Shown: piece by piece, positions 1-64,000 of the stretch | Numbering within the stretch: the first letter of the stretch is position 1 | Layout of the letters: each line of letters starts with the position of its first letter | Assembly (NCBI RefSeq): GCF_031954525.1 | Contig: NZ_CP134867.1 | Span: 4,898,001 to 4,962,000, forward strand | Direction: 5' to 3' | Source: Dyella sp. BiH032 | GTDB taxonomy: Bacteria; Pseudomonadota; Gammaproteobacteria; Xanthomonadales; Rhodanobacteraceae | DNA: 64,000 nt | Made by a program: the position numbers and the translations under genes | Notes under the pieces: model-generated | Database searches by the model: none | What the model was told of the DNA's origin: nothing | Seen by the model: the letters and a program-made list of their open reading frames with translations, nothing else

Positions 1-525
1 GCCGCGCTACTCAAGCCGGTGGTCGGCGCCGAGGGCGAAGTGGTGGTGGGCGACATCAACGCCGCCATGCTCAGTGTCGGCCGCGACCGCCTCACCGACC
101 GCGGCCTGGTCGGCGGCCTGCGCTGGGCGCAGCTCAACGCCGAGTGCCTGCCCTTCCCCGACAACAGCTTCGACGCCGTGACCATGGCCTTCGGCCTGCG
201 CAACGTCACCGACAAGGACAAAGCCCTGGCCGACATCTGCCGCGTGCTCAAGCCCGGCGGCCGCGCGCTGGTGCTGGAATTCTCGAAAGTGCAGAGCGAA
301 CTCTTCAGCAAGCTCTACGACTTCCACTCCTTCAAGGTGCTGCCGAAGCTCGGCCAGCTGTTCGCCGGCGACGCGGACAGCTACCAGTACCTGGCCGAGT
401 CCATCCGCAAGCACCCGGACCAGCAAACGCTCAAGGGGATGATGAAGCGTGCCGGCTTCGGCAAGGTGGAGGTGCGCAATCTCACCAATGGGATCGTGGC
501 GATCCACAAGGCTTACAAGCTGTAA
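1..525 (+). CDS. ubiE: Ubiquinone/menaquinone biosynthesis C-methyltransferase UbiE, C-terminal part
   Basis: The reading frame is open from base 1, so the 5' end lies outside the window; about 174 residues remain of a family usually near 250. UbiE methylates the ring of ubiquinone and menaquinone precursors with S-adenosylmethionine. Visible family features are the second half of the class I methyltransferase fold (VVGDIN acidic turn after the SAM loop), [13 protein letters not shown], the signature [14 protein letters not shown], and the C-terminal [17 protein letters not shown]. No truncation beyond the window edge and no frameshift is seen. A hairpin-rich repeat follows the stop. Confidence 0.95.
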
Positions 526-583
526 GCCACCGATACGCCCGAGCCGCAGATTGCGGTGAGCGCAGCGAACCCCGACAGCCACG

Positions 584-646
584 CCGTGTAGCCGGGCGCA
601 CGTTGGGGTTCGCTTACGCTCACCCCAACCTACGGTGGCTACACGG
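584..646. repeat. Nested inverted repeat downstream of ubiE
   Basis: Outer arms CCGTGTAGCC (584-593) and GGCTACACGG (637-646) enclose inner arms GTTGGGGT (602-609) and ACCCCAAC (622-629). The whole can fold into one long stem-loop and may terminate ubiE transcription. The sequence style, with 'TTGGGGTTCGC...ACCCCAACCTACG', matches dispersed noncoding repeats I know from Xanthomonadales genomes. A related stretch lies just before it at 541-580. The outer right arm overlaps the 3' end of the truncated GGDEF gene. Confidence 0.7.
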
Positions 647-1037
647 TTTCCCTGACCGCCTTGCGCAATCGCTTGTCCACACACATCGCCGCGTCCGCCT
701 GTGCCAGCAGCGCTTCCGGGTCGCGCCCGTCCTGCGCGGCGACGACCATGCCGATGCTAGGGCCGGCATAGTCGATCGATGTCCCCGCGAGAGCGAAACG
801 GCCTGTGGTCTCCGCTTGCAACCGGTCGCGCATGGCATGCGCAGCAGCTTCGACGTCCCCACCATGCGGCGCATGCGACAGCACCACGAACTCGTCCCCG
901 CCTAGCCGCGCCACGAAATCACCCGCACGCGACGCGCTCTGCAACCGTCCGCCGATGGCCGCCAGGACCTGGTCGCCCACCTCGTGGCCGTAGCGACGAG
1001 TGAATGAATGCGTTTTGCGCAGCGAAACCCAATCCAC
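639..1037 (-). pseudogene. Truncated diguanylate cyclase (GGDEF domain remnant)
   Basis: The 132-residue frame begins inside a GGDEF domain. Homology-like sequence starts abruptly at RYGHEVGD (residues 15-22) and continues through the active-site loop RLGGDEFVVL (GGDEF at 46-50) to a plausible C-terminus. The first part of the cyclase fold, with the metal-binding first aspartate, and any sensor domain are absent. The 11 or so residues before the junction are not GGDEF-like, and their DNA resembles the repeat family seen downstream of ubiE. It lies directly downstream of the Rhs toxin/immunity genes, so I infer that the cyclase gene was cut by a rearrangement linked to that island. It is unlikely to be catalytic. 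Confidence 0.75.
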
Positions 1038-1060
1038 CTGTTCGTGAAATTGACGGAAGG

Positions 1061-1498
1061 TCAGAACCCTGGAATCAGACCGGATAAAATGGTCGACACT
1101 TGATCTGGGCTGAGGCCAGCCTCTATTGCCCAGTAGATTAGAAACTCGCCGGCGTAACCAGAAAATTCCTCGCTCGTATTAAATGAAGACCATATCAAGC
1201 GATTAACGGCGACCTCCCGCGGATCGCGCCCCTCCGTCTGGTCCGAGCGGATAATTTCAGCAAACTTCGCCACACTAACGGAGCGTTTCTCCGCCACCCC
1301 TTCATACCAATATGCCTTCGCCGCCTTGAACGCCTCTCTTTGAGTCGCATTGAACCCCGCACTCAGCATTGCACAAAGTTCTAGAGCAAATATTGCGGTG
1401 GTCCGCACGTCGCCTTGGAAACTGCCGGCATTTAAAGCGCGGTCCAGCCGATCGCTAATCTGCCTGACTTGTAAAGCCTTATATGTATCTCTTGCCAT
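1061..1498 (-). CDS. Candidate immunity protein for the adjacent Rhs deaminase toxin
   Basis: A 145-residue protein with no signal peptide or membrane segment and no motif I recognise. It appears largely alpha-helical, with a KAAKAYWYEG and an LIYWAIEAGLS segment. It starts with ATG 13 bases after the stop of the Rhs-core/toxin gene on the same strand. That is where polymorphic-toxin loci place their immunity gene, and a cytoplasmic protein fits that job. Base composition is clearly less GC-rich than the surrounding chromosome, as is common for toxin-tail and immunity modules. The function rests on position only. The ribosome binding site is weak, so translation may depend on read-on from the toxin gene. 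Confidence 0.6.
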   Translation of the reverse strand: MARDTYKALQVRQISDRLDRALNAGSFQGDVRTTAIFALELCAMLSAGFNATQREAFKAAKAYWYEGVAEKRSVSVAKFAEIIRSDQTEGRDPREVAVNRLIWSSFNTSEEFSGYAGEFLIYWAIEAGLSPDQVSTILSGLIPGF

Positions 1499-1511
1499 GA
1501 AAACTTACTCG

Positions 1512-2540
1512 CTAAGGGACTGGAGGGAGAACCGGAGGCGGAGGCGGCGGGGGAGGCGGTGGTGGCGCCACAATCCGAACACCCAACCTTTGAGCGACGG
1601 CCTCACAAGTCGCGCAAGCTCTCATTAAACGACCCGCACCACTTCCTGCTGCGCGAACGGTGGCGACGACAGAATTCTGCAGTCGAGCGCCGGCATTCAA
1701 AGCGTTGCTCATGGCGTTAATTTCAGCGCAGCATCCGTGATATGGGGAAACCTCTCCCGTACTTGCCACGCTATCCAGCGCCTCTTGTACAGTTGCATTA
1801 GTTGCCATGCCGGGCCCGCCGGCGTTGGTGCTCGCACCAGCGAAAGCCTCTCCGGACTCTGTGACTAATCCAGCCGTCGCGCCACTCGTTGCGCCACCGG
1901 CTTGGGCTGTTTCTGCAGCCTCACTCGCCACAGAAATAGCTCTTGCCGCCATCAGGGCTGCACGAGCCTCCGAAGCGGCAGCGACCACCGAGGGTACCGC
2001 TGCAGCTAGCGGCGCAGCCACGATGGCAATCGTGCCTCCCGCGATAAACTTTTCAGCAGCCGTTTGTGCAGGGACGGCGGGATATCGAACTCCCTGGTTT
2101 AGGGCTCTAAACGCCGGCCCCGTCTCTCGACCATCAAGATCAACGTTCAAGATGGGATTGTTATTGGCGTAAGCCTGCCGATTGAAAAGAAAGACGCCAC
2201 CAGCCTGGGGACCCACGGGATCCGAGCTAACAAATCTACCTATGGCTGGATCGTAGTACCGGGCTTGCATATAAATAAGCCCGGAATCCGGGTCATTTAC
2301 ATGGCCAACATAGCCGGGACCAGGAGCTTCCTGTCCGAGCGCAAGACTCCCATACGGGCGGTAATCGAAGGTCTTGAGGATACTCCCGTTGGCGTCAGCC
2401 TCTGCCAGCGGTGTGCCCTGGGGATCGGTGTATATATAAGTTGCAGTACCCGCATGAGCCGGTGCATATAAGGCCACAATATAGAGCGTGACAACGGCCA
2501 GTAATATGGCCGCTAATGTGGGCGACGACCGATTCTTCAT
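1512..2540 (-). CDS. Secreted short Rhs core protein with C-terminal deaminase-like toxin domain
   Basis: I start this at the ATG at 2540 (342 aa) because GGGGGAG lies 5 bases before it; an in-frame ATG at 2579 has no such site. Residues 1-30 look like a signal peptide (hydrophobic core, then APAHA). The Rhs-associated core follows: TYIYTDPQGTPL, FDYRPYGS, GLIYMQARYYDPAIGRF, SDPVG, and NNNPILNVDLDG, where the usual DPxG is DLDG. After about 100 Ala-rich residues comes a deaminase-type zinc signature: H268-G-C-C271-A-E273 and C309-A-T-C312. This [HC]xE...CxxC pattern resembles YwqJ-like toxin deaminases. The protein ends in a run of prolines. The start overlaps the preceding ORF as ATGA, indicating coupled translation. 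The target base and substrate are unknown. Confidence 0.8.
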   Translation of the reverse strand: MKNRSSPTLAAILLAVVTLYIVALYAPAHAGTATYIYTDPQGTPLAEADANGSILKTFDYRPYGSLALGQEAPGPGYVGHVNDPDSGLIYMQARYYDPAIGRFVSSDPVGPQAGGVFLFNRQAYANNNPILNVDLDGRETGPAFRALNQGVRYPAVPAQTAAEKFIAGGTIAIVAAPLAAAVPSVVAAASEARAALMAARAISVASEAAETAQAGGATSGATAGLVTESGEAFAGASTNAGGPGMATNATVQEALDSVASTGEVSPYHGCCAEINAMSNALNAGARLQNSVVATVRAAGSGAGRLMRACATCEAVAQRLGVRIVAPPPPPPPPPPPVLPPVP

Positions 2541-2788
2541 GCGCTCCCCCGCGTGGCCACACTGGCCGTTCCGCTCCACGACTCACAGCTGCCCGATTTA
2601 CAGGCGTGCACGATGTAGCCGCAGCTTGCATTGGTCTTTCTTGACGCGCTCCAGCTAGTGGCACTGTCCGATTGCAGGACACTTCGGGCCCCGCCATTGG
2701 CCTGTTTCTGAAGAACGTCCCTCGTGGTTTCGATGATATCCATTGGGCTCACCATGTTGATTCCGCCAATGCTGGCGCCAGGGCGCAC
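2537..2788 (-). CDS. Small FN3-like ORF between the two Rhs genes
   Basis: The frame has a GTG at 2788 and an alternative ATG at 2755; the only strong Shine-Dalgarno-like sequence (GGAGGGGG) lies about 20 bases upstream of the GTG. From about residue 36 it reads SVLQSDSATSWSAS...VHACKSGSCESWSGT. This is a diverged copy of the second half of the FN3-like modules in the upstream Rhs protein (pattern VQSNGxxSW...VQACNxGGCGxWSGT). Its stop TGA overlaps the start of the toxin gene (ATGA), which argues that it is translated and couples the toxin gene to the operon. It may be a real linker protein or a decayed module cut off from the large gene. No signal peptide is seen. Confidence 0.45.
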   Translation of the reverse strand: MRPGASIGGINMVSPMDIIETTRDVLQKQANGGARSVLQSDSATSWSASRKTNASCGYIVHACKSGSCESWSGTASVATRGSA

Positions 2789-2832
2789 TGATGTATAGAA
2801 GCGCCTGCCCCCTCCGATCTACAGTCCACTCC

Positions 2833-5800
2833 TCAATACGCCATGGACCACGACGAACACCCAACCGCGTTGCATGCGCGGACCTCATATGTATCCAGAG
2901 GTATCTGCCCCGTTGGACCGCTCTCGACGATGCTTGATGTGGTGGTTATTCCAGATTTGATGGCACCCGTACCAACGTTGTGAATGTCATACGACGTAGC
3001 CCCCGGAGAAGCTGTCCATTGAATGGTCAACGTCTCCGTCTTGGAGTTGGGAAAGCCGTCAATAGCTTGCACATTAGTTGGCGGCGGCGGAATGAGCGTC
3101 ACTGAGACATTGACGGTTCCGCTCCACGGTCCGCAGCCGCCGGCGTTGCATGCCTGCACGTGATAGCCGTAGGTACCATTACCTTTGCCGCTCGTGCTCC
3201 AGCTGCCCGCACCATTGGATTGCACAGTCGACCATCCCCCACCGTTCACTTGCTCCTGCAGGTTGTAGTACGTAGCGCCGCCCACGCCAGTCCAGCTCAC
3301 CGTGTAACTCCCATTCGTGCTGTTGCTTGGTGCACTGATATTGGGAGCGCTGTTTGGGGGGATGGTGACGGCCACGGTACCGCTTCCCGTAAAGCCGCTG
3401 CAGCCGCTTGCATTGCATGCCTGCACGTAGAACACCACGCTGCCTGTGGCGCCTTCGCTCGTGGAAACACTCGTTGCGTTGCCGCTGTACACACTGGTCC
3501 AGCCGCCACCATTGAAGCTCTGATCTAGGTTGTAGCTGGTGGCGGTGCTGGTAGCCGCCCAACTCACCGAAATCGGTCCACTGCTGGTGCCGGGTACGCT
3601 GATGCTTCCGGGCGCGGAAGGCGGCAGGAGAACCGTGGTCGTGCCCGTGCCGCTCCAACCTCCGCAGCCGCCAACATTGCATGCCTGAACGCGGTAGCTA
3701 TAGCTGCCATTGCCACGACCGCTGGTCGCCCAACTGGTGCTGCCATTGGACTGCACCGTGCTCCACGTGCCACCACCATTAATGCTTTCCTGCAGCGTAT
3801 AGCTGGTGGCAGTGCTCACGGCACTCCAGCTGATGGTGAAGCTCCCATTGGTGCTGTTGCCGGGTGCCGTAAGCGTCGGCGCACCGGCGGGTGGATGCGT
3901 CACAACCAGGGTTCCGCCGTTGGCCCATGCGCTGCAGTTGTAGGCATTGCAGGCTTCTACGCGATAAACGTAGCTGCCATTGGCCAGACCACTGATGGCG
4001 GTGCTGAGCGCGGCGCCGTTGTAGACCTGCGTCCAGTTGGTGCCGCCATCGCTGCTCTGCTGCGTAACGTAGTGCGTCACCTGCGCGACGGATGCCCAGC
4101 TGATCGTCGCGGTGCCATCCGCGCTGCTGGCCGGCACACTGACGCTGGCCGGTGCCGGCGGCACCACTCCATAGGTGGTGTCCACGGTGACTGCCGACGA
4201 CACCACCCAGCCACGCGTGCCATACGCATTCTTGGCTTGTACCTGGTAGGTGTAGCTGCCGCTGGTAGTACCCGGAAGGCTGATCGAGGTCGCCGTGGTG
4301 TTGAAGGCTATGGTGGTCCAGGCGCCGTTGTTGACGGCCTCCTGCACGTCGTAACTGGTGGCGGATACCGGTGCGCTCCAGCTCACCGAGTAATTGCCGT
4401 TGGTGATGCCGGTAGGCACTGTGATGGTCGGCTGTACCGGTGTCACGCCAAGTACCGACGAAACGGTCCATCCCGTGCAGCCAGCCGAAGCGCAGGCTTG
4501 CACTTCATAGGTGTAGCTGCCGCCTCCCTTGTTGATCAGGGCCAGGCTATTGCTCGTGAGCGTGCCGCCGCCCACCTGCGCCCAGGTCACGCCACCATCC
4601 GTACTCTCGTTGAGGTTGTAGCCGGTGGCCCCCGGAACGGCGGTCCAGCTCACCGTGTAGTTGCCGTCGTTGGGGTTGGCGCTGAAGCTGATGCTCGCCG
4701 GGGCGGACAGCTGCAGCGACTCGTTGCGCGCGATCAGCTTCTTGCCCAGGTAGATGTAGTTGGTGGCCTTGGATGCGCTGGCATCGAACGCGTACACCAG
4801 CTGCCCGGCCTGGGTATAGAAGTAGTAACTGGCGCCCGCTCCGCTGGCCGGCGCCTTCATCACGCGGCGGCCGGCGGCGTCGTAGGCGTAGCTGTCGTAG
4901 CCCTGTGAGCTCGTGAGCTGGTTCTTCTGGTCGAAGTTCAGCGCGACGCCATTGCGGTTGTTGACGTTGCCCCGGTTGTCATAGCCCAGGGTGACGACGC
5001 TGCTGGCACCCTGCGTAATGCCCGTCAAGCGATTGGTGGCGTCGTAGTTGTAGGTGAAGGTCTGGCCGCCGCTGACCCGGCTGCGGATGTTGTTGAGCGG
5101 GTCGTAGGCGTAAGTCTCGGTGCCCCAAAGGTTGTTGGCCTGCGCCGAGGTCAGGCGGTTGAGCGTGTCGTAGCCGAACGTCTTGCTACGGGTGCCGTTC
5201 GCCAGGTCGTTGATGCTGGTGATGTTGCCGTTGGCGTCGTAGGCGTAGTCCTCGCTCAGCTTCAGCGTGCCGCCGTTGCCATAGGTGACGTTGCTGAGCA
5301 GTTGCCGAGCGTTCTTCTGCACTGCGTACGAATCGCCGTTGCCGAAGGTGAATGACGCGATGTCCCCGTCCGGGTAGTAGGTGATGGCGGTGGCATAGGT
5401 GCCCACCTGGGTCGCCCGGCCTAGCGCGTCCGGCGCGTAGCTCACCGCCTCGCCGTTCGGATATTGGATGGTGCTCACCGACCCGTAAGCATCATGGGCG
5501 TAGCCCATGCGCCACAGGCCCTGGCCGCTGACTTGCAATGACTCGCCCGTGAGCTGGCCCAACTTATTGCGATAGGCGGTCCAATAGGTCAGGCCGGAGT
5601 TGGCCGTGGCGACGTTGCCAAGCGGATCATAGGTATACCTGGTGCTCTGCGTACCCGCCGGCGGCACCAAGGTCAGCACCCGGTTCATGGGGTCGTAGGT
5701 ACGTACGGTCTGGGCCGCGGAAGGCACTTGGTCCTGGCCGCAACCGCTGCCGGTGATCGAGAGCCCTGATGCTGTCCATGCGACGTTGTTCGCCGCGTCG

Positions 5801-8646
5801 TAGGCCGTCACTTCGCTGCCGCTTTCCGGCTCGACCGTGCGGCATAGCCGGTGGTAGCTGTCGTAGATCAGCCCCTTGCTGACGGTGTCGCTCTCGGTGC
5901 CGTACTGGCCCGACTGTGTAATAGATTGCGGATTGCCGTAGAGATCGCGAGCTATTGTCTGGGTAATGCCTTCGGGCGCCTGTACCTGGATCACCGCGTC
6001 GTAGCCTGGCTGGTCGAACACCTGATAGCTCGTGGTGGTCACGTAGCCCTTGGGATCGGTCACCCGCTTGCTTGCGCCGGAAAGGTACGTCGTGGTGGTG
6101 GTCAGCGTACCCAACTCGGAGGGTTGCGAGGTCTGGGTAAGGCGCCCGAGGGCGTCGTAGACGCTGGATACGCCATTCCCGATGGAACCCAGGTCCGGCG
6201 CGCCGCTGACTGGATACGACACGAAAGTCTTCTGCCCCTTCCAGTCGTAGTCGGTCCGGGTCGTGATGTCGGAGTTGGCGGTGCCACTGATGGCGGTATC
6301 GCTCAGTACCGGGCGAAGCAATGCATCGAAGTACGTCGTAGTGACGGCATTGCCCTTGGTGGTGGTGCGTTTCCAATGACCACCGCCGATGCCGCGCTCT
6401 GCACCGGTCACATAGGCGTAGGCGAAGCTCTTGGGATACCACGCAACTTCGTCACCGGACGGATAGGTGATGCCCGTGATGCGGCCGATATTGTCATGGC
6501 TGTAGCTGGTGGTGCTGCCGGTCTGATCGGTGATCGATGCAATCTGACCAAAGTCATCGATCACCAGGGACTGCGATTTATTGTCCGGGTAACCGATCGA
6601 TTGCGGAATGCCGCGCTTGTAGTTGCCCAGCGTCGTCGTATGGCTATTACCGTCCGTAAAGCTGGCCAGCTGGCCCTGGGCGTTGAACGTATAGCTCATC
6701 ACCGGCTGGCCGAAATGGTAGCGATTGGATAGCGTGACGTTACTCAGATCGTAGCCATACTTATCGATGGTTTCGCCTGTGGTGACGTTGTCGACCTGTT
6801 GTGGTAGACCCAGCAGCCAGTGAGGAAGGTCATTGAGGTAAGTCGTCTGCTCTTCAACGGCACTTTGACCCACTATGCTGCTATAGCGCTTGGCTTTGGC
6901 GACTTGCGCGTACTCATTGAATGCCGTTACTTCCCAGGCATAGGTATCCCCTTCCTGGGTCGTCACTCGTTTCTGCAGTGGGAATAGCGTCCCCTGCTGA
7001 GCCTCGTTCACATACGCCTGCTCAGTGAAACCCAATCGGACCGGCCAAGGCCAGCTTCCTTGCAAGGCGTAGCTGTCTTCCTCGCTGCGAAGTAGCGTCG
7101 TACCCACAGCCCCTGAGTAATAGTCCGTGCGCTTCAACAGGCTTTCGGACGCATCAAACCGATTGCTGAACGTATAGTGCGCTGCTGCACCATTCGGGAA
7201 GGTCACATCTGTCCACACCGTATCCGTGCAGCCCGAGCCACAATTTTCGATCGCACTGTTGTTAGGTGGCGAGTACTGATAGGACCAGGTTTGATCAATT
7301 GCGGCACCCGAGAAATGCTTTTGGACGAGAGCAGCCACGCCATAAACATCAGGATTCTGTGTCTCATACGTTCCGACAGGGCCCACGTCGACACAGGTAT
7401 TAGGGGTATACGACCGTCCCCTGACGAGACTTTGGACAGTGAAGGTCCCCACCAATCCAGATGGATGAGTGATCGTGCCAGCGGACGTTGATCCAGTGGC
7501 GTTCCATATGGTCGTGCATGGCGACGAAGCCAGCAGCGAGTCCTCGCCGGGCGGATGGAAGGCACTGAGATTGAATTGCCATGCGCTGCTATCCGGCTGG
7601 ATCACTTGCGAAAGCGCCGGAACATACGGATCGGTGCCGTAGATGTAGGTCCATACTCGGGGCTGTGCCAAGTCCGGCTGCACAGTTACGGACTTCAATC
7701 GATAGGCAGTCCCTACTACCGGGTGCTGCCAAGCCTCATAGGCAAGCGCTACTTTGCGTCCATCACTCGCAGCGATCTGCGCCAAGTTTCCGTTGCCATC
7801 GTACGAATAGACCAGATAGTTGCCAAAGCGGTCCTCAATGCGAGTGACCATCAGCATGGCCGTTCGGCGATGGAGAGCTCCTTGGCTGGGCCGAGCCATC
7901 GTCGGCGCATCTCGGTAGATCAGCCAGTCAAACCAATACTTAGTACCGTCTGGCGCGATACCGAAGAATCCCTGCCCTGATTGGCCATTCGAGGTCTGGT
8001 CGAGGCAGCCAATTGACCAACGATCTTTAGTGACAATGGGAAAGGCGCCCGATGACGGAGCCTGTCCATTCGACGTATCGCGGCCAAGCAGTGATTGCGT
8101 CTCGCCGCTAGCCTCTATTAGCTGGTAACCGTGCCACCATCGATAAGATGGCCAATCGGCCGGCTCGTAGCCTTGCTTGGTCGGCACGACAGCATCTTCG
8201 GCTGGCCCGAAGTTCGAGCACCTCTGCGGATCGCTCAGAAAAGACCATTGTCCGGTCGTTCCGTCCCAGAAGCTTTCCGCCGATAGCGTTTCGATATGCG
8301 GGACGTTGAGGGTCCAATCGACGAGTAGATTGTTGACCGCATCTTCGTAGTGCGTACTTAACGACAGATCGGGGATCTTGAAGCTCCGCGACAACGTCAA
8401 CGCCGGCCCAGTACCCGCCAAGTTCACATCGATCTGCGTAAACGACAAGGCGCCGTTGTATAGGCTAACGTTCTCGCCGAAAGGCGTCTCGCCAAGCGGC
8501 GCTATATCTTCCGTAACCTTGATATTCTTCTTGTACTCATCCTCGGGCTTGATGGTCGCCGATTGGGACCACGCGGAGAACGAGCAGATACTCAATGCCA
8601 ATGCCAGCACGGCATGACGCGTCCCGCGCCATCTGCAACACACCAT
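2833..8646 (-). CDS. Large secreted Rhs/YD-repeat protein with seven C-terminal FN3-like modules
   Basis: 1937 aa. Residues 1-27 form a signal peptide (LALALSICSFSAWS, then Q). An N-terminal region (about 30-550) has the form of secreted Rhs proteins, with VSLYNGALSFTQIDV and LSRSFKIPDL. YD repeats fill roughly 560-1310 (many copies like YDPLGNVATA, YDANGNITSI, YDAAGRRVM) and end at NYIYLGKKLIARNE. A normal Rhs would run on into the core domain and toxin. Instead, residues 1312-1937 hold seven FN3-like modules of about 90 aa, each with SWxxVxxATSYNLQExxNGG and VQACNxxGCxxW. The core is encoded separately downstream. SD AGGGG precedes the ATG. YD repeats generally build a beta-cage; the FN3 array may anchor or display it. 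Codon use in the first third (about 7.2-8.6 kb) looks less GC-rich than the rest. Confidence 0.9.
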   Translation of the reverse strand: MVCCRWRGTRHAVLALALSICSFSAWSQSATIKPEDEYKKNIKVTEDIAPLGETPFGENVSLYNGALSFTQIDVNLAGTGPALTLSRSFKIPDLSLSTHYEDAVNNLLVDWTLNVPHIETLSAESFWDGTTGQWSFLSDPQRCSNFGPAEDAVVPTKQGYEPADWPSYRWWHGYQLIEASGETQSLLGRDTSNGQAPSSGAFPIVTKDRWSIGCLDQTSNGQSGQGFFGIAPDGTKYWFDWLIYRDAPTMARPSQGALHRRTAMLMVTRIEDRFGNYLVYSYDGNGNLAQIAASDGRKVALAYEAWQHPVVGTAYRLKSVTVQPDLAQPRVWTYIYGTDPYVPALSQVIQPDSSAWQFNLSAFHPPGEDSLLASSPCTTIWNATGSTSAGTITHPSGLVGTFTVQSLVRGRSYTPNTCVDVGPVGTYETQNPDVYGVAALVQKHFSGAAIDQTWSYQYSPPNNSAIENCGSGCTDTVWTDVTFPNGAAAHYTFSNRFDASESLLKRTDYYSGAVGTTLLRSEEDSYALQGSWPWPVRLGFTEQAYVNEAQQGTLFPLQKRVTTQEGDTYAWEVTAFNEYAQVAKAKRYSSIVGQSAVEEQTTYLNDLPHWLLGLPQQVDNVTTGETIDKYGYDLSNVTLSNRYHFGQPVMSYTFNAQGQLASFTDGNSHTTTLGNYKRGIPQSIGYPDNKSQSLVIDDFGQIASITDQTGSTTSYSHDNIGRITGITYPSGDEVAWYPKSFAYAYVTGAERGIGGGHWKRTTTKGNAVTTTYFDALLRPVLSDTAISGTANSDITTRTDYDWKGQKTFVSYPVSGAPDLGSIGNGVSSVYDALGRLTQTSQPSELGTLTTTTTYLSGASKRVTDPKGYVTTTSYQVFDQPGYDAVIQVQAPEGITQTIARDLYGNPQSITQSGQYGTESDTVSKGLIYDSYHRLCRTVEPESGSEVTAYDAANNVAWTASGLSITGSGCGQDQVPSAAQTVRTYDPMNRVLTLVPPAGTQSTRYTYDPLGNVATANSGLTYWTAYRNKLGQLTGESLQVSGQGLWRMGYAHDAYGSVSTIQYPNGEAVSYAPDALGRATQVGTYATAITYYPDGDIASFTFGNGDSYAVQKNARQLLSNVTYGNGGTLKLSEDYAYDANGNITSINDLANGTRSKTFGYDTLNRLTSAQANNLWGTETYAYDPLNNIRSRVSGGQTFTYNYDATNRLTGITQGASSVVTLGYDNRGNVNNRNGVALNFDQKNQLTSSQGYDSYAYDAAGRRVMKAPASGAGASYYFYTQAGQLVYAFDASASKATNYIYLGKKLIARNESLQLSAPASISFSANPNDGNYTVSWTAVPGATGYNLNESTDGGVTWAQVGGGTLTSNSLALINKGGGSYTYEVQACASAGCTGWTVSSVLGVTPVQPTITVPTGITNGNYSVSWSAPVSATSYDVQEAVNNGAWTTIAFNTTATSISLPGTTSGSYTYQVQAKNAYGTRGWVVSSAVTVDTTYGVVPPAPASVSVPASSADGTATISWASVAQVTHYVTQQSSDGGTNWTQVYNGAALSTAISGLANGSYVYRVEACNAYNCSAWANGGTLVVTHPPAGAPTLTAPGNSTNGSFTISWSAVSTATSYTLQESINGGGTWSTVQSNGSTSWATSGRGNGSYSYRVQACNVGGCGGWSGTGTTTVLLPPSAPGSISVPGTSSGPISVSWAATSTATSYNLDQSFNGGGWTSVYSGNATSVSTSEGATGSVVFYVQACNASGCSGFTGSGTVAVTIPPNSAPNISAPSNSTNGSYTVSWTGVGGATYYNLQEQVNGGGWSTVQSNGAGSWSTSGKGNGTYGYHVQACNAGGCGPWSGTVNVSVTLIPPPPTNVQAIDGFPNSKTETLTIQWTASPGATSYDIHNVGTGAIKSGITTTSSIVESGPTGQIPLDTYEVRACNAVGCSSWSMAY
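2880..4720 (-). repeat. Imperfect tandem repeats encoding seven FN3-like modules
   Basis: At DNA level the 3' third of the large Rhs gene consists of about seven imperfect direct repeats of roughly 260-280 bases. Recurrent blocks encode NGSYTVSW, ATSYNLQE, NGGGW and VQACNxxGC. Modules 4, 5 and 6 (about 3130-3880) are the most alike, indicating recent duplication, whereas the last module before the stop is the most diverged. Such arrays can change copy number by recombination. Confidence 0.8.
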
Positions 8647-9249
8647 TGCACACCCCTAGGTTGGCTTAGGTTTTCCAGCAATGGCCATGCCGATCGCATG
8701 GAAAAGCTCAACCCATCCGATCAGAACACGGTTCCGCCAGCTTGAGACCAAGAACGAATCACGTCGTGGTGACTTCTGGATGGAAAGCAGATTCGCTTGT
8801 GGTAGGACAAAACAGACTGCCGATTAGCGGCTATCGATGCCTGCCCGTCACGCATCTACGAACACACCCTGCCGACACGAGAGCAAGCAGAGCCAAATGT
8901 CCGGCTCTAGGCGGTACCGGGATAAAGGATTTCGTCAAAAGCGGCGGAAATAACTGCACGCGTGCCGGCCGCAATGGCTGGCCTTCCCCCCATGACGCTC
9001 CGTTTCGCAAGAGCGTGCTGGCAAGGCAAAGCGGCTTAACCATCCTTAGCCCCCCCCCAATCTGACCCACCCCATGCGCTGCGCATGCGTCGTAGGAAAC
9101 TACCCGTCCATTTATGCAAAAAGCAACTAGTAATTTCTTGCGCATCTTTGGCGTAAATTCATGCCGCAAACGAGCCGGCGGCACCTTATCCAATCTAGAC
9201 AAGCCCCCCGACCCGTGCCCACGATCACATAGATAACCCTGGGGGACAC
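8647..9249. other. Intergenic region between the divergent Rhs and TMEM175 genes, with a leader hairpin
   Basis: No convincing gene is present in these 603 bases. An inverted repeat lies 25-60 bases before the Rhs start: TTTTCCA (8671-8677) with TGGAAAA (8699-8705), and inside it CCATGC (8685-8690) with GCATGG (8696-8701). It would fold in the Rhs mRNA leader. A run of nine C residues sits at 9050-9058. Composition is less GC-rich than neighbouring genes, suggesting the region belongs to the island. No clear -35/-10 pair was found for either gene. Confidence 0.5.
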
Positions 9250-9885
9250 ATGAGCAAGAACGCCTCGCAACTCGAACGCCTCACCTTCTTCTCCGATGCG
9301 GTGTTCGCCATCGCCATCACTTTGCTGATCATCGAGGTGCACGTGCCGCACGTGAGCGGTGGGGACGATGCGGCGTACTGGCAGGCGCTGGCGGAGCTGC
9401 GGCCCAGCCTGTTCGGGTTCATGCTGAGCTTTCTGGTGATCGGTGCCTTGTGGATGGCGCATCACCGGGTGTTCGGCATGCTGGCGGATTACAGCCAGAA
9501 GATCCTGTGGCCGAACATGTTCCTGCTGATGGTGGTGGCCTTCATGCCGTTCGTGACGGCGCTGATGAGCGCGCATCCGCTGGCGCGGGTGCCGGAGCTG
9601 TTCTATTCGGGCACCTTGCTGGCCGCGGGCCTATTGCAGAACCGGCTGTTCTCGCTGGCGCTGCGCGCGCCCTACGTGCGCGACGACGTGCCGGCGGAAG
9701 AAGTCGCGGCCGCGCGCTGGCGGTCGTGGGGCATGCCGACGTCCGCCGCGCTGTCGCTGATCGCAGCCTGGTTCGTGCCGGGGTGGAACAATTTCTTGCT
9801 GCTCAGCATTCCGCTGCTGGTGCGGTTGTATGCTGCCGCGGGCCGGCGCCGCACGCTTCGCCTGCAGGCGGCTGCCGGCGCCTGA
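9250..9885 (+). CDS. TMEM175-family (DUF1211) membrane protein, putative potassium channel
   Basis: 211 aa with six likely transmembrane helices. The family signature FFSDAVFAIAIT sits at residues 13-24 in the first helix. In TMEM175 proteins the FSD motif and the pore-lining residues of helix 1 form a potassium-conducting channel. A second family feature, GALWMAHHRVFGML, lies near residues 70-85. Start ATG has GGGGGA 5 bases upstream. It is followed after 16 bases by another integral membrane gene on the same strand, so the two may be co-transcribed. Bacterial members act as tetrameric channels of two-repeat homologues; this protein has a single repeat, the normal bacterial form. Confidence 0.85.
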   Translation: MSKNASQLERLTFFSDAVFAIAITLLIIEVHVPHVSGGDDAAYWQALAELRPSLFGFMLSFLVIGALWMAHHRVFGMLADYSQKILWPNMFLLMVVAFMPFVTALMSAHPLARVPELFYSGTLLAAGLLQNRLFSLALRAPYVRDDVPAEEVAAARWRSWGMPTSAALSLIAAWFVPGWNNFLLLSIPLLVRLYAAAGRRRTLRLQAAAGA

Positions 9886-9901
9886 TTTCAGGAGCCCCCC
9901 C

Positions 9902-10561
9902 ATGCCTGCCCGCTTCCGCCTGTTCGCCGCCACGGCCGCCGTGCTGGGATGGTTCGCGCTCGGCTTGCAGCTGCTGTTGTCGATCCAGCTGACCCGGGCG
10001 AACGGCCAGGGCGCGCTGGCCGGGGTGTGGAGCTACCTCGGTTTCTACACCGTGCTGACCAATATCCTGGTGGCGATGGTCCTGACGGCCGGCGCGCTTG
10101 GGCCGCGCGGGGCGGTGACGCGGTTTTTCGGGCGTCCGGACGTCGCCTCGATGGCGGCCATGAGCATCGTCGTGGTCGGCATCATCTACAACCTGCTGCT
10201 GCGGCAGTTGTGGCATCCCGAGGGTTGGCAACTGTTCGCGGACGTCACCTTGCATGACGTCATGCCGATCGCGTTCCTGCTGTACTGGTGGTTCGCCGTG
10301 CCGAAGACCGCGCTGCACTGGCGGCAGATTCCGGCCTGGCAGAGCTACCCCATCGCCTACTTCGCCTATGCCTTGGCGCGCGGTGCGGTGAATGGCTGGT
10401 ATCCCTATCCTTTCCTGGACGTGGCGCACGAAGGCTACCTGCAGGTGGTGATCAACGCCGTGATGGTGTTGTTGTTCTTCATCACCGTGGCCCTGGTGCT
10501 GGTGGGGTTGGGCCGCTGGCAGGCCCGCCGCGCGGCGCAGCCGGCCACCCAGCCGATCTGA
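9902..10561 (+). CDS. Pr6Pr-family integral membrane protein
   Basis: 219 aa with about six transmembrane helices. Family-like features are SYLGFYTVLTNILVAMVL in helix 2, VGIIYNLLLRQLW, the polar LHDVMPIAFLLYWWF segment, and AYFAYALARGAVNGWYPYPFLD before the last helix. The family (FAR-17a/AIG1-like, Pr6Pr) has no established bacterial function. I chose the ATG at 9902 because CAGGAG lies 9 bases upstream and an earlier in-frame start would add 24 non-hydrophobic residues inside the preceding gene. It lies 16 bases after the TMEM175 gene. Confidence 0.8.
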   Translation: MPARFRLFAATAAVLGWFALGLQLLLSIQLTRANGQGALAGVWSYLGFYTVLTNILVAMVLTAGALGPRGAVTRFFGRPDVASMAAMSIVVVGIIYNLLLRQLWHPEGWQLFADVTLHDVMPIAFLLYWWFAVPKTALHWRQIPAWQSYPIAYFAYALARGAVNGWYPYPFLDVAHEGYLQVVINAVMVLLFFITVALVLVGLGRWQARRAAQPATQPI

Positions 10562-10629
10562 ATTCGCGGCGACGCGTCCGTCACGCGCTTGCGGCAGAAT
10601 GCGCGCACGCGCCCTACGACCGGACTCCC

Positions 10630-11178
10630 ATGCGCCTCCTGTCTTTGCCGATCGGCCTCGCCCTGCTTTTCGCCGCCTCGCCTGGCTTCGCCCAGGATGA
10701 TGCCGCTGCGGCCTTCTTCGTGAAGCTGTACACGGAGAAGTGCATGAAGCACTACGCCAAGCCCGAAGCGCTGAAGGCGGAGTTCGAAGCCGCAAACACG
10801 CCCGAGCTGCCTGCGGACACCGCCGGCGTTTTCCTTGGCGGCGCAGCGGGCAAGGCGTGGCCGCAGCGTGGACCGGGCGAAGGGCGTTTCGTGGTGTCGC
10901 TGCGCGACGACGGCGTATGTACGGTGTTCGCGCAGTATGCCGATGACGTGAGCGTGGAGCGGCGATTCAAGGAACTGGTCTCCACTAGCCCCGCGCCACT
11001 CACGGCCGCGCCGGAAAAGGACGAGCGCAAGATGGCGCCGACCGGGCCGATCCACACGCTCAGCTATACGTGGTCGCGCCCCGGGGACGAGAGCGAGTTG
11101 CTCTTTTCCCTGACCACCGCCGTCTCCCCGGACGCGCCGGTCCAGGCCATGGCTTCGCTGGCGCGCGTGAAGAAGTAA
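10630..11178 (+). CDS. Exported protein of unknown function
   Basis: 182 aa with a clear signal peptide (LLSLPIGLALLFAASPGFAQ, cleavage after about residue 22). The mature part has FVKLYTEKCMKHYAKPEALKAEFE, then GAAGKAWPQRGPGEGRFVVSLRDDGVCTVFAQYAD. It resembles the small NMCC_0638-like exported proteins of proteobacteria, an impression I cannot verify here. Two cysteines in the mature part could form a disulphide in the periplasm. No ribosome binding site is obvious; the start is set by the signal peptide. It ends 6 bases before the convergent GST gene. Confidence 0.7.
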   Translation: MRLLSLPIGLALLFAASPGFAQDDAAAAFFVKLYTEKCMKHYAKPEALKAEFEAANTPELPADTAGVFLGGAAGKAWPQRGPGEGRFVVSLRDDGVCTVFAQYADDVSVERRFKELVSTSPAPLTAAPEKDERKMAPTGPIHTLSYTWSRPGDESELLFSLTTAVSPDAPVQAMASLARVKK

Positions 11179-11184
11179 CGGACG

Positions 11185-11871
11185 TCACGTCCGTACGCGC
11201 AGATCCTCCAGCCACTCGCCTGCCAGGTGGGTGTGATCTTCGTGGTCGCTGTCGCGCCAGGGTTCGCGTAGCGCTTCCTCGTACCAGCGGCGGCAGGAAG
11301 ATAGCTCGCGCAGGCGGTGAGCATAGGCGGAGCTCACCGGCTGCACTGGCAAGTCATAGGTCTGGATGCGGTAGGCCACGGGCGCATAGAAGGCGTCGGC
11401 CGCGGTAAAGCGCGCGCCCGCGAGAAAGGGGCCGCCGAAACGCCGGATACCTTCGGCCCATAGCTCGTCGAGGCGCGCGAGATCGGTCTTCAGCGTGTCC
11501 GGCAGGTGATACAGCCGCACGCGGATGCCGCAGCTCATCGAGGCGTGCTCGCGCAGCGGGCCGAAGCCGGAATGCATTTCCGCCGTGGCGCAGCGCGCCC
11601 AGGCACGGGCGGCGGGGTCTTCCGGCCACACGCCGGGATGGCGTTCGGCGAGGTACTCGACAATGCCCAGCGAATCCCACACGACCGTGTTGCCATCATG
11701 CAGACAGGGCACCTTGCCGTTGGGCGCGAACGGGCGGAAGTTGGCCCAGTTGTGATTGCCCTCGAAGCGCACGAGCTTCTCCTCGAAGGGAATGCCCAGC
11801 TCGTGCAGCAGCACCCAAGGGCGCATGGACCAGGAGGAGTAGTTCTTGTTGGCGATGTAGAGCGTGTACAT
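11185..11871 (-). CDS. Glutathione S-transferase family protein
   Basis: 228 aa. The N-terminal thioredoxin-like domain begins YTLYIANKNYSSWSMRPWVLL, with the SSWSxR segment at the glutathione-binding position, followed by FAPNGKVPCLHDGNTVVWDSLGIVEYLAERHP (cis-Pro and the glutathione gamma-glutamyl contacts). The C-terminal helical domain contains RFGGPFLAGARFTAADAFYAPVAYRI. This is the subgroup of GSTs seen beside maleylacetoacetate isomerase-like enzymes; its substrate is not known. I use the ATG at 11871 with GGGGAGG 5 bases upstream rather than the further upstream in-frame start. Confidence 0.88.
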   Translation of the reverse strand: MYTLYIANKNYSSWSMRPWVLLHELGIPFEEKLVRFEGNHNWANFRPFAPNGKVPCLHDGNTVVWDSLGIVEYLAERHPGVWPEDPAARAWARCATAEMHSGFGPLREHASMSCGIRVRLYHLPDTLKTDLARLDELWAEGIRRFGGPFLAGARFTAADAFYAPVAYRIQTYDLPVQPVSSAYAHRLRELSSCRRWYEEALREPWRDSDHEDHTHLAGEWLEDLRVRT

Positions 11872-11975
11872 GCCGGCCTCCCCGCGGCGCGTCGGTGGAG
11901 GCCTAAGCGTAGCCGCGTTCGCCGGCGCAGGCAGCCTCGACCGCATGCGGATCGAACGCAGTACCTGTGACGGTG

Positions 11976-12272
11976 TCAGGTGTCGAGGATCACCAGCGTC
12001 CCGTGGCTTCCCGGCGCCACCGCGTGCGGCACGCCCGCCGGGACGACATACAGTTCACCGGGGCCCACTCGCACGACATCGCCACCGATCTGAAGCAGCA
12101 TCTGGCCATCCAGTACCAGCAGGCCCTCCGGATAGTCGTGGCACTCGTCCGGGTAAGCCAATGCGTCCATGCGCGCCACCTTGAAGTTGGCGCCGCCGAA
12201 GCGCGCCAGCACTTTCGATGTCCAAGCCTGCGGCAAGCCATCGGCCACCTCGGCCAAGCTGATCAACGCCAT
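11976..12272 (-). CDS. Small cupin-domain protein
   Basis: 98 aa single-domain cupin. The two cupin motifs are recognisable: DECHDYPEGLLVLDGQMLLQIGG (first motif, with H and E but fewer histidines than usual) and GPGELYVVPAGVPHAVAPG (second motif with the conserved PxGxxH). It probably binds a metal or a small ligand; no reaction can be assigned. It starts 7 bases after the stop of the EamA exporter gene on the same strand, so the two almost certainly form one transcript, controlled from the divergent region next to the Lrp-type regulator. Confidence 0.82.
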   Translation of the reverse strand: MALISLAEVADGLPQAWTSKVLARFGGANFKVARMDALAYPDECHDYPEGLLVLDGQMLLQIGGDVVRVGPGELYVVPAGVPHAVAPGSHGTLVILDT

Positions 12273-12279
12273 GGCTGCT

Positions 12280-13206
12280 TCAGTGCTGCTTGGCCGGCGT
12301 CGCCGCGATGGTGGCCGTGGACGCGGCCGGCGAGCGCTTGCGCGCATTGGCCAGGATCACACCGCCAACGGTGACGGCGCCGCCGACCACGGTGAGCAGC
12401 GCCGGCCGCTCGCCCAGCCACACCCAGCCGATCAGCACCGCGATCGGTGGCGAAAAGTAGATGAAACTGCTGACTTGCGACGCCGACGCGCGCTGCAGCG
12501 CGGCGTTCCAGGCGATGTAGCCGATGAAGGTCGGCGCAATGCCCAGCCACAGCAGCGAGCCGATATGCGCAGCCGGCGCATGCAGCAGCGCGGACGGCAG
12601 CCCCAGACCGAACGGCAGCGCCGCCAGCGTGCCGGCGAAGAAGGTGAACGCGGTGACGCCCAACATGCTGTTGCGCGCAAACAAGGGCTTCTGGCCCACG
12701 AACAGAATGGACGAGCACAGCACGCTCACCAGCACCAGCGCCGCCATCGGCTCGAACTTCACGCCCTTGCCACTGGCCAGCACCACCATCACCACGCCGA
12801 CCAGGGCGATGCCCAGGCCGGTGAGGGTGCGCACCGACAGCCGCTCGCGCAGCCACAGCGCCGACAGCGCGGCGGTGGCGGCGGGAATCAGCGAGATGAT
12901 GATGGCCGCCGTGCCGCTGGCCACGCGGGTTTCCGCCGTGTTGAGGCAGAGGTGATACACGGTCAGGCCCAGCACGCCCAGCACCGCGAGCTGCAGCCAG
13001 TCCTTGCGGGCGGGCAGCGGCACGCGCTTGAACAGCAGCAGCACCGCGAAGCACAGCGAGCCGATGCCCAGCCGCGCGAAAGCCACTTCGCCAGGCGTGA
13101 ACGAGCCCAGGGCGTGGGCGATCGCGGCGTAGGCCGAGGACCAGGTGAGCAGGGCGATGCCGATGTAGATCAGCGCGCGCCCGTCGAGGCGTTCCGGGGT
13201 GGACAT
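12280..13206 (-). CDS. EamA-family DMT transporter (putative amino acid/metabolite exporter)
   Basis: 308 aa with ten predicted transmembrane helices in two EamA repeats. The first starts ALIYIGIALLTWSSAYAAIAHAL with FAR following helix 2, and the second carries LTGLGIALVGVVMVVL and GWVWLGERPALLTVVGGAVTVGGVIL near the C-terminus. The family exports amino acids and other small metabolites; YdeD/RhtA-type members are examples. AGGAA lies 7 bases before the ATG. The gene is divergent from an Lrp/AsnC regulator, the usual arrangement for an amino acid exporter controlled by its neighbour. Confidence 0.88.
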   Translation of the reverse strand: MSTPERLDGRALIYIGIALLTWSSAYAAIAHALGSFTPGEVAFARLGIGSLCFAVLLLFKRVPLPARKDWLQLAVLGVLGLTVYHLCLNTAETRVASGTAAIIISLIPAATAALSALWLRERLSVRTLTGLGIALVGVVMVVLASGKGVKFEPMAALVLVSVLCSSILFVGQKPLFARNSMLGVTAFTFFAGTLAALPFGLGLPSALLHAPAAHIGSLLWLGIAPTFIGYIAWNAALQRASASQVSSFIYFSPPIAVLIGWVWLGERPALLTVVGGAVTVGGVILANARKRSPAASTATIAATPAKQH

Positions 13207-13261
13207 GGGGGGATTCCTGGGCGGGAAGCAAGGAAAATCGTAGATCGGAAGGTTCTGCCCC

Positions 13262-13315
13262 GGAATGATGAATCAGAGTACGATGGCCATGTTTCGCCTT
13301 TGATCGAATCATTCC
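13262..13315. promoter_or_regulatory. Candidate Lrp-type operator between the EamA exporter and its divergent regulator
   Basis: The interval carries the inverted repeat GGAATGAT (13262-13269) and ATCATTCC (13308-13315), the right arm touching the regulator's ATG. Within each arm is a smaller dyad: TGATGAATCA (13266-13275) and TGATCGAATCA (13301-13311). Two similar dyads about 35 bases apart in a divergent promoter suit an Lrp/AsnC octamer that represses itself and controls the exporter. Function is inferred from layout. Confidence 0.5.
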
Positions 13316-13822
13316 ATGAACGCTCTTACCTTCGAATCGAAACCCTCATTCGACACCAAGGATTGGCAGATCCTCGAGGCCCTGCAACAGGACGCCCGGC
13401 AGGGCTACGCCGAGCTGGGCCGCAAGGTGCGCCTGTCCGCGCCGGCCGTGGCCGAGCGGGTCAAGCGCCTGGAAGAGGCCGGCGTGATCACCGCCTACCG
13501 CGCCCAAGTCAACCCGCGCCGCCTGGGCTACGAGATCGAGGCGATGATCCGCCTGCGCTGCGACGGCGGCACCTGCGCCCGCGTCGGCGCACTGGTGGCC
13601 GGTGTGCCGGAAGTGCTGGATTGCCGCCGCCTGGCAGGCGAGGACTCTGCGCTGCTGCGCGTGGTCGCCATGTCGGTGCCGCATCTGGAAAACGTGCTGG
13701 ACCGGCTGCTGAAGATCCATCCGAGCATCAGCACCACCACCCTGGTGGTATTGCAGACCTCGCATGAGAACCGCCCGATCACGCTGGCGATGCGCAACAC
13801 AGCCAACGCCGCGCTGAGCTGA
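13316..13822 (+). CDS. Lrp/AsnC-family transcriptional regulator
   Basis: 168 aa. The N-terminal winged helix-turn-helix (about residues 15-70) reads DTKDWQILEALQQDARQGYAELG...LSAPAVAERVKRLEEAGVITAYRAQVNP, typical of the family. The C-terminal RAM domain includes LGYEIEAMIRLRCDGG, VPEVLDCRRLAGEDSALLRVVA and ISTTTLVVLQT. RAM domains bind amino acids and assemble dimers into octamers. It is divergent from the EamA exporter and cupin pair, which I take as its main target; the dyads in the shared promoter fit that. Confidence 0.92.
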   Translation: MNALTFESKPSFDTKDWQILEALQQDARQGYAELGRKVRLSAPAVAERVKRLEEAGVITAYRAQVNPRRLGYEIEAMIRLRCDGGTCARVGALVAGVPEVLDCRRLAGEDSALLRVVAMSVPHLENVLDRLLKIHPSISTTTLVVLQTSHENRPITLAMRNTANAALS

Positions 13823-13881
13823 TGCCGCACGGCACGCGATCGCGCGGGTTATGCTCGCGCGATTGCCAAGGAGCGTGCCGC

Positions 13882-14835
13882 ATGCGCCAGCTGTATCCCG
13901 AGATCGAACCGTACAAGACGCAACGCATCCAGGTGGATGCGCTCCACAACCTCTACGTGGAGGAGTGCGGCAATCCCGACGGCCTGCCGGTGATCTTCCT
14001 GCACGGCGGCCCGGGCGCGGGCGTGTCGCCTTATCACCGCCGCTTCTTCGATCCCTCGCGCTACCGCATCGTGCTGTTCGACCAGCGCGGCGCGGGTCGC
14101 TCCACGCCATTTGCCGAGCTGCGCGACAACACCACATGGCACCTGGTGCGTGACATCGAGACGATCCGCGAAGCGCTGGGCATCGAGCGCTGGGTGGTAT
14201 TCGGCGGTTCGTGGGGTTCCACACTCGCGCTGGCGTACGCGCAGGCACATCCCGAGCGCGCGCTGGGCCTGGTGCTGCGCGGCATCTGGCTGGTGCGCGA
14301 CGAAGAGCTCCACTGGTTCAACGAACTTGGCGCCGGCGCGGCCTATGTAAGGCCGGTCGAGTGGAACCGCTACCTCGCGCATATCCCCGAGGCCGAGCGC
14401 GGCGACATGGTCGAGGCCTACTGGCGCCGCCTGGACGATCCCGATCCGCAGGTGCGCCTGGCCGCCGCGCTGGCATGGGACGCGTGGGAAAGCAGCTGCA
14501 TCGCGCTGGAGGACACGCCCTACGATCCCGCCGACGCGGGCACGCAGGAATCGGCCATCAGCAAGGCACGCGCCGAGGTGCACTACTTCCGCCATCGCGC
14601 CTTCCTGGAACCGGGCCAGCTGCTGCGCGACGTGGCGAAGATCCGCCGCATCCCCGCCACTATCGTGCACGGCCGCTACGACCTGATCTGTCCGGTGAAG
14701 AATGCGTACGACCTTGCCGAAGCGTGGCCGGAAGCCGATTTCCACGTGGTCACGGCCGGACACGCGGCGAACGAGCCGGCCATCGTGGATGTGCTGGTCA
14801 CCGCGACGGACCGGCTGGCGGACCGGTACGGCTAG
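13882..14835 (+). CDS. pip: Proline iminopeptidase
   Basis: 317 aa, the normal length of the alpha/beta-hydrolase peptidase S33 subfamily that removes N-terminal proline from peptides in the cytoplasm. The oxyanion motif HGGPGAG lies near residue 43, the nucleophile is S110 in GGSWGS, the acid D267 is in GRYDLICP, and the histidine H294 is in AGHAANEP. The FDQRGAGRSTP segment is also typical. I use the ATG at 13882, with AAGGAG 8 bases upstream. The final catalytic region is complete. No neighbour suggests a specialised role. Confidence 0.95.
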   Translation: MRQLYPEIEPYKTQRIQVDALHNLYVEECGNPDGLPVIFLHGGPGAGVSPYHRRFFDPSRYRIVLFDQRGAGRSTPFAELRDNTTWHLVRDIETIREALGIERWVVFGGSWGSTLALAYAQAHPERALGLVLRGIWLVRDEELHWFNELGAGAAYVRPVEWNRYLAHIPEAERGDMVEAYWRRLDDPDPQVRLAAALAWDAWESSCIALEDTPYDPADAGTQESAISKARAEVHYFRHRAFLEPGQLLRDVAKIRRIPATIVHGRYDLICPVKNAYDLAEAWPEADFHVVTAGHAANEPAIVDVLVTATDRLADRYG

Positions 14836-14849
14836 CTTCGCTCACGCGG

Positions 14850-15581
14850 TTACGGCAGGCCCACGTAACCGCGCCGGAAGCTCACCGGCTGCGCCATGCC
14901 CGGCGCGCGCCATTCGCCCAGCACGGTGAGTTGCTTGCCGTCCGGCGCCAGCATCCATCGCTGGTCGAGCTTCGAGCCGTCTGCATATTGGATCGAGACG
15001 TGCAGGCCGTCCGATTCACGGCGCGCGCTGACCATCGCGTTGCCGGCCAGGGTCTGGCGGCTCTGGCCATCGAGGCGCACGTCCATGGCCGAACCGTCGG
15101 CGAAGCGCACCTGGATCGACTGCGTGTCCTGCTGCACGAGCAGCACGTTGTCGTGTTCCAGAGTGGGCGGCAGCGGATAGTCGCCGCGGAAATCCTCGCC
15201 CTTCTCATCCTTGGCCGTCTCGCCGCCACGGCCGCCTTTGCCGCCGCGTCCACCATGGCCGCCCATGCCGCCGCCACCCATGCCGCCGCGGCCCATCCCC
15301 CCGCCGCGATGGCCGCCCTGGCCCGGACGTGCGGCTGGTGTGGAAGCGCCCGTGGACGAGGCTGCCGCAGGCGCCGCAGCACTCTGCCCGGCTTCGCGCA
15401 GCAGTCGCTTCACCGTATCGGCGCTGTCGCTGTTGCCATCGTCCAGACGCCAGGCACCGCCATAGCTCGCCGCGACCGAAGCCTGGGCGTGGAGCCCGCC
15501 GGCAAGCATGGCGATGGCACATAAAACAGCCAACTGGAGAAGCATGAACAGGAAGCCGTGGCGGCGGGAGCTAAGAGACAT
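14850..15581 (-). CDS. Exported Gly-rich protein of unknown function
   Basis: 243 aa. An N-terminal signal peptide (hydrophobic stretch about residues 11-30 ending LHAQA) is followed by about 50 residues and then a low-complexity block of Gly with Arg, His and Met (about 87-118, repeats like GMGRGGMGGGGMGGHGG). A folded C-terminal half follows, with two similar beta-strand pairs (SIQVRFADGSAMDVRLDG and SIQYADGSKLDQRWML). This pattern suggests a periplasmic protein with a flexible tether; the His/Met-rich linker could bind metal, which is speculation. Two starts are possible, 15581 or the ATG at 15545, neither with a strong ribosome site. Confidence 0.7.
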   Translation of the reverse strand: MSLSSRRHGFLFMLLQLAVLCAIAMLAGGLHAQASVAASYGGAWRLDDGNSDSADTVKRLLREAGQSAAAPAAASSTGASTPAARPGQGGHRGGGMGRGGMGGGGMGGHGGRGGKGGRGGETAKDEKGEDFRGDYPLPPTLEHDNVLLVQQDTQSIQVRFADGSAMDVRLDGQSRQTLAGNAMVSARRESDGLHVSIQYADGSKLDQRWMLAPDGKQLTVLGEWRAPGMAQPVSFRRGYVGLP

Positions 15582-15670
15582 AAGCGCGACCGATCGTCAC
15601 CCTATGGGCGGCATCCGCCCATGACGCGCGAACGAAGCTTTCGGTTGACATGCGCCCTTGCCGGACCTGG

Positions 15671-16123
15671 CTACCGCCGGATCAGCAGCACCCCCGCCAC
15701 GAGCAATACGGCGCCCACGAGCCGCGCAGGGTTCGCAAGCTGCTGCGGCGAGCCGAGGAATCCGAAATGGTCGATGGCGATCCCCGCCGCCATCTGCCCG
15801 ACGACGATAAGGGCGAGCACGGTGGCCGCGCCCAGCCGCGGAATCGTCAGGATCGCAGTACCGACGAAGATGGCCCCGAAAATACCGCCGGTCCAGGACA
15901 CGGGAGCGGACCGGGCGGACACGACCTCCGCAAGCCGGGGACCCTTGGTGGCGAGCGCCAATGCCAGCATGGCCAGCATGCCGACGAAATAGCTGGCGAA
16001 GCCCGCCCACCATGGCGAGCCGATCTCGCTGCGCAGGTTGGCGTTGAGCACCTGCTGCACGGCCACGCTGATGCCCGCGGCGATGACGGCCAGATAGAGA
16101 AAAACAGTCGATGCGATGCCCAT
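15671..16123 (-). CDS. DMT-family transporter of the YdcZ (DUF606) type
   Basis: 150 aa with five hydrophobic helices, the length of the half-size DUF606/YdcZ proteins. Family-like sequence includes GISVAVQQVLNANLRSEIGSPWWAGFASYFVG near the N-terminus, VSWTGGIFGAIFVG in the middle and LGAATVLALIVVGQMAAGIAIDHFGFLG. They are thought to work as dimers of small inner-membrane exporters with unknown substrates. The ATG at 16123 has GGAG 6 bases upstream; an in-frame GTG two codons earlier is less likely. An AraC regulator lies just upstream on the same strand. Confidence 0.88.
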   Translation of the reverse strand: MGIASTVFLYLAVIAAGISVAVQQVLNANLRSEIGSPWWAGFASYFVGMLAMLALALATKGPRLAEVVSARSAPVSWTGGIFGAIFVGTAILTIPRLGAATVLALIVVGQMAAGIAIDHFGFLGSPQQLANPARLVGAVLLVAGVLLIRR

Positions 16124-16219
16124 GGGCACTCCGGATCACGCGCGAGCCGCCACCGGCCGCTGCTTCCAGGAAGACTAGGCTGTGCGCGTGGCGCCCGTCT
16201 GGAACGGATGTGACCGGCT

Positions 16220-17071
16220 TCAGCCGGCGCGATAGCGGGCTGGCGTGACGCCGAAGATCCGCCGGAAGCAGCGTCCCAGGTGGCTCTGATCGGCGAATCC
16301 GGCCAGCGCGGCCGCGTCCGCCGGCGGCGTACCGGCACGCAGCAATCCTCGTGCGTGATTGAGCCTGCGGACGATATCGAACGCTTGCGGCGGCAGGCCG
16401 TACCGGCGCCGGAACGCGCGGGAGTAACCCTCCCGGCTCATCGCGAACTCGCTCGCGGCAGCCCGCACCGAAGTCGCCGAACGACTCATCAGCGGTCGGC
16501 CGGCGGCTAGTGGCGGGTAAGGGTCACGATGGCGCCGGCGCGCCTGTTCCACCAGCGCGTCCCATGCCGCGCCCTGGATGGGCCAGGCCTTTGCAAGGCG
16601 ATCCAGCAAGCGATGCGTGTCGTATTCGCCGGCGCGCAGATAAAGGTTCATACACAACACCCCGCCGGATTCGGGTAACGAGCGATGCGCCATGCCTGCC
16701 GGAATGCAGAGGCCGCGGCCCGCGGCGATCGTGACCTGCGCGTCGCCCAATAGAAAACGGCGTTGCCCGGCGATCACGAAAGTGATCTGGTCCTCATCGT
16801 GGAAATGTCCGGGAAGCCCGACGTCCGTGCCCCGCACCGTCCCGAGCTCGACGATGCCTGCAACGGCCGGACGCCAGTACGCCCAGGTGTCATCCGCGGC
16901 GGTGCACGGCGCGAGACCTTCCAGGCCGAACGGTGGATGCACGAAGGACTCCTCCGGGAAACGCGTGATCACACGATGCCGAATAATGCCATCGCACCGC
17001 AGCGGAGATCTTTGGCTTCCGTCCGTGTTCCCCTCATTCGTCGGCGCGGCATAGCACCGCGGCGAAGCCAT
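16220..17071 (-). CDS. AraC-family transcriptional regulator
   Basis: About 283 aa from the ATG at 17071; a GTG at 16972 would give 250 aa and removes a poorly conserved leader. Neither start has a good ribosome site. The N-terminal cupin-like sensor contains LPGHFHDEDQITFVIAGQRRFLLGDAQ and GLCIPAGMAHRS. The C-terminal part has two helix-turn-helix units: SVRAAASEFAMSREGYSRAFRRRYGLPPQAF and ADAAALAGFADQSHLGRCFRRIFGVTPARYR, the last matching the AraC signature. It precedes the YdcZ-type transporter on the same strand by 96 bases and probably controls it. Confidence 0.9.
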   Translation of the reverse strand: MASPRCYAAPTNEGNTDGSQRSPLRCDGIIRHRVITRFPEESFVHPPFGLEGLAPCTAADDTWAYWRPAVAGIVELGTVRGTDVGLPGHFHDEDQITFVIAGQRRFLLGDAQVTIAAGRGLCIPAGMAHRSLPESGGVLCMNLYLRAGEYDTHRLLDRLAKAWPIQGAAWDALVEQARRRHRDPYPPLAAGRPLMSRSATSVRAAASEFAMSREGYSRAFRRRYGLPPQAFDIVRRLNHARGLLRAGTPPADAAALAGFADQSHLGRCFRRIFGVTPARYRAG

Positions 17072-17154
17072 CGCGCGGGCCGCGAGCAAGATTCGGAGGG
17101 TGGCGCGAGGAGCTTCCCGCGATCCTGCAGGCAACTCTTTTTGGAACTCGTCTC

Positions 17155-17787
17155 GTGCTGACTTTCTACGATTACCTGCCCTCGCAGAACGGCTGGAAGA
17201 TCCGCCAACTGCTGCGCCATCTGGACCTTCCTCATTGCACCGTGCCGGTGAGCATTTTCGAAGGCGAAGGCCAGCGTCCCGAGTACCTGCGCATCAACCC
17301 TACCGGTACCGTGCCCGCGATCGAGTTGGAAGACGGCCGCACGCTGGCCGAGTCCAACGCCATCCTCGCTTATCTCGCCGAGGGCACGCCGTACCTTCCG
17401 GGCGATGCGTTCGGCCGCGCCAAGGTGTGGCAGTGGCTGAGCTTCGAGCAGGAGCGCGTGGAGTCGGTCATCGGCTCGCTGCGCTATTGGACCTTGACCG
17501 GGCAGCTCGCGACACGCGGCGCGGCGATGGTGGAGCTGAAGCGGAACGCGGGCCTGCGCGCGCTATCCATCCTGGATGCGCAACTGGCCATGCGACCGTA
17601 TATCGCCGGCGGGCACTACACCATCGCCGATATCTCGCTGTTCGCCTATACGCGGCTGGCTGAAGAGGCGGGCTTCGACTTGAAGCCTTATCCGCATCTT
17701 CGAGCGTGGTTCGATCGCGTCGAGGCGCAGCCTGGATATGTGGCGGAACGATATCCGTATTCGGTCGATCCGCATGCGCCGCGTTGA
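17155..17787 (+). CDS. Glutathione S-transferase
   Basis: 210 aa in the standard two-domain form. The thioredoxin-like half reads LTFYDYLPSQNGWKIRQLLRHLDLPH, then INPTGTVPAIELEDGRTLAESNAILAYLAEG with the cis-Pro and the ESNAI glutathione contact. The helical half carries ALSILDAQLAMRPYIAGGHYTIADISLFAYTRLAEEAGFDL with the N-capping motif of GSTs. I start at a GTG with GGAA about 9 bases upstream, because the frame has no suitable ATG. A perfect stem-loop at 17844-17866 lies downstream. Confidence 0.9.
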   Translation: MLTFYDYLPSQNGWKIRQLLRHLDLPHCTVPVSIFEGEGQRPEYLRINPTGTVPAIELEDGRTLAESNAILAYLAEGTPYLPGDAFGRAKVWQWLSFEQERVESVIGSLRYWTLTGQLATRGAAMVELKRNAGLRALSILDAQLAMRPYIAGGHYTIADISLFAYTRLAEEAGFDLKPYPHLRAWFDRVEAQPGYVAERYPYSVDPHAPR

Positions 17788-17843
17788 GCGCGGGGTTCGG
17801 TCGCGGTTGGGAGGGGATTCGCGAGCACCCGCCCCTCATCCCG

Positions 17844-18330
17844 CCTTCTCCCCGAAGGGGAGAAGGAGAAGTGCAGTACTGCGGCAAGCAACCACCGACC
17901 AAACAAGAGCGAGCGAAGCGACGCTCCGTGTCGCTCTTGATCTCCCGGGTTCCCTTCGCGGCGGTGAGGGCTGGACGATCAGGCCGCCGAAGGCGGGCGG
18001 GGACAGGACGTCCCCGCCTTTTCGATCAGGGCATGGATGCCCTGTCGAAAAGCCCGGCCAGCCCTCAACGCACCCGGAGCAGCGTAGGCTGCGAAGGGCG
18101 CCGCGCAGGGGGCCTTTTCTTCTTGGTTACTTCTTCTTGGGCAAGCAAGAAGAAGTAACTCGCTCTCCGGCAGGAGAGCGAAACCCCTCGCCCCGCACGG
18201 GGCGAGACAAGGCTGGCGACGAGGCGACAACCGAGCGATACCGCCACTGGGTGACTCGCTACGCTCGCCCCTTCGGGGCCACCCTACGGGCGTTCTCCGC
18301 GCTACGCGCTTCGTCCGGCCTGCGCCGGAA
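17844..18330. repeat. Noncoding hairpin mosaic, dispersed-repeat-like
   Basis: The 720 bases between the GST and M1 genes hold no gene but many perfect or near-perfect stems. These are CCTTCTCCCC/GGGGAGAAGG (17844-17866), GGCGGGGAC/GTCCCCGCC (17996-18018), TTTTCGATCAGGGCAT/ATGCCCTGTCGAAAA (18019-18051), GTTACTTCTTCTTG/CAAGAAGAAGTAAC (18126-18159) and CTCGCCCCG/CGGGGCGAG (18187-18206). A tail follows whose CCCTTCGGGG and TCCGGCCTGCGCCGGA are also self-complementary. I recall very similar text between genes in Xanthomonas and relatives. No transposase is present. It probably acts as a terminator and is a non-autonomous repeat. Confidence 0.65.
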
Positions 18331-18508
18331 TGACGAGTAGGTGAGTGCAAGGCGGCCCTTAGCACCCGTTGGGGCTCGCGGGCTCACGCCAGCCTCGACC
18401 GCCAGGCCTCCACCCAAACGGACGCCCCCAGGACCCAATGACCCCCGCCACAAGCCACCCCCACACCGCGATGGCATACTCGCCCCTCCCGTTCCACCGG
18501 AGCACCCC

Positions 18509-20365
18509 ATGCGCCTCCTCTGCGCCTTCGCCATCGGCGCCCTCACCCTGCCGATGGCCGCCTACGCCGCCGATCCGCACTCCTACGCCCAGCCCGACCA
18601 GGTGCGCGTCACTCACCTGGACCTGGACCTGAAGATCGACTTCCCGCACAAGCAGCTCGACGGCCAGGCCACGCTGAAGCTGGACTGGAAGGACGCGAAG
18701 GCGAAGACGCTGGTGCTCGACACGCGCGACCTGAAGATCGCCAAGGTCGAAGCGCTCGACGCGGCCGGCAAGGCCACGGCGCTGACGTACGCGCTGGCGC
18801 CGGCCGACAAGCAGCTCGGCAGCAAGCTCACGATCCAGGCGCCGCAGCATCCGGCGCAGGTGCGCATTGCCTACACGACCGCGCCGACCGCTTCCGGCCT
18901 GCAATGGCTGACGCCGGAGCAGACCGCGGACAAGAAGCTGCCCTTCATGTTCTCGCAGTCGGAATCCATCCATGCGCGCTCGTGGGTGCCGCTGCAGGAC
19001 TCGCCGGCGATCCGCTTCACCTACAGCGCCCACGTCACCGCGCCGAAGGAAGTGCGCGTGACCATGAGCGCGCTCAACGACGCCAAGCACGCGCTGGACG
19101 GCGATTTCCGCTTCGACCAGCCGCACCCGATTCCCTCCTACCTGCTGGCAATCGCCGCAGGCGACATCGCGGTGAAGGAGACCGGCCCCCGCTCGGCGGT
19201 GTACGCGGAGCCCAGCGTCGTCGACAAGGCGGCGAAGGAATTCGAGGACACCGAAAAGCTGATCCAGGCCACCGAGAAGCTCTATGGCCCCTATGCGTGG
19301 GGCCGCTACGACCTGCTGGTGCTGCCACCCTCGTTCCCGTTCGGCGGCATGGAAAACCCCAACATGACCTTCGCCACGCCGACCGTGCTGGTGGGCGACA
19401 AGAGCCTGGTCTCGCTGGTGTCGCACGAGCTGGCGCATTCGTGGTCGGGCAACCTGGTGACCAGCGCTGCGTGGCGCGATATCTGGCTCAACGAAGGCTT
19501 CACCACCTACGTGCAGGGCCGCATCACCGAGGCGGTCTACGGCAAGGCCCTGGCCGACGAGGAAGCCCTGCTTTCCGCGCGCGGCCTGCAGAAGCACATC
19601 GGCGAGATGCCCGCCAATGCGCAGAAGCTGGCGCCGGAACCGCGCGGCATCGATGCCGACGATGCGCTCTCCGACGTGGCCTACGACAAGGGCTCCTGGT
19701 TCCTGCGCACGCTGGAGCAGCGCTTCGGCCGCGAGACCTTCGACGCCTACCTGAAGGGCTATTTCGCGCACTTCGCCTTCCAGAGCATCACCACCGAGCA
19801 GATGCTGGATTACCTGAAGGCCAATCTGTTCGATAAGAACCCGGGCAAGATGGACTGGGCCGAAGTGAAGGCATGGGTCTACGAGCCGGGTGTGCCGAAG
19901 AACGCGCCGCTGCCGGCCTCGCCGCGCTTCGAGGCGATCGACAAGGAGCGCAGCGCGTTCCTCGGCGGCTCGCTGGCGGCGGACAAGCTCGATGCCAAGG
20001 GCTGGAACACGCAGGAATGGATGTACTTCCTCGATGGCATGCCCGACGTCGCGCCGCTGGACAAGCTCAAGCAGCTCGATGCCGCCTGGCACCTCACCGG
20101 CACGCCGAATGCCGAGATCGGCATGCGCTGGTACAGCCACGCCATCGCCGCCGGCGACAAGGACGTGTGGAGCGCCGCCGCCGAGCACATGACGCGCATC
20201 GGCCGTCTGTACCTCACCACGCCGCTGTACAAGGCGTTCGTGAAGACGCCGGAAGGTCTCGCCTACGCCGAGCAGGTGTACGCGAAAGCCAAGGCCGGCT
20301 ACCACCCGATGACGCAGGACGCCGTCCAGCGGATCATCGACAAGGCCAAGAAGCCGGCGAAGTGA
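18509..20365 (+). CDS. Exported M1-family zinc aminopeptidase
   Basis: 618 aa. A signal peptide (residues 1-21, ending AAYAA) sends it to the periplasm. The N-terminal beta domain leads to the catalytic domain with the exopeptidase motif GGMEN (279-283) and the zinc site H306-E307-L-A-H310...E329 in HELAHSW and WLNEGFTTY. The C-terminal helical domain (about 470-618) resembles leukotriene A4 hydrolase-type members. It removes N-terminal residues from peptides. I start at 18509 with CGGAG 7 bases upstream; the longer frame crosses the repeat region. The following gene on this strand is 82 bases away. Confidence 0.93.
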   Translation: MRLLCAFAIGALTLPMAAYAADPHSYAQPDQVRVTHLDLDLKIDFPHKQLDGQATLKLDWKDAKAKTLVLDTRDLKIAKVEALDAAGKATALTYALAPADKQLGSKLTIQAPQHPAQVRIAYTTAPTASGLQWLTPEQTADKKLPFMFSQSESIHARSWVPLQDSPAIRFTYSAHVTAPKEVRVTMSALNDAKHALDGDFRFDQPHPIPSYLLAIAAGDIAVKETGPRSAVYAEPSVVDKAAKEFEDTEKLIQATEKLYGPYAWGRYDLLVLPPSFPFGGMENPNMTFATPTVLVGDKSLVSLVSHELAHSWSGNLVTSAAWRDIWLNEGFTTYVQGRITEAVYGKALADEEALLSARGLQKHIGEMPANAQKLAPEPRGIDADDALSDVAYDKGSWFLRTLEQRFGRETFDAYLKGYFAHFAFQSITTEQMLDYLKANLFDKNPGKMDWAEVKAWVYEPGVPKNAPLPASPRFEAIDKERSAFLGGSLAADKLDAKGWNTQEWMYFLDGMPDVAPLDKLKQLDAAWHLTGTPNAEIGMRWYSHAIAAGDKDVWSAAAEHMTRIGRLYLTTPLYKAFVKTPEGLAYAEQVYAKAKAGYHPMTQDAVQRIIDKAKKPAK

Positions 20366-20447
20366 TCGCCATCGCGCGCCGCGCCGCACTTGATCGGCGC
20401 GGCGCGCGACCCGACATGCCTGTGTTCCCCCAGCGCGGACCCTCTTC

Positions 20448-21464
20448 ATGAGCAAGCCTTCCCTTCCCGCCGGCCCGGCGGCCAACCAGCGCCCCCTGTG
20501 GCAGCGCCTGCTGATCCGGCGCCTGAAGTTCCTCGTCATCGTGGCGGTGGTGCTGGGCGTCGGCCTGGGCGGCTGCTATCTGTTCGCGCCGCAGTGGCTG
20601 CTGCGCGCCGAGCTCGCGCGCAAGGCGATGGCCGCGCACGTGGAGACGCACTCGGTGCAGGTGGGCGATACCAAGTGGGTCTACTACGAAGGCGGCCAGG
20701 GCCCGACCCTGGTGCTGCTGCATGGCTTCGCCGCCGACAGGAACGTCTGGCTGGAGCAGTTGCGCCTGCTCACGCCGCATTTCCACGTGATCGCGCCGGA
20801 CCTGCCGGGCTGGGGTGATTCCACGCGCGTGGACGGCGCCAGCTACAACATCGACGCGCAGGCCGCGCGCCTGCAGGGCTTCGTCGATACGCTGCGCCTG
20901 CAGCGCTTCATGCTGGTCGGGCATTCGATGGGCGGCGCCATCGCCAGCGTCTATGCGGCCGACCACCCGGAGAAGGTGGGTGGCCTCGCGCTGGTCGACG
21001 CCTTCGGCCTGAAAGCCAACGAGAACGACTTCGCGCGCGGCGCGCTGAGCGGCAAGAACCCCTTCGCCTATGACGACCGTGCCGGTTTCGAGCACGCGAC
21101 GCTGCTGGCCTTCGAAAAGATGCCGAATATCCCGGGGCGCTTCCAGGACGTGCTGGTCGAGAAGAACCAGCGCGACCGCGCTTACCTCGACCGCACGTTC
21201 AACGAGCTGCGCGATCCCTCGCAGTATCTGTCCGTGCAGAACCGCCTGGACCGCCTCACCATGCCGGTGCTCGGCCTGTGGTGCCACGACGACAAGATCA
21301 TCGATATCTCCGCGCTCGATAGCCTGCGTGGCGGCCTGAGCCGTGCCAGCTCGATCAGTTCCAGCATCCTCACCGGCTGCAATCACATGCCGGTGCTGGA
21401 AAAGCCGGACGAGACGGCACGCATCCTGGGCGCATTCGCGCTGCAGCACATGCCGCTGGGCTGA
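20448..21464 (+). CDS. Membrane-anchored alpha/beta hydrolase
   Basis: 338 aa. A basic N-terminus is followed by one transmembrane helix (about residues 28-47, LKFLVIVAVVLGVGLGGCYLF), so the hydrolase domain probably sits in the periplasm. The domain has LLHGFAADRNVW (oxyanion loop), nucleophile S160 in VGHSMGG, acid D281 or D282 in CHDDKIID, and H313 in GCNHMPV. It resembles esterase/lipase enzymes of the AB hydrolase 1 family; the substrate is unknown. The C of GGCYLF is not in a good lipobox, so I favour a helix anchor over a lipoprotein. Confidence 0.88.
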   Translation: MSKPSLPAGPAANQRPLWQRLLIRRLKFLVIVAVVLGVGLGGCYLFAPQWLLRAELARKAMAAHVETHSVQVGDTKWVYYEGGQGPTLVLLHGFAADRNVWLEQLRLLTPHFHVIAPDLPGWGDSTRVDGASYNIDAQAARLQGFVDTLRLQRFMLVGHSMGGAIASVYAADHPEKVGGLALVDAFGLKANENDFARGALSGKNPFAYDDRAGFEHATLLAFEKMPNIPGRFQDVLVEKNQRDRAYLDRTFNELRDPSQYLSVQNRLDRLTMPVLGLWCHDDKIIDISALDSLRGGLSRASSISSSILTGCNHMPVLEKPDETARILGAFALQHMPLG

Positions 21465-21501
21465 CGGACGCGGTGATCGAAGCGGCAGGAAGGAGGCATA
21501 C

Positions 21502-21933
21502 ATGCTGATCGAAGGGCGCTGCCACTGCGGCAACATCGCCTTCACGCTGGACTGGCAGCCCGATCCCGCGTCGATTCCTGCGCGCGCCTGCACCTGCACG
21601 TTCTGCACGCGCCACGGCGGCGTGTGGACCTCCTATCCGGATGGACGGCTATCCGTACGTGTCGCCGATCCGGCGCGCGTTTCCCGCTATGCCTTCGGCA
21701 CGGAAACCGCCGCGTTCCAGGTCTGCATGACCTGCGGCGTGCCGCCGCTGGTGACCAGCCGCATCGACGGACGGCTGTACGCGGTGGTCAACGTCAACAC
21801 CTTCGAGAACGTCGATCCGGCACGACTGCAGCGTAGCTCCAGCTCGCTGGACGGCGAGAGCGTCGGCGACCGCCTGGCGCGCCGGCAGCGCAACTGGATC
21901 GGTCACGTCGACTTCCCTGCCGCGGACGGCTGA
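21502..21933 (+). CDS. GFA/CENP-V-family zinc-binding protein
   Basis: 143 aa. The family's cysteine sets are present: C7-H-C9 in EGRCHCGNIAF, CTCTFC in the second loop, and CMTCGV as the last pair. These bind one or two zinc ions. Members include glutathione-dependent formaldehyde-activating enzyme-like proteins, but most, as here, have no proven reaction. Start ATG at 21502 follows AGGAAGGAGG 6 bases away, a strong site. It lies 37 bases after the hydrolase gene and could be co-transcribed with it. Confidence 0.9.
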   Translation: MLIEGRCHCGNIAFTLDWQPDPASIPARACTCTFCTRHGGVWTSYPDGRLSVRVADPARVSRYAFGTETAAFQVCMTCGVPPLVTSRIDGRLYAVVNVNTFENVDPARLQRSSSSLDGESVGDRLARRQRNWIGHVDFPAADG

Positions 21934-22051
21934 AGGCCCGGCGGGAGCCCCCGCGTAACGGTCTTTTCATTCGCCGCGGGCCATGTTGCTCTGCGACAAT
22001 ACACGGGCGCGCACGCTGTTCGCTCGCGCGCGGTTTCGCATCAAGGCCCCC

Positions 22052-23248
22052 ATGAACACGGTTTCCCGCGACGAGCCCCAGGGCTTGCGGCTTACCTGGC
22101 GCATTGTCCAGGTGGTCTGCTTCACCTTTCTGGCCTATCTGGTGATCGGCCTGCAGCTGGCCGTGCTGCCGCCCTTCGTGCACGGCGAGCTGGGCTATGG
22201 CGCCGTGCTGGCTGGCCTGGTGATCAGTACGCAGTACATCGCCACGCTGCTCAGCCGCGGCTTCGCCGGCCGCACCTCGGACACCGCCGGCCCCAAGCGC
22301 GCGGCGCTGATCGGCATGGCGGCCTGCGGCGCGAGCGCGGTACTGATGATCCTGGCCGCGCTGCTGCGGCCCTGGCCGCTGGCATCGCTCGCGCTGCTGC
22401 TGCTGGGCCGCCTCGCGCTCGGCGTCGGCGAAAGCTGCGTCGGTACCGGCTGCATCATGTGGGGCATCGGCCGCGTCGGCGCGGCGCATACGGCGAAGGT
22501 GATCTCCTGGAACGGCGTGGCGACGTACGGTGCGCTGGCCGCGGGCGCACCGCTGGGCGTGCAGCTGGCGGGCGCGTTCGGCTTCGTCGCGATCGGCATC
22601 GCCGGCGCGCTGCTGATGGTGCTGGGCTTGCTGCTGGCGTGGCGCCGGCCTGCCGCGAAAGTGGCGTCCGGCGAGCGCCTGCCGATGCACCACGTGTTCG
22701 GGCGCGTGCTGCCGTACGGCATGGGCCTGGCGCTCGGCGCCGTGGGCTTCGGCGCACTCGCCACCTTCGTCACGCTGTACTACGCCGCGATGGGTTGGAG
22801 CGGCGCGGCGGCGACGCTGAGCGTGTTCGGTGCGTGCTTCGTGGGCGTACGCCTGGTGTTCGGCGGAGCGATCTCGCGCTTCGGCGGCTATCGCGTGGCG
22901 CTGGTGTCGTTCGTCGCCGAATTCGCGGGCTTGCTCGTGCTCGCCGCGGCAGGCAGCGCGAGCGTGGCGATGTTCGGCGGCGCGCTCACCGGCCTTGGCT
23001 TCTCGCTGATCTTCCCGGCGCTGGGCGTGGAAGCCGTGCAGCGCGTGACGCTCAGCAACCGCGGCTCGGCGCTGGGCGCATACTCGGTATTCACCGACCT
23101 GGCGCTGGGTGTGGCCGGCCCGCTCGGCGGCTGGCTGGTGTCGGGCGGGCGCTACGGGCCGTTGTTCGTGGTGGCGGCCTGTTTCACGGCGATGGCGTTC
23201 GCGCTGACCGGATGGCTGTACCTGCGCTACGGCAGGGAGACGTATTGA
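22052..23248 (+). CDS. Major facilitator transporter of the YhhS type
   Basis: 398 aa with twelve transmembrane helices. It matches my memory of E. coli YhhS along much of its length: GLRLTWRIVQVVCFTFLAYLVIGLQLAVLPPFVH, LAGLVISTQYIATLLSR, AGRTSDTAGPKRAAL (MFS loop 2-3 motif), VISWNGVATYGALAAGAPLGV, and LGFSLIFPALGVEAVQRV. YhhS-like pumps export arabinose-like sugars or other small molecules; the substrate here is unknown. I use the ATG at 22052, since the longer frame adds a non-family leader. No regulator is adjacent. Confidence 0.9.
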   Translation: MNTVSRDEPQGLRLTWRIVQVVCFTFLAYLVIGLQLAVLPPFVHGELGYGAVLAGLVISTQYIATLLSRGFAGRTSDTAGPKRAALIGMAACGASAVLMILAALLRPWPLASLALLLLGRLALGVGESCVGTGCIMWGIGRVGAAHTAKVISWNGVATYGALAAGAPLGVQLAGAFGFVAIGIAGALLMVLGLLLAWRRPAAKVASGERLPMHHVFGRVLPYGMGLALGAVGFGALATFVTLYYAAMGWSGAAATLSVFGACFVGVRLVFGGAISRFGGYRVALVSFVAEFAGLLVLAAAGSASVAMFGGALTGLGFSLIFPALGVEAVQRVTLSNRGSALGAYSVFTDLALGVAGPLGGWLVSGGRYGPLFVVAACFTAMAFALTGWLYLRYGRETY

Positions 23249-23378
23249 CGCGGCGTTTCAGCCCGCGGCTGCGCGCGTGCAGAGGCGGCCGCGCTTCTTC
23301 CGCGTATCGATGGGACGTCATCGCTGCGATGTCGAGTGCATATACCCGGCGCTTTGAACGCAGGCGATCCGACGCTGC

Positions 23379-24149
23379 TCAGTCCGCCACGTCGGCGACG
23401 AGCCGATCCAGCTCGGCCTTGAGCATCGCCCCGTTCTGGCGCAGCCAGTCGCGCTGCTCGCGCCATTCGGGAAACAGGTTCTCCACCTGCGCCCAGAAGC
23501 GCGGCGCATGGCTACGCACTTTCAGGTGGCACAGCTCGTGCGCGAGCACGTAGCGCAGCGCCGCCGGCGGTGCGAGCGCCAACGCGAGATCGAGATTGAT
23601 GCGGTCGCGGGTGTCGAGGCTGCCCCACAGGCTCTTCATCGGGCGGATACGCAAGGCGGTGGGCGCCAGCCCGAGCTGCGGCACGTAGCCGGCCATCCAG
23701 CGCGCGACGTCGCGGCGCATCAGCGTTTCGAAATAGGAAGCGAGCAGGCCGCGCGCCACAGGCAGTGCACGCGTATGCGGACGCGGGATCACCAGCGTGA
23801 GCCCGCCGTCGTACGGCTCCACTTTCGGATACGGCCCTTCGGCCCAGTCCAGTAGCGTGGTTTCGCCGCGCAGCGGGAATTCGGTGGCGTAGCCGAGGCG
23901 CAGCGGCGGCAGCGGCTTGGTGACGAGGTTCAATTCGTCCAGCTTCTTTTCCAGCCAGTCGACATGGCTGCGCAGGAACGCGCTGACCTGGGCCGGATGT
24001 GTGCCATGCGGATACGACACGCGCGCACCCTTCGGCGTGACGGTGAGGCGCAAGCGTCGTGCGCGCGGGTGCGCCGACTTGAGCACGCGGATCGTTCCGC
24101 CGCTCGTGGTCGCCAGTTCCAGCCAATCGCCTTCCAGATGCTGCGCCAT
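23379..24149 (-). CDS. YgjP-like (DUF45) metal-dependent hydrolase
   Basis: 256 aa. Family features are the N-terminal beta strands RRLRLTVTPKGARVSYP, the segment MKSLWGSLDTRDRINLDLALALAPPAALRYVLAHELCHL with the zinc motif HELCH, and SHAPRFWAQVENLFPEW downstream of it. E. coli YgjP and other DUF45 members have a zincin-like fold; YgjP has been described as a nucleotide hydrolase. The catalytic HExxH is intact. GGGGTAG lies 6 bases upstream of the ATG. The gene is alone on its strand. Confidence 0.88.
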   Translation of the reverse strand: MAQHLEGDWLELATTSGGTIRVLKSAHPRARRLRLTVTPKGARVSYPHGTHPAQVSAFLRSHVDWLEKKLDELNLVTKPLPPLRLGYATEFPLRGETTLLDWAEGPYPKVEPYDGGLTLVIPRPHTRALPVARGLLASYFETLMRRDVARWMAGYVPQLGLAPTALRIRPMKSLWGSLDTRDRINLDLALALAPPAALRYVLAHELCHLKVRSHAPRFWAQVENLFPEWREQRDWLRQNGAMLKAELDRLVADVAD

Positions 24150-24335
24150 CGGTACTACCCCGTCTTACCGCCTATTCTTCGCTCGCACGCCCTGTGCCGC
24201 CATTCTCCGCTCGCCAATGTGGGGAGAGCATGCAGGCTATGCAAGACGGCCGGGTGACGTCGGGACGGGGGGCGTTGCCCGCCGCGGAGCCGGGAGAAAC
24301 CGGGTAAAACCCTGGCTGGGAGCCCGCTCATGAAA

Positions 24336-24359
24336 CGGGCCGCGACATGGCGCGGCCCG
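24336..24359 (-). terminator. Probable terminator after rdgC
   Basis: Perfect 9-bp stem CGGGCCGCG/CGCGGCCCG with a 6-base loop. On the minus strand it lies 47 bases past the rdgC stop and is followed by TTTCATG, a short T run, so termination is likely but not strong. Confidence 0.5.
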
Positions 24360-24405
24360 CGGGGCAAAACCTCGAAACTGCCGAAGGTACGTTCAGCTGG
24401 CGTGC

Positions 24406-25323
24406 TCAGCCATCCGCCGGTCGAGGCAGGCCGAACCATTCTTCCAGCTTGTTCAGCAAACGCTCCAGCTCCAGGGTCAGCAGGGCGAACCGAGCGTCCA
24501 TCTCGGCGGCGGAGTCCTGGTAGCTGTCGCCGAGCTCGTCCAGCACCACGTCCAGGAACTTCAGCTTGCGGACCACCAGGTCCTCGCCCAGCACGAAGCT
24601 CATGCGGTCGTCGAACACCAGGCCCAGCTGAAAGACCTGCTTGCCGTTGCGCAGGTGTTCCTTCACTTCCTCGCTGTCCAGCTCCTGGCGGCGGCAGCGC
24701 GCGATGGCGCCGGTGGCGGTGGCGGGGTCGCGCAGTTCGCATTCGTCGCCCAGGGCCAGGCCGCCCGGCAGGTTGCCGGTCGCCAGCCAGTCGGTCATCA
24801 GCACGCGCGGGCCCTCCTCGGGTGCCAGCGGCACGGCGGGGAAGCTGCCCAGCGCCTCGCGCATCTGGGTGAGGGCGTTCTCGGCGGATTTGCGGCTGGA
24901 GCTGTCCAGCACCAGCCAGCCGTGGCGCTTGTCCACGTAGGCGGACAGGCGCGAGCTGCGCACGAAGGCGCGCGGCAGCAGCTCGGTGAGCAGGTCTTCC
25001 TTGAGGCGCTTGCGCTCGCGGCCGCCGACCTTGCGGCCTTCCTCCTCGGCGATCTTCTGCACTTTGCGCTGCAGCTCGTCATTGACCACGGCGGCCGGCA
25101 GGAGCTTGTCCTCGCTGCCCACGGTGACCAGGGTGCAGGCGTTAACCGCGTGGGTGAGAGGCGCTTCCTCGCCCCGCCCCACGGGCGGCACGAAGCCCTT
25201 GGTGCCCATTTCCAGCGGACCGCACGGGCGCAGGCGGTGCTCGGCCAGGGCTTCGTCGAGTCGGTTGAGGTCTTCGGCAACGGCGGGAGAAAAGCGGAAC
25301 AGCGTCAGATTGCGGAAAAACAT
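24406..25323 (-). CDS. rdgC: Recombination-associated protein RdgC
   Basis: 305 aa, the family's usual length. It starts MFFRNLTLFRFSPAV, as RdgC proteins do, and contains LRPCGPLEMGTKGFVPPVGR, FLPPVINDEL-like sequence (LLPAAVVNDELQRKVQKIAEEEGRKVG) and LVLDSSSRKSAENALTQMREALGSFP. RdgC forms a ring-shaped dimer that binds double-stranded DNA and limits RecA activity in the nucleoid. The gene is alone, with a candidate terminator behind it. No ribosome site of note was seen. Confidence 0.95.
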   Translation of the reverse strand: MFFRNLTLFRFSPAVAEDLNRLDEALAEHRLRPCGPLEMGTKGFVPPVGRGEEAPLTHAVNACTLVTVGSEDKLLPAAVVNDELQRKVQKIAEEEGRKVGGRERKRLKEDLLTELLPRAFVRSSRLSAYVDKRHGWLVLDSSSRKSAENALTQMREALGSFPAVPLAPEEGPRVLMTDWLATGNLPGGLALGDECELRDPATATGAIARCRRQELDSEEVKEHLRNGKQVFQLGLVFDDRMSFVLGEDLVVRKLKFLDVVLDELGDSYQDSAAEMDARFALLTLELERLLNKLEEWFGLPRPADG

Positions 25324-25781
25324 AGAAGGGGATCGGATTCCAGGCGGTCTGGCGGCCCCGGATCGGGGCGCACGAAACGACCATCATACCGGATGGGGCC
25401 GCACCACCCCTCGCTCATGCCGCCCGGGTGATATCGACATGCCTGCCCGTCGCCGGTGTGCGGCGGCGCACATCCGGTGCCATACCGCATCGCGCCGTGC
25501 CGCCCCGTGGCGCAGCGGATTCGTTTTGGACATCTATACATCCAAAAAAATATTCGCTATAACGGGGTCGCATGTCGCATCGCAACATCCAGGGAGAGTG
25601 TTGCCTGGCCATGCTTCGGCGATGACCACCGGCCGCGTCAGCGGCTTCCGGTAGCCTCGCGACGACCATCCATCGGATTGCATACGCAACATCAGGCACA
25701 TGCGGAAACGCAGGGTTTGCCGCGGCGCGTCATGCCCGCGCGAAGCCCGTGCGCCGCCCTCGAAGGGGAGAGCACGACGCA
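25324..25781. other. Intergenic region upstream of the TonB receptor with an imperfect palindrome
   Basis: These 458 bases separate divergent rdgC and the Oar-like receptor and contain no gene I can support. At 25526-25545 is an imperfect palindrome with arms TTGGA/TCCAA, followed by an A/T-rich stretch and TATTCGCTATAAC (25551-25563), the only promoter-like text in the interval. TTGGAC to TATTCG is 19 bases apart, longer than ideal. The palindrome would overlap the -35 element, suiting a repressor, but no regulator is nearby. Confidence 0.4.
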
Positions 25782-28700
25782 ATGACGAACGGCAAACCGG
25801 CAATCAAACAGCTACTGGCGCTGGCTATCGGCCTGGGCCTCGCGGGCGGCGCGCTGGCGCAGGCGACCACCGGCAGCATCTTCGGCCAGGTCGACGCCAC
25901 GCAGGGCGACAGCGTGCAGATCAAGAGCAGTACGGGACTCACGCGCGAAGTCCCGGTGGACGAGAAAGGGCGCTACAGCGCCGGGCAACTGCCGCTGGGC
26001 ACCTATACCGTGACGCTGCAGCGGCAGGGCCAGGCCGTAGAGACGCGCGACGGCATCGCCATCAAGGTGGGCGCGGGAACCGAAGTGTCCTTCGCCGGCG
26101 CGGTCGCGGCGAAGAACCTGAGCGGCGTGAGCGTCACTGCCAATGCCCTGCCGGCGATCGACGTGTCCAGCGTGGACTCGCGCACCGTCGTCACCGCGGA
26201 CCAGCTCGCCAAGGTGCCGCTCGGCCGCAGCTCCGAAGCCATCGCCCTGCTCGCGCCCGGCGTGGTGAACAACGGCGGCAGCTTCAAGGGCCCCACCGGG
26301 CAATCGCTGGTCAGCTTCGGCGGTTCGTCGGCGAGCGAGAACGCGTACTACATCAACGGCTTTGCCACCACCGATCCGCTGCGCGGCTTCGGCGGCCTCA
26401 GCCTCCCCTACGGCGCGATCGACCAGCAGGAGGTCTACACCGGCGGCTACAGCGCGATGTACGGCCGCTCCGACGGCGGCGTGATCAACGTGGTGGGCAA
26501 GCGCGGCACCAACCAGTGGCACTTCGGCGCGCAGGTGCTGTGGGAACCGGCCTTCGCCCGCGCCGGCCAGCGCGACCGAAGCTACGCCAACGGCCTGCCC
26601 GCCACGCCGGTGGCCGGCAACCTCTACGCGCCGGACAGCAAGGATCGCGAGTGGACCACCACGGTCAGCGCCTACGCCGGCGGCCCGCTGGTGAAGGACA
26701 AGCTGTTCCTGTTCGTCGCCGGGGAATACGAACGGCAGGAAGGCAACACGGTGAACCCCGTCAGCGGCTTCCTCTCGGGCAAGCCCTACGTGGCCTATCG
26801 CCAGAATGACCCGCGCTGGTACGCGAAGGTCGACTGGAACATCACGGACAACCACATCCTCGAAGTCACCGGCGCGTCCGACAAGTACAACTCCTCCGGC
26901 ACGGTCTACCGCTATGACTACGTCAACCGCGCGCAAGGCACGCGCATTGGCGCGGACGACAACATCAAGGCCGGCGGCGACGTGTACACCGCCAAGTACA
27001 CTGGCTACCTCACCGACGCGCTCACGCTCACCGCGCAGTACGGCCGCATGAAGACGTCCGACTACGATGCGCCGGGCGGCTACGACCCGAGCCTCACCTA
27101 CGTCGACGGCGTCACCAACCAGAACCCTGCGCTCAACGGCGGCGTCGGTCGCGGCAACAGCCAGACCATCGTCTCGCTGTTCGATCCCGGCCGCGGCAAC
27201 CGCACCACCAATACGCGCATCGATCTGACCTACAAGCTCGGCGATCACACCATCAGCGCCGGTATCGACAACCAGACCTCCAAGGCGATCAACCAGGGAT
27301 CGGCCAGCTCGGGCCCCGGCTATTACTGGAGCTACGGCCAGGGCGATCCGAACACGCCGATCTCCACCGGCCTGGGCGTGCCGGCCACCGGCGGCTTCCC
27401 CAACGGTGCCGAGGGCTACTACGTGGTGAAGAACGTCGCCTCCAGCCTGGCCACCGTGCGTTCCAGCCAGCGTGCGCAGTACATCGAAGACAAGTGGCAG
27501 CTCACCGAGCGCTGGCTGCTGTCGATCGGCCTGCGCAACGACCAGTTCCGCAACTACAACAGCGACGGCCAGCCGTACATCACCCAGCACAAGCCGCAGT
27601 GGGCGCCACGCCTGGGCTTCTCGTGGGACGTGAACGGCGACTCCAGCTTCAAGGTCTACGGCAATGCAGGGCGCTACTACCTGGGCCTGCCACTGAATCC
27701 GTCGCTCAACGCCGCGGGCGCGTACGTCAGCACCTCGCAGTACTTCACCTACAGCGGCATCGCAGCGGACGGCACACCCACCGGGCTCACGCAGATGTCT
27801 GTGCCGGTGTCGGCGAACAACGCCTTCGGCGTGCTGCCCGATCCGCGGACGGTGAGCGCACAGGGGCTGAAGTCCGAATACCAGGACGAATTCATCCTGG
27901 GCTTCACCAAGACCCTGGGCAGCGACTGGGTCTACGGCGCCAAGCTGACGCAGCGCGTTCTGCGCAACGCGATCGACGATTACTGCGATATCGACTTGGT
28001 GCTGGCCAAGGCCAAGTCGCTGGGCCACGACGTCACCACCGACAGCAATCCGGTGAGCTGCTGGCTGTTCAATCCCGGCAAGGCCAACACCTTTACCTTG
28101 GTGGATACCTCCGGCAACTACGTGAGCGTGCCGCTCAGCAACGCCGAGTTCGGCTTCCCGCGCCTGAAGCGCCGCTACTACGGCCTGGAAAGCTTCCTGG
28201 AGCATCCCTTCGACGGCCGCTGGTACGGCAAGCTGACCTACGTGTTCTCGCGCAGCTACGGCAACACCGAGGGCCAGTTGCGTTCGGACCTGTACCGCGA
28301 GTCGCGCGGCACCGGCCAGACCGCCGTGTCGACCACGCAGGACTGGGACAACTCCTGGATCATGGCGTACACCAACGGCGCGCAGAACAACGACCACAAG
28401 CACCAGATCAAGCTCTTCGGCTACTACCAGATCACGCCCGAGTGGCTGGCCTCCGCCAATCTCAGCCTGATCTCGGGCGCGCCCAAGCCCTGCCTGGGCT
28501 ACTACGGCACGGACCGCACCGATCCGGCCGGCTACGGCAACAGCTACCACTTCTGCCTGGGCGAGCCTTCGCCGCCCGGCAGCCAGGGCCGCCTGCCGTG
28601 GATCCGGCAGATCGACCTGGGCGTGAGCTATCGCCCGGCCTTCGCGGCGAGCCGGCTGGCCTTCAGCGCGAACGTGTTCAACGTGCTCAACGAACAGCGG

Positions 28701-28820
28701 GTGCTGGCGATCTTCCCGAACGCGGAATCCTCGCCGAACAAGGCCAACCCGCTGTACGGGACGCCGACGTCGCGCCAGTTGCCGCGCTATGTGCGGTTGA
28801 GCGTGAGCTACGACTACTGA
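25782..28820 (+). CDS. Oar-like TonB-dependent outer-membrane receptor
   Basis: 1012 aa. Signal peptide residues 1-27 (LALAIGLGLAGGALAQA). A carboxypeptidase-regulatory-like beta domain (about 30-100, TGSIFGQV...GRYSAGQLPLGTYTVTLQ) comes before the plug, as in Oar proteins. The plug includes SSEAIALLAPGVV, and AMYGRSDGGVINVVGKRGTNQWHFG marks the plug-barrel junction. The rest is a 22-strand-type barrel ending in an aromatic strand (RYVRLSVSYDY). Such receptors import siderophores, glycans or peptide products, or take part in secretion; the ligand here is unknown. GGGGAG lies 11 bases before the ATG. A strong terminator hairpin follows at 28831-28858. Confidence 0.93.
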   Translation: MTNGKPAIKQLLALAIGLGLAGGALAQATTGSIFGQVDATQGDSVQIKSSTGLTREVPVDEKGRYSAGQLPLGTYTVTLQRQGQAVETRDGIAIKVGAGTEVSFAGAVAAKNLSGVSVTANALPAIDVSSVDSRTVVTADQLAKVPLGRSSEAIALLAPGVVNNGGSFKGPTGQSLVSFGGSSASENAYYINGFATTDPLRGFGGLSLPYGAIDQQEVYTGGYSAMYGRSDGGVINVVGKRGTNQWHFGAQVLWEPAFARAGQRDRSYANGLPATPVAGNLYAPDSKDREWTTTVSAYAGGPLVKDKLFLFVAGEYERQEGNTVNPVSGFLSGKPYVAYRQNDPRWYAKVDWNITDNHILEVTGASDKYNSSGTVYRYDYVNRAQGTRIGADDNIKAGGDVYTAKYTGYLTDALTLTAQYGRMKTSDYDAPGGYDPSLTYVDGVTNQNPALNGGVGRGNSQTIVSLFDPGRGNRTTNTRIDLTYKLGDHTISAGIDNQTSKAINQGSASSGPGYYWSYGQGDPNTPISTGLGVPATGGFPNGAEGYYVVKNVASSLATVRSSQRAQYIEDKWQLTERWLLSIGLRNDQFRNYNSDGQPYITQHKPQWAPRLGFSWDVNGDSSFKVYGNAGRYYLGLPLNPSLNAAGAYVSTSQYFTYSGIAADGTPTGLTQMSVPVSANNAFGVLPDPRTVSAQGLKSEYQDEFILGFTKTLGSDWVYGAKLTQRVLRNAIDDYCDIDLVLAKAKSLGHDVTTDSNPVSCWLFNPGKANTFTLVDTSGNYVSVPLSNAEFGFPRLKRRYYGLESFLEHPFDGRWYGKLTYVFSRSYGNTEGQLRSDLYRESRGTGQTAVSTTQDWDNSWIMAYTNGAQNNDHKHQIKLFGYYQITPEWLASANLSLISGAPKPCLGYYGTDRTDPAGYGNSYHFCLGEPSPPGSQGRLPWIRQIDLGVSYRPAFAASRLAFSANVFNVLNEQRVLAIFPNAESSPNKANPLYGTPTSRQLPRYVRLSVSYDY

Positions 28821-28830
28821 GTCATGCAGC

Positions 28831-28858
28831 AAGAGGGCGGCGACGTTGCCGCCCTCTT
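28831..28858. terminator. Bidirectional terminator hairpin
   Basis: Perfect 11-bp stem AAGAGGGCGGC/GCCGCCCTCTT with loop GACGTT, lying between the convergent TonB receptor and DUF2252 genes. It can serve both strands. The T tract is short. Confidence 0.65.
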
Positions 28859-28880
28859 CCGTCCGCCCGGCGATGGCGCC

Positions 28881-30242
28881 TCAGTACAGCGGCGTCCCCG
28901 CGCCGTAGGCGCCGACGAAGGATTGCCAGTCGAGCTCCACCTGATCGGCGTAGCCGAAGGCGAACGCCGAGATCTCCGAGGCCAGCCCGCTCGTGCTGGT
29001 CACCGCATTGCTGACCTGCTTGTCGATGCTGTAGCCGACGATGGCGCTGTCGTAATCCTGGTCGGCAAGCGCGTGGGCCGAAGCCAGGGCCTGGCCGAGA
29101 TATGTGGCGGCCGTGCTCAGCTTCCCGGCGCTGGTCAGCTGGGTGGCATCGAAGTCTTCCGCGTAAGGAGACTTCTCATGGACGTAGTACGCCAGGCCGC
29201 CGATCGTGGCGTAGCCGATCAACATATCGGCGTTCAAGGTCTGCGCCTTCGCCGTCATCGCCACGCGCTGGCCTTCGTGATAGCCGTAGTCGGCTGCCGG
29301 GAGCTGTCCGGCAGCTGCGCCCGCCACGGCGCTGGCGACTTCCTGCTTGGCTTCCAGGATCACGTCGTCCGACGCAGACGTGGAAGGCCCTTCGACCAGA
29401 ATGTAGTAGCGCAGCTTGCCCAGGCTGCCGATGCCCGAACCCAGCTTCTGGCGGATGTCTTTCACCTGGTAGTAGCTCGCGGCGTAGCGCTTGGACGTGG
29501 CGATGCTCGCCACGTAGCCGCTCATCGCGGCGACGATGTTGCCGTAGGTGGTGCTGTCGACCGCGGCCAGCTTGCCGGCGATGGTCTGGAAGCTGCGCGT
29601 GCTGCCATTGAGTTGCGTGTATTTGGCCAGCAGGTCGGCGCGAGTGTCGGTCTTCGACGCGTCGATCGTGTCCTGCACCACGCCGGAGGTATTGCCGCTC
29701 TTGAGCTGGAAGCTGGACTCGGCGCTGCTGCCGGCGAAGTCGTTCATCTTGTCGACGTAGGCGCCGACCATGCCCTTGATCGCGCTGCCGATGTCGCTGT
29801 CGGCCAGGCCATTCTCCCGGCCGGCCAGCACCATGCCGGTGGCGAGGCGGCGCAGGTCCCATACGTACTGGCCCAGATAGCCTTCGTCGAAGTCGTCCGC
29901 GGTGAACACCGTATTGCCGCCACTGTCCTTCCACGCACCGAAGTTGCCGACGTGCGCGTCGCCGCCGATCCAGGTATAGCCGGTCTGCGCGGTGGCGTAG
30001 CTGGAAGCGGGTAGCGTGCGCATGTCCTGGTAGAAGAGCTGCGCGGTGCCGCGGTAGAAGTTGGAAGCGCTGGCCGCCATCGTCGACATCTTGGTGGCGA
30101 GCTCCGCATGGTCCGTGACGGCGAGCGGATGATTGCTGGCGTAAACCTGCGCCACGACCCAGCTGGTCCGCGAGGTGGCGGCGTGCGCGACGGACGCGCA
30201 CAGCAGGCTGGCGGCGGACAGGACGACCCACGCTTTCTTCAT
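28881..30242 (-). CDS. Exported DUF2252-family protein
   Basis: 453 aa with a signal peptide (residues 1-21, LSAASLLCASVAHA). DUF2252 features are FYRGTAQLFYQDM, the glycine-rich GDAHVGNFGAW, FTADDFDEGYLGQYVWDLRRLATGMVLA, and later PYAEDFDATQL. Their layout (GDxHxxNFG followed by DDFDE) recalls the catalytic loop and metal-binding motif of aminoglycoside-phosphotransferase-like kinases, but no activity is proven. Export to the periplasm, where ATP is scarce, makes ordinary kinase action unlikely. GGGGAAAG lies about 6 bases before the ATG. The aminotransferase terminator sits just upstream. Confidence 0.88.
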   Translation of the reverse strand: MKKAWVVLSAASLLCASVAHAATSRTSWVVAQVYASNHPLAVTDHAELATKMSTMAASASNFYRGTAQLFYQDMRTLPASSYATAQTGYTWIGGDAHVGNFGAWKDSGGNTVFTADDFDEGYLGQYVWDLRRLATGMVLAGRENGLADSDIGSAIKGMVGAYVDKMNDFAGSSAESSFQLKSGNTSGVVQDTIDASKTDTRADLLAKYTQLNGSTRSFQTIAGKLAAVDSTTYGNIVAAMSGYVASIATSKRYAASYYQVKDIRQKLGSGIGSLGKLRYYILVEGPSTSASDDVILEAKQEVASAVAGAAAGQLPAADYGYHEGQRVAMTAKAQTLNADMLIGYATIGGLAYYVHEKSPYAEDFDATQLTSAGKLSTAATYLGQALASAHALADQDYDSAIVGYSIDKQVSNAVTSTSGLASEISAFAFGYADQVELDWQSFVGAYGAGTPLY

Positions 30243-30265
30243 GGCTGCTTTCCCCGGGCAAGAAA

Positions 30266-30289
30266 AAGGCGCGGCGGATGCCGCGCCTT
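30266..30289 (-). terminator. Rho-independent terminator of the aminotransferase gene
   Basis: Perfect 10-bp stem AAGGCGCGGC/GCCGCGCCTT with loop GGAT, followed on the minus strand by TTTTTCTT. It lies 55 bases after the aminotransferase stop and immediately before the DUF2252 ribosome binding site, so it isolates the two genes. Confidence 0.8.
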
Positions 30290-30343
30290 GCTGGCGGATC
30301 GGGATTCAAGCAACCGGGGATGACGGTGGCGTGACGCCCGGGC

Positions 30344-31546
30344 TCAGCCCTTGCTGACGGCCGCCACGGCCGCCGCCACGGTTTCCAGGTTGGAACGATT
30401 GAGCGCCGCCACGCAAATGCGGCCGGTGCCGATCGCATAGATGGCGTACTCCTCGCGCAGGCGATCCACCTGGGCCTTGCTCAGGCCGGAGTAGGAGAAC
30501 ATGCCCGCCTGCTGCTGGATGAAGCCGAACTGCGGCGCGCCATGCGCGGCGAGCTTCTCCACCATGCCGGCGCGCATCGCGTGGATGCGTTCGCGCATCT
30601 CGCCCAGTTCCTGTTCCCACATCGCGCGCAGCTCGGGGCTGTTGAGCACGCCGGCCACCAGGGCGCCGCCGTGAGTGGCGGGGCTGGAGTAGATCGAGCG
30701 GATCACACGCTTGACCAGCGACTGCACGCGCAGCGCCTCGTCGCGATCGGCGGCAACGAAGGACAGCGCGCCGGCGCGCTCGCCGTACAGCGAGAACGAC
30801 TTGGCGTACGAGCTGGTCACCACGAAGGATTCGATGCCCGAAGCGGCGAACAGGCGCACCGCGGTGGCGTCCGCGTCGATGCCCTGGTCGAAGCCCTGGT
30901 AGGCCATGTCGATGAAGGGCAGCAGGTTGCGCTCCTTCACCAGCTCGGCCACCTGCTGCCATTGCTCGGCGTTGAGATCCACGCCGGTGGGGTTGTGGCA
31001 GCAGGCGTGCAGCAGCACGACGGTGCCCGGTTCCAGCTTGCCGAGGTCCGCCAGCATGCCGGCGAAATCCAGGCCGTGCGTCTGCGGGTCGTAGTAGGTG
31101 TACTCCACCACCTCGAAGCCGGCGGCGAGGAACACCACGCGATGGTTTTCCCAGCTCGGGCTGCTGATGGCGATCTTCGCCTTGGGCAGCGCCTTCTTCA
31201 GCGTGTCCGCGCCCACGCGCAGCGCGCCGCTGCCGCCGATAGTCTGCGAAGTGGCGACGCGACCCGCCGCCAGCAGCGGCGACTCGGGGCCGAACACCAG
31301 CTTCTGCGTGGCCTGGGTGTAGGCGGGCAGGCCGTCGATCGGCAGGTAGCCGCGCGGTTTCGCTTCCTGCGCCAGGCGCTGCTCCACTTCGCGCACGGCG
31401 CGCAACAGCGGGATCCGTCCCTGTTCGTCGTAGTAGATGCCTACGCCAAGATTGACCTTGCCCGGGCGCGTATCGGCGACATAGGCCTCGGTGAGCCCCA
31501 GGATCGGATCGCCCGGGGTCATTTCAACGGATGCAAAGTGCGACAC
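30344..31546 (-). CDS. Aromatic-amino-acid/aspartate aminotransferase (TyrB/AspC type)
   Basis: 400 aa, a class I fold-type I PLP enzyme. It opens with PGDPILGLTEAYVADTRPGKVNLGVGIYYDE, as AspC and TyrB do. The PLP lysine is K249 in SSYAKSFSLYGERAG; LLHACCHNPTGVDL and FIDMAYQGFDQG are the cofactor-binding loops, and the substrate arginine lies in GRICVAALN. It transfers the amino group between aspartate or aromatic amino acids and 2-oxoglutarate. AspC and TyrB cannot be told apart by eye. I use a GTG at 31546; an ATG at 31522 is possible. A terminator follows. Confidence 0.93.
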   Translation of the reverse strand: MSHFASVEMTPGDPILGLTEAYVADTRPGKVNLGVGIYYDEQGRIPLLRAVREVEQRLAQEAKPRGYLPIDGLPAYTQATQKLVFGPESPLLAAGRVATSQTIGGSGALRVGADTLKKALPKAKIAISSPSWENHRVVFLAAGFEVVEYTYYDPQTHGLDFAGMLADLGKLEPGTVVLLHACCHNPTGVDLNAEQWQQVAELVKERNLLPFIDMAYQGFDQGIDADATAVRLFAASGIESFVVTSSYAKSFSLYGERAGALSFVAADRDEALRVQSLVKRVIRSIYSSPATHGGALVAGVLNSPELRAMWEQELGEMRERIHAMRAGMVEKLAAHGAPQFGFIQQQAGMFSYSGLSKAQVDRLREEYAIYAIGTGRICVAALNRSNLETVAAAVAAVSKG

Positions 31547-31781
31547 AGCAGGAACTCGCGATTGGCTGGGGAGAAGAGTGGGGCTGGCGGGATGTTCGGC
31601 CGGCCGAGCCGATCCACTATAGCAGCGGGCGCCCGCAGCAGCAGCGTTTGGCCATCCACCCGGCGAAAGCCGCGAGCCGCCAGGACGCGCCGAAGCCTCC
31701 CCTTTGGACGCTCACGAATTCTCTGCGCGGACGCCGCTAAGGTCGCGCCGATCGAAGGATGGGTTCGATGGGGAGAAGGCG

Positions 31782-34700
31782 ATGGACGGCGTTTTCATTT
31801 CCCTGCATACATGCCTGGACCGGCAGGCGGCCATAGCACCGGACCGAGAGCTGTTCAGCTTCATCCACGGCTCGGGGGAGAAGGCAGACCGACTGACCTG
31901 TGCGCAACTGACCGCGCGCGCAAAAGCGCTTGCGCAGGCGCTGCTCGATGCCGGCGGCAAAGGCCAGCGCATCCTGCTGCTGTTCACTCCCGGCCTGGAT
32001 TTCGTCGTCGCCTTCTACGCCTGCCTGTACGCGGGCGCGGTCGCCGTCCCGGCCTATCCGCCCGACCCTTCGAACCTGCAGCGGACCTTGCCGCGCCTCA
32101 AAGCGGTGGTCACGGATTCGACCGCCAGCCTGATCGTCACGAGCCGGCAGATCCTGGCGTTCAAGGACTATCTCTCCCGCCTGGTGCCGGAGCTGGCCGT
32201 GCCGGCATGGCTGGATGCGGAAGCGGAAGTGGGCGATACGTCCGCTGACCTGGCTCCGTCATTCCCTTCGCCGGACGATCTGGCGCTGATCCAGTACACC
32301 TCCGGCTCCACGGCGGCGCCCAAAGGCGTGATGGTCAGCCATGGCAACCTGATGGCGAACATGCGCATGTTCCAGCGCGCCGGCCGGCTGACGCCGGATT
32401 CGAGAATCTTTTCCTGGCTGCCGACCTATCACGACCTGGGCCTGATGTGCGGCGTCATGTTGCCGGTCGGCGCTGGCTGCACGGCGCAGCTCGCCTCGCC
32501 CTTGGACTTCCTGAAACGGCCGGCGCTCTGGCTCGATGCCATCCACCGCGAACGCATCACGCATACCTGCGCGCCCAACTTCGCGCTCGACCTGGCCTCG
32601 CGCAAGGCTGCGGACGCGGGCGCCGGCTGGCAGCTCGACTGCCTGCAACTGTGTCTGGTCGGCGCCGAACCGGTCCGCCTCGCTTCGCTTGAACGGTTCG
32701 CCACCACCTTCGCGCCGCAGGGACTGCGTCGCGAAGTGCTGCTGCCCGGCTATGGCCTCGCGGAAGCGGTCGTGGGCGTTTGCTCGACCCCGTTTGCCGA
32801 GGGCTGGCACGTCGTTTCCGCCGACACCGAAGCGCTTGCGCGCAACCGCTTCGAGCCCGTGGCGCAGCAAGCATCGCGGTCCATCCCCATCGTCTCCAGC
32901 GGCGTGCCTTGCGAAGGCGTGCGCGTCGCCATCGTCGACCCGGCGACGCGCCGCGAATGCGCTGCCGGGGACATTGGCGAAATCTGGATCGAGGGGCCGC
33001 ATGTCGCGCAAGGCTATTGGGGCATGGAGCAGGCGGACGAAAGCCCGTTCCGGGGCACCATGGAGGGTAGCGAAAGCGACACCTGGCTGCGCAGCGGCGA
33101 CCTCGGTTTCATCGAGCGCGGGCACATCTACGTGACGGGGCGCATCAAGGACCTGATCGTCGCACGCGGCGCCAACCACTATCCGCAGGACATCGAACAC
33201 ACCGTCGAACAGGCCCACCCATCGGTACGGCCGGGCGCGGTGATCGCGTTCGCTATCGAGCAAACCGGCGAAGAAGCGCTGGCGGTCGTTGCGGAGATCG
33301 CGCCTCCTGCCGAGGAGACCGTGGTCGTGGATATCGTCCGCGCCATCCAGGCCCAGGTGCTGCAGGTGCATGGACTGGCCGTCGCTTCCGTCGCCCTGAT
33401 CAAACCCCGCAGCATCGACAAGACATCGAGCGGCAAGCTTGCCCGGCGGGCCTGCAAGGCGCGCTTCCTCGGCGGCCACCTCGATGCTTATTTCCAGGGA
33501 AGCCTTCCGCGCGCACCGGCCCGCGCGGAGGACACCCCGACCGCATCGGCGCCAACACCCGCTCCTACGGCGATGGCAGCGGCAAGAGCGGCGACGGTGG
33601 ATGAAGCGCTGCGCCACCTGGTCAGTGAACTGACCTCCGTACCGATTGGCGATCTCGCCCCGCATACCCGGCTGGCCGAGATCGGGATGGACTCCTTGCT
33701 GGCGGCCGAACTGGCCAGCGTTCTGGAACGTCGCCTGGATCGGGAACTGAGCGTGGTGGATGTGATGCGCTCGACCACGCTGGCCGCGCTGCAGGACGCC
33801 ATCGACGCCGCGCCGCGCCGGTCGTCGGAAGACGGGCCGCCACAGGCGGCGCGACTGCGCCATGCCAGGCCGCTGGAGCCGCTGACGCTGTCAGCGCCGC
33901 TTTTCGTGGTCGGCGGGCTCTTCGGCAGCGTCGCCTATCTGCTCTCGCTGGCCCGCGCCCTCGGCACGGATCGGCCTTGCATCGCGTTCCAGGCTGCCGG
34001 GATAGACGCTACCGAGCCGCCCCTGGGTTCGGTCGAGGAAATGGCGCGGCGCTATATCGGCGAGTTGAAGGCGATCCAGCCGACCGGCCCCTACCATCTC
34101 GCCGGCCACTCGTTCGGCGGGCTGGTAGCCTTCGACATGGCCAGGCAGCTCACCGAGCAGGGCGACGAGGTCGCCGACTTGCTGCTGCTCGACACCACGA
34201 CCGTCGGCGGCCCGGGGCCGTCCGATATGCCCGCCGATGTCATGGCGCTGTACGAGCTGGCCTATGTCGCGCACCGCTTCACCGGGCGCGCCATGCCAGG
34301 CGGATCGGTGGACGCGCTGGCCGGGCTGGATGCACAAACGCAGCGCACCCTGCTCGCGGACGAGCTGCGCGGAAACGCGGGGAATGCGCTCGCCGGCGAT
34401 TCGCTCGACGCCCTGGTCCGCGTGCATATGGCGAGCTTCGACGCGATGGTGGCTTACGAGCCCCGGTATTACACGGGACCGGTCGTGCTGTTCCGCGCAC
34501 TTGGCGGTTTTCCCAGGCACGCCGTCCATCCTGCGCGTCGCCTGGAGCATCGCTTCGACGAGCGAACCATGGGCTGGGACCGGCATTGTCCGCGTTTGTC
34601 GATCGTGGAGGTTCCCGGCGATCACTACGCCATGGTGCTTGCGCCCCACGCGCAGACCCTCGCCGAGGCGATGAACGCCCGCCTGCGTCCGACGCGCTAT

Positions 34701-36020
34701 GAACTGACGCTCACCCGGCTGGCTGGCCGGCCCCTGGCGAAGGGCGAGGGACGTGCGTTCGCCGCCACGCACGACAGCATCGTGTTCCATCCCGAACACG
34801 ACGATTTCATCGAAGACCCTTATCCCATCCTCCGGCAGCTGCGGGCTCGCGAGCCGGTCTACCGCATGACGGACGCATCCACCGGCGCGTCCGTGTGGTG
34901 GCTGACGCGCCATGCCGACGTCTCGGCCGCGCTGCGCGACAAGCGGCTTCTGCTGGATGGCCGCCATCTCCTGGGCGAAAGCACGCCTTCCGAGAAGAGC
35001 GGGGTGGTGACGATCATTTTCCAGCTCATCCGGCAGCGCTCCGGTCCTGCCGCGGACTTCATCAACCAGGCCATGCTTTTCATCGACGGCGAGGCGCACC
35101 GACGCCTGCGCCATCTGATGAATCCCTTGTTCGACGCGGCGTCGGTGCGGCGCTGGCAAGCTTCCATCGATGAGCGGACGAACTATCTCGCCCGGCGTCT
35201 GCGCGATGCCGACCAGCCGGACATCATGCGGGATTTCGCCCTGGGCCTGCCCAGGCACGTGATGTTCGGCATGCTGGGTATTTCCGTTCGCGACGCGGAA
35301 GCGCTGGACGCGCTGGCGGGCGATGCCTTCCGCATCATCGAGGCGACCGCATTCGCCGGCGACCCCACCCGGGCCGAAAAAGCCATCGCCACGGTCATGG
35401 ACTACCTGCGCGCCCACGTCGCCGAACGCCGCCGCACGCCGGCACGCGACGATCTGCTGGGGCATCTGCTGGACGTGCGTGCGAATGGCGACCGCCTGTC
35501 GGACGAAGATCTCGCGGCGAACTGCTCGCTACTGCTGCTTGCGGGCACCGAAGTGCTGTCCTATGCGATCGGCAACGGCGTGCTCGCGCTGCTCAGGCAT
35601 CCGGACCAGCACGAACGCTTGCGTCGCCAGCCCGAGCTGGTGGATTCGGCCATCGAGGAGCTGCTGCGGTACGACGGCCCCATGCGCACGAACATCCGCG
35701 TCGCGGCCGAAGATCTAACGATTGGCGACCGGCTCGTGCGCCGCGGCGAACCGGTCGTGCTCGACCTGGGTGCGGCCAATCGCGATCCGGCCATGTTTCC
35801 GCATCCCGACCGGCTCGATCTCGCGCGGCCGATCCGGCAGCTCACCGCATTCGGCCAGGGCGTGCATTACTGCCTGGGCGCGCCGCTGGCCAGGCTGCAG
35901 ATGCGCAGCGCGCTACTGGCGCTGTGCCAGCTTCGCTTCGAACGAGTTCCCGGCCAGCTGGTCTGGGAAAAGAGCAGCGTCGTGCGCCGCCTGCAACGGT
36001 TCGGCGTCCGTTTCAGCTGA
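31782..36020 (+). CDS. Four-part fusion: fatty acyl-AMP ligase, acyl carrier protein, thioesterase, cytochrome P450
   Basis: 1412 aa from the ATG at 31782 (GGGGAGAAGG just upstream). Residues 1-570 are a fatty acyl-AMP ligase: [34 protein letters not shown] typical of FAALs, [18 protein letters not shown], and SSGKLARR with the A10 lysine near 551. Residues 600-680 are a carrier domain with Ser638 in [10 protein letters not shown]. Residues 700-960 are a type I thioesterase with S777 in AGHSFGGLV and the histidine in GDHYAMV. Residues 1000-1412 are a P450: AGTEVLS I-helix (1254 on), ExxR E1293-R1296, and heme ligand C1364 in [12 protein letters not shown]. The likely course is that a fatty acid is adenylated, loaded on the carrier, oxidised by the P450 and freed by the thioesterase. 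No reductase partner is adjacent. It stands alone and overlaps ttcA's 3' end by 8 bases. Confidence 0.93.
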
Positions 36021-36897
36021 GCGCGGCTTCGTCATCGGCGGGCGCACCGGCTAGCCATTGGTGCGCGTCCGCGCGGGCCGCGCCTTCGCGCGAGCCGAGC
36101 GAGGCGAAATCGAACAGGTGGCGGTCGGCCAGCTGGGAAGGCGCCACCGAACCGAGCGCGCGGAACATAGTTTCGCTGCGGCCCGGATACTGCTTTTCCC
36201 AATCCTCCAGCATGCGCTTGACCACCTTGCGCTGCAGGTTCTCCTGCGAGCCGCACAGGTTGCACGGGATGATCGGGAACTGCCGCTGCCCGGCGTATTC
36301 GGCGATGTCGCTTTCCTTGCAGTACGCCAGCGGGCGAATCACCACGTGGCGTCCATCGTCCGAGCGCAGCTTCGGCGGCATCGCCTTCAGGCTGGCCTGA
36401 TAGAACAGGTTGAGGAAGAACGTGCCGAGGATGTCGTCGCGATGGTGGCCTAGCGCGATCTTGGTGATGCCGTTGGCCGCCGCCCAGGTGTACAGCGCGC
36501 CGCGCCGCAGGCGCGAGCACAGGCTGCACATGGTCTTCCCTTCCGGAATCACGCGCGTGACGGTGCTGTAGGTGTCCTGCTCGATGATGTGGAACGGCAC
36601 GCCGCGCGCGGTGAGGTAGTCCGGCAGCACGTGTTCCGGGAAGCCAGGCTGCTTCTGGTCCAGGTTCACCGCGATCAGCTCGAAATGCACCGGCGCCTTG
36701 GCCTGCAGGGACAGCAGGACGTCCAGCAACGTGTACGAATCCTTGCCGCCGGAGAGGCAGACCATCACCTTGTCGCCCTCTTCGATCATGTTGAAGTCGG
36801 CGATGGCCTGGCCGACCTGGTGACGCAGGCGCTTGGCCAGCTTGGCGGCCTCGTACTGCTGCTTGCGATGGGCGTCGGGCTGGACGGACATAGGCAT
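36013..36897 (-). CDS. ttcA: tRNA 2-thiocytidine biosynthesis protein TtcA
   Basis: 294 aa. TtcA thiolates cytidine 32 in tRNA using ATP and a 4Fe-4S cluster. The PP-loop [14 protein letters not shown] lies near residue 48, the first cysteine pair is in [14 protein letters not shown] and a further pair is in [34 protein letters not shown] is also diagnostic. Two starts (36897 and 36891) are equally plausible. The 3' end overlaps the convergent FAAL-P450 gene by 8 bases, so the two transcripts run tail to tail. Confidence 0.95.
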
Positions 36898-37001
36898 GGA
36901 TCGTGCGTAACGCGGGAAGGCCGGCCATTGTAGCGGCCCGCGCCGCCCGGGGTCCGGCGGGGTTACACTCGGCTACCGTCCTTCTTCCGTCGCCGCCGCC
37001 C

Positions 37002-37208
37002 ATGCAGGTCCAGGATCCCGCCGAGATTGCCCACTTGCTGGCCGAACTGCGCGTGGAGCACCGCGACCTGGACGTGGCCATCGAGGCTCTTTCCAGCGCC
37101 ATCGGCCGCGACGAGCTGCAGCTGACCCGCATGAAGAAGCGCAAATTGTTGCTGAAAGACGCCATCGCCCGCCTGGAAAGCAAGCTGATCCCCGATCTCG
37201 ACGCCTGA
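37002..37208 (+). CDS. Small DUF465 (YdcH-like) protein
   Basis: 68 aa. It fits the DUF465 pattern: AHLLAELRVEHRDLDVAIEALSS, then DELQLTRMKKRKLLLKDAIARLESKLIPDLDA. It is predicted to be two antiparallel helices. The family is small, cytoplasmic and without an assigned role. I place the start at the ATG at 37002; the longer open frame is unrelated in sequence. It lies divergently about 100 bases from ttcA and 15 bases before the GNAT gene, with which it may be co-transcribed. Confidence 0.88.
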   Translation: MQVQDPAEIAHLLAELRVEHRDLDVAIEALSSAIGRDELQLTRMKKRKLLLKDAIARLESKLIPDLDA

Positions 37209-37223
37209 CGCGTCCCCGCCGGA

Positions 37224-37826
37224 ATGCCCATGCCCACGCTGGAACCGACCCGCCTGGAGGACAGTCACGTCCTCCTCGAACCCTTGTGCCCCGAACACGC
37301 CCCCGACCTGGAGGCCGCTGCGGCCGACGGCGAGCTGTGGAAGCTCTGGTTTACCAGCGCGCCCGCGCCCGGCCAGGCCGCCGCCTATATCGAGGCGGCG
37401 CTGGCCGGCCAGGCCAAGGGTGCGATGCTGCCGTTCGCCGTCCGCGAGAAAACCAGCGGCGAGATCGTGGGCACCACCCGCTATTACGACTTCGCGCCCG
37501 AACTGCCGCGCATCGCCATCGGCTACACCTGGTACGCCAAGCGCTGGCAGAAAAGCCACCTCAACACCGCCTGTAAGCGCCTGCTGCTGGGGCATGCCTT
37601 CGACGCGCTCGGCTGCGTCGCGGTGGAGTTCCACACCGACGGCCGCAACCAGGATTCGCAGCGCGCGATCGAGCGGCTCGGCGCGCACCGCGACGGCGTG
37701 CTGCGCGCCCACAAGCGGCGCCCGGATGGCAGTCTTCGCGACACGGTGTGCTACAGCATCCTCGCCTCGGAGTGGCCCGACGTCTCGCGATGGCTGGCGA
37801 TGCGGCAGGAGCGGCTCGCCTCCTGA
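37224..37826 (+). CDS. GNAT-family N-acetyltransferase (RimJ/RimL-like)
   Basis: 200 aa. Begins PTRLEDSHVLLEPLCPEHA, as RimJ/RimL-like acetyltransferases do, then PFAVREKTSGEIVGTTRYYDF, IAIGYTWYAKRWQKSHLNTACKRLLLGHAF (acetyl-CoA-binding region) and VEFHTDGRNQDSQRAIERLGAHRDGVLR (the Nx(2)SxxAxxxxGF-like motif). It probably acetylates an amine on a protein N-terminus or small molecule. A second ATG at 37230 is an equal candidate start. Confidence 0.9.
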   Translation: MPMPTLEPTRLEDSHVLLEPLCPEHAPDLEAAAADGELWKLWFTSAPAPGQAAAYIEAALAGQAKGAMLPFAVREKTSGEIVGTTRYYDFAPELPRIAIGYTWYAKRWQKSHLNTACKRLLLGHAFDALGCVAVEFHTDGRNQDSQRAIERLGAHRDGVLRAHKRRPDGSLRDTVCYSILASEWPDVSRWLAMRQERLAS

Positions 37827-37862
37827 CCGGCGGCGCCCGCGGGCGGCCTCGGGCTCGCCCGC

Positions 37863-38531
37863 ATGCCGCCACGCGGCCCGCGCATGCTCGCGGCTTTCCG
37901 CCACGGCATGCCGTTTCGCATGGACATGCGCACCCGCCTCTCCCTCTCCCGTCGTCGCCGCCGCCTGCGCTTCATGCTGCGCCTTGGCGGCTTCGGCTTG
38001 CTGCTGTGGATGATCTGCGCGCTTGCCATCGCCGTTGCCGGCCTGAACACCCGGCCGGCGCGCACGGCTGACCTGGCGCTGGTCCTCGGCAACACGGTCG
38101 GCCCTGGCAATCGCCCCCTGCCCCGCCTGCGCGTCCGGCTTGAAGCGGCGCTGGCGCTATACCGGCAAGGCGGTTGCCGCACGATCATGGTCAGCGGCGG
38201 AGTAGAAGCGGATGGCCGCGACGAGGCGGCTGGCATGGAGCGGTGGCTGGTCGAGCATGGCGTGCCCGCCGGCGCCATCGTCGAAGATCCGCATGGCGAC
38301 AACACCCGCGCCTCGGCGCGCCACGCGCGGGACTGGCTGGCCGCGCACGGGCAGCGCAGCGTGGTGGTGGTGTCGCAGTACTTCCATTTGCCGCGGGCGC
38401 GGCTGGCGGTGCGGCAGGAGGGATTGGTGGATGCCGGCGGGATCTATGCGCGGCAGCTGTTCCTGCGCGATGCGTATTCGAGCCTGCGGGAAGTGCTGGG
38501 GTATGTCGCGTATGGGATGAGGCTTGCGTGA
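37863..38531 (+). CDS. YdcF/DUF218 membrane-anchored protein
   Basis: Up to 222 aa; several in-frame ATGs (37863, 37884, 37908, 37920, 37926) precede one transmembrane helix (LGGFGLLLWMICALAIAVAGL). The DUF218 domain follows: ADLALVLGNTVG, GGCRTIMVSGGVEADGRDEAAGMERWL, DPHGDNTRASARHARDWL and VVVVSQYFHLPRARLAVRQEG. The family includes E. coli YdcF and SanA, which bind nucleotide or act in envelope maintenance; this protein has the SanA-like architecture of one anchor plus DUF218. The start is uncertain. Confidence 0.82.
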   Translation: MPPRGPRMLAAFRHGMPFRMDMRTRLSLSRRRRRLRFMLRLGGFGLLLWMICALAIAVAGLNTRPARTADLALVLGNTVGPGNRPLPRLRVRLEAALALYRQGGCRTIMVSGGVEADGRDEAAGMERWLVEHGVPAGAIVEDPHGDNTRASARHARDWLAAHGQRSVVVVSQYFHLPRARLAVRQEGLVDAGGIYARQLFLRDAYSSLREVLGYVAYGMRLA

Positions 38532-38642
38532 TGCACGGCCGTCTTCGGGTGAGGAGGAGCGCCTTCGACAGAAGCGGTGGTGAAAGGCAGCGCACGGGTG
38601 TTGGTTTCCCGCTTCTCCGCTCCGTAGGTCCCCTCACCCCAA

Positions 38643-38665
38643 CCCTCTCCCCGGAGGGGAGAGGG
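38643..38665. repeat. Hairpin repeat between ydcF-like and M49 genes
   Basis: Perfect 10-bp stem CCCTCTCCCC/GGGGAGAGGG with loop GGA. It resembles the stem at 17844-17866 in the noncoding mosaic, and both belong to a type of short repeat common in proteobacterial intergenic regions. Placed between convergent genes, it can terminate either transcript. Confidence 0.65.
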
Positions 38666-38678
38666 AGTCGGAGTGCGG

Positions 38679-40394
38679 TTACTTGGTAGGCTGCGGCAGG
38701 CCCAGCACGTCCAGGCCCTGCTCGAACACGACGTCGACCGGGATCTTCGCGCCTTCCAGCTTCTTCAGGTCGCCGGCCAATTCGGCGTCGACGTTGCCCA
38801 TCCCATCCGTGAGCTGTTTGGCCGCGTCGTAGTCGCCATCGCCCTGGATGGTCAGCAGCTTGGCGGACAGCGCATTCATCGCCGCAGTCATCTTGTCGAA
38901 GTCCACGCGATAGCGGCCGGTGGTGGCGTCGCGGCTGAAAGCACCCTGCTGCTTGAAGAAATTGAAGCGCACCATGTTCGCCTTCGCATGCGCGTCGCTC
39001 GCGCCGAAGCGCACCGAGCGCAGGATGCCGGCCAGGAAGGTGACGTAGTTGTCCATCAGCTTGGCTTTGTCCAGCTCGCCCTTCTCGGCCAGCTTGGTAA
39101 CCATGTACAGGCCGAGGATGTCGGCCTTGCCTTCCTCGAAGCTCGACGCCTGGTCCTTCAGCGCACCGCGCACCAGGCCCTTGCCGGTGAGCGTGTTCTT
39201 GATGCCGAGACCATGCGCCACTTCGTGGAACATGGTGTTCTCGAAGAACGCATCGAAGGTGAGGTGCGACTGCTGGTCGGCGGCGATCAACTCCTTCGCG
39301 ATCGGCAGCATGATCTTGTCGAACTTCGCCTGCATCACGTTCTCCAGCTGCAGGCGGCGCGTACCCTTCTTGAGCTGGACTTCTTCGTCGTTGGGCAGGT
39401 TGATGGCGATGGTCTTGGCGCCGACGTTGGCATCGCCCGCGTAGTACACAGCAAAGTAGGCATTGAGATCGGCGTCGGAGCCGGGCTTCTCGGCCTTGTA
39501 CTTCGCATCCACCGGCAGCTCGCGCTGCAGTTCCGGCAGGTATTTCACGAAGCGTGCGAGCTTCTCGCTCCAGGCCTGGTCCTTCACCAGCACATAGCTT
39601 TCGTAGCTGGCCTTGTAGCCGAACAGCTGGTCTTCGTAGGTTTCGATCGGGCCGATCACGATGTCGACCGGGTTCTTCTTCATCGCCATCCAGGCGAAGT
39701 CGCTCTTGCGGTATTCGTCGCTGAGCAGCGCGTCGGCGCGCAGCTTCAGGTAGTCGGCGAAATCCTTGTCGGCGGAAAGCCCGGCCGCCTCGCGCAGCAG
39801 GCCGGCGGCCTTCTCGAGATCCGCCTTGTAGGCCTCATGGAACGGCAAGGTCGCCAGCTTGCCCTGCGCATCGCGGCGCAACAGGGTGTAGAGCGATGCC
39901 TTGTCCTTCAGGTCGGCCTGCTCGAACTCGTCCTTGCTCATGTCCGCCGGATAGAACTGCACGCCCGGCGGGCGCGGACCGACGCCGGCGACGAAGGGCT
40001 GATCCTCGTGCAGGCGGTCCCAGGGGCCGTAGTTGATCTCGGCGTAGCGGTGCGTTTCCTCGTCGGGGATGCGCTTCATCAGCGCGTCCTTGTCGCCCCA
40101 GGATTGCTGCCAGTACAGGCTGTTGGTGACGTCCGCGGCCTGCACCAGCAGGGCGATCATGCGCTTGTGCTTGTCGTCGAAGCCCGACAGGTCGGCGCTT
40201 AGCTTCACCGTCGCGTAGTCGCCCATGCGCTGCTTCGCCAGATCCGCATCGGTGGACGGCGGCGCCGGTTGCGTGGGCGCGGCGGAAGCGGACGCCGCCG
40301 GCTTCGGTTCCGCTGGCGCGGCGGCTTCCTGATGGGAGGAACCGCAGCCGGCGAGGGCGGCGGCGAGGCTCAGGGCGAGCAGGCGATGGCGCAT
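38679..40394 (-). CDS. M49-like zinc-dependent peptidase lipoprotein
   Basis: 571 aa. The N-terminus has a lipobox (LAAALAGC, Cys17), so it should be a lipoprotein, followed by a 30-residue Ala/Pro-rich linker. The catalytic region has HEVAHGLGIKNTL and, about 45 residues later, SSFEEGKADILGLYMV, the paired zinc motifs of dipeptidyl-peptidase III relatives. The motif is HExxH with glycine after it, not the classic M49 HExxGH, so it belongs to the divergent 'Zn-dependent hydrolase' branch. I start at the ATG at 40394 with GAGGAAG upstream; the much longer open frame overlaps the next gene. Three 15-bp repeats sit just upstream. Confidence 0.85.
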   Translation of the reverse strand: MRHRLLALSLAAALAGCGSSHQEAAAPAEPKPAASASAAPTQPAPPSTDADLAKQRMGDYATVKLSADLSGFDDKHKRMIALLVQAADVTNSLYWQQSWGDKDALMKRIPDEETHRYAEINYGPWDRLHEDQPFVAGVGPRPPGVQFYPADMSKDEFEQADLKDKASLYTLLRRDAQGKLATLPFHEAYKADLEKAAGLLREAAGLSADKDFADYLKLRADALLSDEYRKSDFAWMAMKKNPVDIVIGPIETYEDQLFGYKASYESYVLVKDQAWSEKLARFVKYLPELQRELPVDAKYKAEKPGSDADLNAYFAVYYAGDANVGAKTIAINLPNDEEVQLKKGTRRLQLENVMQAKFDKIMLPIAKELIAADQQSHLTFDAFFENTMFHEVAHGLGIKNTLTGKGLVRGALKDQASSFEEGKADILGLYMVTKLAEKGELDKAKLMDNYVTFLAGILRSVRFGASDAHAKANMVRFNFFKQQGAFSRDATTGRYRVDFDKMTAAMNALSAKLLTIQGDGDYDAAKQLTDGMGNVDAELAGDLKKLEGAKIPVDVVFEQGLDVLGLPQPTK

Positions 40395-40426
40395 GGGGTC
40401 TTCCTCGTTTACGGAAGGCGCCATGT

Positions 40427-40471
40427 TATATGCCCCGGGGGTATATGGCCTGGGGCTATATGGCCCCGGGG
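40427..40471 (-). repeat. Three tandem 15-bp repeats upstream of the M49-like gene
   Basis: Units begin at 40427, 40442 and 40457 and follow TATATGgCCCCGGGG with single-base changes. Each contains a TATA-like core and a CCCC/GGGG dyad. They lie 33-77 bases before the start codon, exactly where the promoter or an operator should be. On the minus strand, TATAAC at 40430-40425 could be a -10 element. Confidence 0.6.
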
Positions 40472-40504
40472 CCGCCACGTCCCCGGAGCCACGCCACCGG
40501 TGCG

Positions 40505-41706
40505 TCAGCCGGAAATCGCCAGTCGCTCCGAGCGGTACAAGTGCGCCGTGATCAGCGTGGCGGCCAGCGCCGCGGCCAGCGTTCCGCCCAGACAGAACAA
40601 CACCTGCTGCGGTGCCACGCCATCGCCGCGCAGTGCGCCCATCACACCCAGGTGCTGGCCCAGCAGGGGCACGGCGTACATCCAGGCCTTGGCTTTGATC
40701 GGGAACACCGACATCAGCAGGCTCGGCACGATCGGCACGAACATCAGCAGCGACACGTACATCTGCGCCTCGCGGTAGCTCTTGGCGAAGGCCGCCACCA
40801 GCGTCTGCAAGGCGGCGGTGAGCATCACCAGCGGCAGCATCAGCAAAAACACGGTGCCGGCGAACCGCAAGCCGAGGTTCAACTCCATGCCGAGCTTGTC
40901 CACCGGCACGAACGGCCCCAGCACCGCGAAGGCGGCCAACGTAATCACCAGGCTGGCGCAGGAGAAGGTGCAGATCGCTGCCAGCTTCCCCGCCAGGATC
41001 TTCCAGCGCGGCACCGGGTTGGCGAACAGCGGCTCCAGCGATTGCCGTTCGCGCTCGCCGGCGGTCAGGTCGATCGCCAAGTACATGCCACCCAGGAAGA
41101 TGGTGACCACGAAGAAGTACGGCAGCATGTTGAACATCAGTACGCCGCGCGCCTGTGCCGTGGCCTGGTCGCGCCGCGCCACGCTGATCGGCCACGCCGT
41201 GCCGGGCGAGAGTCCGCGCGCCACCAGGCGCATCGCGCCCTGCTGCCGGGCATAGCCTTCCACGATCTTGCTCACGCGCTCCACCGCGGTGTTGGCATCG
41301 CGCTGCGAGGAATCGAAGATCACCTCCACCTGTACCACTTCGCCCTTGCGCCAGGCCTGGGCGTAGTCGTCGCCGATGCGTACCACTACGTCGGTGTCCT
41401 GCCGCCGCACGGCCTGTTCGGGGTTGGCAATGGCCGGTTGCGGCACGATGCCGCCGGCCTTCAGCGCATCGACCAGGTTGGGCGCGCGCTCTGCGCCGAT
41501 CACCGGCACTTTCAGCGGTTGCTCGGCCTTGTCCAGTTCGCGGTTGAGGATGGAACCGAGCAGCAGCGAGAAGATCAGCGGCCCCACCAGGGGCCCGGTG
41601 AGCAGGGCGGTGACGATGGTGCGGCGGTCGCGCAGGTTTTCGCGCACCTCCTTCAGGAACACGGTGAGAAACGCGCTGGCGCGCTTGGCCTTGACGGTCG
41701 TGGCGT

Positions 41707-41710
<4 letters not shown>
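40505..41710 (-). CDS. ABC transporter permease (NatB type)
   Basis: 401 aa. One N-terminal helix follows FLKEVRENLRDRRTIVTALLTGPLVGPLIFSLLLGSILN, then a large extracytoplasmic domain (about 45-180), then FNMLPYFFVVTIFLGGMYLAIDLTAGERERQSLEPLFANPVPRWKILAGK, the ABC-2 permease signature, and five more helices. NatB-like permeases pair with NatA ATPases to export sodium or other substrates. It is the last gene of a five-gene operon and overlaps the ATPase gene by 4 bases (ATGA). Confidence 0.9.
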
Positions 41711-42437
<727 letters not shown>

Positions 42438-42441
<4 letters not shown>

Positions 42442-44012
42442 GGCGAAGCTCCGTTGAAATCGATGAACATGGGCGTGGCGCGCAGGCGGTCCAGGCACTT
42501 GGCGTCGAGCTTCGCCGGTGCCAGGTCTTCCACGAAATGCTTGACCAGCTCCGGCGCGCAGCCGGCCGCGATGACGTTGTGGCCCTGCCCCTTGAGCACG
42601 AAATGGCGCGCGTTGGAGAGCCCCTTGAGTACTTCGTCGCCGTAGGCAGGCGGCGTGACCGGGTCGTATTCGCCGGAGAACAGCAGGGTGGGCTTGTCGC
42701 TCTTGATGGGCTGATGGAAATCGGCCGGCCGCGTGCCCTTCGGCCACACCGAACAGACGGCCTGCAAGGTGTCGACCATGCGCGTGCCGAGCATGGAATG
42801 CGCATCCTGCGGACGCGGCGTGAACAGGTCGGCGTCCTCGCTGCAGATGACCGAGGACTGCATGCCGCCGTTCATCGTGTCGGAGAGATCGCCCGAGAGC
42901 AGCTTGGCCTGCCCCAGCAGCGGGCCGACGTCCCCATGCGCGGCCGCGTCGATCGACACCGGCAGCAGCGCGGCCGTCACCGGCGAATAGGCGAACATGC
43001 GCACCACGCTGGCCAGCGAGTACTCGCTGAGCACGCGCTGCACCGACTGGTAGTTCTGCGGATCACGGAAGCTGACCTTGTGCGGGTTGGCGCGCAGCGC
43101 GTCGCGCAGCTGGTAAAGCGTCTGGTATGGATCGCCGAAGCGCTCGTGGCAGGCCTTGTCCGCCACGCAGCGCGCGAACTGCGCCTTGAGCGCGTGCTCC
43201 AGGTTCTGCGCGAAGTCTTCGCCCAGCACCAGGGCGTTGGGCACCACGCCATCGAGCACCACGCTGCGCACCGCGTCAGGATGACGCATCAGGTATTGCT
43301 GCGCCATGCGCGTGCCGTAGGAGACGCCGACCAGGTCGAAGGTCGGCGCGCCGAGTGCCTGGCGCACGTCTTCCAGGTCTTGCACCGCCACGGTGGTGGT
43401 GTAGAAGCGCGGGTCGGCCTTGCCCTCCAGTTCCTTGACGCAATGCGCGGCTTCATCGCGCAGCCTGGCCGCGTCGAAACCGCCTTCGTCGTCGCCGGCC
43501 TTGGCTTCTTCCGGCTTGCAGGTGAGCGGATTGGAGCCGCCCGTGCCGCGCTGGTCGAGCAGCAGTACGTGGCGATGCGCCAGCAACGGCTGCAGCGCGG
43601 ACGCGACGCCGGGCCAGCTTTCCGTCGCGGCTTGGCCGGGCCCGCCGGCGAGCAGCACCAGCATGTCCTTGCTCGCCACCTGCGCGCCGCTGCGGATGAT
43701 GCCGAGCTTGAGCTTGATCTTGCGGCTGTGCGGATCGTCGCGGTTTTCCGGTACCTCGAACGGCGCGCACCACGCCGCGGTCGAAAGCCCGCTGTTCGGC
43801 TGCCCCAGCTCGCAGGGCGTCAGCGTGAGCGAGCCCAGTGTCCAGGTTTCCGGCTTGGCCGGTGCGCTCGGCGCGGCGGCCGTGGCGGATGCGTCGGCGG
43901 CGGCGTTGTCCTCGCTGCGATCGCCGCGCGCGTGGAACTGGTTCCACGCCAGCGCCCCCAGCCCCAGTGCGACGGCGGCGATGCGCACTACGGTGCGTCC
44001 CTTGATAGCCAT
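42438..44012 (-). CDS. Exported alpha/beta hydrolase, tripeptidyl-aminopeptidase (TAP) type
   Basis: 524 aa from the ATG at 44012. An N-terminal helix (TVVRIAAVALGLGALAW) acts as signal or anchor, followed by an Ala-rich linker. The domain starts CELGQPNSGLSTAAWCAPFEVPENR, as in TAP-like proteases, with VLLAGGPGQAATESW (oxyanion), LLDQRGTGGSNPL, nucleophile in GVSYGTRMA, and the TAP-like C-terminal part FSGEYDPVTPPAYG and LKGQGHNVIAAGC holding the acid and histidine. It likely cleaves peptides in the periplasm. The 3' end overlaps the NatA gene by 4 bases, so it belongs to the exporter operon. Confidence 0.9.
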
Positions 44013-44068
44013 GTGCTTGCGTACCCCTCGATCGTGAGCCTCGCGGCCCGTCTTTCCCCGTGATGCTT

Positions 44069-44275
44069 TCAGGTCCCCGCCTCGCCGTCCGGCCGGAAGA
44101 TCGCCTCGATCGGCTGCTCGAACAACCGCGCGATCTTGAAGGCCAGCGGCAGGCTGGGGTCGTATTTGCCGGTCTCGATGGCGTTGACCGTCTGGCGCGA
44201 GACGTCCAGCCGTGCGGCCAGATCGGCCTGCGACCAGGCGCGCTCCGCGCGCAGTTCGCGTACCCGGTTCTCCAT
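44069..44275 (-). CDS. XRE-family HTH regulator
   Basis: 68 aa, a single Cro/CI-type helix-turn-helix: NRVRELRAERAWSQADLAARLDVSRQTVNAIETGKYDPSLPLAFKIARLFEQPIEAIFRP. This short form is the type found beside small membrane proteins in self-regulating operons. Its ATG shares one base with the upstream stop (TGATG), so it is made from the same message as the membrane protein before it. The promoter of that message lies inside two matching palindromes, which I take to be this protein's operators. Confidence 0.92.
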   Translation of the reverse strand: MENRVRELRAERAWSQADLAARLDVSRQTVNAIETGKYDPSLPLAFKIARLFEQPIEAIFRPDGEAGT

Positions 44276-44895
44276 CAGTCGCGATAGCGCCGCTTGGCCC
44301 ACGCAAGGGTCGGGCCGTAGACGCACATCAGTGCGGGAAACACCAGCAGCAGCGCCGTGCCGTCCAGCGCGATCACCTTGGCGGCGGCGAGGAAACCCGT
44401 GGCCACGCTAACCACGGCCACCACACCGGCGGCGAACGCCAGCGCCTGCAAGTGCAGGCGCTGCATGAACTCGTCGCTGGCCATGACGTAGCGAAACAGC
44501 GAGAACGCCATCGCGGCGACCGGCAGCGCGGGCAGCAAGGCGATCAGTCCCTTGAGCCAGAGCGCACCGACGGTCCTGTGCAAGGGCCAGGCGAACAACA
44601 TGATGGCGAAGTACACCGCCATCGCCGGCACGAACTCGGCGAGGTAGCGGCGATCCTCCCGCCGCATCTCGCCCTCCGCCTCGACGCAGGCGGCCGCGCG
44701 CGACACGTACGCCAGTACCCAGGTCAGCCCGATCAGCAGGACTAGGCCCAGGAGCCGTAGGCCGAGGCCCGGCGCCTGCAGCGTCGCCGCCAGGGTGACG
44801 AAGTAGCCGCCCATGACCAGCGCCAGCGCCGCGCGCCGTCCCCAGGCCGGCCAGGCGGCCATGCGCTTGGTCAGACGCTCCATGCTCCCCTCCAT
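44275..44895 (-). CDS. Integral membrane protein, first gene of the XRE/hydrolase/ABC operon
   Basis: 206 aa from the ATG at 44895 (AAAGGGGGG about 6 bases upstream); an ATG at 44883 with GGAGGGG is also possible. Five or so hydrophobic helices: ALALVMGGYFVTLAATL, LGLVLLIGLTWVLAYV, PAMAVYFAIMLFAWPL, LIALLPALPVAAMAFSLF, LAFAAGVVAVVSVATGFL. No domain is recognised with certainty; small membrane proteins paired with XRE regulators are common. Its role may be to sense or modulate the exporter. Confidence 0.82.
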   Translation of the reverse strand: MEGSMERLTKRMAAWPAWGRRAALALVMGGYFVTLAATLQAPGLGLRLLGLVLLIGLTWVLAYVSRAAACVEAEGEMRREDRRYLAEFVPAMAVYFAIMLFAWPLHRTVGALWLKGLIALLPALPVAAMAFSLFRYVMASDEFMQRLHLQALAFAAGVVAVVSVATGFLAAAKVIALDGTALLLVFPALMCVYGPTLAWAKRRYRD

Positions 44896-44922
44896 GCTTA
44901 GCCCCCCTTTAGGCGCCCGCCG

Positions 44923-44983
44923 TGTCAAGCGAGCTTGACATGATGCTAGGCGCGCCCCTGCCCCGTGTCAAGCATGCTTGACA
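44923..44983 (-). promoter_or_regulatory. Promoter with two palindromic XRE operators
   Basis: Perfect 18-bp palindrome TGTCAAGCATGCTTGACA (44966-44983) and near-perfect TGTCAAGCGAGCTTGACA (44923-44940), 43 bp centre to centre. On the minus strand TTGACA (44971-44966) is a consensus -35 inside the first, followed by a 17-bp spacer and TAGCAT (44948-44943) as -10. Start of transcription would fall at about 44936, inside the second palindrome. Binding by the XRE regulator would block RNA polymerase. Confidence 0.75.
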
Positions 44984-45054
44984 AGCCCCCATGGAAACCG
45001 TGGCCATCGGGTCAGATTTGTTAAGCACGGCAGCCACTTGGACGCCCTTGGTCA

Positions 45055-45147
45055 CTTTTTGACGCTATGGGACCTCGACATCTTTTTGACGCGGCTTAAC
45101 GAGAGAGACGTAAATTCCGTGAGACACTTCTCAAAACTAAGTGAGAA
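45055..45147 (+). promoter_or_regulatory. Putative control region of the fimbrial operon
   Basis: Direct repeat CTTTTTGACGC at 45055-45065 and 45082-45092, 27 bases apart; each contains TTGACG, a -35-like hexamer. TAAATT at 45111-45116 may be a -10, with a 19-base spacer. Just downstream is the dyad TTCTCA (45128-45133)/TGAGAA (45142-45147). About 175 bases of leader then separate this from the pilin start. Function is inferred. Confidence 0.4.
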
Positions 45148-45321
45148 CTAGGTCACGTTTTTTGGCATGGCTTCTGCATGAGGCCGCTCGCCATCGAGGA
45201 AGGGCTCCGGCAGCGCCCGTCTCCTCGACGACAAGACGCAGGGGGACGAGACACCAAGCCCGCGTCCGGAACGCAACGAATCTGCCGTACCCACCCAAAA
45301 CCGTTTAAGGACTAAGGCCCG

Positions 45322-45861
45322 ATGAGCAAGAACGTCATTGCCACCGCCCTGATCGCCGCCCTGGGCTTCGCCGCCCTGGCCCCGAATCAGGCTTCCGCCG
45401 CCGACGGCACCATCAACATCACCGGCTCGGTCAACGCCTCCACCTGCAAGATCAATGGCGGCAACAGCCCGGCCACCGTCAACGTGGCCCTCCCGACCGT
45501 GTCCACCACGTCGCTGAGCGCCTCCGGCCAGACCGCCGGCCGCACCGCCTTCGCGCTGAACCTGACTAACTGCGGTTCCCTGACCAAGGCCCAGACCTTC
45601 TTCGAGCCGGGCCCGACCATCATGGCCGACGGCAACCTGAAGAACGCCTCGGGCACCGCCACCGGCGTGGAAGTGCAGCTGCTCAACAGCGACTTCACCA
45701 CGATCAACCTGGCCGGCACGGCCTCCACGCAGTCCTCGCAGCAGGCCACGCTGACCAGCGGCGCCGGTTCCCTGAACTACTACGCGCAGTACTTCGCGAC
45801 CGCCGCCGCCGGCGCCGGTACCGTGAGCACCAGCGTGCAGTTCACGATGCTGTACCAGTAA
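45322..45861 (+). CDS. Chaperone-usher fimbrial major subunit
   Basis: 179 aa. Signal peptide residues 1-27 (ALIAALGFAALAPNQASAA). The mature pilin starts DGTINITGSVNASTCKING, the classic donor-strand and first cysteine, with the second cysteine in LNLTNCGSLTKAQ about 40 residues on. It ends in the beta-strand motif VSTSVQFTMLYQ with the penultimate tyrosine recognised by the chaperone. It is the first gene of a four-gene operon (pilin, chaperone, usher, tip-like). A strong hairpin follows before the chaperone gene, which may favour pilin over downstream genes. Confidence 0.92.
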   Translation: MSKNVIATALIAALGFAALAPNQASAADGTINITGSVNASTCKINGGNSPATVNVALPTVSTTSLSASGQTAGRTAFALNLTNCGSLTKAQTFFEPGPTIMADGNLKNASGTATGVEVQLLNSDFTTINLAGTASTQSSQQATLTSGAGSLNYYAQYFATAAAGAGTVSTSVQFTMLYQ

Positions 45862-45898
45862 GACCCGCGGCAACGCGGTGTTGTAAGAGGCAAGTCCG

Positions 45899-45945
45899 CG
45901 CCGGAACCCCGAGCGGTTCCGGCGCTCTCCGCCGCCAGGCGGCGG
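45899..45945 (+). terminator. Intercistronic hairpins after the pilin gene
   Basis: Perfect 10-bp stem CGCCGGAACC/GGTTCCGGCG with loop CCGAGC (45899-45924), then a second GC-rich stem around CCGCCGCC/GGCGGCGG (45929-45945). No T run follows, so partial termination or mRNA protection of the pilin segment is more likely than full termination. Confidence 0.55.
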
Positions 45946-45972
45946 ATTCTGATTTCGCAGCGAGGGAAACCC

Positions 45973-46710
45973 ATGAGGAAGTTCGTCTGCGCCCTGGGCG
46001 CGGGCCTGCTGGCCCTGTGCCTCGGCGCCCCGGCCGCGCACGCTAATGTGCTGATCGGCGGCACCCGTGTCGTGTTCCCCGCGAAGGACGGCGAGGTCAC
46101 CGTGCGCCTGACCAACGACAACGACCACCCCGTGCTGGTCGAGTCGTGGATCGACCGCGGCGACGTGCATTCCACCCCCGAATCCGTCGATGTGCCGTTC
46201 CTGATCACGCCGCCGCTGTTCCGCATGGAGGCGAAGAAGGAACAGAGCCTGCGCATCGTCTATACGCACGAGCAACTGCCCGCGGACCGCGAGTCCCTGT
46301 TCTGGCTCAACGTGCTCGAAGTGCCGCCCAAGCCCGCCGGCCCGCAGGCGGAAGGACAGAACCTGCTGCAGCTGGCGCTGCGTTCGCGGCTGAAGCTGTT
46401 CTACCGCCCGGCCGGCCTGCAAGGCGATCCGCTGAAGGCGCCCTCCCAGCTCACCTGGAAGGTCGATGCCGACGGCAAGGCCCTGGTCGCGCACAACCCC
46501 ACGCCGTTCCACATCACGATTTCCGAGATCTCGGTGAACGTCGGCGGCAAGAATGTGAGCGCGGAGCTGGGCATGGCCGCGCCGCTCTCCGACCTGCGCC
46601 TGCCGCTGGCCGCCGGCGCGCCGCGTCCGACCGCCGGCAGCGCGGTGAAGTACACGGCCATCAACGACTACGGCGCCGCCGACAGCTACACGGGTACGGT
46701 CGCGCCGTGA
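45973..46710 (+). CDS. Periplasmic fimbrial chaperone
   Basis: 245 aa. Signal peptide residues 1-25 (LGAGLLALCLGAPAAHA). PapD-like domains: NVLIGGTRVVFPAKDGEVTVRLTNDNDHPVLVESWIDRG, FLITPPLFRMEAKKEQSLRIVY and LPADRESLFWLNVLEVPPKP, the chaperone signature. The cleft Arg and Lys are in TRVVF and RSRLKLFYRP. It caps pilins by donor-strand complementation and takes them to the usher. GAGGGAAA precedes the ATG. Its stop overlaps the usher's GTG start (GTGA). Confidence 0.95.
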   Translation: MRKFVCALGAGLLALCLGAPAAHANVLIGGTRVVFPAKDGEVTVRLTNDNDHPVLVESWIDRGDVHSTPESVDVPFLITPPLFRMEAKKEQSLRIVYTHEQLPADRESLFWLNVLEVPPKPAGPQAEGQNLLQLALRSRLKLFYRPAGLQGDPLKAPSQLTWKVDADGKALVAHNPTPFHITISEISVNVGGKNVSAELGMAAPLSDLRLPLAAGAPRPTAGSAVKYTAINDYGAADSYTGTVAP

Positions 46711-49442
46711 GCTTCCTGCGCGCCAGGGACGGCCACGCCCGCGCCCTCGGCCATCCGGCCCGGCGCGCGCTGCTGTGCCTGGCGATCGCCGGCGCGCTCG
46801 GCCTGTCCCACGCGGCGACGGCGACGGACGCTTCGCCCAACGGTGCGTCCGCCTCCGCGGCGGTCGACGCCAGCTTCGACCGCAACCTGCTGTCGGGCGC
46901 CGGCCGCAACACCGGCGACATCAGCCGTTTCGAGCGCGGCCCAGTGATCATGCCGGGCACGTACCGCACCGATCTTTTCCTCAACGGCGCCTGGGTCGGC
47001 CGCGCCGACGTGCGCTTCGCTGCGCCGAAGCCGGACGCGGGCGCGATTCCCTGCCTCACCCGCGCGCTGTACGACCAGCTCGGACTGCCGCTGCAGAAGC
47101 TTTCCGCCGAACAGCAGGCCAGTCTCGCCGCCACGGGTTGCATCGACATCGGCGAACTCATTCCCAGTGCAGCGATGAATTTCGACCAGCCGAACCTGCG
47201 GCTGGACGTGAGCATTCCGCAAGCCTGGCTGGGCACGCGCGCGCGCGGCTACGTCAGCCCGGAAAACTGGGACCGCGGCGTGAACGCGGCGCTGCTCAAC
47301 TACAACTTCAACAGCTACCGCAGCACCAGCCGCGGCGTGAGCCAGACCTCGTCCTTTCTCGGCCTCAACGCGGGCCTGAACCTGGGCGGCTGGCAGCTGC
47401 GCCACGATTCGACGCTGCTGATGCAATCCGGTGCGGCTGGCACGCCTTCGCGCCGGCGCTGGCAGAACCTCGACACTTACCTGCGCCGCGACCTGCCCTC
47501 GTGGCGAGCACAGATGGTGATCGGCGATTCGTATACCGGCGGCGAACTGTTCGACAGCGTCAGCCTGCGCGGCGTGCGCATCGCCACCGACGACCGCATG
47601 CTGCCGGACTCGATGCGCGGCTACGCGCCGACCGTGCGCGGCGTGGCGGAGACCAACGCGAAGGTCACCGTGCGCCAGAACGGCGTGGTGCTGTACGAAA
47701 CCACGGTCGCGCCGGGCCCGTTCACCATTGCCGACCTCTATGCCACCGGCTATGGCGGCGATCTCAACGTGACCGTGACGGAAGCGGACGGCCGTGTGCG
47801 CACCTTCGCCGTGCCCTACGCCTCGGTGCCGCAGCTGATGCGCCCTGGCGTCACGCGTTTTTCGGTGGCGGCGGGCGAGCTGCACGATGCCTCGATCCAC
47901 GCGCGTCCGGCGCTGGCGCAGGCGACGATCCAGCACGGTTTCACCAATCTGCTCACCGGCTATGCCGGCATCGTGGCCTCGTCCGGCTACGGCGCGGCGC
48001 TGCTGGGCGGCGCGCTCAATACCCGCTACGGCGCGCTGGCGCTGGACGTGACCGCGGCGCGCGCGGAGATCCCCAACCAGGCCACCCAGAACGGCCAGAG
48101 CGTGCGCCTGAGCTACAGCAAGATCCTGCCCGACAGCGATACCTCGTTCTCGCTGGCCACCTATCGCTATTCGACCAGCGGCTACCTCGGCCTGCGCGAC
48201 GCCATGCTGGCGCGCGACCTGGCGCGCGGCTATCGCTACGTCGATCCGACCACGGTCAGCACGATCGACGGCGTCATCGTGAACAACGTGCTCACGCCCG
48301 AGCAGCGCAGAGCGCTGTCCGGCGACACGACCAACGACTTCACCGCCTACAGCAGCCAGCTCGACCGCCAGCGCAGCCGCTTCGACATCAACGTCAGCCA
48401 GCGGCTTGGCCAGCACGGCGGCTCGCTGTACGTGACCGGCTCGGCCGCCGATTACTGGAACCGTCCCGGCACCGACGTGCAGTTCCAGCTCGGCTACAAC
48501 AACACCTTCCGCCGCCTCAGCTACAACCTGTCGGCCACGCGCCTGCGCGATGCCTACGGCCGCTACAGCAACCAGTTCTTCGCCAGCTTCACCTTGCCGC
48601 TGGGCGACAGCCTGCACGCGCCGATGTTCGGCGCCAGCCTCAACCGCGACAGCAGCGGCCGCACGATGGAACAGGCCACGCTGAGCGGCACCGCCGGCGT
48701 GGACAACCAGTTCAGCTACGGCGCCACCGCTTCGCACGACCACGGCGGCGGCAGCACGGATACGGGCAGCTCGGGCACGGTCTACGGCGGATACCGCGGG
48801 CCGTACGCGCAGGTCAACGCCAGCTACGGCAGCGGCAAGGGCTACTCGCAAGGCTCGGTGAACCTGTCCGGTTCGATCGTGGCGCATGCCGGCGGCGTGG
48901 TGTTCGGCCAGCCGATGGGCGACACGGTGGCCATCATCGCTGCGCCGGATGCCGCGGGCGCGCGCGTGGTCAATGCCTCCGGCGTGCGGATCGGCCACGG
49001 CGGCTACGCGCTGGTGCCGTACCTGACGCCCTACAACCTCAACACCGTGCAGGTCGATCCGCGCGGCCTGCCGCTGTCGGTACAGCTGGACAGCACCAGC
49101 AGCCAGGTGGCGCCGCATGCGGGCGCGGTGGTGCTGGTGCGCTTCAAGACGTCGAGCGGCCGCTCGATGATCGTCCGCGTGCACCAGAGCGACGGCAAGC
49201 CGGTGCCGTTCGGCGCCGACGTGCTGGACGAGCAGGCGCGCAGCGTGGGCGTGGTCGGCCAGGCCGGACGCATCCTGGTCCGCGGCGCCAACGAAAGCGG
49301 CCGCCTGACCGTGCAGTGGACGGTCGGCGACGACCAGCCGGTGCGCTGCAGCTTCCCCTATCAGTTGCCGGCGGCCGCCAAGGGCCGCGGCGATGTCTAC
49401 GAACAGATCGAGGCGACGTGCGCGCCGGGAGACAAGTCGTGA
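46707..49442 (+). CDS. Outer-membrane fimbrial usher
   Basis: 911 aa from a GTG at 46707 overlapping the chaperone stop by 4 bases; no ATG is available before the domain. Signal peptide about residues 20-40. The N-terminal domain reads FDRNLLSGAGRNTGDISRFERG...GTYRTDLFLNGAWVGRADVRF, the pore region has the usual FNSYRSTSRGVSQTSSFLGLNAGLNLGGWQLR and DSMRGYAPTVRGVAETNAKVTVRQNG, and the C-terminal domains contain GAVVLVRFKTSSGRSMIVRV. It forms the assembly pore. Size is normal (800-900 aa). A subunit gene follows with a 1-base overlap. Confidence 0.95.
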   Translation: MSFLRARDGHARALGHPARRALLCLAIAGALGLSHAATATDASPNGASASAAVDASFDRNLLSGAGRNTGDISRFERGPVIMPGTYRTDLFLNGAWVGRADVRFAAPKPDAGAIPCLTRALYDQLGLPLQKLSAEQQASLAATGCIDIGELIPSAAMNFDQPNLRLDVSIPQAWLGTRARGYVSPENWDRGVNAALLNYNFNSYRSTSRGVSQTSSFLGLNAGLNLGGWQLRHDSTLLMQSGAAGTPSRRRWQNLDTYLRRDLPSWRAQMVIGDSYTGGELFDSVSLRGVRIATDDRMLPDSMRGYAPTVRGVAETNAKVTVRQNGVVLYETTVAPGPFTIADLYATGYGGDLNVTVTEADGRVRTFAVPYASVPQLMRPGVTRFSVAAGELHDASIHARPALAQATIQHGFTNLLTGYAGIVASSGYGAALLGGALNTRYGALALDVTAARAEIPNQATQNGQSVRLSYSKILPDSDTSFSLATYRYSTSGYLGLRDAMLARDLARGYRYVDPTTVSTIDGVIVNNVLTPEQRRALSGDTTNDFTAYSSQLDRQRSRFDINVSQRLGQHGGSLYVTGSAADYWNRPGTDVQFQLGYNNTFRRLSYNLSATRLRDAYGRYSNQFFASFTLPLGDSLHAPMFGASLNRDSSGRTMEQATLSGTAGVDNQFSYGATASHDHGGGSTDTGSSGTVYGGYRGPYAQVNASYGSGKGYSQGSVNLSGSIVAHAGGVVFGQPMGDTVAIIAAPDAAGARVVNASGVRIGHGGYALVPYLTPYNLNTVQVDPRGLPLSVQLDSTSSQVAPHAGAVVLVRFKTSSGRSMIVRVHQSDGKPVPFGADVLDEQARSVGVVGQAGRILVRGANESGRLTVQWTVGDDQPVRCSFPYQLPAAAKGRGDVYEQIEATCAPGDKS

Positions 49443-50383
49443 TGCGCCGGGTTCTGCTCTTGCTGCTGACGATCGTGCTCGGGCTGCCGCTCGCGGCGCA
49501 GGCCCGCTGCAGCTTCACCAGCGGCGGTACGGCGAACGTCAATATCTCGTTCCCCAACTCCACCATCACGATCGATCCCAATCTGCCGGTGGGCGCCGTG
49601 CTGGCGACCTCCGCGCAGTTCTCGCCCTCGCCCGTCTCGCAGATCTCGTGCACCGGCACCACCGCGATCGGCGTGCAGAACGTCGCCGGCAGCCAGCCGA
49701 GTTCAGGGTCGATCATCTTCCCGACCGGCGTGGCCGGCATCGGCTACCGGGTGACCCACCCGGATACCTCCAACTACCTCGCGGCCTATCCGGGGGATTC
49801 GATCGCCTCGGGCAGCTACCAGATGTCGGTGACGTCGGGACTGGAGTTCGTCAAGACCGGCCCCATCGCCAACGGGGCGACGGTGAGCAGCGGCACCATG
49901 GGCTACTGGCGGTACGACAGCAACAGCAATTCGCGGATCGAGAACTTCAACCTCGGCACCACGCTGACCTTCATGTTTCCCTCGTGCTCGGTCAACACGA
50001 GCACGATCAACGTCACCTTGCCCACCGTTTCGAATACCGCATTCAACGGCGTGGGTACCGTCGCCGGCGCGACGGTGGTGCCGATCTCGCTGCAATGCGC
50101 CTCGGGCAGTCAGCTGTACATCCAGTTCGATACGGCCAATCCGGTCGGCGGCGCCACCGGTGTGATCGCGCCGGCGACGGGCACTGGCCGCGCCAAGAAC
50201 ATCGGCGTGCAGTTGATCAATCAGAGTTTCACGCCGGTGACGTTCGGTACGCCGGCTTTGGTCGGCGCCACGCCGGACGGTCCGTTGAACCTCACCTACT
50301 ACGCGCGCTATTACCAGACGGCCACGCCGGTAGCGGCGGGTACGGTCAGTGCGACGGCGACGTTCACCCTGACGTACCAGTGA
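49442..50383 (+). CDS. Fimbrial tip-like subunit with two pilin-type domains
   Basis: 313 aa. Signal peptide 1-20 (LLLLTIVLGLPLAAQA). Unlike the major pilin it is long: an N-terminal beta domain (about 21-175) starting RCSFTSGGTANVNISFPNS, and a C-terminal pilin-like domain (about 176-313) with FMFPSCSVNTSTINVTLPTVS and final strand ATATFTLTYQ. This two-domain design is that of tip adhesins, where the first domain binds a receptor; the ligand is unknown. The ATG overlaps the usher stop (TGATG). It is the last gene of the operon. Confidence 0.88.
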   Translation: MRRVLLLLLTIVLGLPLAAQARCSFTSGGTANVNISFPNSTITIDPNLPVGAVLATSAQFSPSPVSQISCTGTTAIGVQNVAGSQPSSGSIIFPTGVAGIGYRVTHPDTSNYLAAYPGDSIASGSYQMSVTSGLEFVKTGPIANGATVSSGTMGYWRYDSNSNSRIENFNLGTTLTFMFPSCSVNTSTINVTLPTVSNTAFNGVGTVAGATVVPISLQCASGSQLYIQFDTANPVGGATGVIAPATGTGRAKNIGVQLINQSFTPVTFGTPALVGATPDGPLNLTYYARYYQTATPVAAGTVSATATFTLTYQ

Positions 50384-50387
50384 CGCT

Positions 50388-50732
50388 TCAGTCGTAGGTC
50401 TGGGTGACCAGCGTCGGCTGCGCGCTCAAGTATTGGGCGAAGTAGACGATTAAGGGGTCTGAGGCGAGCGGCGTGCCGACGGTGTTGTTCACCGACAGCG
50501 CATACGACTGCGCGAGCTGCCCGGGGGTGGCGTTGGCGCGCTCCGAGCAATGGAAGCGCACGGGCGCCACCGCGCCCTGCGCGCTGCCGATGCGCTCGGC
50601 GCCTACCGAGCACGTGGGTTCGACGACCGCGCCGGAAAAGACGATCGTCCCGCCGTCGGCCATCGCCGCGGCCGGAGCCAGGGCCATCGCGACCAGGCCC
50701 ACCACCAGCGTCTTGCGTATCCAGATCCGCAT
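50388..50732 (-). CDS. Short orphan pilin-like exported protein, convergent with the fimbrial operon
   Basis: 114 aa from the ATG at 50732 (GGGAGGG 4 bases upstream). Signal peptide residues 1-25 (VVGLVAMALAPAAAMA), then DGGTIVFSGAVVEPTCSV, the pilin N-terminal pattern with first cysteine, and a second cysteine in VRFHCSERAN. It is short for a pilin (normal mature length about 150) and ends YLSAQPTLVTQTYD with no clear C-terminal donor-strand partner, though the penultimate tyrosine is kept. It stops 4 bases from the tip gene on the other strand. It may be a minor subunit, terminator or remnant. A CRP-like site lies 98 bases upstream. Confidence 0.75.
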   Translation of the reverse strand: MRIWIRKTLVVGLVAMALAPAAAMADGGTIVFSGAVVEPTCSVGAERIGSAQGAVAPVRFHCSERANATPGQLAQSYALSVNNTVGTPLASDPLIVYFAQYLSAQPTLVTQTYD

Positions 50733-50829
50733 ACCGCCCTCCCGCGCCCCCTGAAACGGATGAGCGCTTTTCCGGTCTGTCGGCTGCCGGCGACCGGGCT
50801 TTAATGGCAAACCCGATGGCCGTCTGGAT

Positions 50830-50847
50830 TTGTGATGAACATCACAA
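50830..50847. promoter_or_regulatory. CRP/Clp-like binding site
   Basis: TTGTGATGAACATCACAA is a perfect palindrome that contains TGTGA-N6-TCACA, the consensus of CRP-family sites. It lies about 98 bases upstream of the orphan pilin-like gene and 210 bases from the start of the ferredoxin reductase. In Xanthomonadales, Clp (a CRP homologue) controls adhesion and secretion genes, which fits a surface-structure target. Confidence 0.65.
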
Positions 50848-51039
50848 TGCGCGAGCGTATGTCGTCAGGCCTATGCCGAAAGGTTTCAGGCCTGTCAGTG
50901 ACTTACATCAATGTCATGCTGCCGGATCGTGGTAGCGCACCTAGGTGCCCGCCGGCACGTGGCTTTACCGCCGAAGCGACCGGGAGAGGAACGCGGGCAC
51001 GCCGCGGCGAAAAGACGCCGCGATGCAGTAGGGCCCGGC

Positions 51040-51786
51040 TCAGCGGGAGGAGATGTACTTCTCGCGACGGATCTGCGGCACCGGCAGGCCGTATTCCTTC
51101 AGCGCATTGAAAGCGCCGTCGACCATGTTGGGATTGCCGCAGAGATAGGCGATGTCGCGGTCCGCGCTGGGCGAAAGCTCGGCCAGCACGCCCTGCACAT
51201 GGCCGCTGCGGTCGTGCGGACGCGGCTCGGCGCGCGCCTGACGGCTGAGGCAGGGGTGGAAGGAGAAACCCGGGTTCTCGCGGGCGAAGGCTTCGAATTC
51301 GTCGCCGTACAAGAGCTCGGTTTCATTGCGGGCGCCGTACAACAGGGCCACCTCGCGCCCGCCCTTGGCGAGCAACTCGCGCAGCAACGGCAGCATGGCG
51401 CGGTACGGCGTGACGCCCGTGCCGGTGGCCAGCAACAAATAGCGCGGGTGCGCGTCGCCCGGCTGCAGGCAGAAGCGGCCGTAGGGGCCGCTGGCCTCGA
51501 TGGTCTGGCCCTGCTCCAGGCTGCCCAGCAACTTGGTGGCTGCGCCGCCTTCGACGTAGCTCACGGCGATCTCGATGCGCTGCACCGGCGAATGGCCATC
51601 GCCCACGGTGGCGATGGAATAGCTGCGCTTGGTCGGCGCGCCGTCGTCGTAGTGGAAGTGCACCTGCAGGAACTGCCCGGGCACAAAGGCGAGCGCCTGC
51701 CCGTCCTCGCGCTCGAACACGAGATGGCGCACGGTGGGCGCCAGCATGTAGCTGTCGACGAGGCGGAGCGTGAAATGGTCGGCCAT
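51040..51786 (-). CDS. fpr: Ferredoxin--NADP reductase
   Basis: 248 aa, the length of bacterial type FNRs. The FAD-binding motif KRSYSIA is near residue 53; SGPYGRFCLQPGD, LLLATGTGVTPYRAML (NADP pyrophosphate loop), LLYGARNETELLYGDEF and YLCGNPNMVDGAFN follow the family order. It moves electrons between NADPH and ferredoxin or flavodoxin in the cytoplasm. In this window it is a candidate electron source, via ferredoxin, for the P450 at 34.8-36 kb, though it is 15 kb away and is normally a housekeeping gene. Confidence 0.93.
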   Translation of the reverse strand: MADHFTLRLVDSYMLAPTVRHLVFEREDGQALAFVPGQFLQVHFHYDDGAPTKRSYSIATVGDGHSPVQRIEIAVSYVEGGAATKLLGSLEQGQTIEASGPYGRFCLQPGDAHPRYLLLATGTGVTPYRAMLPLLRELLAKGGREVALLYGARNETELLYGDEFEAFARENPGFSFHPCLSRQARAEPRPHDRSGHVQGVLAELSPSADRDIAYLCGNPNMVDGAFNALKEYGLPVPQIRREKYISSR

Positions 51787-51844
51787 GGGAATCCGGGAAA
51801 CAGTGAGTGCGCCCCGCGGAACCGGCCGGCGGGAACCAGCCCGC

Positions 51845-51850
51845 TATAAT
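51845..51850 (+). promoter_or_regulatory. Probable -10 element of the yadGH operon
   Basis: Exact consensus TATAAT, 28 bases before the yadG-like start codon. No good -35 hexamer is found 16-18 bases upstream, so the promoter may depend on an activator or extended contacts. Confidence 0.5.
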
Positions 51851-51877
51851 AAGAGGCTGGCCCCTTCGGTGCAGCCC

Positions 51878-52846
51878 ATGCCCACCCAGCCATCCTCATC
51901 CGCACCCGCACTCGTCGTCGACAACTTGCGCAAGACCTACGGCAATGGCGTCGAAGCCCTCAAGGGCGTCAGCCTGACCGTGGAACCGGGCGACTTCTTC
52001 GCCCTGCTCGGCCCCAATGGCGCGGGCAAGTCCACCCTGATCGGCATCCTTTCCTCGCTCGTCAACGCCAGCAGCGGCGACGCGCGCATCTTCGGCGTCT
52101 CGGTCAACCAGCAGCGCGGCAAGGCCATGCAGCTGATCGGCCTGGTGCCGCAGGAAATCAACTTCAACGTGTTCGAGAAGCCGTTCGACATCTGCGTGAA
52201 CGAAGCCGGTTTCTACGGCATCCCGCGCCGCGTCGCGACGGAACGCGCGGAGAAGTACCTGCGCGAGCTGCGCCTGTGGGACAAGGCCCAGGAACAGGCC
52301 CGCACGCTCTCCGGCGGCATGAAGCGCCGCCTGATGATCGCCCGCGCGATGATGAACGAGCCGAAGCTGCTGATCCTCGACGAGCCCACCGCGGGCGTGG
52401 ACATCGAGATCCGCCGCTCCATGTGGCAGTTCGTCAGCGGCATCAACGCCGCCGGCACCACGGTGATCCTCACCACGCACTACCTGGAGGAAGCCGAGCA
52501 GCTGTGCCGCAACATAGCGATCATCGACCGCGGCACCATCGTGGAAAACACCACGATGAAGCGCCTGCTCGCCACGCTCGACTCCGAGACCTTCGTGCTC
52601 GACGTCGCCGACGTGCCCGGCGAACTGCCGGCGCTGGCCGGCGTGAACCTGCGCCGCGTGGACGACCACACGCTGGAAGCGGAAATGTCGCGCGCGCACG
52701 ACCTCAACTCGATGTTCACCGCACTGTCCTCGCACGGCGTCACCGTCACCTCGATGCGCAACAAGACCAACCGATTGGAAGAACTGTTCGTCCGCCTGGT
52801 GGAACAGGGCCGCAGCGCCAAGGCCGCACAGGAGCAGGTCGCATGA
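51878..52846 (+). CDS. yadG: ABC exporter ATP-binding protein, YadG-like
   Basis: 322 aa. Walker A LLGPNGAGKSTLIGIL, signature LSGGMKRRLMIARAM, Walker B LLILDEPTAGVD and H-loop TTHYLEEAEQLC are all intact. The sequence follows E. coli YadG closely by eye: LVPQEINFNVFEKPFD and AGFYGIPRR in the Q-loop region and SMRNKTNRLEELFVRLV at the end. It drives the YadH-like permease encoded next, overlapping it by 4 bases (ATGA). The substrate of YadGH is unknown. I use the ATG at 51878; longer starts precede the promoter. Confidence 0.92.
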   Translation: MPTQPSSSAPALVVDNLRKTYGNGVEALKGVSLTVEPGDFFALLGPNGAGKSTLIGILSSLVNASSGDARIFGVSVNQQRGKAMQLIGLVPQEINFNVFEKPFDICVNEAGFYGIPRRVATERAEKYLRELRLWDKAQEQARTLSGGMKRRLMIARAMMNEPKLLILDEPTAGVDIEIRRSMWQFVSGINAAGTTVILTTHYLEEAEQLCRNIAIIDRGTIVENTTMKRLLATLDSETFVLDVADVPGELPALAGVNLRRVDDHTLEAEMSRAHDLNSMFTALSSHGVTVTSMRNKTNRLEELFVRLVEQGRSAKAAQEQVA

Positions 52847-53619
52847 ACGCCTCCGGCAACCTCGTCGCCCTGGGCACCATCGTCCGCCGCGAAATCGTGC
52901 GCATCATGCGCATCTGGACGCAGACGCTGATCCCACCGGCGATCACGATGACGCTGTACTTCGTGATCTTCGGCAAGCTGATCGGCAGCCGCATCGGCAC
53001 CATCGAAGGCGGCTTCACCTACATGCAGTACATCGTGCCGGGCCTGGTGATGATGAGCATCATCACCAACAGCTACGGCAACATCTCCAGCTCGTTCTTC
53101 GGCGCCAAGTTCAGCCGCGCGGTGGAGGAGATGCTGGTGTCGCCGATGCCCAACTGGGTGATCCTGCTGGGCTATGTCACCGGCGCCGTCACGCGCGGCA
53201 TGATCGTGGGCGCGCTGGTGCTGGTGATCGCGCTGTTCTTCACCCATCTGCAGGTCGTGCATCCGCTGATCACCTTCGCCTCGGTGCTGCTGGGCGCGAC
53301 GATCTTCTCGCTGGCGGGCTTCGTGAATGCGGTGTACGCCAAGAAGTTCGACGACATCGCCCTGGTGCCGACCTTCGTGCTCACCCCGCTGACCTACCTG
53401 GGCGGCGTGTTCTATTCGGTGAACATGCTGGCCGAGCCGTGGCAAAGCATCTCGCGCGTCAACCCGATCCTGTACATGGTCAACGCCTTCCGCTTCGGCG
53501 TGCTGGGCGTGAGTGACGTGAGCATCGGCGTCGCCTTCGCGGTGATGCTGGTCTTCGTGGCCGGCCTGGCGGCGATCGCGCTGTACCTGCTCAAGCGGGG
53601 CGTGGGCCTGCGTTCGTAA
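52843..53619 (+). CDS. yadH: ABC-2 permease, YadH-like
   Basis: 258 aa with six transmembrane helices of the ABC-2 type. It reads RIMRIWTQTLIPPAITMTLYFVIFGKLIGSRIG, YMQYIVPGLVMMSIITNSYGNISSSFFGAKF, LVPTFVLTPLTYLGGVFYS and ends KRGVGLRS, all close to my memory of E. coli YadH. Its translation is coupled to the ATPase. RluF starts 8 bases after its stop, so the pseudouridine synthase may share the transcript. Confidence 0.93.
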   Translation: MNASGNLVALGTIVRREIVRIMRIWTQTLIPPAITMTLYFVIFGKLIGSRIGTIEGGFTYMQYIVPGLVMMSIITNSYGNISSSFFGAKFSRAVEEMLVSPMPNWVILLGYVTGAVTRGMIVGALVLVIALFFTHLQVVHPLITFASVLLGATIFSLAGFVNAVYAKKFDDIALVPTFVLTPLTYLGGVFYSVNMLAEPWQSISRVNPILYMVNAFRFGVLGVSDVSIGVAFAVMLVFVAGLAAIALYLLKRGVGLRS

Positions 53620-53627
53620 GGCTGTCC

Positions 53628-54347
53628 ATGCGCGTCAACAAATACATCAGCGAGGCCGGGATCTGCTCGCGCCGCGAGGCGGACGAGCTGCTGCTGGCCG
53701 GGCGCGTCACCATCAATGGCGAGGTGGTGACCACCGGCGCCAAGGCGCTGGAAGGCGACGAGGTGCGCGTGGATGGCGAGATCGTCAAGCCGCGCATCCT
53801 GGCGGCGACACCGGCGGCCAAGCGTGCCGTCTACATCGCGCTGAACAAGCCGGTGGGCATCACCTGCACCACCGACCAGAGCGTATCCGGCAACATCGTC
53901 GACTTCGTCGACCACCCGCAGCGCATCTTCCCGATCGGCCGCCTGGACAAGGATTCCGAAGGCCTCATCCTGCTCACCAGCAACGGCGACATCGTCAACG
54001 AGATCCTGCGCGCGGAGAACAACCACGAGAAGGAATACCTGGTGGCGGTGAACAAGCCGGTCACTGAGGAATTCCTCGCCGGCATGGCCAAGGGTGTGCG
54101 CATTCACGGCCAGATGACCAAGCCCTGCCGCACTCGCAAGATCGCCAAGTTCGGCTTCGGCATCGTGCTGACGCAGGGGCTGAACCGGCAGATCCGCCTG
54201 ATGGCTGCCGCGTTCGGCTACCGGGTCACGCAGCTGCGCCGCGTGCGCATCGTCAACGTCAAGCTCGGGCACCTGAAACCGGGACAGTGGCGCAATCTCA
54301 CCGACGCGGAGTTGAAGGGGCTGCTGCCGCATCGCACGCAGTGGTGA
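53628..54347 (+). CDS. rluF: 23S rRNA pseudouridine(2604) synthase RluF
   Basis: 239 aa. An S4 RNA-binding domain starts the protein (MRVNKYISEAGICSRREADELL...GRVTING), followed by the RsuA/RluF catalytic domain with the aspartate in GRLDKDSEGLILLT and NKPVGITCTTD, a RluF-type sequence. It isomerises uridine 2604 and possibly 2605 in 23S rRNA. It lies 8 bases after yadH on the same strand. RluB/RluE relatives differ at the GITCTT segment, so I favour RluF. Confidence 0.9.
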   Translation: MRVNKYISEAGICSRREADELLLAGRVTINGEVVTTGAKALEGDEVRVDGEIVKPRILAATPAAKRAVYIALNKPVGITCTTDQSVSGNIVDFVDHPQRIFPIGRLDKDSEGLILLTSNGDIVNEILRAENNHEKEYLVAVNKPVTEEFLAGMAKGVRIHGQMTKPCRTRKIAKFGFGIVLTQGLNRQIRLMAAAFGYRVTQLRRVRIVNVKLGHLKPGQWRNLTDAELKGLLPHRTQW

Positions 54348-54378
54348 TTCCATTTTCGAGCGACGCCTCATCCGGCGC

Positions 54379-54432
54379 TTGACCCGGCGGGGCGCCGGGG
54401 CTATACATTTAGCAACTTCGTTAATTGCTTAA
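54379..54432 (+). promoter_or_regulatory. Promoter and candidate operator of the ArsR-family gene
   Basis: TTGACC (54379-54384), 17-bp spacer, TATACA (54402-54407): a good sigma-70 promoter. Overlapping the expected start is the inverted repeat TTTAGCAA (54408-54415) with TTGCTTAA (54425-54432), the kind of dyad ArsR-family repressors bind. This fits autorepression. Confidence 0.65.
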
Positions 54433-54438
54433 GAGCTG

Positions 54439-54756
54439 ATGGCCGTCGATCTCGTCTTCGAAGCCCTGGCATCCCGCCCTCGCCGTGAAATCCTGGCCTA
54501 TCTTTCGGCCCAGGAATTGACGGCCGGCGAGATCGCCAGCCGTTTCGCGATGAGCGCGCCGGCGATCTCGCGGCACCTGTCCGTGCTGGAAGGCGCCGGC
54601 CTGGTGAGCAGCGAGCGGCGCGGCCAGTACGTGGTGTACCGGCTCAACAAGGACAACCTGGTGAATACGCTCACCGGTTTCGCCTTCGAGGTCTGCCCCA
54701 AGGCCGGCCCGCTGAAGCGCGAGTCCCGCCGGCTCGCTGCGCGCAAGGCGACCTGA
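54439..54756 (+). CDS. ArsR-family HTH repressor
   Basis: 105 aa, a single winged helix: FEALASRPRREILAYLSAQELTAGEIASRFAMSAPAISRHLSVLEGAGLVSSERRGQYVVYRLNKDNL. The recognition helix is SAPAISRHLSVL. No cysteine cluster for metal sensing is present (one Cys only, in FEVCPKAGP), so it is more like SdpR-type regulators than arsenic sensors. It has its own promoter with a dyad over the start site. The next gene, a cupin/DUF2867 protein, starts 80 bases downstream on the same strand and may be co-controlled. Confidence 0.9.
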   Translation: MAVDLVFEALASRPRREILAYLSAQELTAGEIASRFAMSAPAISRHLSVLEGAGLVSSERRGQYVVYRLNKDNLVNTLTGFAFEVCPKAGPLKRESRRLAARKAT

Positions 54757-54836
54757 CGGGCGCCGGACGGAAGTCAGGGGAACGCAAGAAGGATGTTCAT
54801 CCGGTGGCGCCGCGCGCCGCCCAGGAGGAGTGCGTC

Positions 54837-56249
54837 ATGGCGATACAGGCACGGAGCGTCGGCACATTTCCAGGCACGTCGATTCCCTCGCCCACCGGCG
54901 GCCTGCCGGTGGAAGTCACGCTGATCGCGCAGCTCGGTCACGGTGTCGGCGACCAGCTGCACGCCGGTGCCTCGGCGCGCCAGCGTGCCCACCCTGCCTT
55001 CGTCGACGCGCTGGACGAACCCTCCACCCGGCTGGGCGGCAGCGATTTCGCCCGCGGCGATGCCACCGCGCTCTACACCTTCGCGGTAGGCGCCAAAGGC
55101 CACCCGTTTCACCGGCACGCCGGGCATCGCGTCTTTACCGCCATTTCCGGCAGCGGCGGCGCGCAGCTCCGCTTCGCCGCGGCGACGCCGGGCGAGCTGG
55201 CCGAGGATCCCGGATGCTTCGGGCGCCGCTTGCACCATGTGAATATCCCGCCGGATTGTCTGTTCACCGTGCGCTTCGACGGGGAAACCTGGCACCAGTT
55301 CGCCCCATTGAATGCCAAGAGCGGACACCCGGCACTGTTCGCCATCTCCTGCCACACCAATGAACTCGGCGGGGAGCTCAGCGACACGCTGCGGCGACAG
55401 GTGCTCGCGGGGGAGGCTTCGATCCCCTCGCTCACCGAAACGCTGCCCGATGCCGTCGTCGCATGGCTGGCGGCCAATCCTCCTTCGCCCGAAGACGTTC
55501 CCACCATAGCGCTTGCGCTGGATGCCGCCCCGGGCTCGCTGCAAAGCCGGCTGTGCCGATGGGCACGGAGCACGCTGGGCCGGCTGCGGGGCATGCTTGC
55601 GGCCTGTCGCCGCGCGAGCGGCTTTCTCCGGGAAACGCATGGGCGGATGCCGGTCCAGGCCATCGAGACGCCCGCTGACTCGCTGCTGCGCGGACAGCTG
55701 GAAACCACCTATCAGCACGAGGACATGGTGCGCATCCGGCTGCATGCCCCAGCGCTGGCAAAGATGGGCGCACCACGCTTGCTCGCCGCACTGCTCGACG
55801 GCTTCCTGCACAATCCGCCGGCCAGCGTGTCGCGCATGATGGCCTTGCGCAACGCACTGGTGCGTCCACTGGGGCTGCGTACGTCACCGCTAGGCTGCCC
55901 GGTGTCGTCGCTGTTGTCGCGCCATGCGACCGACACCTTCGACGGGCGTTTTCCGGTGCTCGCGCAATCGGTGCAGGAGCGACACGCCCAGGTCATTCTC
56001 GGCGCCGACGACAAGCATCTGCGCTTCCGCTCCTGCGTGGCGGTACGCGTGGTGGACGTGGCGCATATCGAGCTGAGCCTAGGCACGCGCGTGCATTGCA
56101 GGAACCTGTTCGGCCACGTCTACATCGCGCTGATCGAACGGGTGCACCGGCACCATGTCAGCCCGGCGATGCTGCGCATGGCGGCTGGGCACGCGTTCGC
56201 CGAAACCGGAATGAAACGCACCGCCCTGCAGATCGCAACCTCGCCATAA
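54837..56249 (+). CDS. Protein with N-terminal cupin-like region and C-terminal DUF2867-like domain
   Basis: 470 aa from the ATG at 54837 (CAGGAGGAG 6 bases upstream). Residues 60-170 have the cupin-like pattern HPFHRHAGHRVFTAISGSGGAQLRF and CLFTVRFDGETWHQFAP, suggesting a metal-binding beta barrel. Residues 280-450 read RMMALRNALVRPLGLRTSP, HAQVILGADDKHLRFRSCVAVR and RVHCRNLFGHVYIALIERVHRHHV, which matches DUF2867. This domain occurs in NAD-dependent epimerase fusions and alone; its role is unknown. The join of the two is not one I know. No signal peptide. Context gives an ArsR regulator upstream and a DUF2167 membrane protein downstream. Confidence 0.75.
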   Translation: MAIQARSVGTFPGTSIPSPTGGLPVEVTLIAQLGHGVGDQLHAGASARQRAHPAFVDALDEPSTRLGGSDFARGDATALYTFAVGAKGHPFHRHAGHRVFTAISGSGGAQLRFAAATPGELAEDPGCFGRRLHHVNIPPDCLFTVRFDGETWHQFAPLNAKSGHPALFAISCHTNELGGELSDTLRRQVLAGEASIPSLTETLPDAVVAWLAANPPSPEDVPTIALALDAAPGSLQSRLCRWARSTLGRLRGMLAACRRASGFLRETHGRMPVQAIETPADSLLRGQLETTYQHEDMVRIRLHAPALAKMGAPRLLAALLDGFLHNPPASVSRMMALRNALVRPLGLRTSPLGCPVSSLLSRHATDTFDGRFPVLAQSVQERHAQVILGADDKHLRFRSCVAVRVVDVAHIELSLGTRVHCRNLFGHVYIALIERVHRHHVSPAMLRMAAGHAFAETGMKRTALQIATSP

Positions 56250-56416
56250 CGATGCCCTACCGGGCGCCATTGGGCGGGATCGCCTCCGGCCGGCGGTTGG
56301 CAAACCATTACCGCCGCTGCGAAAATCGGCGCTCCATCGCGCCAGAGGGACGCGGTGGCTACGCGCGCGACCCGCTCGCGCGTGCTCATCAACGGACGAT
56401 ACCCAGGGACCCGCAC

Positions 56417-57343
56417 ATGAAAACCAGACTCCTGCCGGCGCTCGGCTTGCTGGCCGCCTTCGCATGGACCTCGCCGCTCCTCGCCGCGCCCGCCGACGAA
56501 CCGGCGAGCGAAGAAGCCGCGTCCACCGAGACCGAGGCTTTCCTCCAGTCGCTGCATCCGGCCACCGGCAACGTCGCCATTCCCGGCGCGCAGGCCACGC
56601 TGAAGCTGGAGAGGGGTTATAGCTTCCTTCCGGCCAAGGAAGCGCAGGATGTGCTGACCCGCCTGTGGAACAACCCGCCGGACAACGAAGTGCTGGGCAT
56701 GATCCTGCCCAGCGAGGACACCAAGGTCCTGCTCGACGACAAGGCCTGGGCGGTGGTGGTGACCTTCGTCGACGAAGGCTACGTGTCGGACGAAGACGCC
56801 GCCAAGATCGACTACAACGAGATGCTCAAGGAGATGCAGGCCTCCGCCAAGGACGACAACGAGGAACGCCTGAAGCAGGGCTACCCCGCCGTCGAACTGG
56901 TCGGCTGGGCCGAGGCGCCGCACTACGATGCGTCCACGCACAAGCTGTACTGGGCGCGCAACCTGCGCTTCAAGAAGGCCGACGGCGCCGACGAAGGCGC
57001 TTCGCTCAACTACGACATTCGTGTGCTCGGCCGCCGGGGTTATCTCTCGCTCAATGCACTGGCGCCGATGGACCAGCTCGCCCAGGTGCGCGCCGATATG
57101 CCGAAAGTGCTCGAGATGACCGAGTTCAACGACGGCGAGCGCTACACCGACTACAACGCCAAGACCGACAAGGCGGCCGCCTACGGCATCGGCGCGCTGG
57201 TGGCGGGCGGCATCGCGGCCAAGGCCGGCCTGTTCGCCAAGCTCGGCGCGATACTGCTGGCCTTCAAGAAAGTGCTGGTAGCCGGTGTGATCGCGCTCGG
57301 CGCCGCCCTGGCCAAGCTGTTCGGCCGCAAGAAGGCGGAGTAA
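56417..57343 (+). CDS. DUF2167-family membrane protein
   Basis: 308 aa. Signal peptide residues 1-23 (ALGLLAAFAWTSPLLAA). The family sequence includes TGNVAIPGAQATLKLERGYSFLPAKEAQDVLTRLWNNPP, LGMILPSED, WAVVVTFVDEGYVSDEDAAKIDYNEMLKEMQ and WAEAPHYDASTHKLYWARNLRF. The C-terminal end has two hydrophobic helices (YGIGALVAGGIAAKAGLFAKLGAILL and VLVAGVIALGAALAKLF) followed by GRKKAE. The large domain should be periplasmic. Function unknown; DUF2167 proteins have been linked to envelope stress in other bacteria, an impression I cannot verify here. Confidence 0.88.
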   Translation: MKTRLLPALGLLAAFAWTSPLLAAPADEPASEEAASTETEAFLQSLHPATGNVAIPGAQATLKLERGYSFLPAKEAQDVLTRLWNNPPDNEVLGMILPSEDTKVLLDDKAWAVVVTFVDEGYVSDEDAAKIDYNEMLKEMQASAKDDNEERLKQGYPAVELVGWAEAPHYDASTHKLYWARNLRFKKADGADEGASLNYDIRVLGRRGYLSLNALAPMDQLAQVRADMPKVLEMTEFNDGERYTDYNAKTDKAAAYGIGALVAGGIAAKAGLFAKLGAILLAFKKVLVAGVIALGAALAKLFGRKKAE

Positions 57344-57383
57344 GCCGCGGCATGCGGGGGCGCAGGTTGGGGCTTGTCCCGGC

Positions 57384-58088
57384 CTACGCCTCCTCCTCCA
57401 GCCGCACGCCGAGCGTCGACAGTCGCCGCAGGCCGTCCGCACTGGGTACCAGCGCACGGCCCTGCGATGCGCGGCGCAACCAGCCGGCATCGAGCATCGA
57501 CGCCGTCATCGCTACGCCGAGCGGGCCACCGACGTGGAGGCGCCGCTCGGTCCAATCCAGACATCCGCGGCCGTGCAGGCGCAGCAGTCCATCGGTGGAC
57601 CCGGCTTCCAGGCCGGCAGCGATCAGCGCCGCCGCGCCGACCGGCAGCAGGCGCAGGCCTTCGCTCGCCGTTTCCAGGTAACCACGCGCGAGCATCGACT
57701 CGCATAGCGCGACGCCAAGCTGCCCGGCCAGATGGCGGTAGCAGGTGCGCGCGCGGCGCACCGCGGCGTCGGCTGCGGGCTTGAGCGCGGCCGCGCTGGA
57801 GGCACGGGGCATGGCCAACGCTTCGAGCATCGCTGCCACCTCTTCGTTGGCGAGGCGGTAATAGCGATGCCGGCCCTGCGCATGCAAGGCCAGCAGGCCG
57901 CCATCGAGCAGACGCTTCAGATGCGCGCTGGCGGTCGCCGCGCCGACGCCAGCGACGCGCGCGAGCTCGCCCGCCGGACGCGCGGTGCCATCGGACAACG
58001 CCAACAGCATGGCCGCCCGCGCCGGCTCGGCAAGCAACGCGCCGACTTCGGCCAACTGGTAGCGGGTCATGGCGGTGCCGTCGTTCAT
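57384..58088 (-). CDS. ArsR-like HTH transcriptional regulator with C-terminal domain
   Basis: 234 aa. The N-terminal winged helix reads GALLAEPARAAMLLALSDGTARPAGELARVAGVGAATASAHLKRLLDGGLLALHAQGRHRYYRLA. The remaining 130 residues (RARTCYRHLAGQLGVALCESML...LDWTERRLHVGGPLGVAMTASMLDAGWLRR) belong to the long ArsR-type regulators in which this CYxHLAG segment is conserved. The ligand is unknown. An alternative start at 58070 would remove six residues. It converges on the DUF2167 gene. LysR lies 100 bases upstream on the same strand. Confidence 0.88.
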   Translation of the reverse strand: MNDGTAMTRYQLAEVGALLAEPARAAMLLALSDGTARPAGELARVAGVGAATASAHLKRLLDGGLLALHAQGRHRYYRLANEEVAAMLEALAMPRASSAAALKPAADAAVRRARTCYRHLAGQLGVALCESMLARGYLETASEGLRLLPVGAAALIAAGLEAGSTDGLLRLHGRGCLDWTERRLHVGGPLGVAMTASMLDAGWLRRASQGRALVPSADGLRRLSTLGVRLEEEA

Positions 58089-58188
58089 GCGTGGAGTCTA
58101 GTGGCAGGGAGCGCGCCCATGATTCGCTCGCGGGCAAAACGTGAAGGCGCCATTGGGAAGCTCCGGCAACGGTCCGGTGGCGGTCGGC

Positions 58189-59097
58189 TCAGGCCACCGC
58201 TCCGCTGACGCGCTCCAACAGCCAGCGCAAGCCCGGGTCGGCATGATTGCGCGGATGCCACGCCGCCGAGAGCGTGAAGCCGTGCGCTTTGAACGGCAGC
58301 CTGAAGCTGTCGAGCCGATCCGCATGGCGCATGGCCAGGCGGGCCGGCAGCGTGGCGACACAGTCCGTCGCGCACAGCAGCTCCACCGCCATCGCGAAGC
58401 TCTGCACGGACGCCACCACGTCGCGCTTGCGACCCAGCGCCTCCAGATGTTCGTCCATGAATCCGTGGAAGCTGCCGCCGCTAGTGGACACGAGCACATG
58501 GCGCAAGGCGCAATAGCCAGGGAGAGTCGGCGGCCGCGCGCCGCGCGGGTGGCCCTTGCGCTGGGCGAGGACGAAGCGTTCGTCGTAGAGCTTCCGCGCC
58601 TTCATCGCCGAGGGGACCATACGCTCCGAACCCAGCAACAGATCCACCTCGCCGCTTTCGAGCTGCGCGGCGATGCGTTGCAGCTCGGGCACCACGAACG
58701 CCACGGCCACGCCGGGGCCCGCCTCACGGCTGAGCGCTTCCATCAGGCGGATGCCGAGCACCGAGGTGGCGTTATCGCTGGCCGCGATCACGAAACGACG
58801 CTTCGCTTCGCGCGGGTCGAAGCCAGCGCGATAGCGCAGCACCGATTCCAGGTCTTTCAGCGCGGCGCGCAGGGGCTCGGCCATGGCCAGCGCATAGGCG
58901 CTCGGCACCATGCCGCGCCCGCTTTCGGCGGGTATCAGCAGCGGATCGCCGAAGACGCGGCGCAGGCGCGCCAGCTGGGTGGAGACCGCCGGCTGGGTCA
59001 GATGCAGCCGCGTCGCCGCGCGGGTGACGTTGCGCTCGGCCAGCAGCATGTCGAGGGTCACCAGCAGGTTCAGGTCGATACCGCGAAGATCAACCAT
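58189..59097 (-). CDS. LysR-family transcriptional regulator
   Basis: 302 aa, the standard length. The N-terminal HTH reads DLNLLVTLDMLLAERNVTRAATRLHLTQPAVSTQLARLRRVFGDPLLI, followed by the linker helix and an effector domain (about 90-300) with RRFVIAASDNATSVLGIRLM and VDLLLGSERMVPSAMKARKLYDERFVL. It is divergent from the MDR oxidoreductase, with GATAGG-type inverted repeats between the two genes, so it most likely controls that gene and itself. Confidence 0.93.
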   Translation of the reverse strand: MVDLRGIDLNLLVTLDMLLAERNVTRAATRLHLTQPAVSTQLARLRRVFGDPLLIPAESGRGMVPSAYALAMAEPLRAALKDLESVLRYRAGFDPREAKRRFVIAASDNATSVLGIRLMEALSREAGPGVAVAFVVPELQRIAAQLESGEVDLLLGSERMVPSAMKARKLYDERFVLAQRKGHPRGARPPTLPGYCALRHVLVSTSGGSFHGFMDEHLEALGRKRDVVASVQSFAMAVELLCATDCVATLPARLAMRHADRLDSFRLPFKAHGFTLSAAWHPRNHADPGLRWLLERVSGAVA

Positions 59098-59100
59098 GTT

Positions 59101-59137
59101 GATAGGTCCTATCTTCGATATTCATTTCAAAGATAGG
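59101..59137. promoter_or_regulatory. LysR-type operator candidates between divergent LysR and MDR genes
   Basis: GATAGGTCCTATC (59101-59113) is a palindrome about one centre base, and CCTATCTT (59108-59115) pairs with AAGATAGG (59130-59137) across 14 bases. Three GATAGG half-sites share about 37 bases in the divergent promoter, an arrangement that fits a LysR regulator with a recognition and an activation site. Confidence 0.55.
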
Positions 59138-59184
59138 TCGGCGCTCCCTAAGGTGGCAACCAGACCTCACCAAGGAGATTCGCC

Positions 59185-60258
59185 ATGCAAGCCTGGTTCC
59201 TCGAACATCCCGGCCAGCCGCTCGCCTTGCGCGACGTGGAGCCGCCGCAGGTGCGTCCCGGCGCCGTACTCGTGAAGATGGAAGCGGTGCCCCTGCTCAG
59301 CTATACGCGCGCCTATCTGCAGGGCAAGTTGCCCTACGCCTATCCGCCGTTGCCGTTCACGCCGGGCACCAATGGCATCGGCACGGTCGTCGCCATGGGA
59401 GCAGGCGTGCATCACTTCCGCCCGGGCCAGCGCGTGGCGCTCAACCCCTATTGGGTGGCCGACGAAGCCGCCGCGGAGCCGGCGCAGGCCTTGCTGGGCC
59501 TGACCGGCATCAGCGCCGACAGCGCCGGCATGCTGGCCGCCTTCCCGCACGGCACGCTGCGCGAGTTGAGCGAGATGCCGGCCGCCGTCCTGGTGCCGCT
59601 CGATGGGCTGGATCATCTGGCTGCGGAACGGCTGGCCGTCCTATCGAAATTCGCGATCCCCTTCGGCGGCTTGCGCCGTGGCCGGCTCGCCGCGGGCGAA
59701 ACCGTCGCGGTGAATGGCGCGGGCGGCAATTTCGGCGCCGGCGCCGTGCTGTCTGCGCTGGCGATGGGCGCGGGCAAGGTGATCGCGATCGGTCGGCGCC
59801 CCGCGCCGCTGCAACGGCTGGTGGAACTCGGCCAGGGGCGCGTGGTGCCTGTGGTGCTTGGCGGAGACGTAGAACAGGACACGGCGGCGATCCGCTCGGC
59901 CGCGATTGGCGGTGTCGACCTGGCCTTCGACATGGTCGGCCAGGCTGGCGATCCGCATAGCACGCTCGCCGCGCTCCATGCCCTGCGCCGCGGGGGCCGC
60001 CTGGTGCTGATGGGCAGCATGCAGACCGAGCTGCCGGTGCCTTACGGGCAGATGCTGCTCAACAACTGGGAGCTGATCGGACACTTCATGTACACGCGCG
60101 CCGACTACCTGGCGCTGGTATCCCTGGTGCGCGCGGGACTGCTATCGCTGGATGCGGTGGAGATTCATCGGTTTGCGTTCGATGCGCTGGAGCAGGCGAT
60201 CGACGATGCGGAGAAGCTGCAAGGCTTGCAGTCCACGGTGGTGTCGTTCGCTGTGTAG
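59185..60258 (+). CDS. Zinc-less MDR-family NAD(P)-dependent oxidoreductase
   Basis: 357 aa. GroES-like N-terminal part (PPQVRPGAVLVKMEAVPLLSYTRAYLQGKLPYAYPPLPFTPGTNGIGTVVAMG) and a Rossmann half with VAVNGAGGNFGAGAVLSALAMGAGKVIAIGR. The catalytic zinc ligands (Cys in the first loop, GHE) are replaced by SYT and GTN, and the structural four-Cys loop is missing, so it belongs with quinone-oxidoreductase-like enzymes that do not need zinc. Likely reduces a quinone or enone with NAD(P)H. Divergent from a LysR regulator. A terminator lies downstream at 60324-60355. Confidence 0.88.
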   Translation: MQAWFLEHPGQPLALRDVEPPQVRPGAVLVKMEAVPLLSYTRAYLQGKLPYAYPPLPFTPGTNGIGTVVAMGAGVHHFRPGQRVALNPYWVADEAAAEPAQALLGLTGISADSAGMLAAFPHGTLRELSEMPAAVLVPLDGLDHLAAERLAVLSKFAIPFGGLRRGRLAAGETVAVNGAGGNFGAGAVLSALAMGAGKVIAIGRRPAPLQRLVELGQGRVVPVVLGGDVEQDTAAIRSAAIGGVDLAFDMVGQAGDPHSTLAALHALRRGGRLVLMGSMQTELPVPYGQMLLNNWELIGHFMYTRADYLALVSLVRAGLLSLDAVEIHRFAFDALEQAIDDAEKLQGLQSTVVSFAV

Positions 60259-60323
60259 CACTGGTCGGGCGTCATGGAAGATCGCCCGCAGGAGACCGCC
60301 GGTTTACCGGCACCTTTCCGGAA

Positions 60324-60355
60324 AAAGAACGGGCGCCCAAAGGCGCCCATTCTTT
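60324..60355. terminator. Bidirectional rho-independent terminator
   Basis: AAAGAA-C-GGGCGCC-CAAA-GGCGCCC-A-TTCTTT. The GC stem is flanked by A and T tracts on both strands, so it can end both the MDR gene and the convergent isocitrate dehydrogenase gene. Confidence 0.85.
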
Positions 60356-60372
60356 CACCGCCTGGATACCGC

Positions 60373-62912
<2,540 letters not shown>

Positions 62913-63413
62913 ATGCCCCGCCGATCGATCATCCTCCCCCTGCTGACCGCCACGCTGCTGGTGGCCGGCGCACCGCCCGGCCATGCCGCCACGGCCGACA
63001 CCCAGGTCCTGCTCAAGACCACGCGCTCCTGGGACGGCAAGCCGTATCCGGCCTACGGCCGCGGGCAGCCGCAGGTCACCGTGCTGCGCATCCGCATCCC
63101 CGCCCATAGCGCGCTGGGCTGGCACCACCATCCGGTGATCAATGCCGCCTACGTGCAGGAAGGCTCGATCACGGTCGAGAAGCGCGGCGAGGGCGACGAA
63201 CCCGGCGCCTCGTGCTCGATCGGCGCGGGCGAGGTGCTGCCCGAGCTGGTGGACCAGGTGCACCGCGGCCGAACCGATGCCGAGCCCGTCACGCTGATCG
63301 TCTTCTATGCCGGCACGGAGGGCGGGGAGATCACCGTGCCGGACGTGCTGCCTGCCGCCGGGCCACCTTCGGGACCCGCGCCGCCTTGCCGCGACCTGCC
63401 GAAGCGGCCCTGA
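62913..63413 (+). CDS. Exported cupin-domain protein
   Basis: 166 aa. Signal peptide residues 1-25 (PLLTATLLVAGAPPGHAA). The cupin motifs are IRIPAHSALGWHHHPVINAAYVQEGSITVEKRG (with three histidines and E) and GAGEVLPELVDQVHRGRT. A C-terminal tail is rich in Pro and Gly. Periplasmic cupins of this type are often quercetinase-like or bind metal, without proven function. CAGGAGAGG lies 3 bases before the ATG. Confidence 0.88.
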   Translation: MPRRSIILPLLTATLLVAGAPPGHAATADTQVLLKTTRSWDGKPYPAYGRGQPQVTVLRIRIPAHSALGWHHHPVINAAYVQEGSITVEKRGEGDEPGASCSIGAGEVLPELVDQVHRGRTDAEPVTLIVFYAGTEGGEITVPDVLPAAGPPSGPAPPCRDLPKRP

Positions 63414-63470
63414 ACGAGCTGGGGCGCGGCCATGCCGCGCCCCAGCCGCGTACACGCCCTCCGGCAGCGC

Positions 63471-63602
63471 TCACTTCACCGAGAACTCCTTCGTCCCCGC
63501 CGGCTGCCCGTTGAGGGTGATCTCCACCTTGTAGTTGCCTGTCGGCCAGCCGTCCGGCTTGCTGATCTCGGACGTACCGTACGTCAAGCTATGGAACCGC
63601 AT
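63471..63602 (-). pseudogene. C-terminal fragment of a periplasmic-type protein
   Basis: 43 codons from an ATG at 63602, with a stop TAA two codons further upstream in frame. The translation SKPDGWPTGNYKVEITLNGQPAGTKEFSVK (split here: SKPDGWPTGNYKVEIT and LNGQPAGTKEFSVK) looks like the last two beta strands of a larger secreted beta-sandwich protein, where 'DGWPTGxYKVEIxLNGxxAGTKxFxV' is a common closing pattern. The rest of the gene is missing. The 270 bases above it hold no gene. Confidence 0.5.
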
Positions 63603-63871
63603 GCCTTAGATGCCAGTCCCAGCGGCGAGAAGGAGCATGCAAAACGTTTTGCGATAACGTGGGCAACACAACCGCTCGACCGAGCACCATTCAACCCAAT
63701 GCCATGCCGGCTCGCCAGGGATAACGCGCCTCAACCTGCCCTTCCATTACTGATACTGGCGGCCGGCGCGATGCCAAACCGCCAGAGGCGAGATATGCCG
63801 GCGACGCGAAGCCCTTCCGATGCCACCGATCACGCCGAGGTCATATCCCCGCGAATAACGCCATCCTCAAG
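63603..63871. other. Gene-free stretch at the right end
   Basis: About 270 bases of moderate GC with no frame I can support on either strand and no clear repeat. It separates the truncated fragment from the gene that runs off the window, and may be the scar of an insertion or deletion. Confidence 0.4.
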
Positions 63872-64000
63872 TCAAGGCACGACGATGTTTCCAGAATTAC
63901 CTACGGCATTGTTATTGCCGTTATAGGTCGCTATGCCGTATACGTAAATTTTCTTACCGAAGTACTGAGTTCTGATCTGCGTGGTTAACGGAATAGCGAA
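63872..64000 (-). CDS. C-terminus of an unidentified protein (5' end outside window)
   Basis: The frame is open to the window edge, giving 42 residues and a TGA. They read FAIPLTTQIRTQYFGKKIYV then YGIATYNGNNNAVGNSGNIVVP, an Asn/Gly/Tyr-rich tail of beta-strand character. The local DNA is clearly richer in A/T than the chromosome average here, which suggests a transferred gene, perhaps for a secreted or surface protein. The product cannot be named from this piece. Confidence 0.5.
   Translation of the reverse strand, partial: FAIPLTTQIRTQYFGKKIYVYGIATYNGNNNAVGNSGNIVVP

Follow-up and report, generated by a model that had tools for sequence, protein, structure and literature searches.

The window, a stretch of 64,000 nucleotides from Dyella sp. 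BiH032, carries a single reading frame that runs without interruption from the ATG at 31782 to a TGA ending at 36020. Along the encoded chain Pfam places, in order, AMP-binding, DIP2-like AMP, PP-binding, Thioesterase and p450 domains, and this order together with the intact frame bears out the claim of an earlier note on this DNA that a fatty acyl-AMP ligase (FAAL), a carrier (ACP), a thioesterase (TE) and a cytochrome P450 share one 1412-residue protein. The features of the locus are collected in Table 1. A consensus search found no promoter or terminator, and PADLOC gave no match that would point to a defence role.

Table 1. Features at the locus, with positions in the window. Row counts refer to the alignment described in the text.
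Feature	Position	Strand	Basis or remark
FAAL-ACP-TE-P450 gene	31782..36020	+	single stop-free frame, 1412 aa
Likely ribosome-binding site GGGGAG	31770..31775	+	read directly; 7-12 bases before ATG 31782
Inserted segment, about 4.48 kb	31560..36040	.	one gene and about 220 bp upstream; absent here in 5/5 other genomes of the genus
Class I/II aminotransferase, conserved flank, outside system	30344..31522	-	PF00155
PP-loop ATPase, conserved flank, outside system	36013..36891	-	PF01171
Fatty acyl-AMP ligase domain, residues 5-569	31794..33488	+	PF00501 and PF23024; best solved relatives are FAALs
A10 lysine K552	33435..33437	+	23/23 FAAL-bearing rows of alignment A1
Carrier domain, residues 608-672	33603..33797	+	PF00550, 8.6e-13
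Phosphopantetheine serine S638 (DSL)	33693..33695	+	43/43 rows
Thioesterase domain, about residues 706-970	33897..34691	+	PF00975, 1.9e-25 over 706-806; end near 970 judged by alignment
TE nucleophile S777	34110..34112	+	43/43 rows
TE histidine H948	34623..34625	+	43/43 rows
Cytochrome P450 domain, about residues 1005-1412	34794..36017	+	PF00067 at 1092-1382; PDB matches
I-helix A-G-T-E-V-L, residues 1254-1259	35541..35558	+	V1258 in the threonine's place
ExxR motif E1293-R1296	35658..35669	+	43/43 rows
Heme-ligand cysteine C1364	35871..35873	+	43/43 rows

The earlier note had named a frameshift or an assembly join between the domains as grounds for refutation, and no sign of either was seen. 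Both were rejected because relatives of near-identical length are on record independently (P0001, 99% identical and equal in length to the window protein; P0002, 83% and 1406 aa; P0003, 73% and 1399 aa) and because the domains co-diverge: over the 35 rows holding both chain ends, FAAL, TE and P450 gave Mantel r values of 0.88-0.95, equalled in 0 of 999 permutations. A PKS or NRPS fragment was also rejected, since start and stop are intact and partner genes are absent at the site. The four-domain frame, with its catalytic residues intact, is confirmed as real.

Within the first domain, PF00501 covers residues 12-413 (4e-72) and the DIP2-like AMP family residues 457-569. The top 15 solved structures matching this part are all FAALs as classed by entry names (412-214 bits), followed by NRPS-type adenylation domains (178-150 bits) and CoA synthetases (at most 120 bits). 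In NCBIfam, too, FAAL models rank at the top, preceded by just one NRPS/PKS model, which matches with its first part. The adenylating domain is thus nearer by sequence to the FAALs than it is to acyl-CoA ligases, and the A10 lysine previously described as intact is K552. Conservation of residues was counted over 43 aligned rows, namely the fragment from the window plus 42 selected from the 120 proteins listed. It can be seen from Table 1 that S638, S777, E1293/R1296 and C1364 are as the earlier note had named them, each in every row; the Ser-Asp-His triad of a type I TE comprises S777 (43/43), D804 (41/43) and H948 (43/43). The host genome encodes one PF01648 protein that is Sfp-like by sequence, and gives five Fer2 matches.

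Canonical P450 monooxygenases carry an acid-alcohol pair (Glu/Asp-Thr) in the I-helix. The acid is kept in the window protein as E1257, but its alcohol partner is replaced by V1258, a point that the earlier note does not make. Valine occupies this position in all four members of the window's clade (two of them 99% identical), whereas threonine is present in 36/43 family rows and in 120/120 further P450s among the matches listed. On its sequence the window protein lacks the canonical pair, which weakens the reading of this clade as plain monooxygenases and suggests either that the substrate or a water must help in O2 activation or that the outcome is something other than plain hydroxylation. 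The top NCBIfam model for the P450 part, TIGR04515, describes a degenerate P450-derived glycosyltransferase activator; this candidate was rejected because its score (158 bits) falls below the cut-off of 343 and the heme cysteine is present.

Comparison by blastn with the loci L123-L127 shows homology ending at 31546-31559 and returning at 36035-36041. The two flanking genes, of which we take the ATPase to be TtcA-like, are adjacent in all five other genomes of the genus, so that the 4.5-kb insert brought just this gene. No exact repeat above 8 bp that could mark a target-site duplication is common to both junctions. A 15-bp repeat pair is confined to the 5' part of the insert. Pfam matches for 19 called genes (18.5-44.9 kb of the window) include no desaturase, PKS, NRPS or second P450, and no biotin-specific family, two of them being general alpha/beta hydrolases; the biotin gene context expected for a BioI-type pimeloyl-ACP synthase is therefore not seen among these genes. 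The description of the gene as standing alone, with no PKS or NRPS, holds both in its being a lone insert and in the make-up of these neighbours.

The architecture was one that the earlier note did not know from elsewhere. At least 34 protein clusters carry these domains, from Gammaproteobacteria, Collimonas and Sorangium, and it is therefore not unique; a published description or characterisation of the four-domain enzyme, which the earlier note had listed as a ground for refutation, was not found in the literature searched. Six of the 34 listed clusters are annotated with an acyl-CoA-binding (ACBP) domain, confirmed in 3/3 scanned (E 1e-21 to 2e-23), which probably points to a long-chain acyl substrate. 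Some members have no FAAL. One such form stands alone at a different site in a second genus (2/16 genomes), and another occurs in a genome (G134) without a match to the window FAAL at E 1e-15; an ACP-TE-P450 core need not, then, be loaded by this FAAL. The position of the TE before the P450, which the earlier note found odd, is real, but it is a fixed trait of the family (43/43 rows, FAAL-less forms included) and so carries no information on the sequence of reactions. The family has ACP-TE-P450 as its invariable core, and the FAAL can be dispensed with.

Two copies look broken, one with an in-frame stop (G017) and one split over two frames (G1174), and the gene is therefore dispensable in those genomes. 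Conservation of neighbours, proposed earlier as a further check, was not borne out, as no neighbours are common to the family sites examined. Beside the relative in G396, Pfam identifies a RiPP-type MbnB/TglH/ChrH gene adjoining a DUF2063 gene, about 3.8 kb off across opposite-strand genes. No phage or plasmid record covers 80% of the query; among 62 plasmid records the 20 listed all match the FAAL part, and in two of these the match extends into the carrier or TE part. A search of genome contigs gave mostly actinobacterial P450s among the at least 80 loci listed. The sole listed match spanning FAAL and P450, Micromonospora L019, was rejected as a fusion, since a P450 and a FAAL-led NRPS are encoded there by separate, consecutive genes.

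The solved P450s that best match the window domain are, in order, PDB 9w6b from Pseudomonas aeruginosa, PksS, vitamin D hydroxylase and BioI. P450BioI (CYP107H1) is a pimeloyl-ACP synthase whose substrates are fatty acyl chains bound to ACP, and its complex with ACP has reportedly been described in a structure paper. The window protein would resemble it in being a bacterial P450 working on a carrier-bound acyl chain; BioI differs in being a separate protein with neither FAAL nor TE. The analogy drawn earlier with BioI is one lead among several: BioI is among the best solved matches, and 9w6b and PksS outscore it. P450 families are named at about 40% identity. The 9w6b chain (437 aa, against 444 aa for its counterpart in other strains), which may be CYP168A1, is nested inside the fused family, with 60% identity to the P450 of the fused P0028 and 38% to that of the window. 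This nesting speaks for a P450 of fatty-acid type in the fusion. It has no FAAL, ACP or TE, and unlike the window protein it keeps the I-helix threonine. The P. aeruginosa enzyme, which may be a fatty-acid hydroxylase described in that species, indicates that such P450s can exist without a carrier.

Other systems share parts of this design. Alkyne and polyyne cassettes combine FAAL, ACP and TE with desaturases, and in 10 genomes of actinobacteria the TE and the rubredoxin are replaced by a P450 gene (PMC8406139). FAAL-ACP starters and JamABC-type cassettes resemble our reading of the window protein in activating a free acid and loading it on a carrier, with a separate TE and in some genomes a P450 gene; such cassettes comprise several genes with desaturases, in contrast to the one gene here with no desaturase among the 19 neighbours scanned. 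CYP152 peroxygenases such as YbdT also oxidise fatty acids for lipid products (PMC3111633); they use H2O2 on the acid, unlike our reading of the window protein. The window P450 matches NCBIfam CypC weakly (4e-6, 26 bits, cut-off 600).

We consider it reasonably probable, from sequence comparison, that the gene was acquired horizontally and encodes a fatty-acid tailoring enzyme sufficient in itself for oxidation and release of acyl-ACP. We infer the chemical steps of its cycle from the gene, domains, active sites, family and single-gene insertion observed here. The host Sfp-like transferase would install phosphopantetheine on S638, and the FAAL would adenylate a free fatty acid, probably one with a long chain, and transfer it to this arm. 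The arm would offer the chain to the P450 for oxidation, for which a ferredoxin and a reductase of the host would supply the electrons, and the TE (S777-D804-H948) would hydrolyse or cyclise the product off it. The product may be a free fatty acid hydroxylated at a subterminal position or oxidised in another way, or the corresponding lactone. Points against this reading are the FAAL-less forms, the stand-alone P. aeruginosa P450, V1258 in the window's clade, the two broken copies and the RiPP-type genes near the G396 relative. The earlier prediction of a free acid in and an oxidised acid out agrees with this as far as sequence can tell, while its choice between a hydroxylated, cleaved or desaturated product has not been narrowed; overall, the earlier interpretation is partly supported.

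The closest solved P450 is stand-alone, and a P450 of P. aeruginosa, perhaps this one, hydroxylates free fatty acids; this would fit a different order of events, with the P450 acting on the free acid and FAAL-ACP-TE then activating the hydroxy acid to form a lactone or ester. We regard this as unlikely, since the family keeps ACP-TE-P450 together even where the FAAL is missing, which links the P450 to the carrier. A BioI-like C-C cleavage of long-chain acyl-ACP to pimelate or another dicarboxylate would share a carrier-bound substrate. In its favour, BioI is among the best solved matches, and of the 120 further P450s listed 27 are named pimeloyl-[acyl-carrier protein] synthase by JGI. It is nevertheless very improbable given the neighbours, the higher scores of 9w6b and PksS, and the absence of the gene at this site in 5/5 relatives, which makes it hardly a core biotin step.

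There is also a slim chance that the protein serves in trans as a tailoring module of an NRPS, PKS or polyyne pathway encoded at another locus: a condensation-adenylation-carrier-TE protein is encoded near 1.08 Mb of the same genome, the P450 gene of Micromonospora L019 lies directly 5' of its FAAL-led NRPS gene, and P450 genes occur in some alkyne/polyyne cassettes (PMC8406139). Against this, the scanned neighbours hold no desaturase or NRPS, the sites examined share no neighbours, and the enzyme's own TE would free the product. Finally, the valine at 1258 and the long stem of the window's clade (0.83 and 1.06 in two analyses) could reflect a P450 that is no longer an oxygenase but a leftover or structural domain. 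We find this improbable too, as the protein retains its heme cysteine and ExxR motif, and within the clade its P450 is conserved to the same degree as its FAAL (to P0002, 87% for the P450 and 86% for the FAAL; to P0003, 77% and 76%).

Beyond the tailoring enzyme that we favour at this locus, a broader view can be offered tentatively, as one that we think may well not hold. The family may be a widespread class of one-gene mobile tailoring enzymes, with optional ACBP, optional FAAL and a fixed ACP-TE-P450 core, making oxidised signals or lactones from free acids without any pathway; it would be ancestral to the stand-alone P. aeruginosa P450, and the window's clade, having given up the I-helix threonine, would run substrate-assisted or non-hydroxylating chemistry on the carrier-bound chain. 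P450s on carrier-bound chains are otherwise known from multi-protein pathways, whereas here loading, oxidation and release would be combined in one gene and, because that gene travels alone, its product should be findable by a single expression experiment. The encounter of a P450 with its carrier could be studied on the acyl-ACP/P450 pair that the family supplies ready-made. The family would also put the I-helix threonine rule to a natural test and suggest a possible evolutionary origin for the solved P. aeruginosa P450.

The gene for the FAAL-carrier (ACP)-thioesterase (TE)-P450 protein is open throughout its frame, and Pfam scans return the domains in that order. The earlier note had named a frameshift or assembly join between the domains as a possible objection; no sign of either was found, and since three relatives are of nearly equal length (P0001, 99% identical; P0002, 83%; P0003, 73%) the gene is not an assembly product. 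The residues it had named were all borne out. S638, S777, E1293/R1296 and C1364 are invariant in all 43 rows of an alignment of the window fragment with 42 proteins chosen among the best 120 listed database matches (A2), and H948 (43/43) and D804 (41/43) complete the TE triad. The A10 lysine, K552, is present in all 23 FAAL-bearing rows of a second alignment (A1), which holds four further rows lacking FAAL.

A homologue search of 5.8 billion proteins (E 1e-3; 8000 candidates scored) gave 1313 matches, the best 120 of which were listed. AMP-binding, thioesterase and P450 domains are found in the first 34 of these 120, on chains of 1328-1744 aa, with PP-binding annotated in 32 of the 34 clusters and the carrier serine present in 34/34. 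Pseudomonas, Lysobacter, Luteibacter, Halomonas, Serratia, a Collimonas MAG and Sorangium are among the named hosts. An acyl-CoA-binding domain (ACBP) is also present in six of the 34, and is N-terminal in all three scanned (P0006, P0013, P0020). FAAL-less relatives among the matches listed come from Halomonas and Microbulbifer. In a 45-protein tree, built by a quick method with midpoint rooting and containing several long branches, such forms group with full-length proteins at two or more points. Repeated loss or splitting-off of FAAL is therefore probable, and the constant core of the family is ACP-TE-P450. FAAL and P450 distances are correlated over the 35 rows with both ends (Mantel r 0.946, 0/999 permutations as high), indicating that the domains of the fusion evolve as one unit. 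No paper describing the fusion was found in a full-text search of open-licence papers, as judged by titles and abstract starts of the matches listed.

In the genome samples searched, the fusion family occurs rarely and patchily. Matches at E 1e-100 occur in 10/147 genomes of the host's family, with the P450 part included in only three, the host genome among them, and at E 1e-125 in 4/398 genomes of its order, all four including the P450 part. Two of 369 genomes of its class match, namely the host and one matching by residues 21-668 alone. Among Pseudomonadaceae, searched with the Pseudomonas protein P0015, 1/398 genomes matched at E 1e-150 (G1174).

In all five other genomes of the genus the flanking aminotransferase and PP-loop genes lie 55-81 bp apart (tblastn bounds), versus about 4.5 kb in the window, and these five gave no match including the P450 part at E 1e-100. 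The insert contains the gene with about 220 bp upstream and nothing else. The gene's GC3 of 0.822 is the fourth lowest of 35 window genes (mean 0.882, sd 0.042, target counted), so the gene is largely ameliorated. Pfam scans of the 19 genes called at 18.5-44.9 kb found peptidases, transporters, a TonB receptor, RdgC, regulators and similar; one gene fell into no family, and none of the 19 matched a desaturase, PKS, NRPS or P450.

Coordinates of the fusion gene, its insertion boundaries and other features observed
Feature	Record	Position	Strand	Remark
Fusion gene	Window	31782-36020	+	1412 aa
Homology to five genus relatives stops	Window	31546-31559		Nucleotide level
Homology to five genus relatives restarts	Window	36035-36041		Nucleotide level
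DUF2252 protein	Window	28881-30242	-	Between TonB receptor and aminotransferase; gene adjoins aminotransferase in 2/5 genus relatives, not found in 20-kb stretches of other three
GGDEF piece	Window	639-980	-
RHS-repeat protein	Window	2833-7206	-	PF05593
Lower-GC stretch	Window	1-10000		0.57-0.64 in 2-kb steps; possibly foreign DNA
Chaperone-usher fimbrial set	Window	45322-50383	+	FimA-like subunit, PapD chaperone, usher, adhesin with MrkD-like tip domain
DUF2063 and MbnB/TglH/ChrH genes	L101 (locus near G396 relative)	6135-7714		Adjoin sigma factor with two NrsF-type regulators
Separate P450 gene, then directly FAAL-led NRPS gene	L019 (Micromonospora locus)	9938-17685		NRPS gene 2182 aa, read by eye
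FAAL-like AMP-dependent synthetase	CAKLQH020000009.1 (records named Acinetobacter phage MD-2021a)	107710-109371		34% to FAAL part

A second genus carries the FAAL-less form in 2/16 genomes, one copy with an in-frame stop, between what we take to be undecaprenyl-diphosphatase-like and peptide-deformylase-like genes. The same flanks lie 30-2359 bp apart in all 14 other genomes (<160 bp in 11), with no match to the FAAL-less form between them at E 1e-8. The genome with the intact copy (G134) has no match to the window FAAL at E 1e-15. Since a lone gene occupies each of the two sites with documented empty counterparts, the fusion enzyme seems to bring no partner genes, and no neighbour gene is common to the sites examined. 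Ten genes scanned around the full-length copy in genome G396 belong by Pfam to sigma-factor, regulatory, lytic and sensor families, with an MbnB/TglH/ChrH RiPP-type gene and a DUF2063 gene about 3.8 kb from the fusion beyond opposite-strand genes. The G1174 copy (contig 14; L114, L115) is flanked by transposase genes, about 0.9 kb ahead of it and 1.2 kb behind, and is split over two frames near the TE/P450 border.

The best solved match to the window P450 domain is PDB 9w6b, an entry showing that a close P450 is under study in one or more laboratories. Its aligned 408 residues are 100% identical to the stand-alone Pseudomonas aeruginosa P450s P0241 and P0242, and the window domain shares 38% identity with the 444-aa form P0258. 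This P450 may be CYP168A1 (PA2475), named here only as a lead; Tooker and colleagues (2022) reportedly found CYP168A1 to hydroxylate fatty acids near the chain end. A P450 tree, unrooted in substance, was built from 75 domains: 45 from fused or core proteins, and 5 near and 25 far ones from stand-alone P450s. In it the 9w6b type falls within the fused set, where P0028 is its sister (100/100), and the 25 far domains share one branch; the placement held after eight rows were dropped (seven long plus P0003). From this nesting, a fused form is the most likely ancestor of the P. aeruginosa enzyme. Two further proteins were observed: in P0281 of P. aeruginosa an FHA domain (source name TagH) is fused to the latter half of a P450 of the 9w6b type, perhaps through an assembly or deletion join, and P0282 (464 aa), with an apparent TE tail before its P450, looks like a cut-down form of the fusion.

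The I-helix reads AGTE-V-L or AGTD-V-L in the window clade and AGFE-T-T or near in most of the family. Position 1258 is Thr in 36 of 43 rows, Val in four (window, P0001-P0003), Ser in two and Pro in one. Its equivalent is Thr in 120/120 further P450s listed, picked by similarity to the window P450 (118 of the domain alone, P0122 with TE, P0233 with another domain), where the acid position 1257 is less strict (Glu 108, Gly 10, Asp 1, Gln 1). P450 and FAAL are equally well conserved within the window clade, which makes decay an unlikely reason for the missing threonine. Exceptions to the threonine rule exist in EryF and P450cin, in which the substrate or other residues deliver protons. The missing threonine makes the P450 chemistry of the window clade the least certain step.

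FAALs (7r7f, 3kxw, FadD23, FadD32) are the best solved relatives of the FAAL domain, and CoA ligases rank well below them. Going by what these enzyme families do, the reaction would be expected to run from acyl-AMP to acyl-S638, then oxidised acyl-S638 and finally free product. ACBP fusions in the family suggest long-chain substrates. The host genome encodes one PF01648 protein, by sequence an Sfp-like PPTase, which would have to serve all its carriers. It has two P450s in all; no reductase is fused to the P450, and the genome has five Fer2 matches. The placing of TE before P450, which the earlier note found odd, is fixed in the aligned rows and says nothing on the timing of the steps. We conclude that FAAL-ACP-TE-P450 is a real, recurrent enzyme family of predicted function, that it is encoded here by one inserted gene, and that the window enzyme would be a form of known carrier-bound fatty-acid tailoring.
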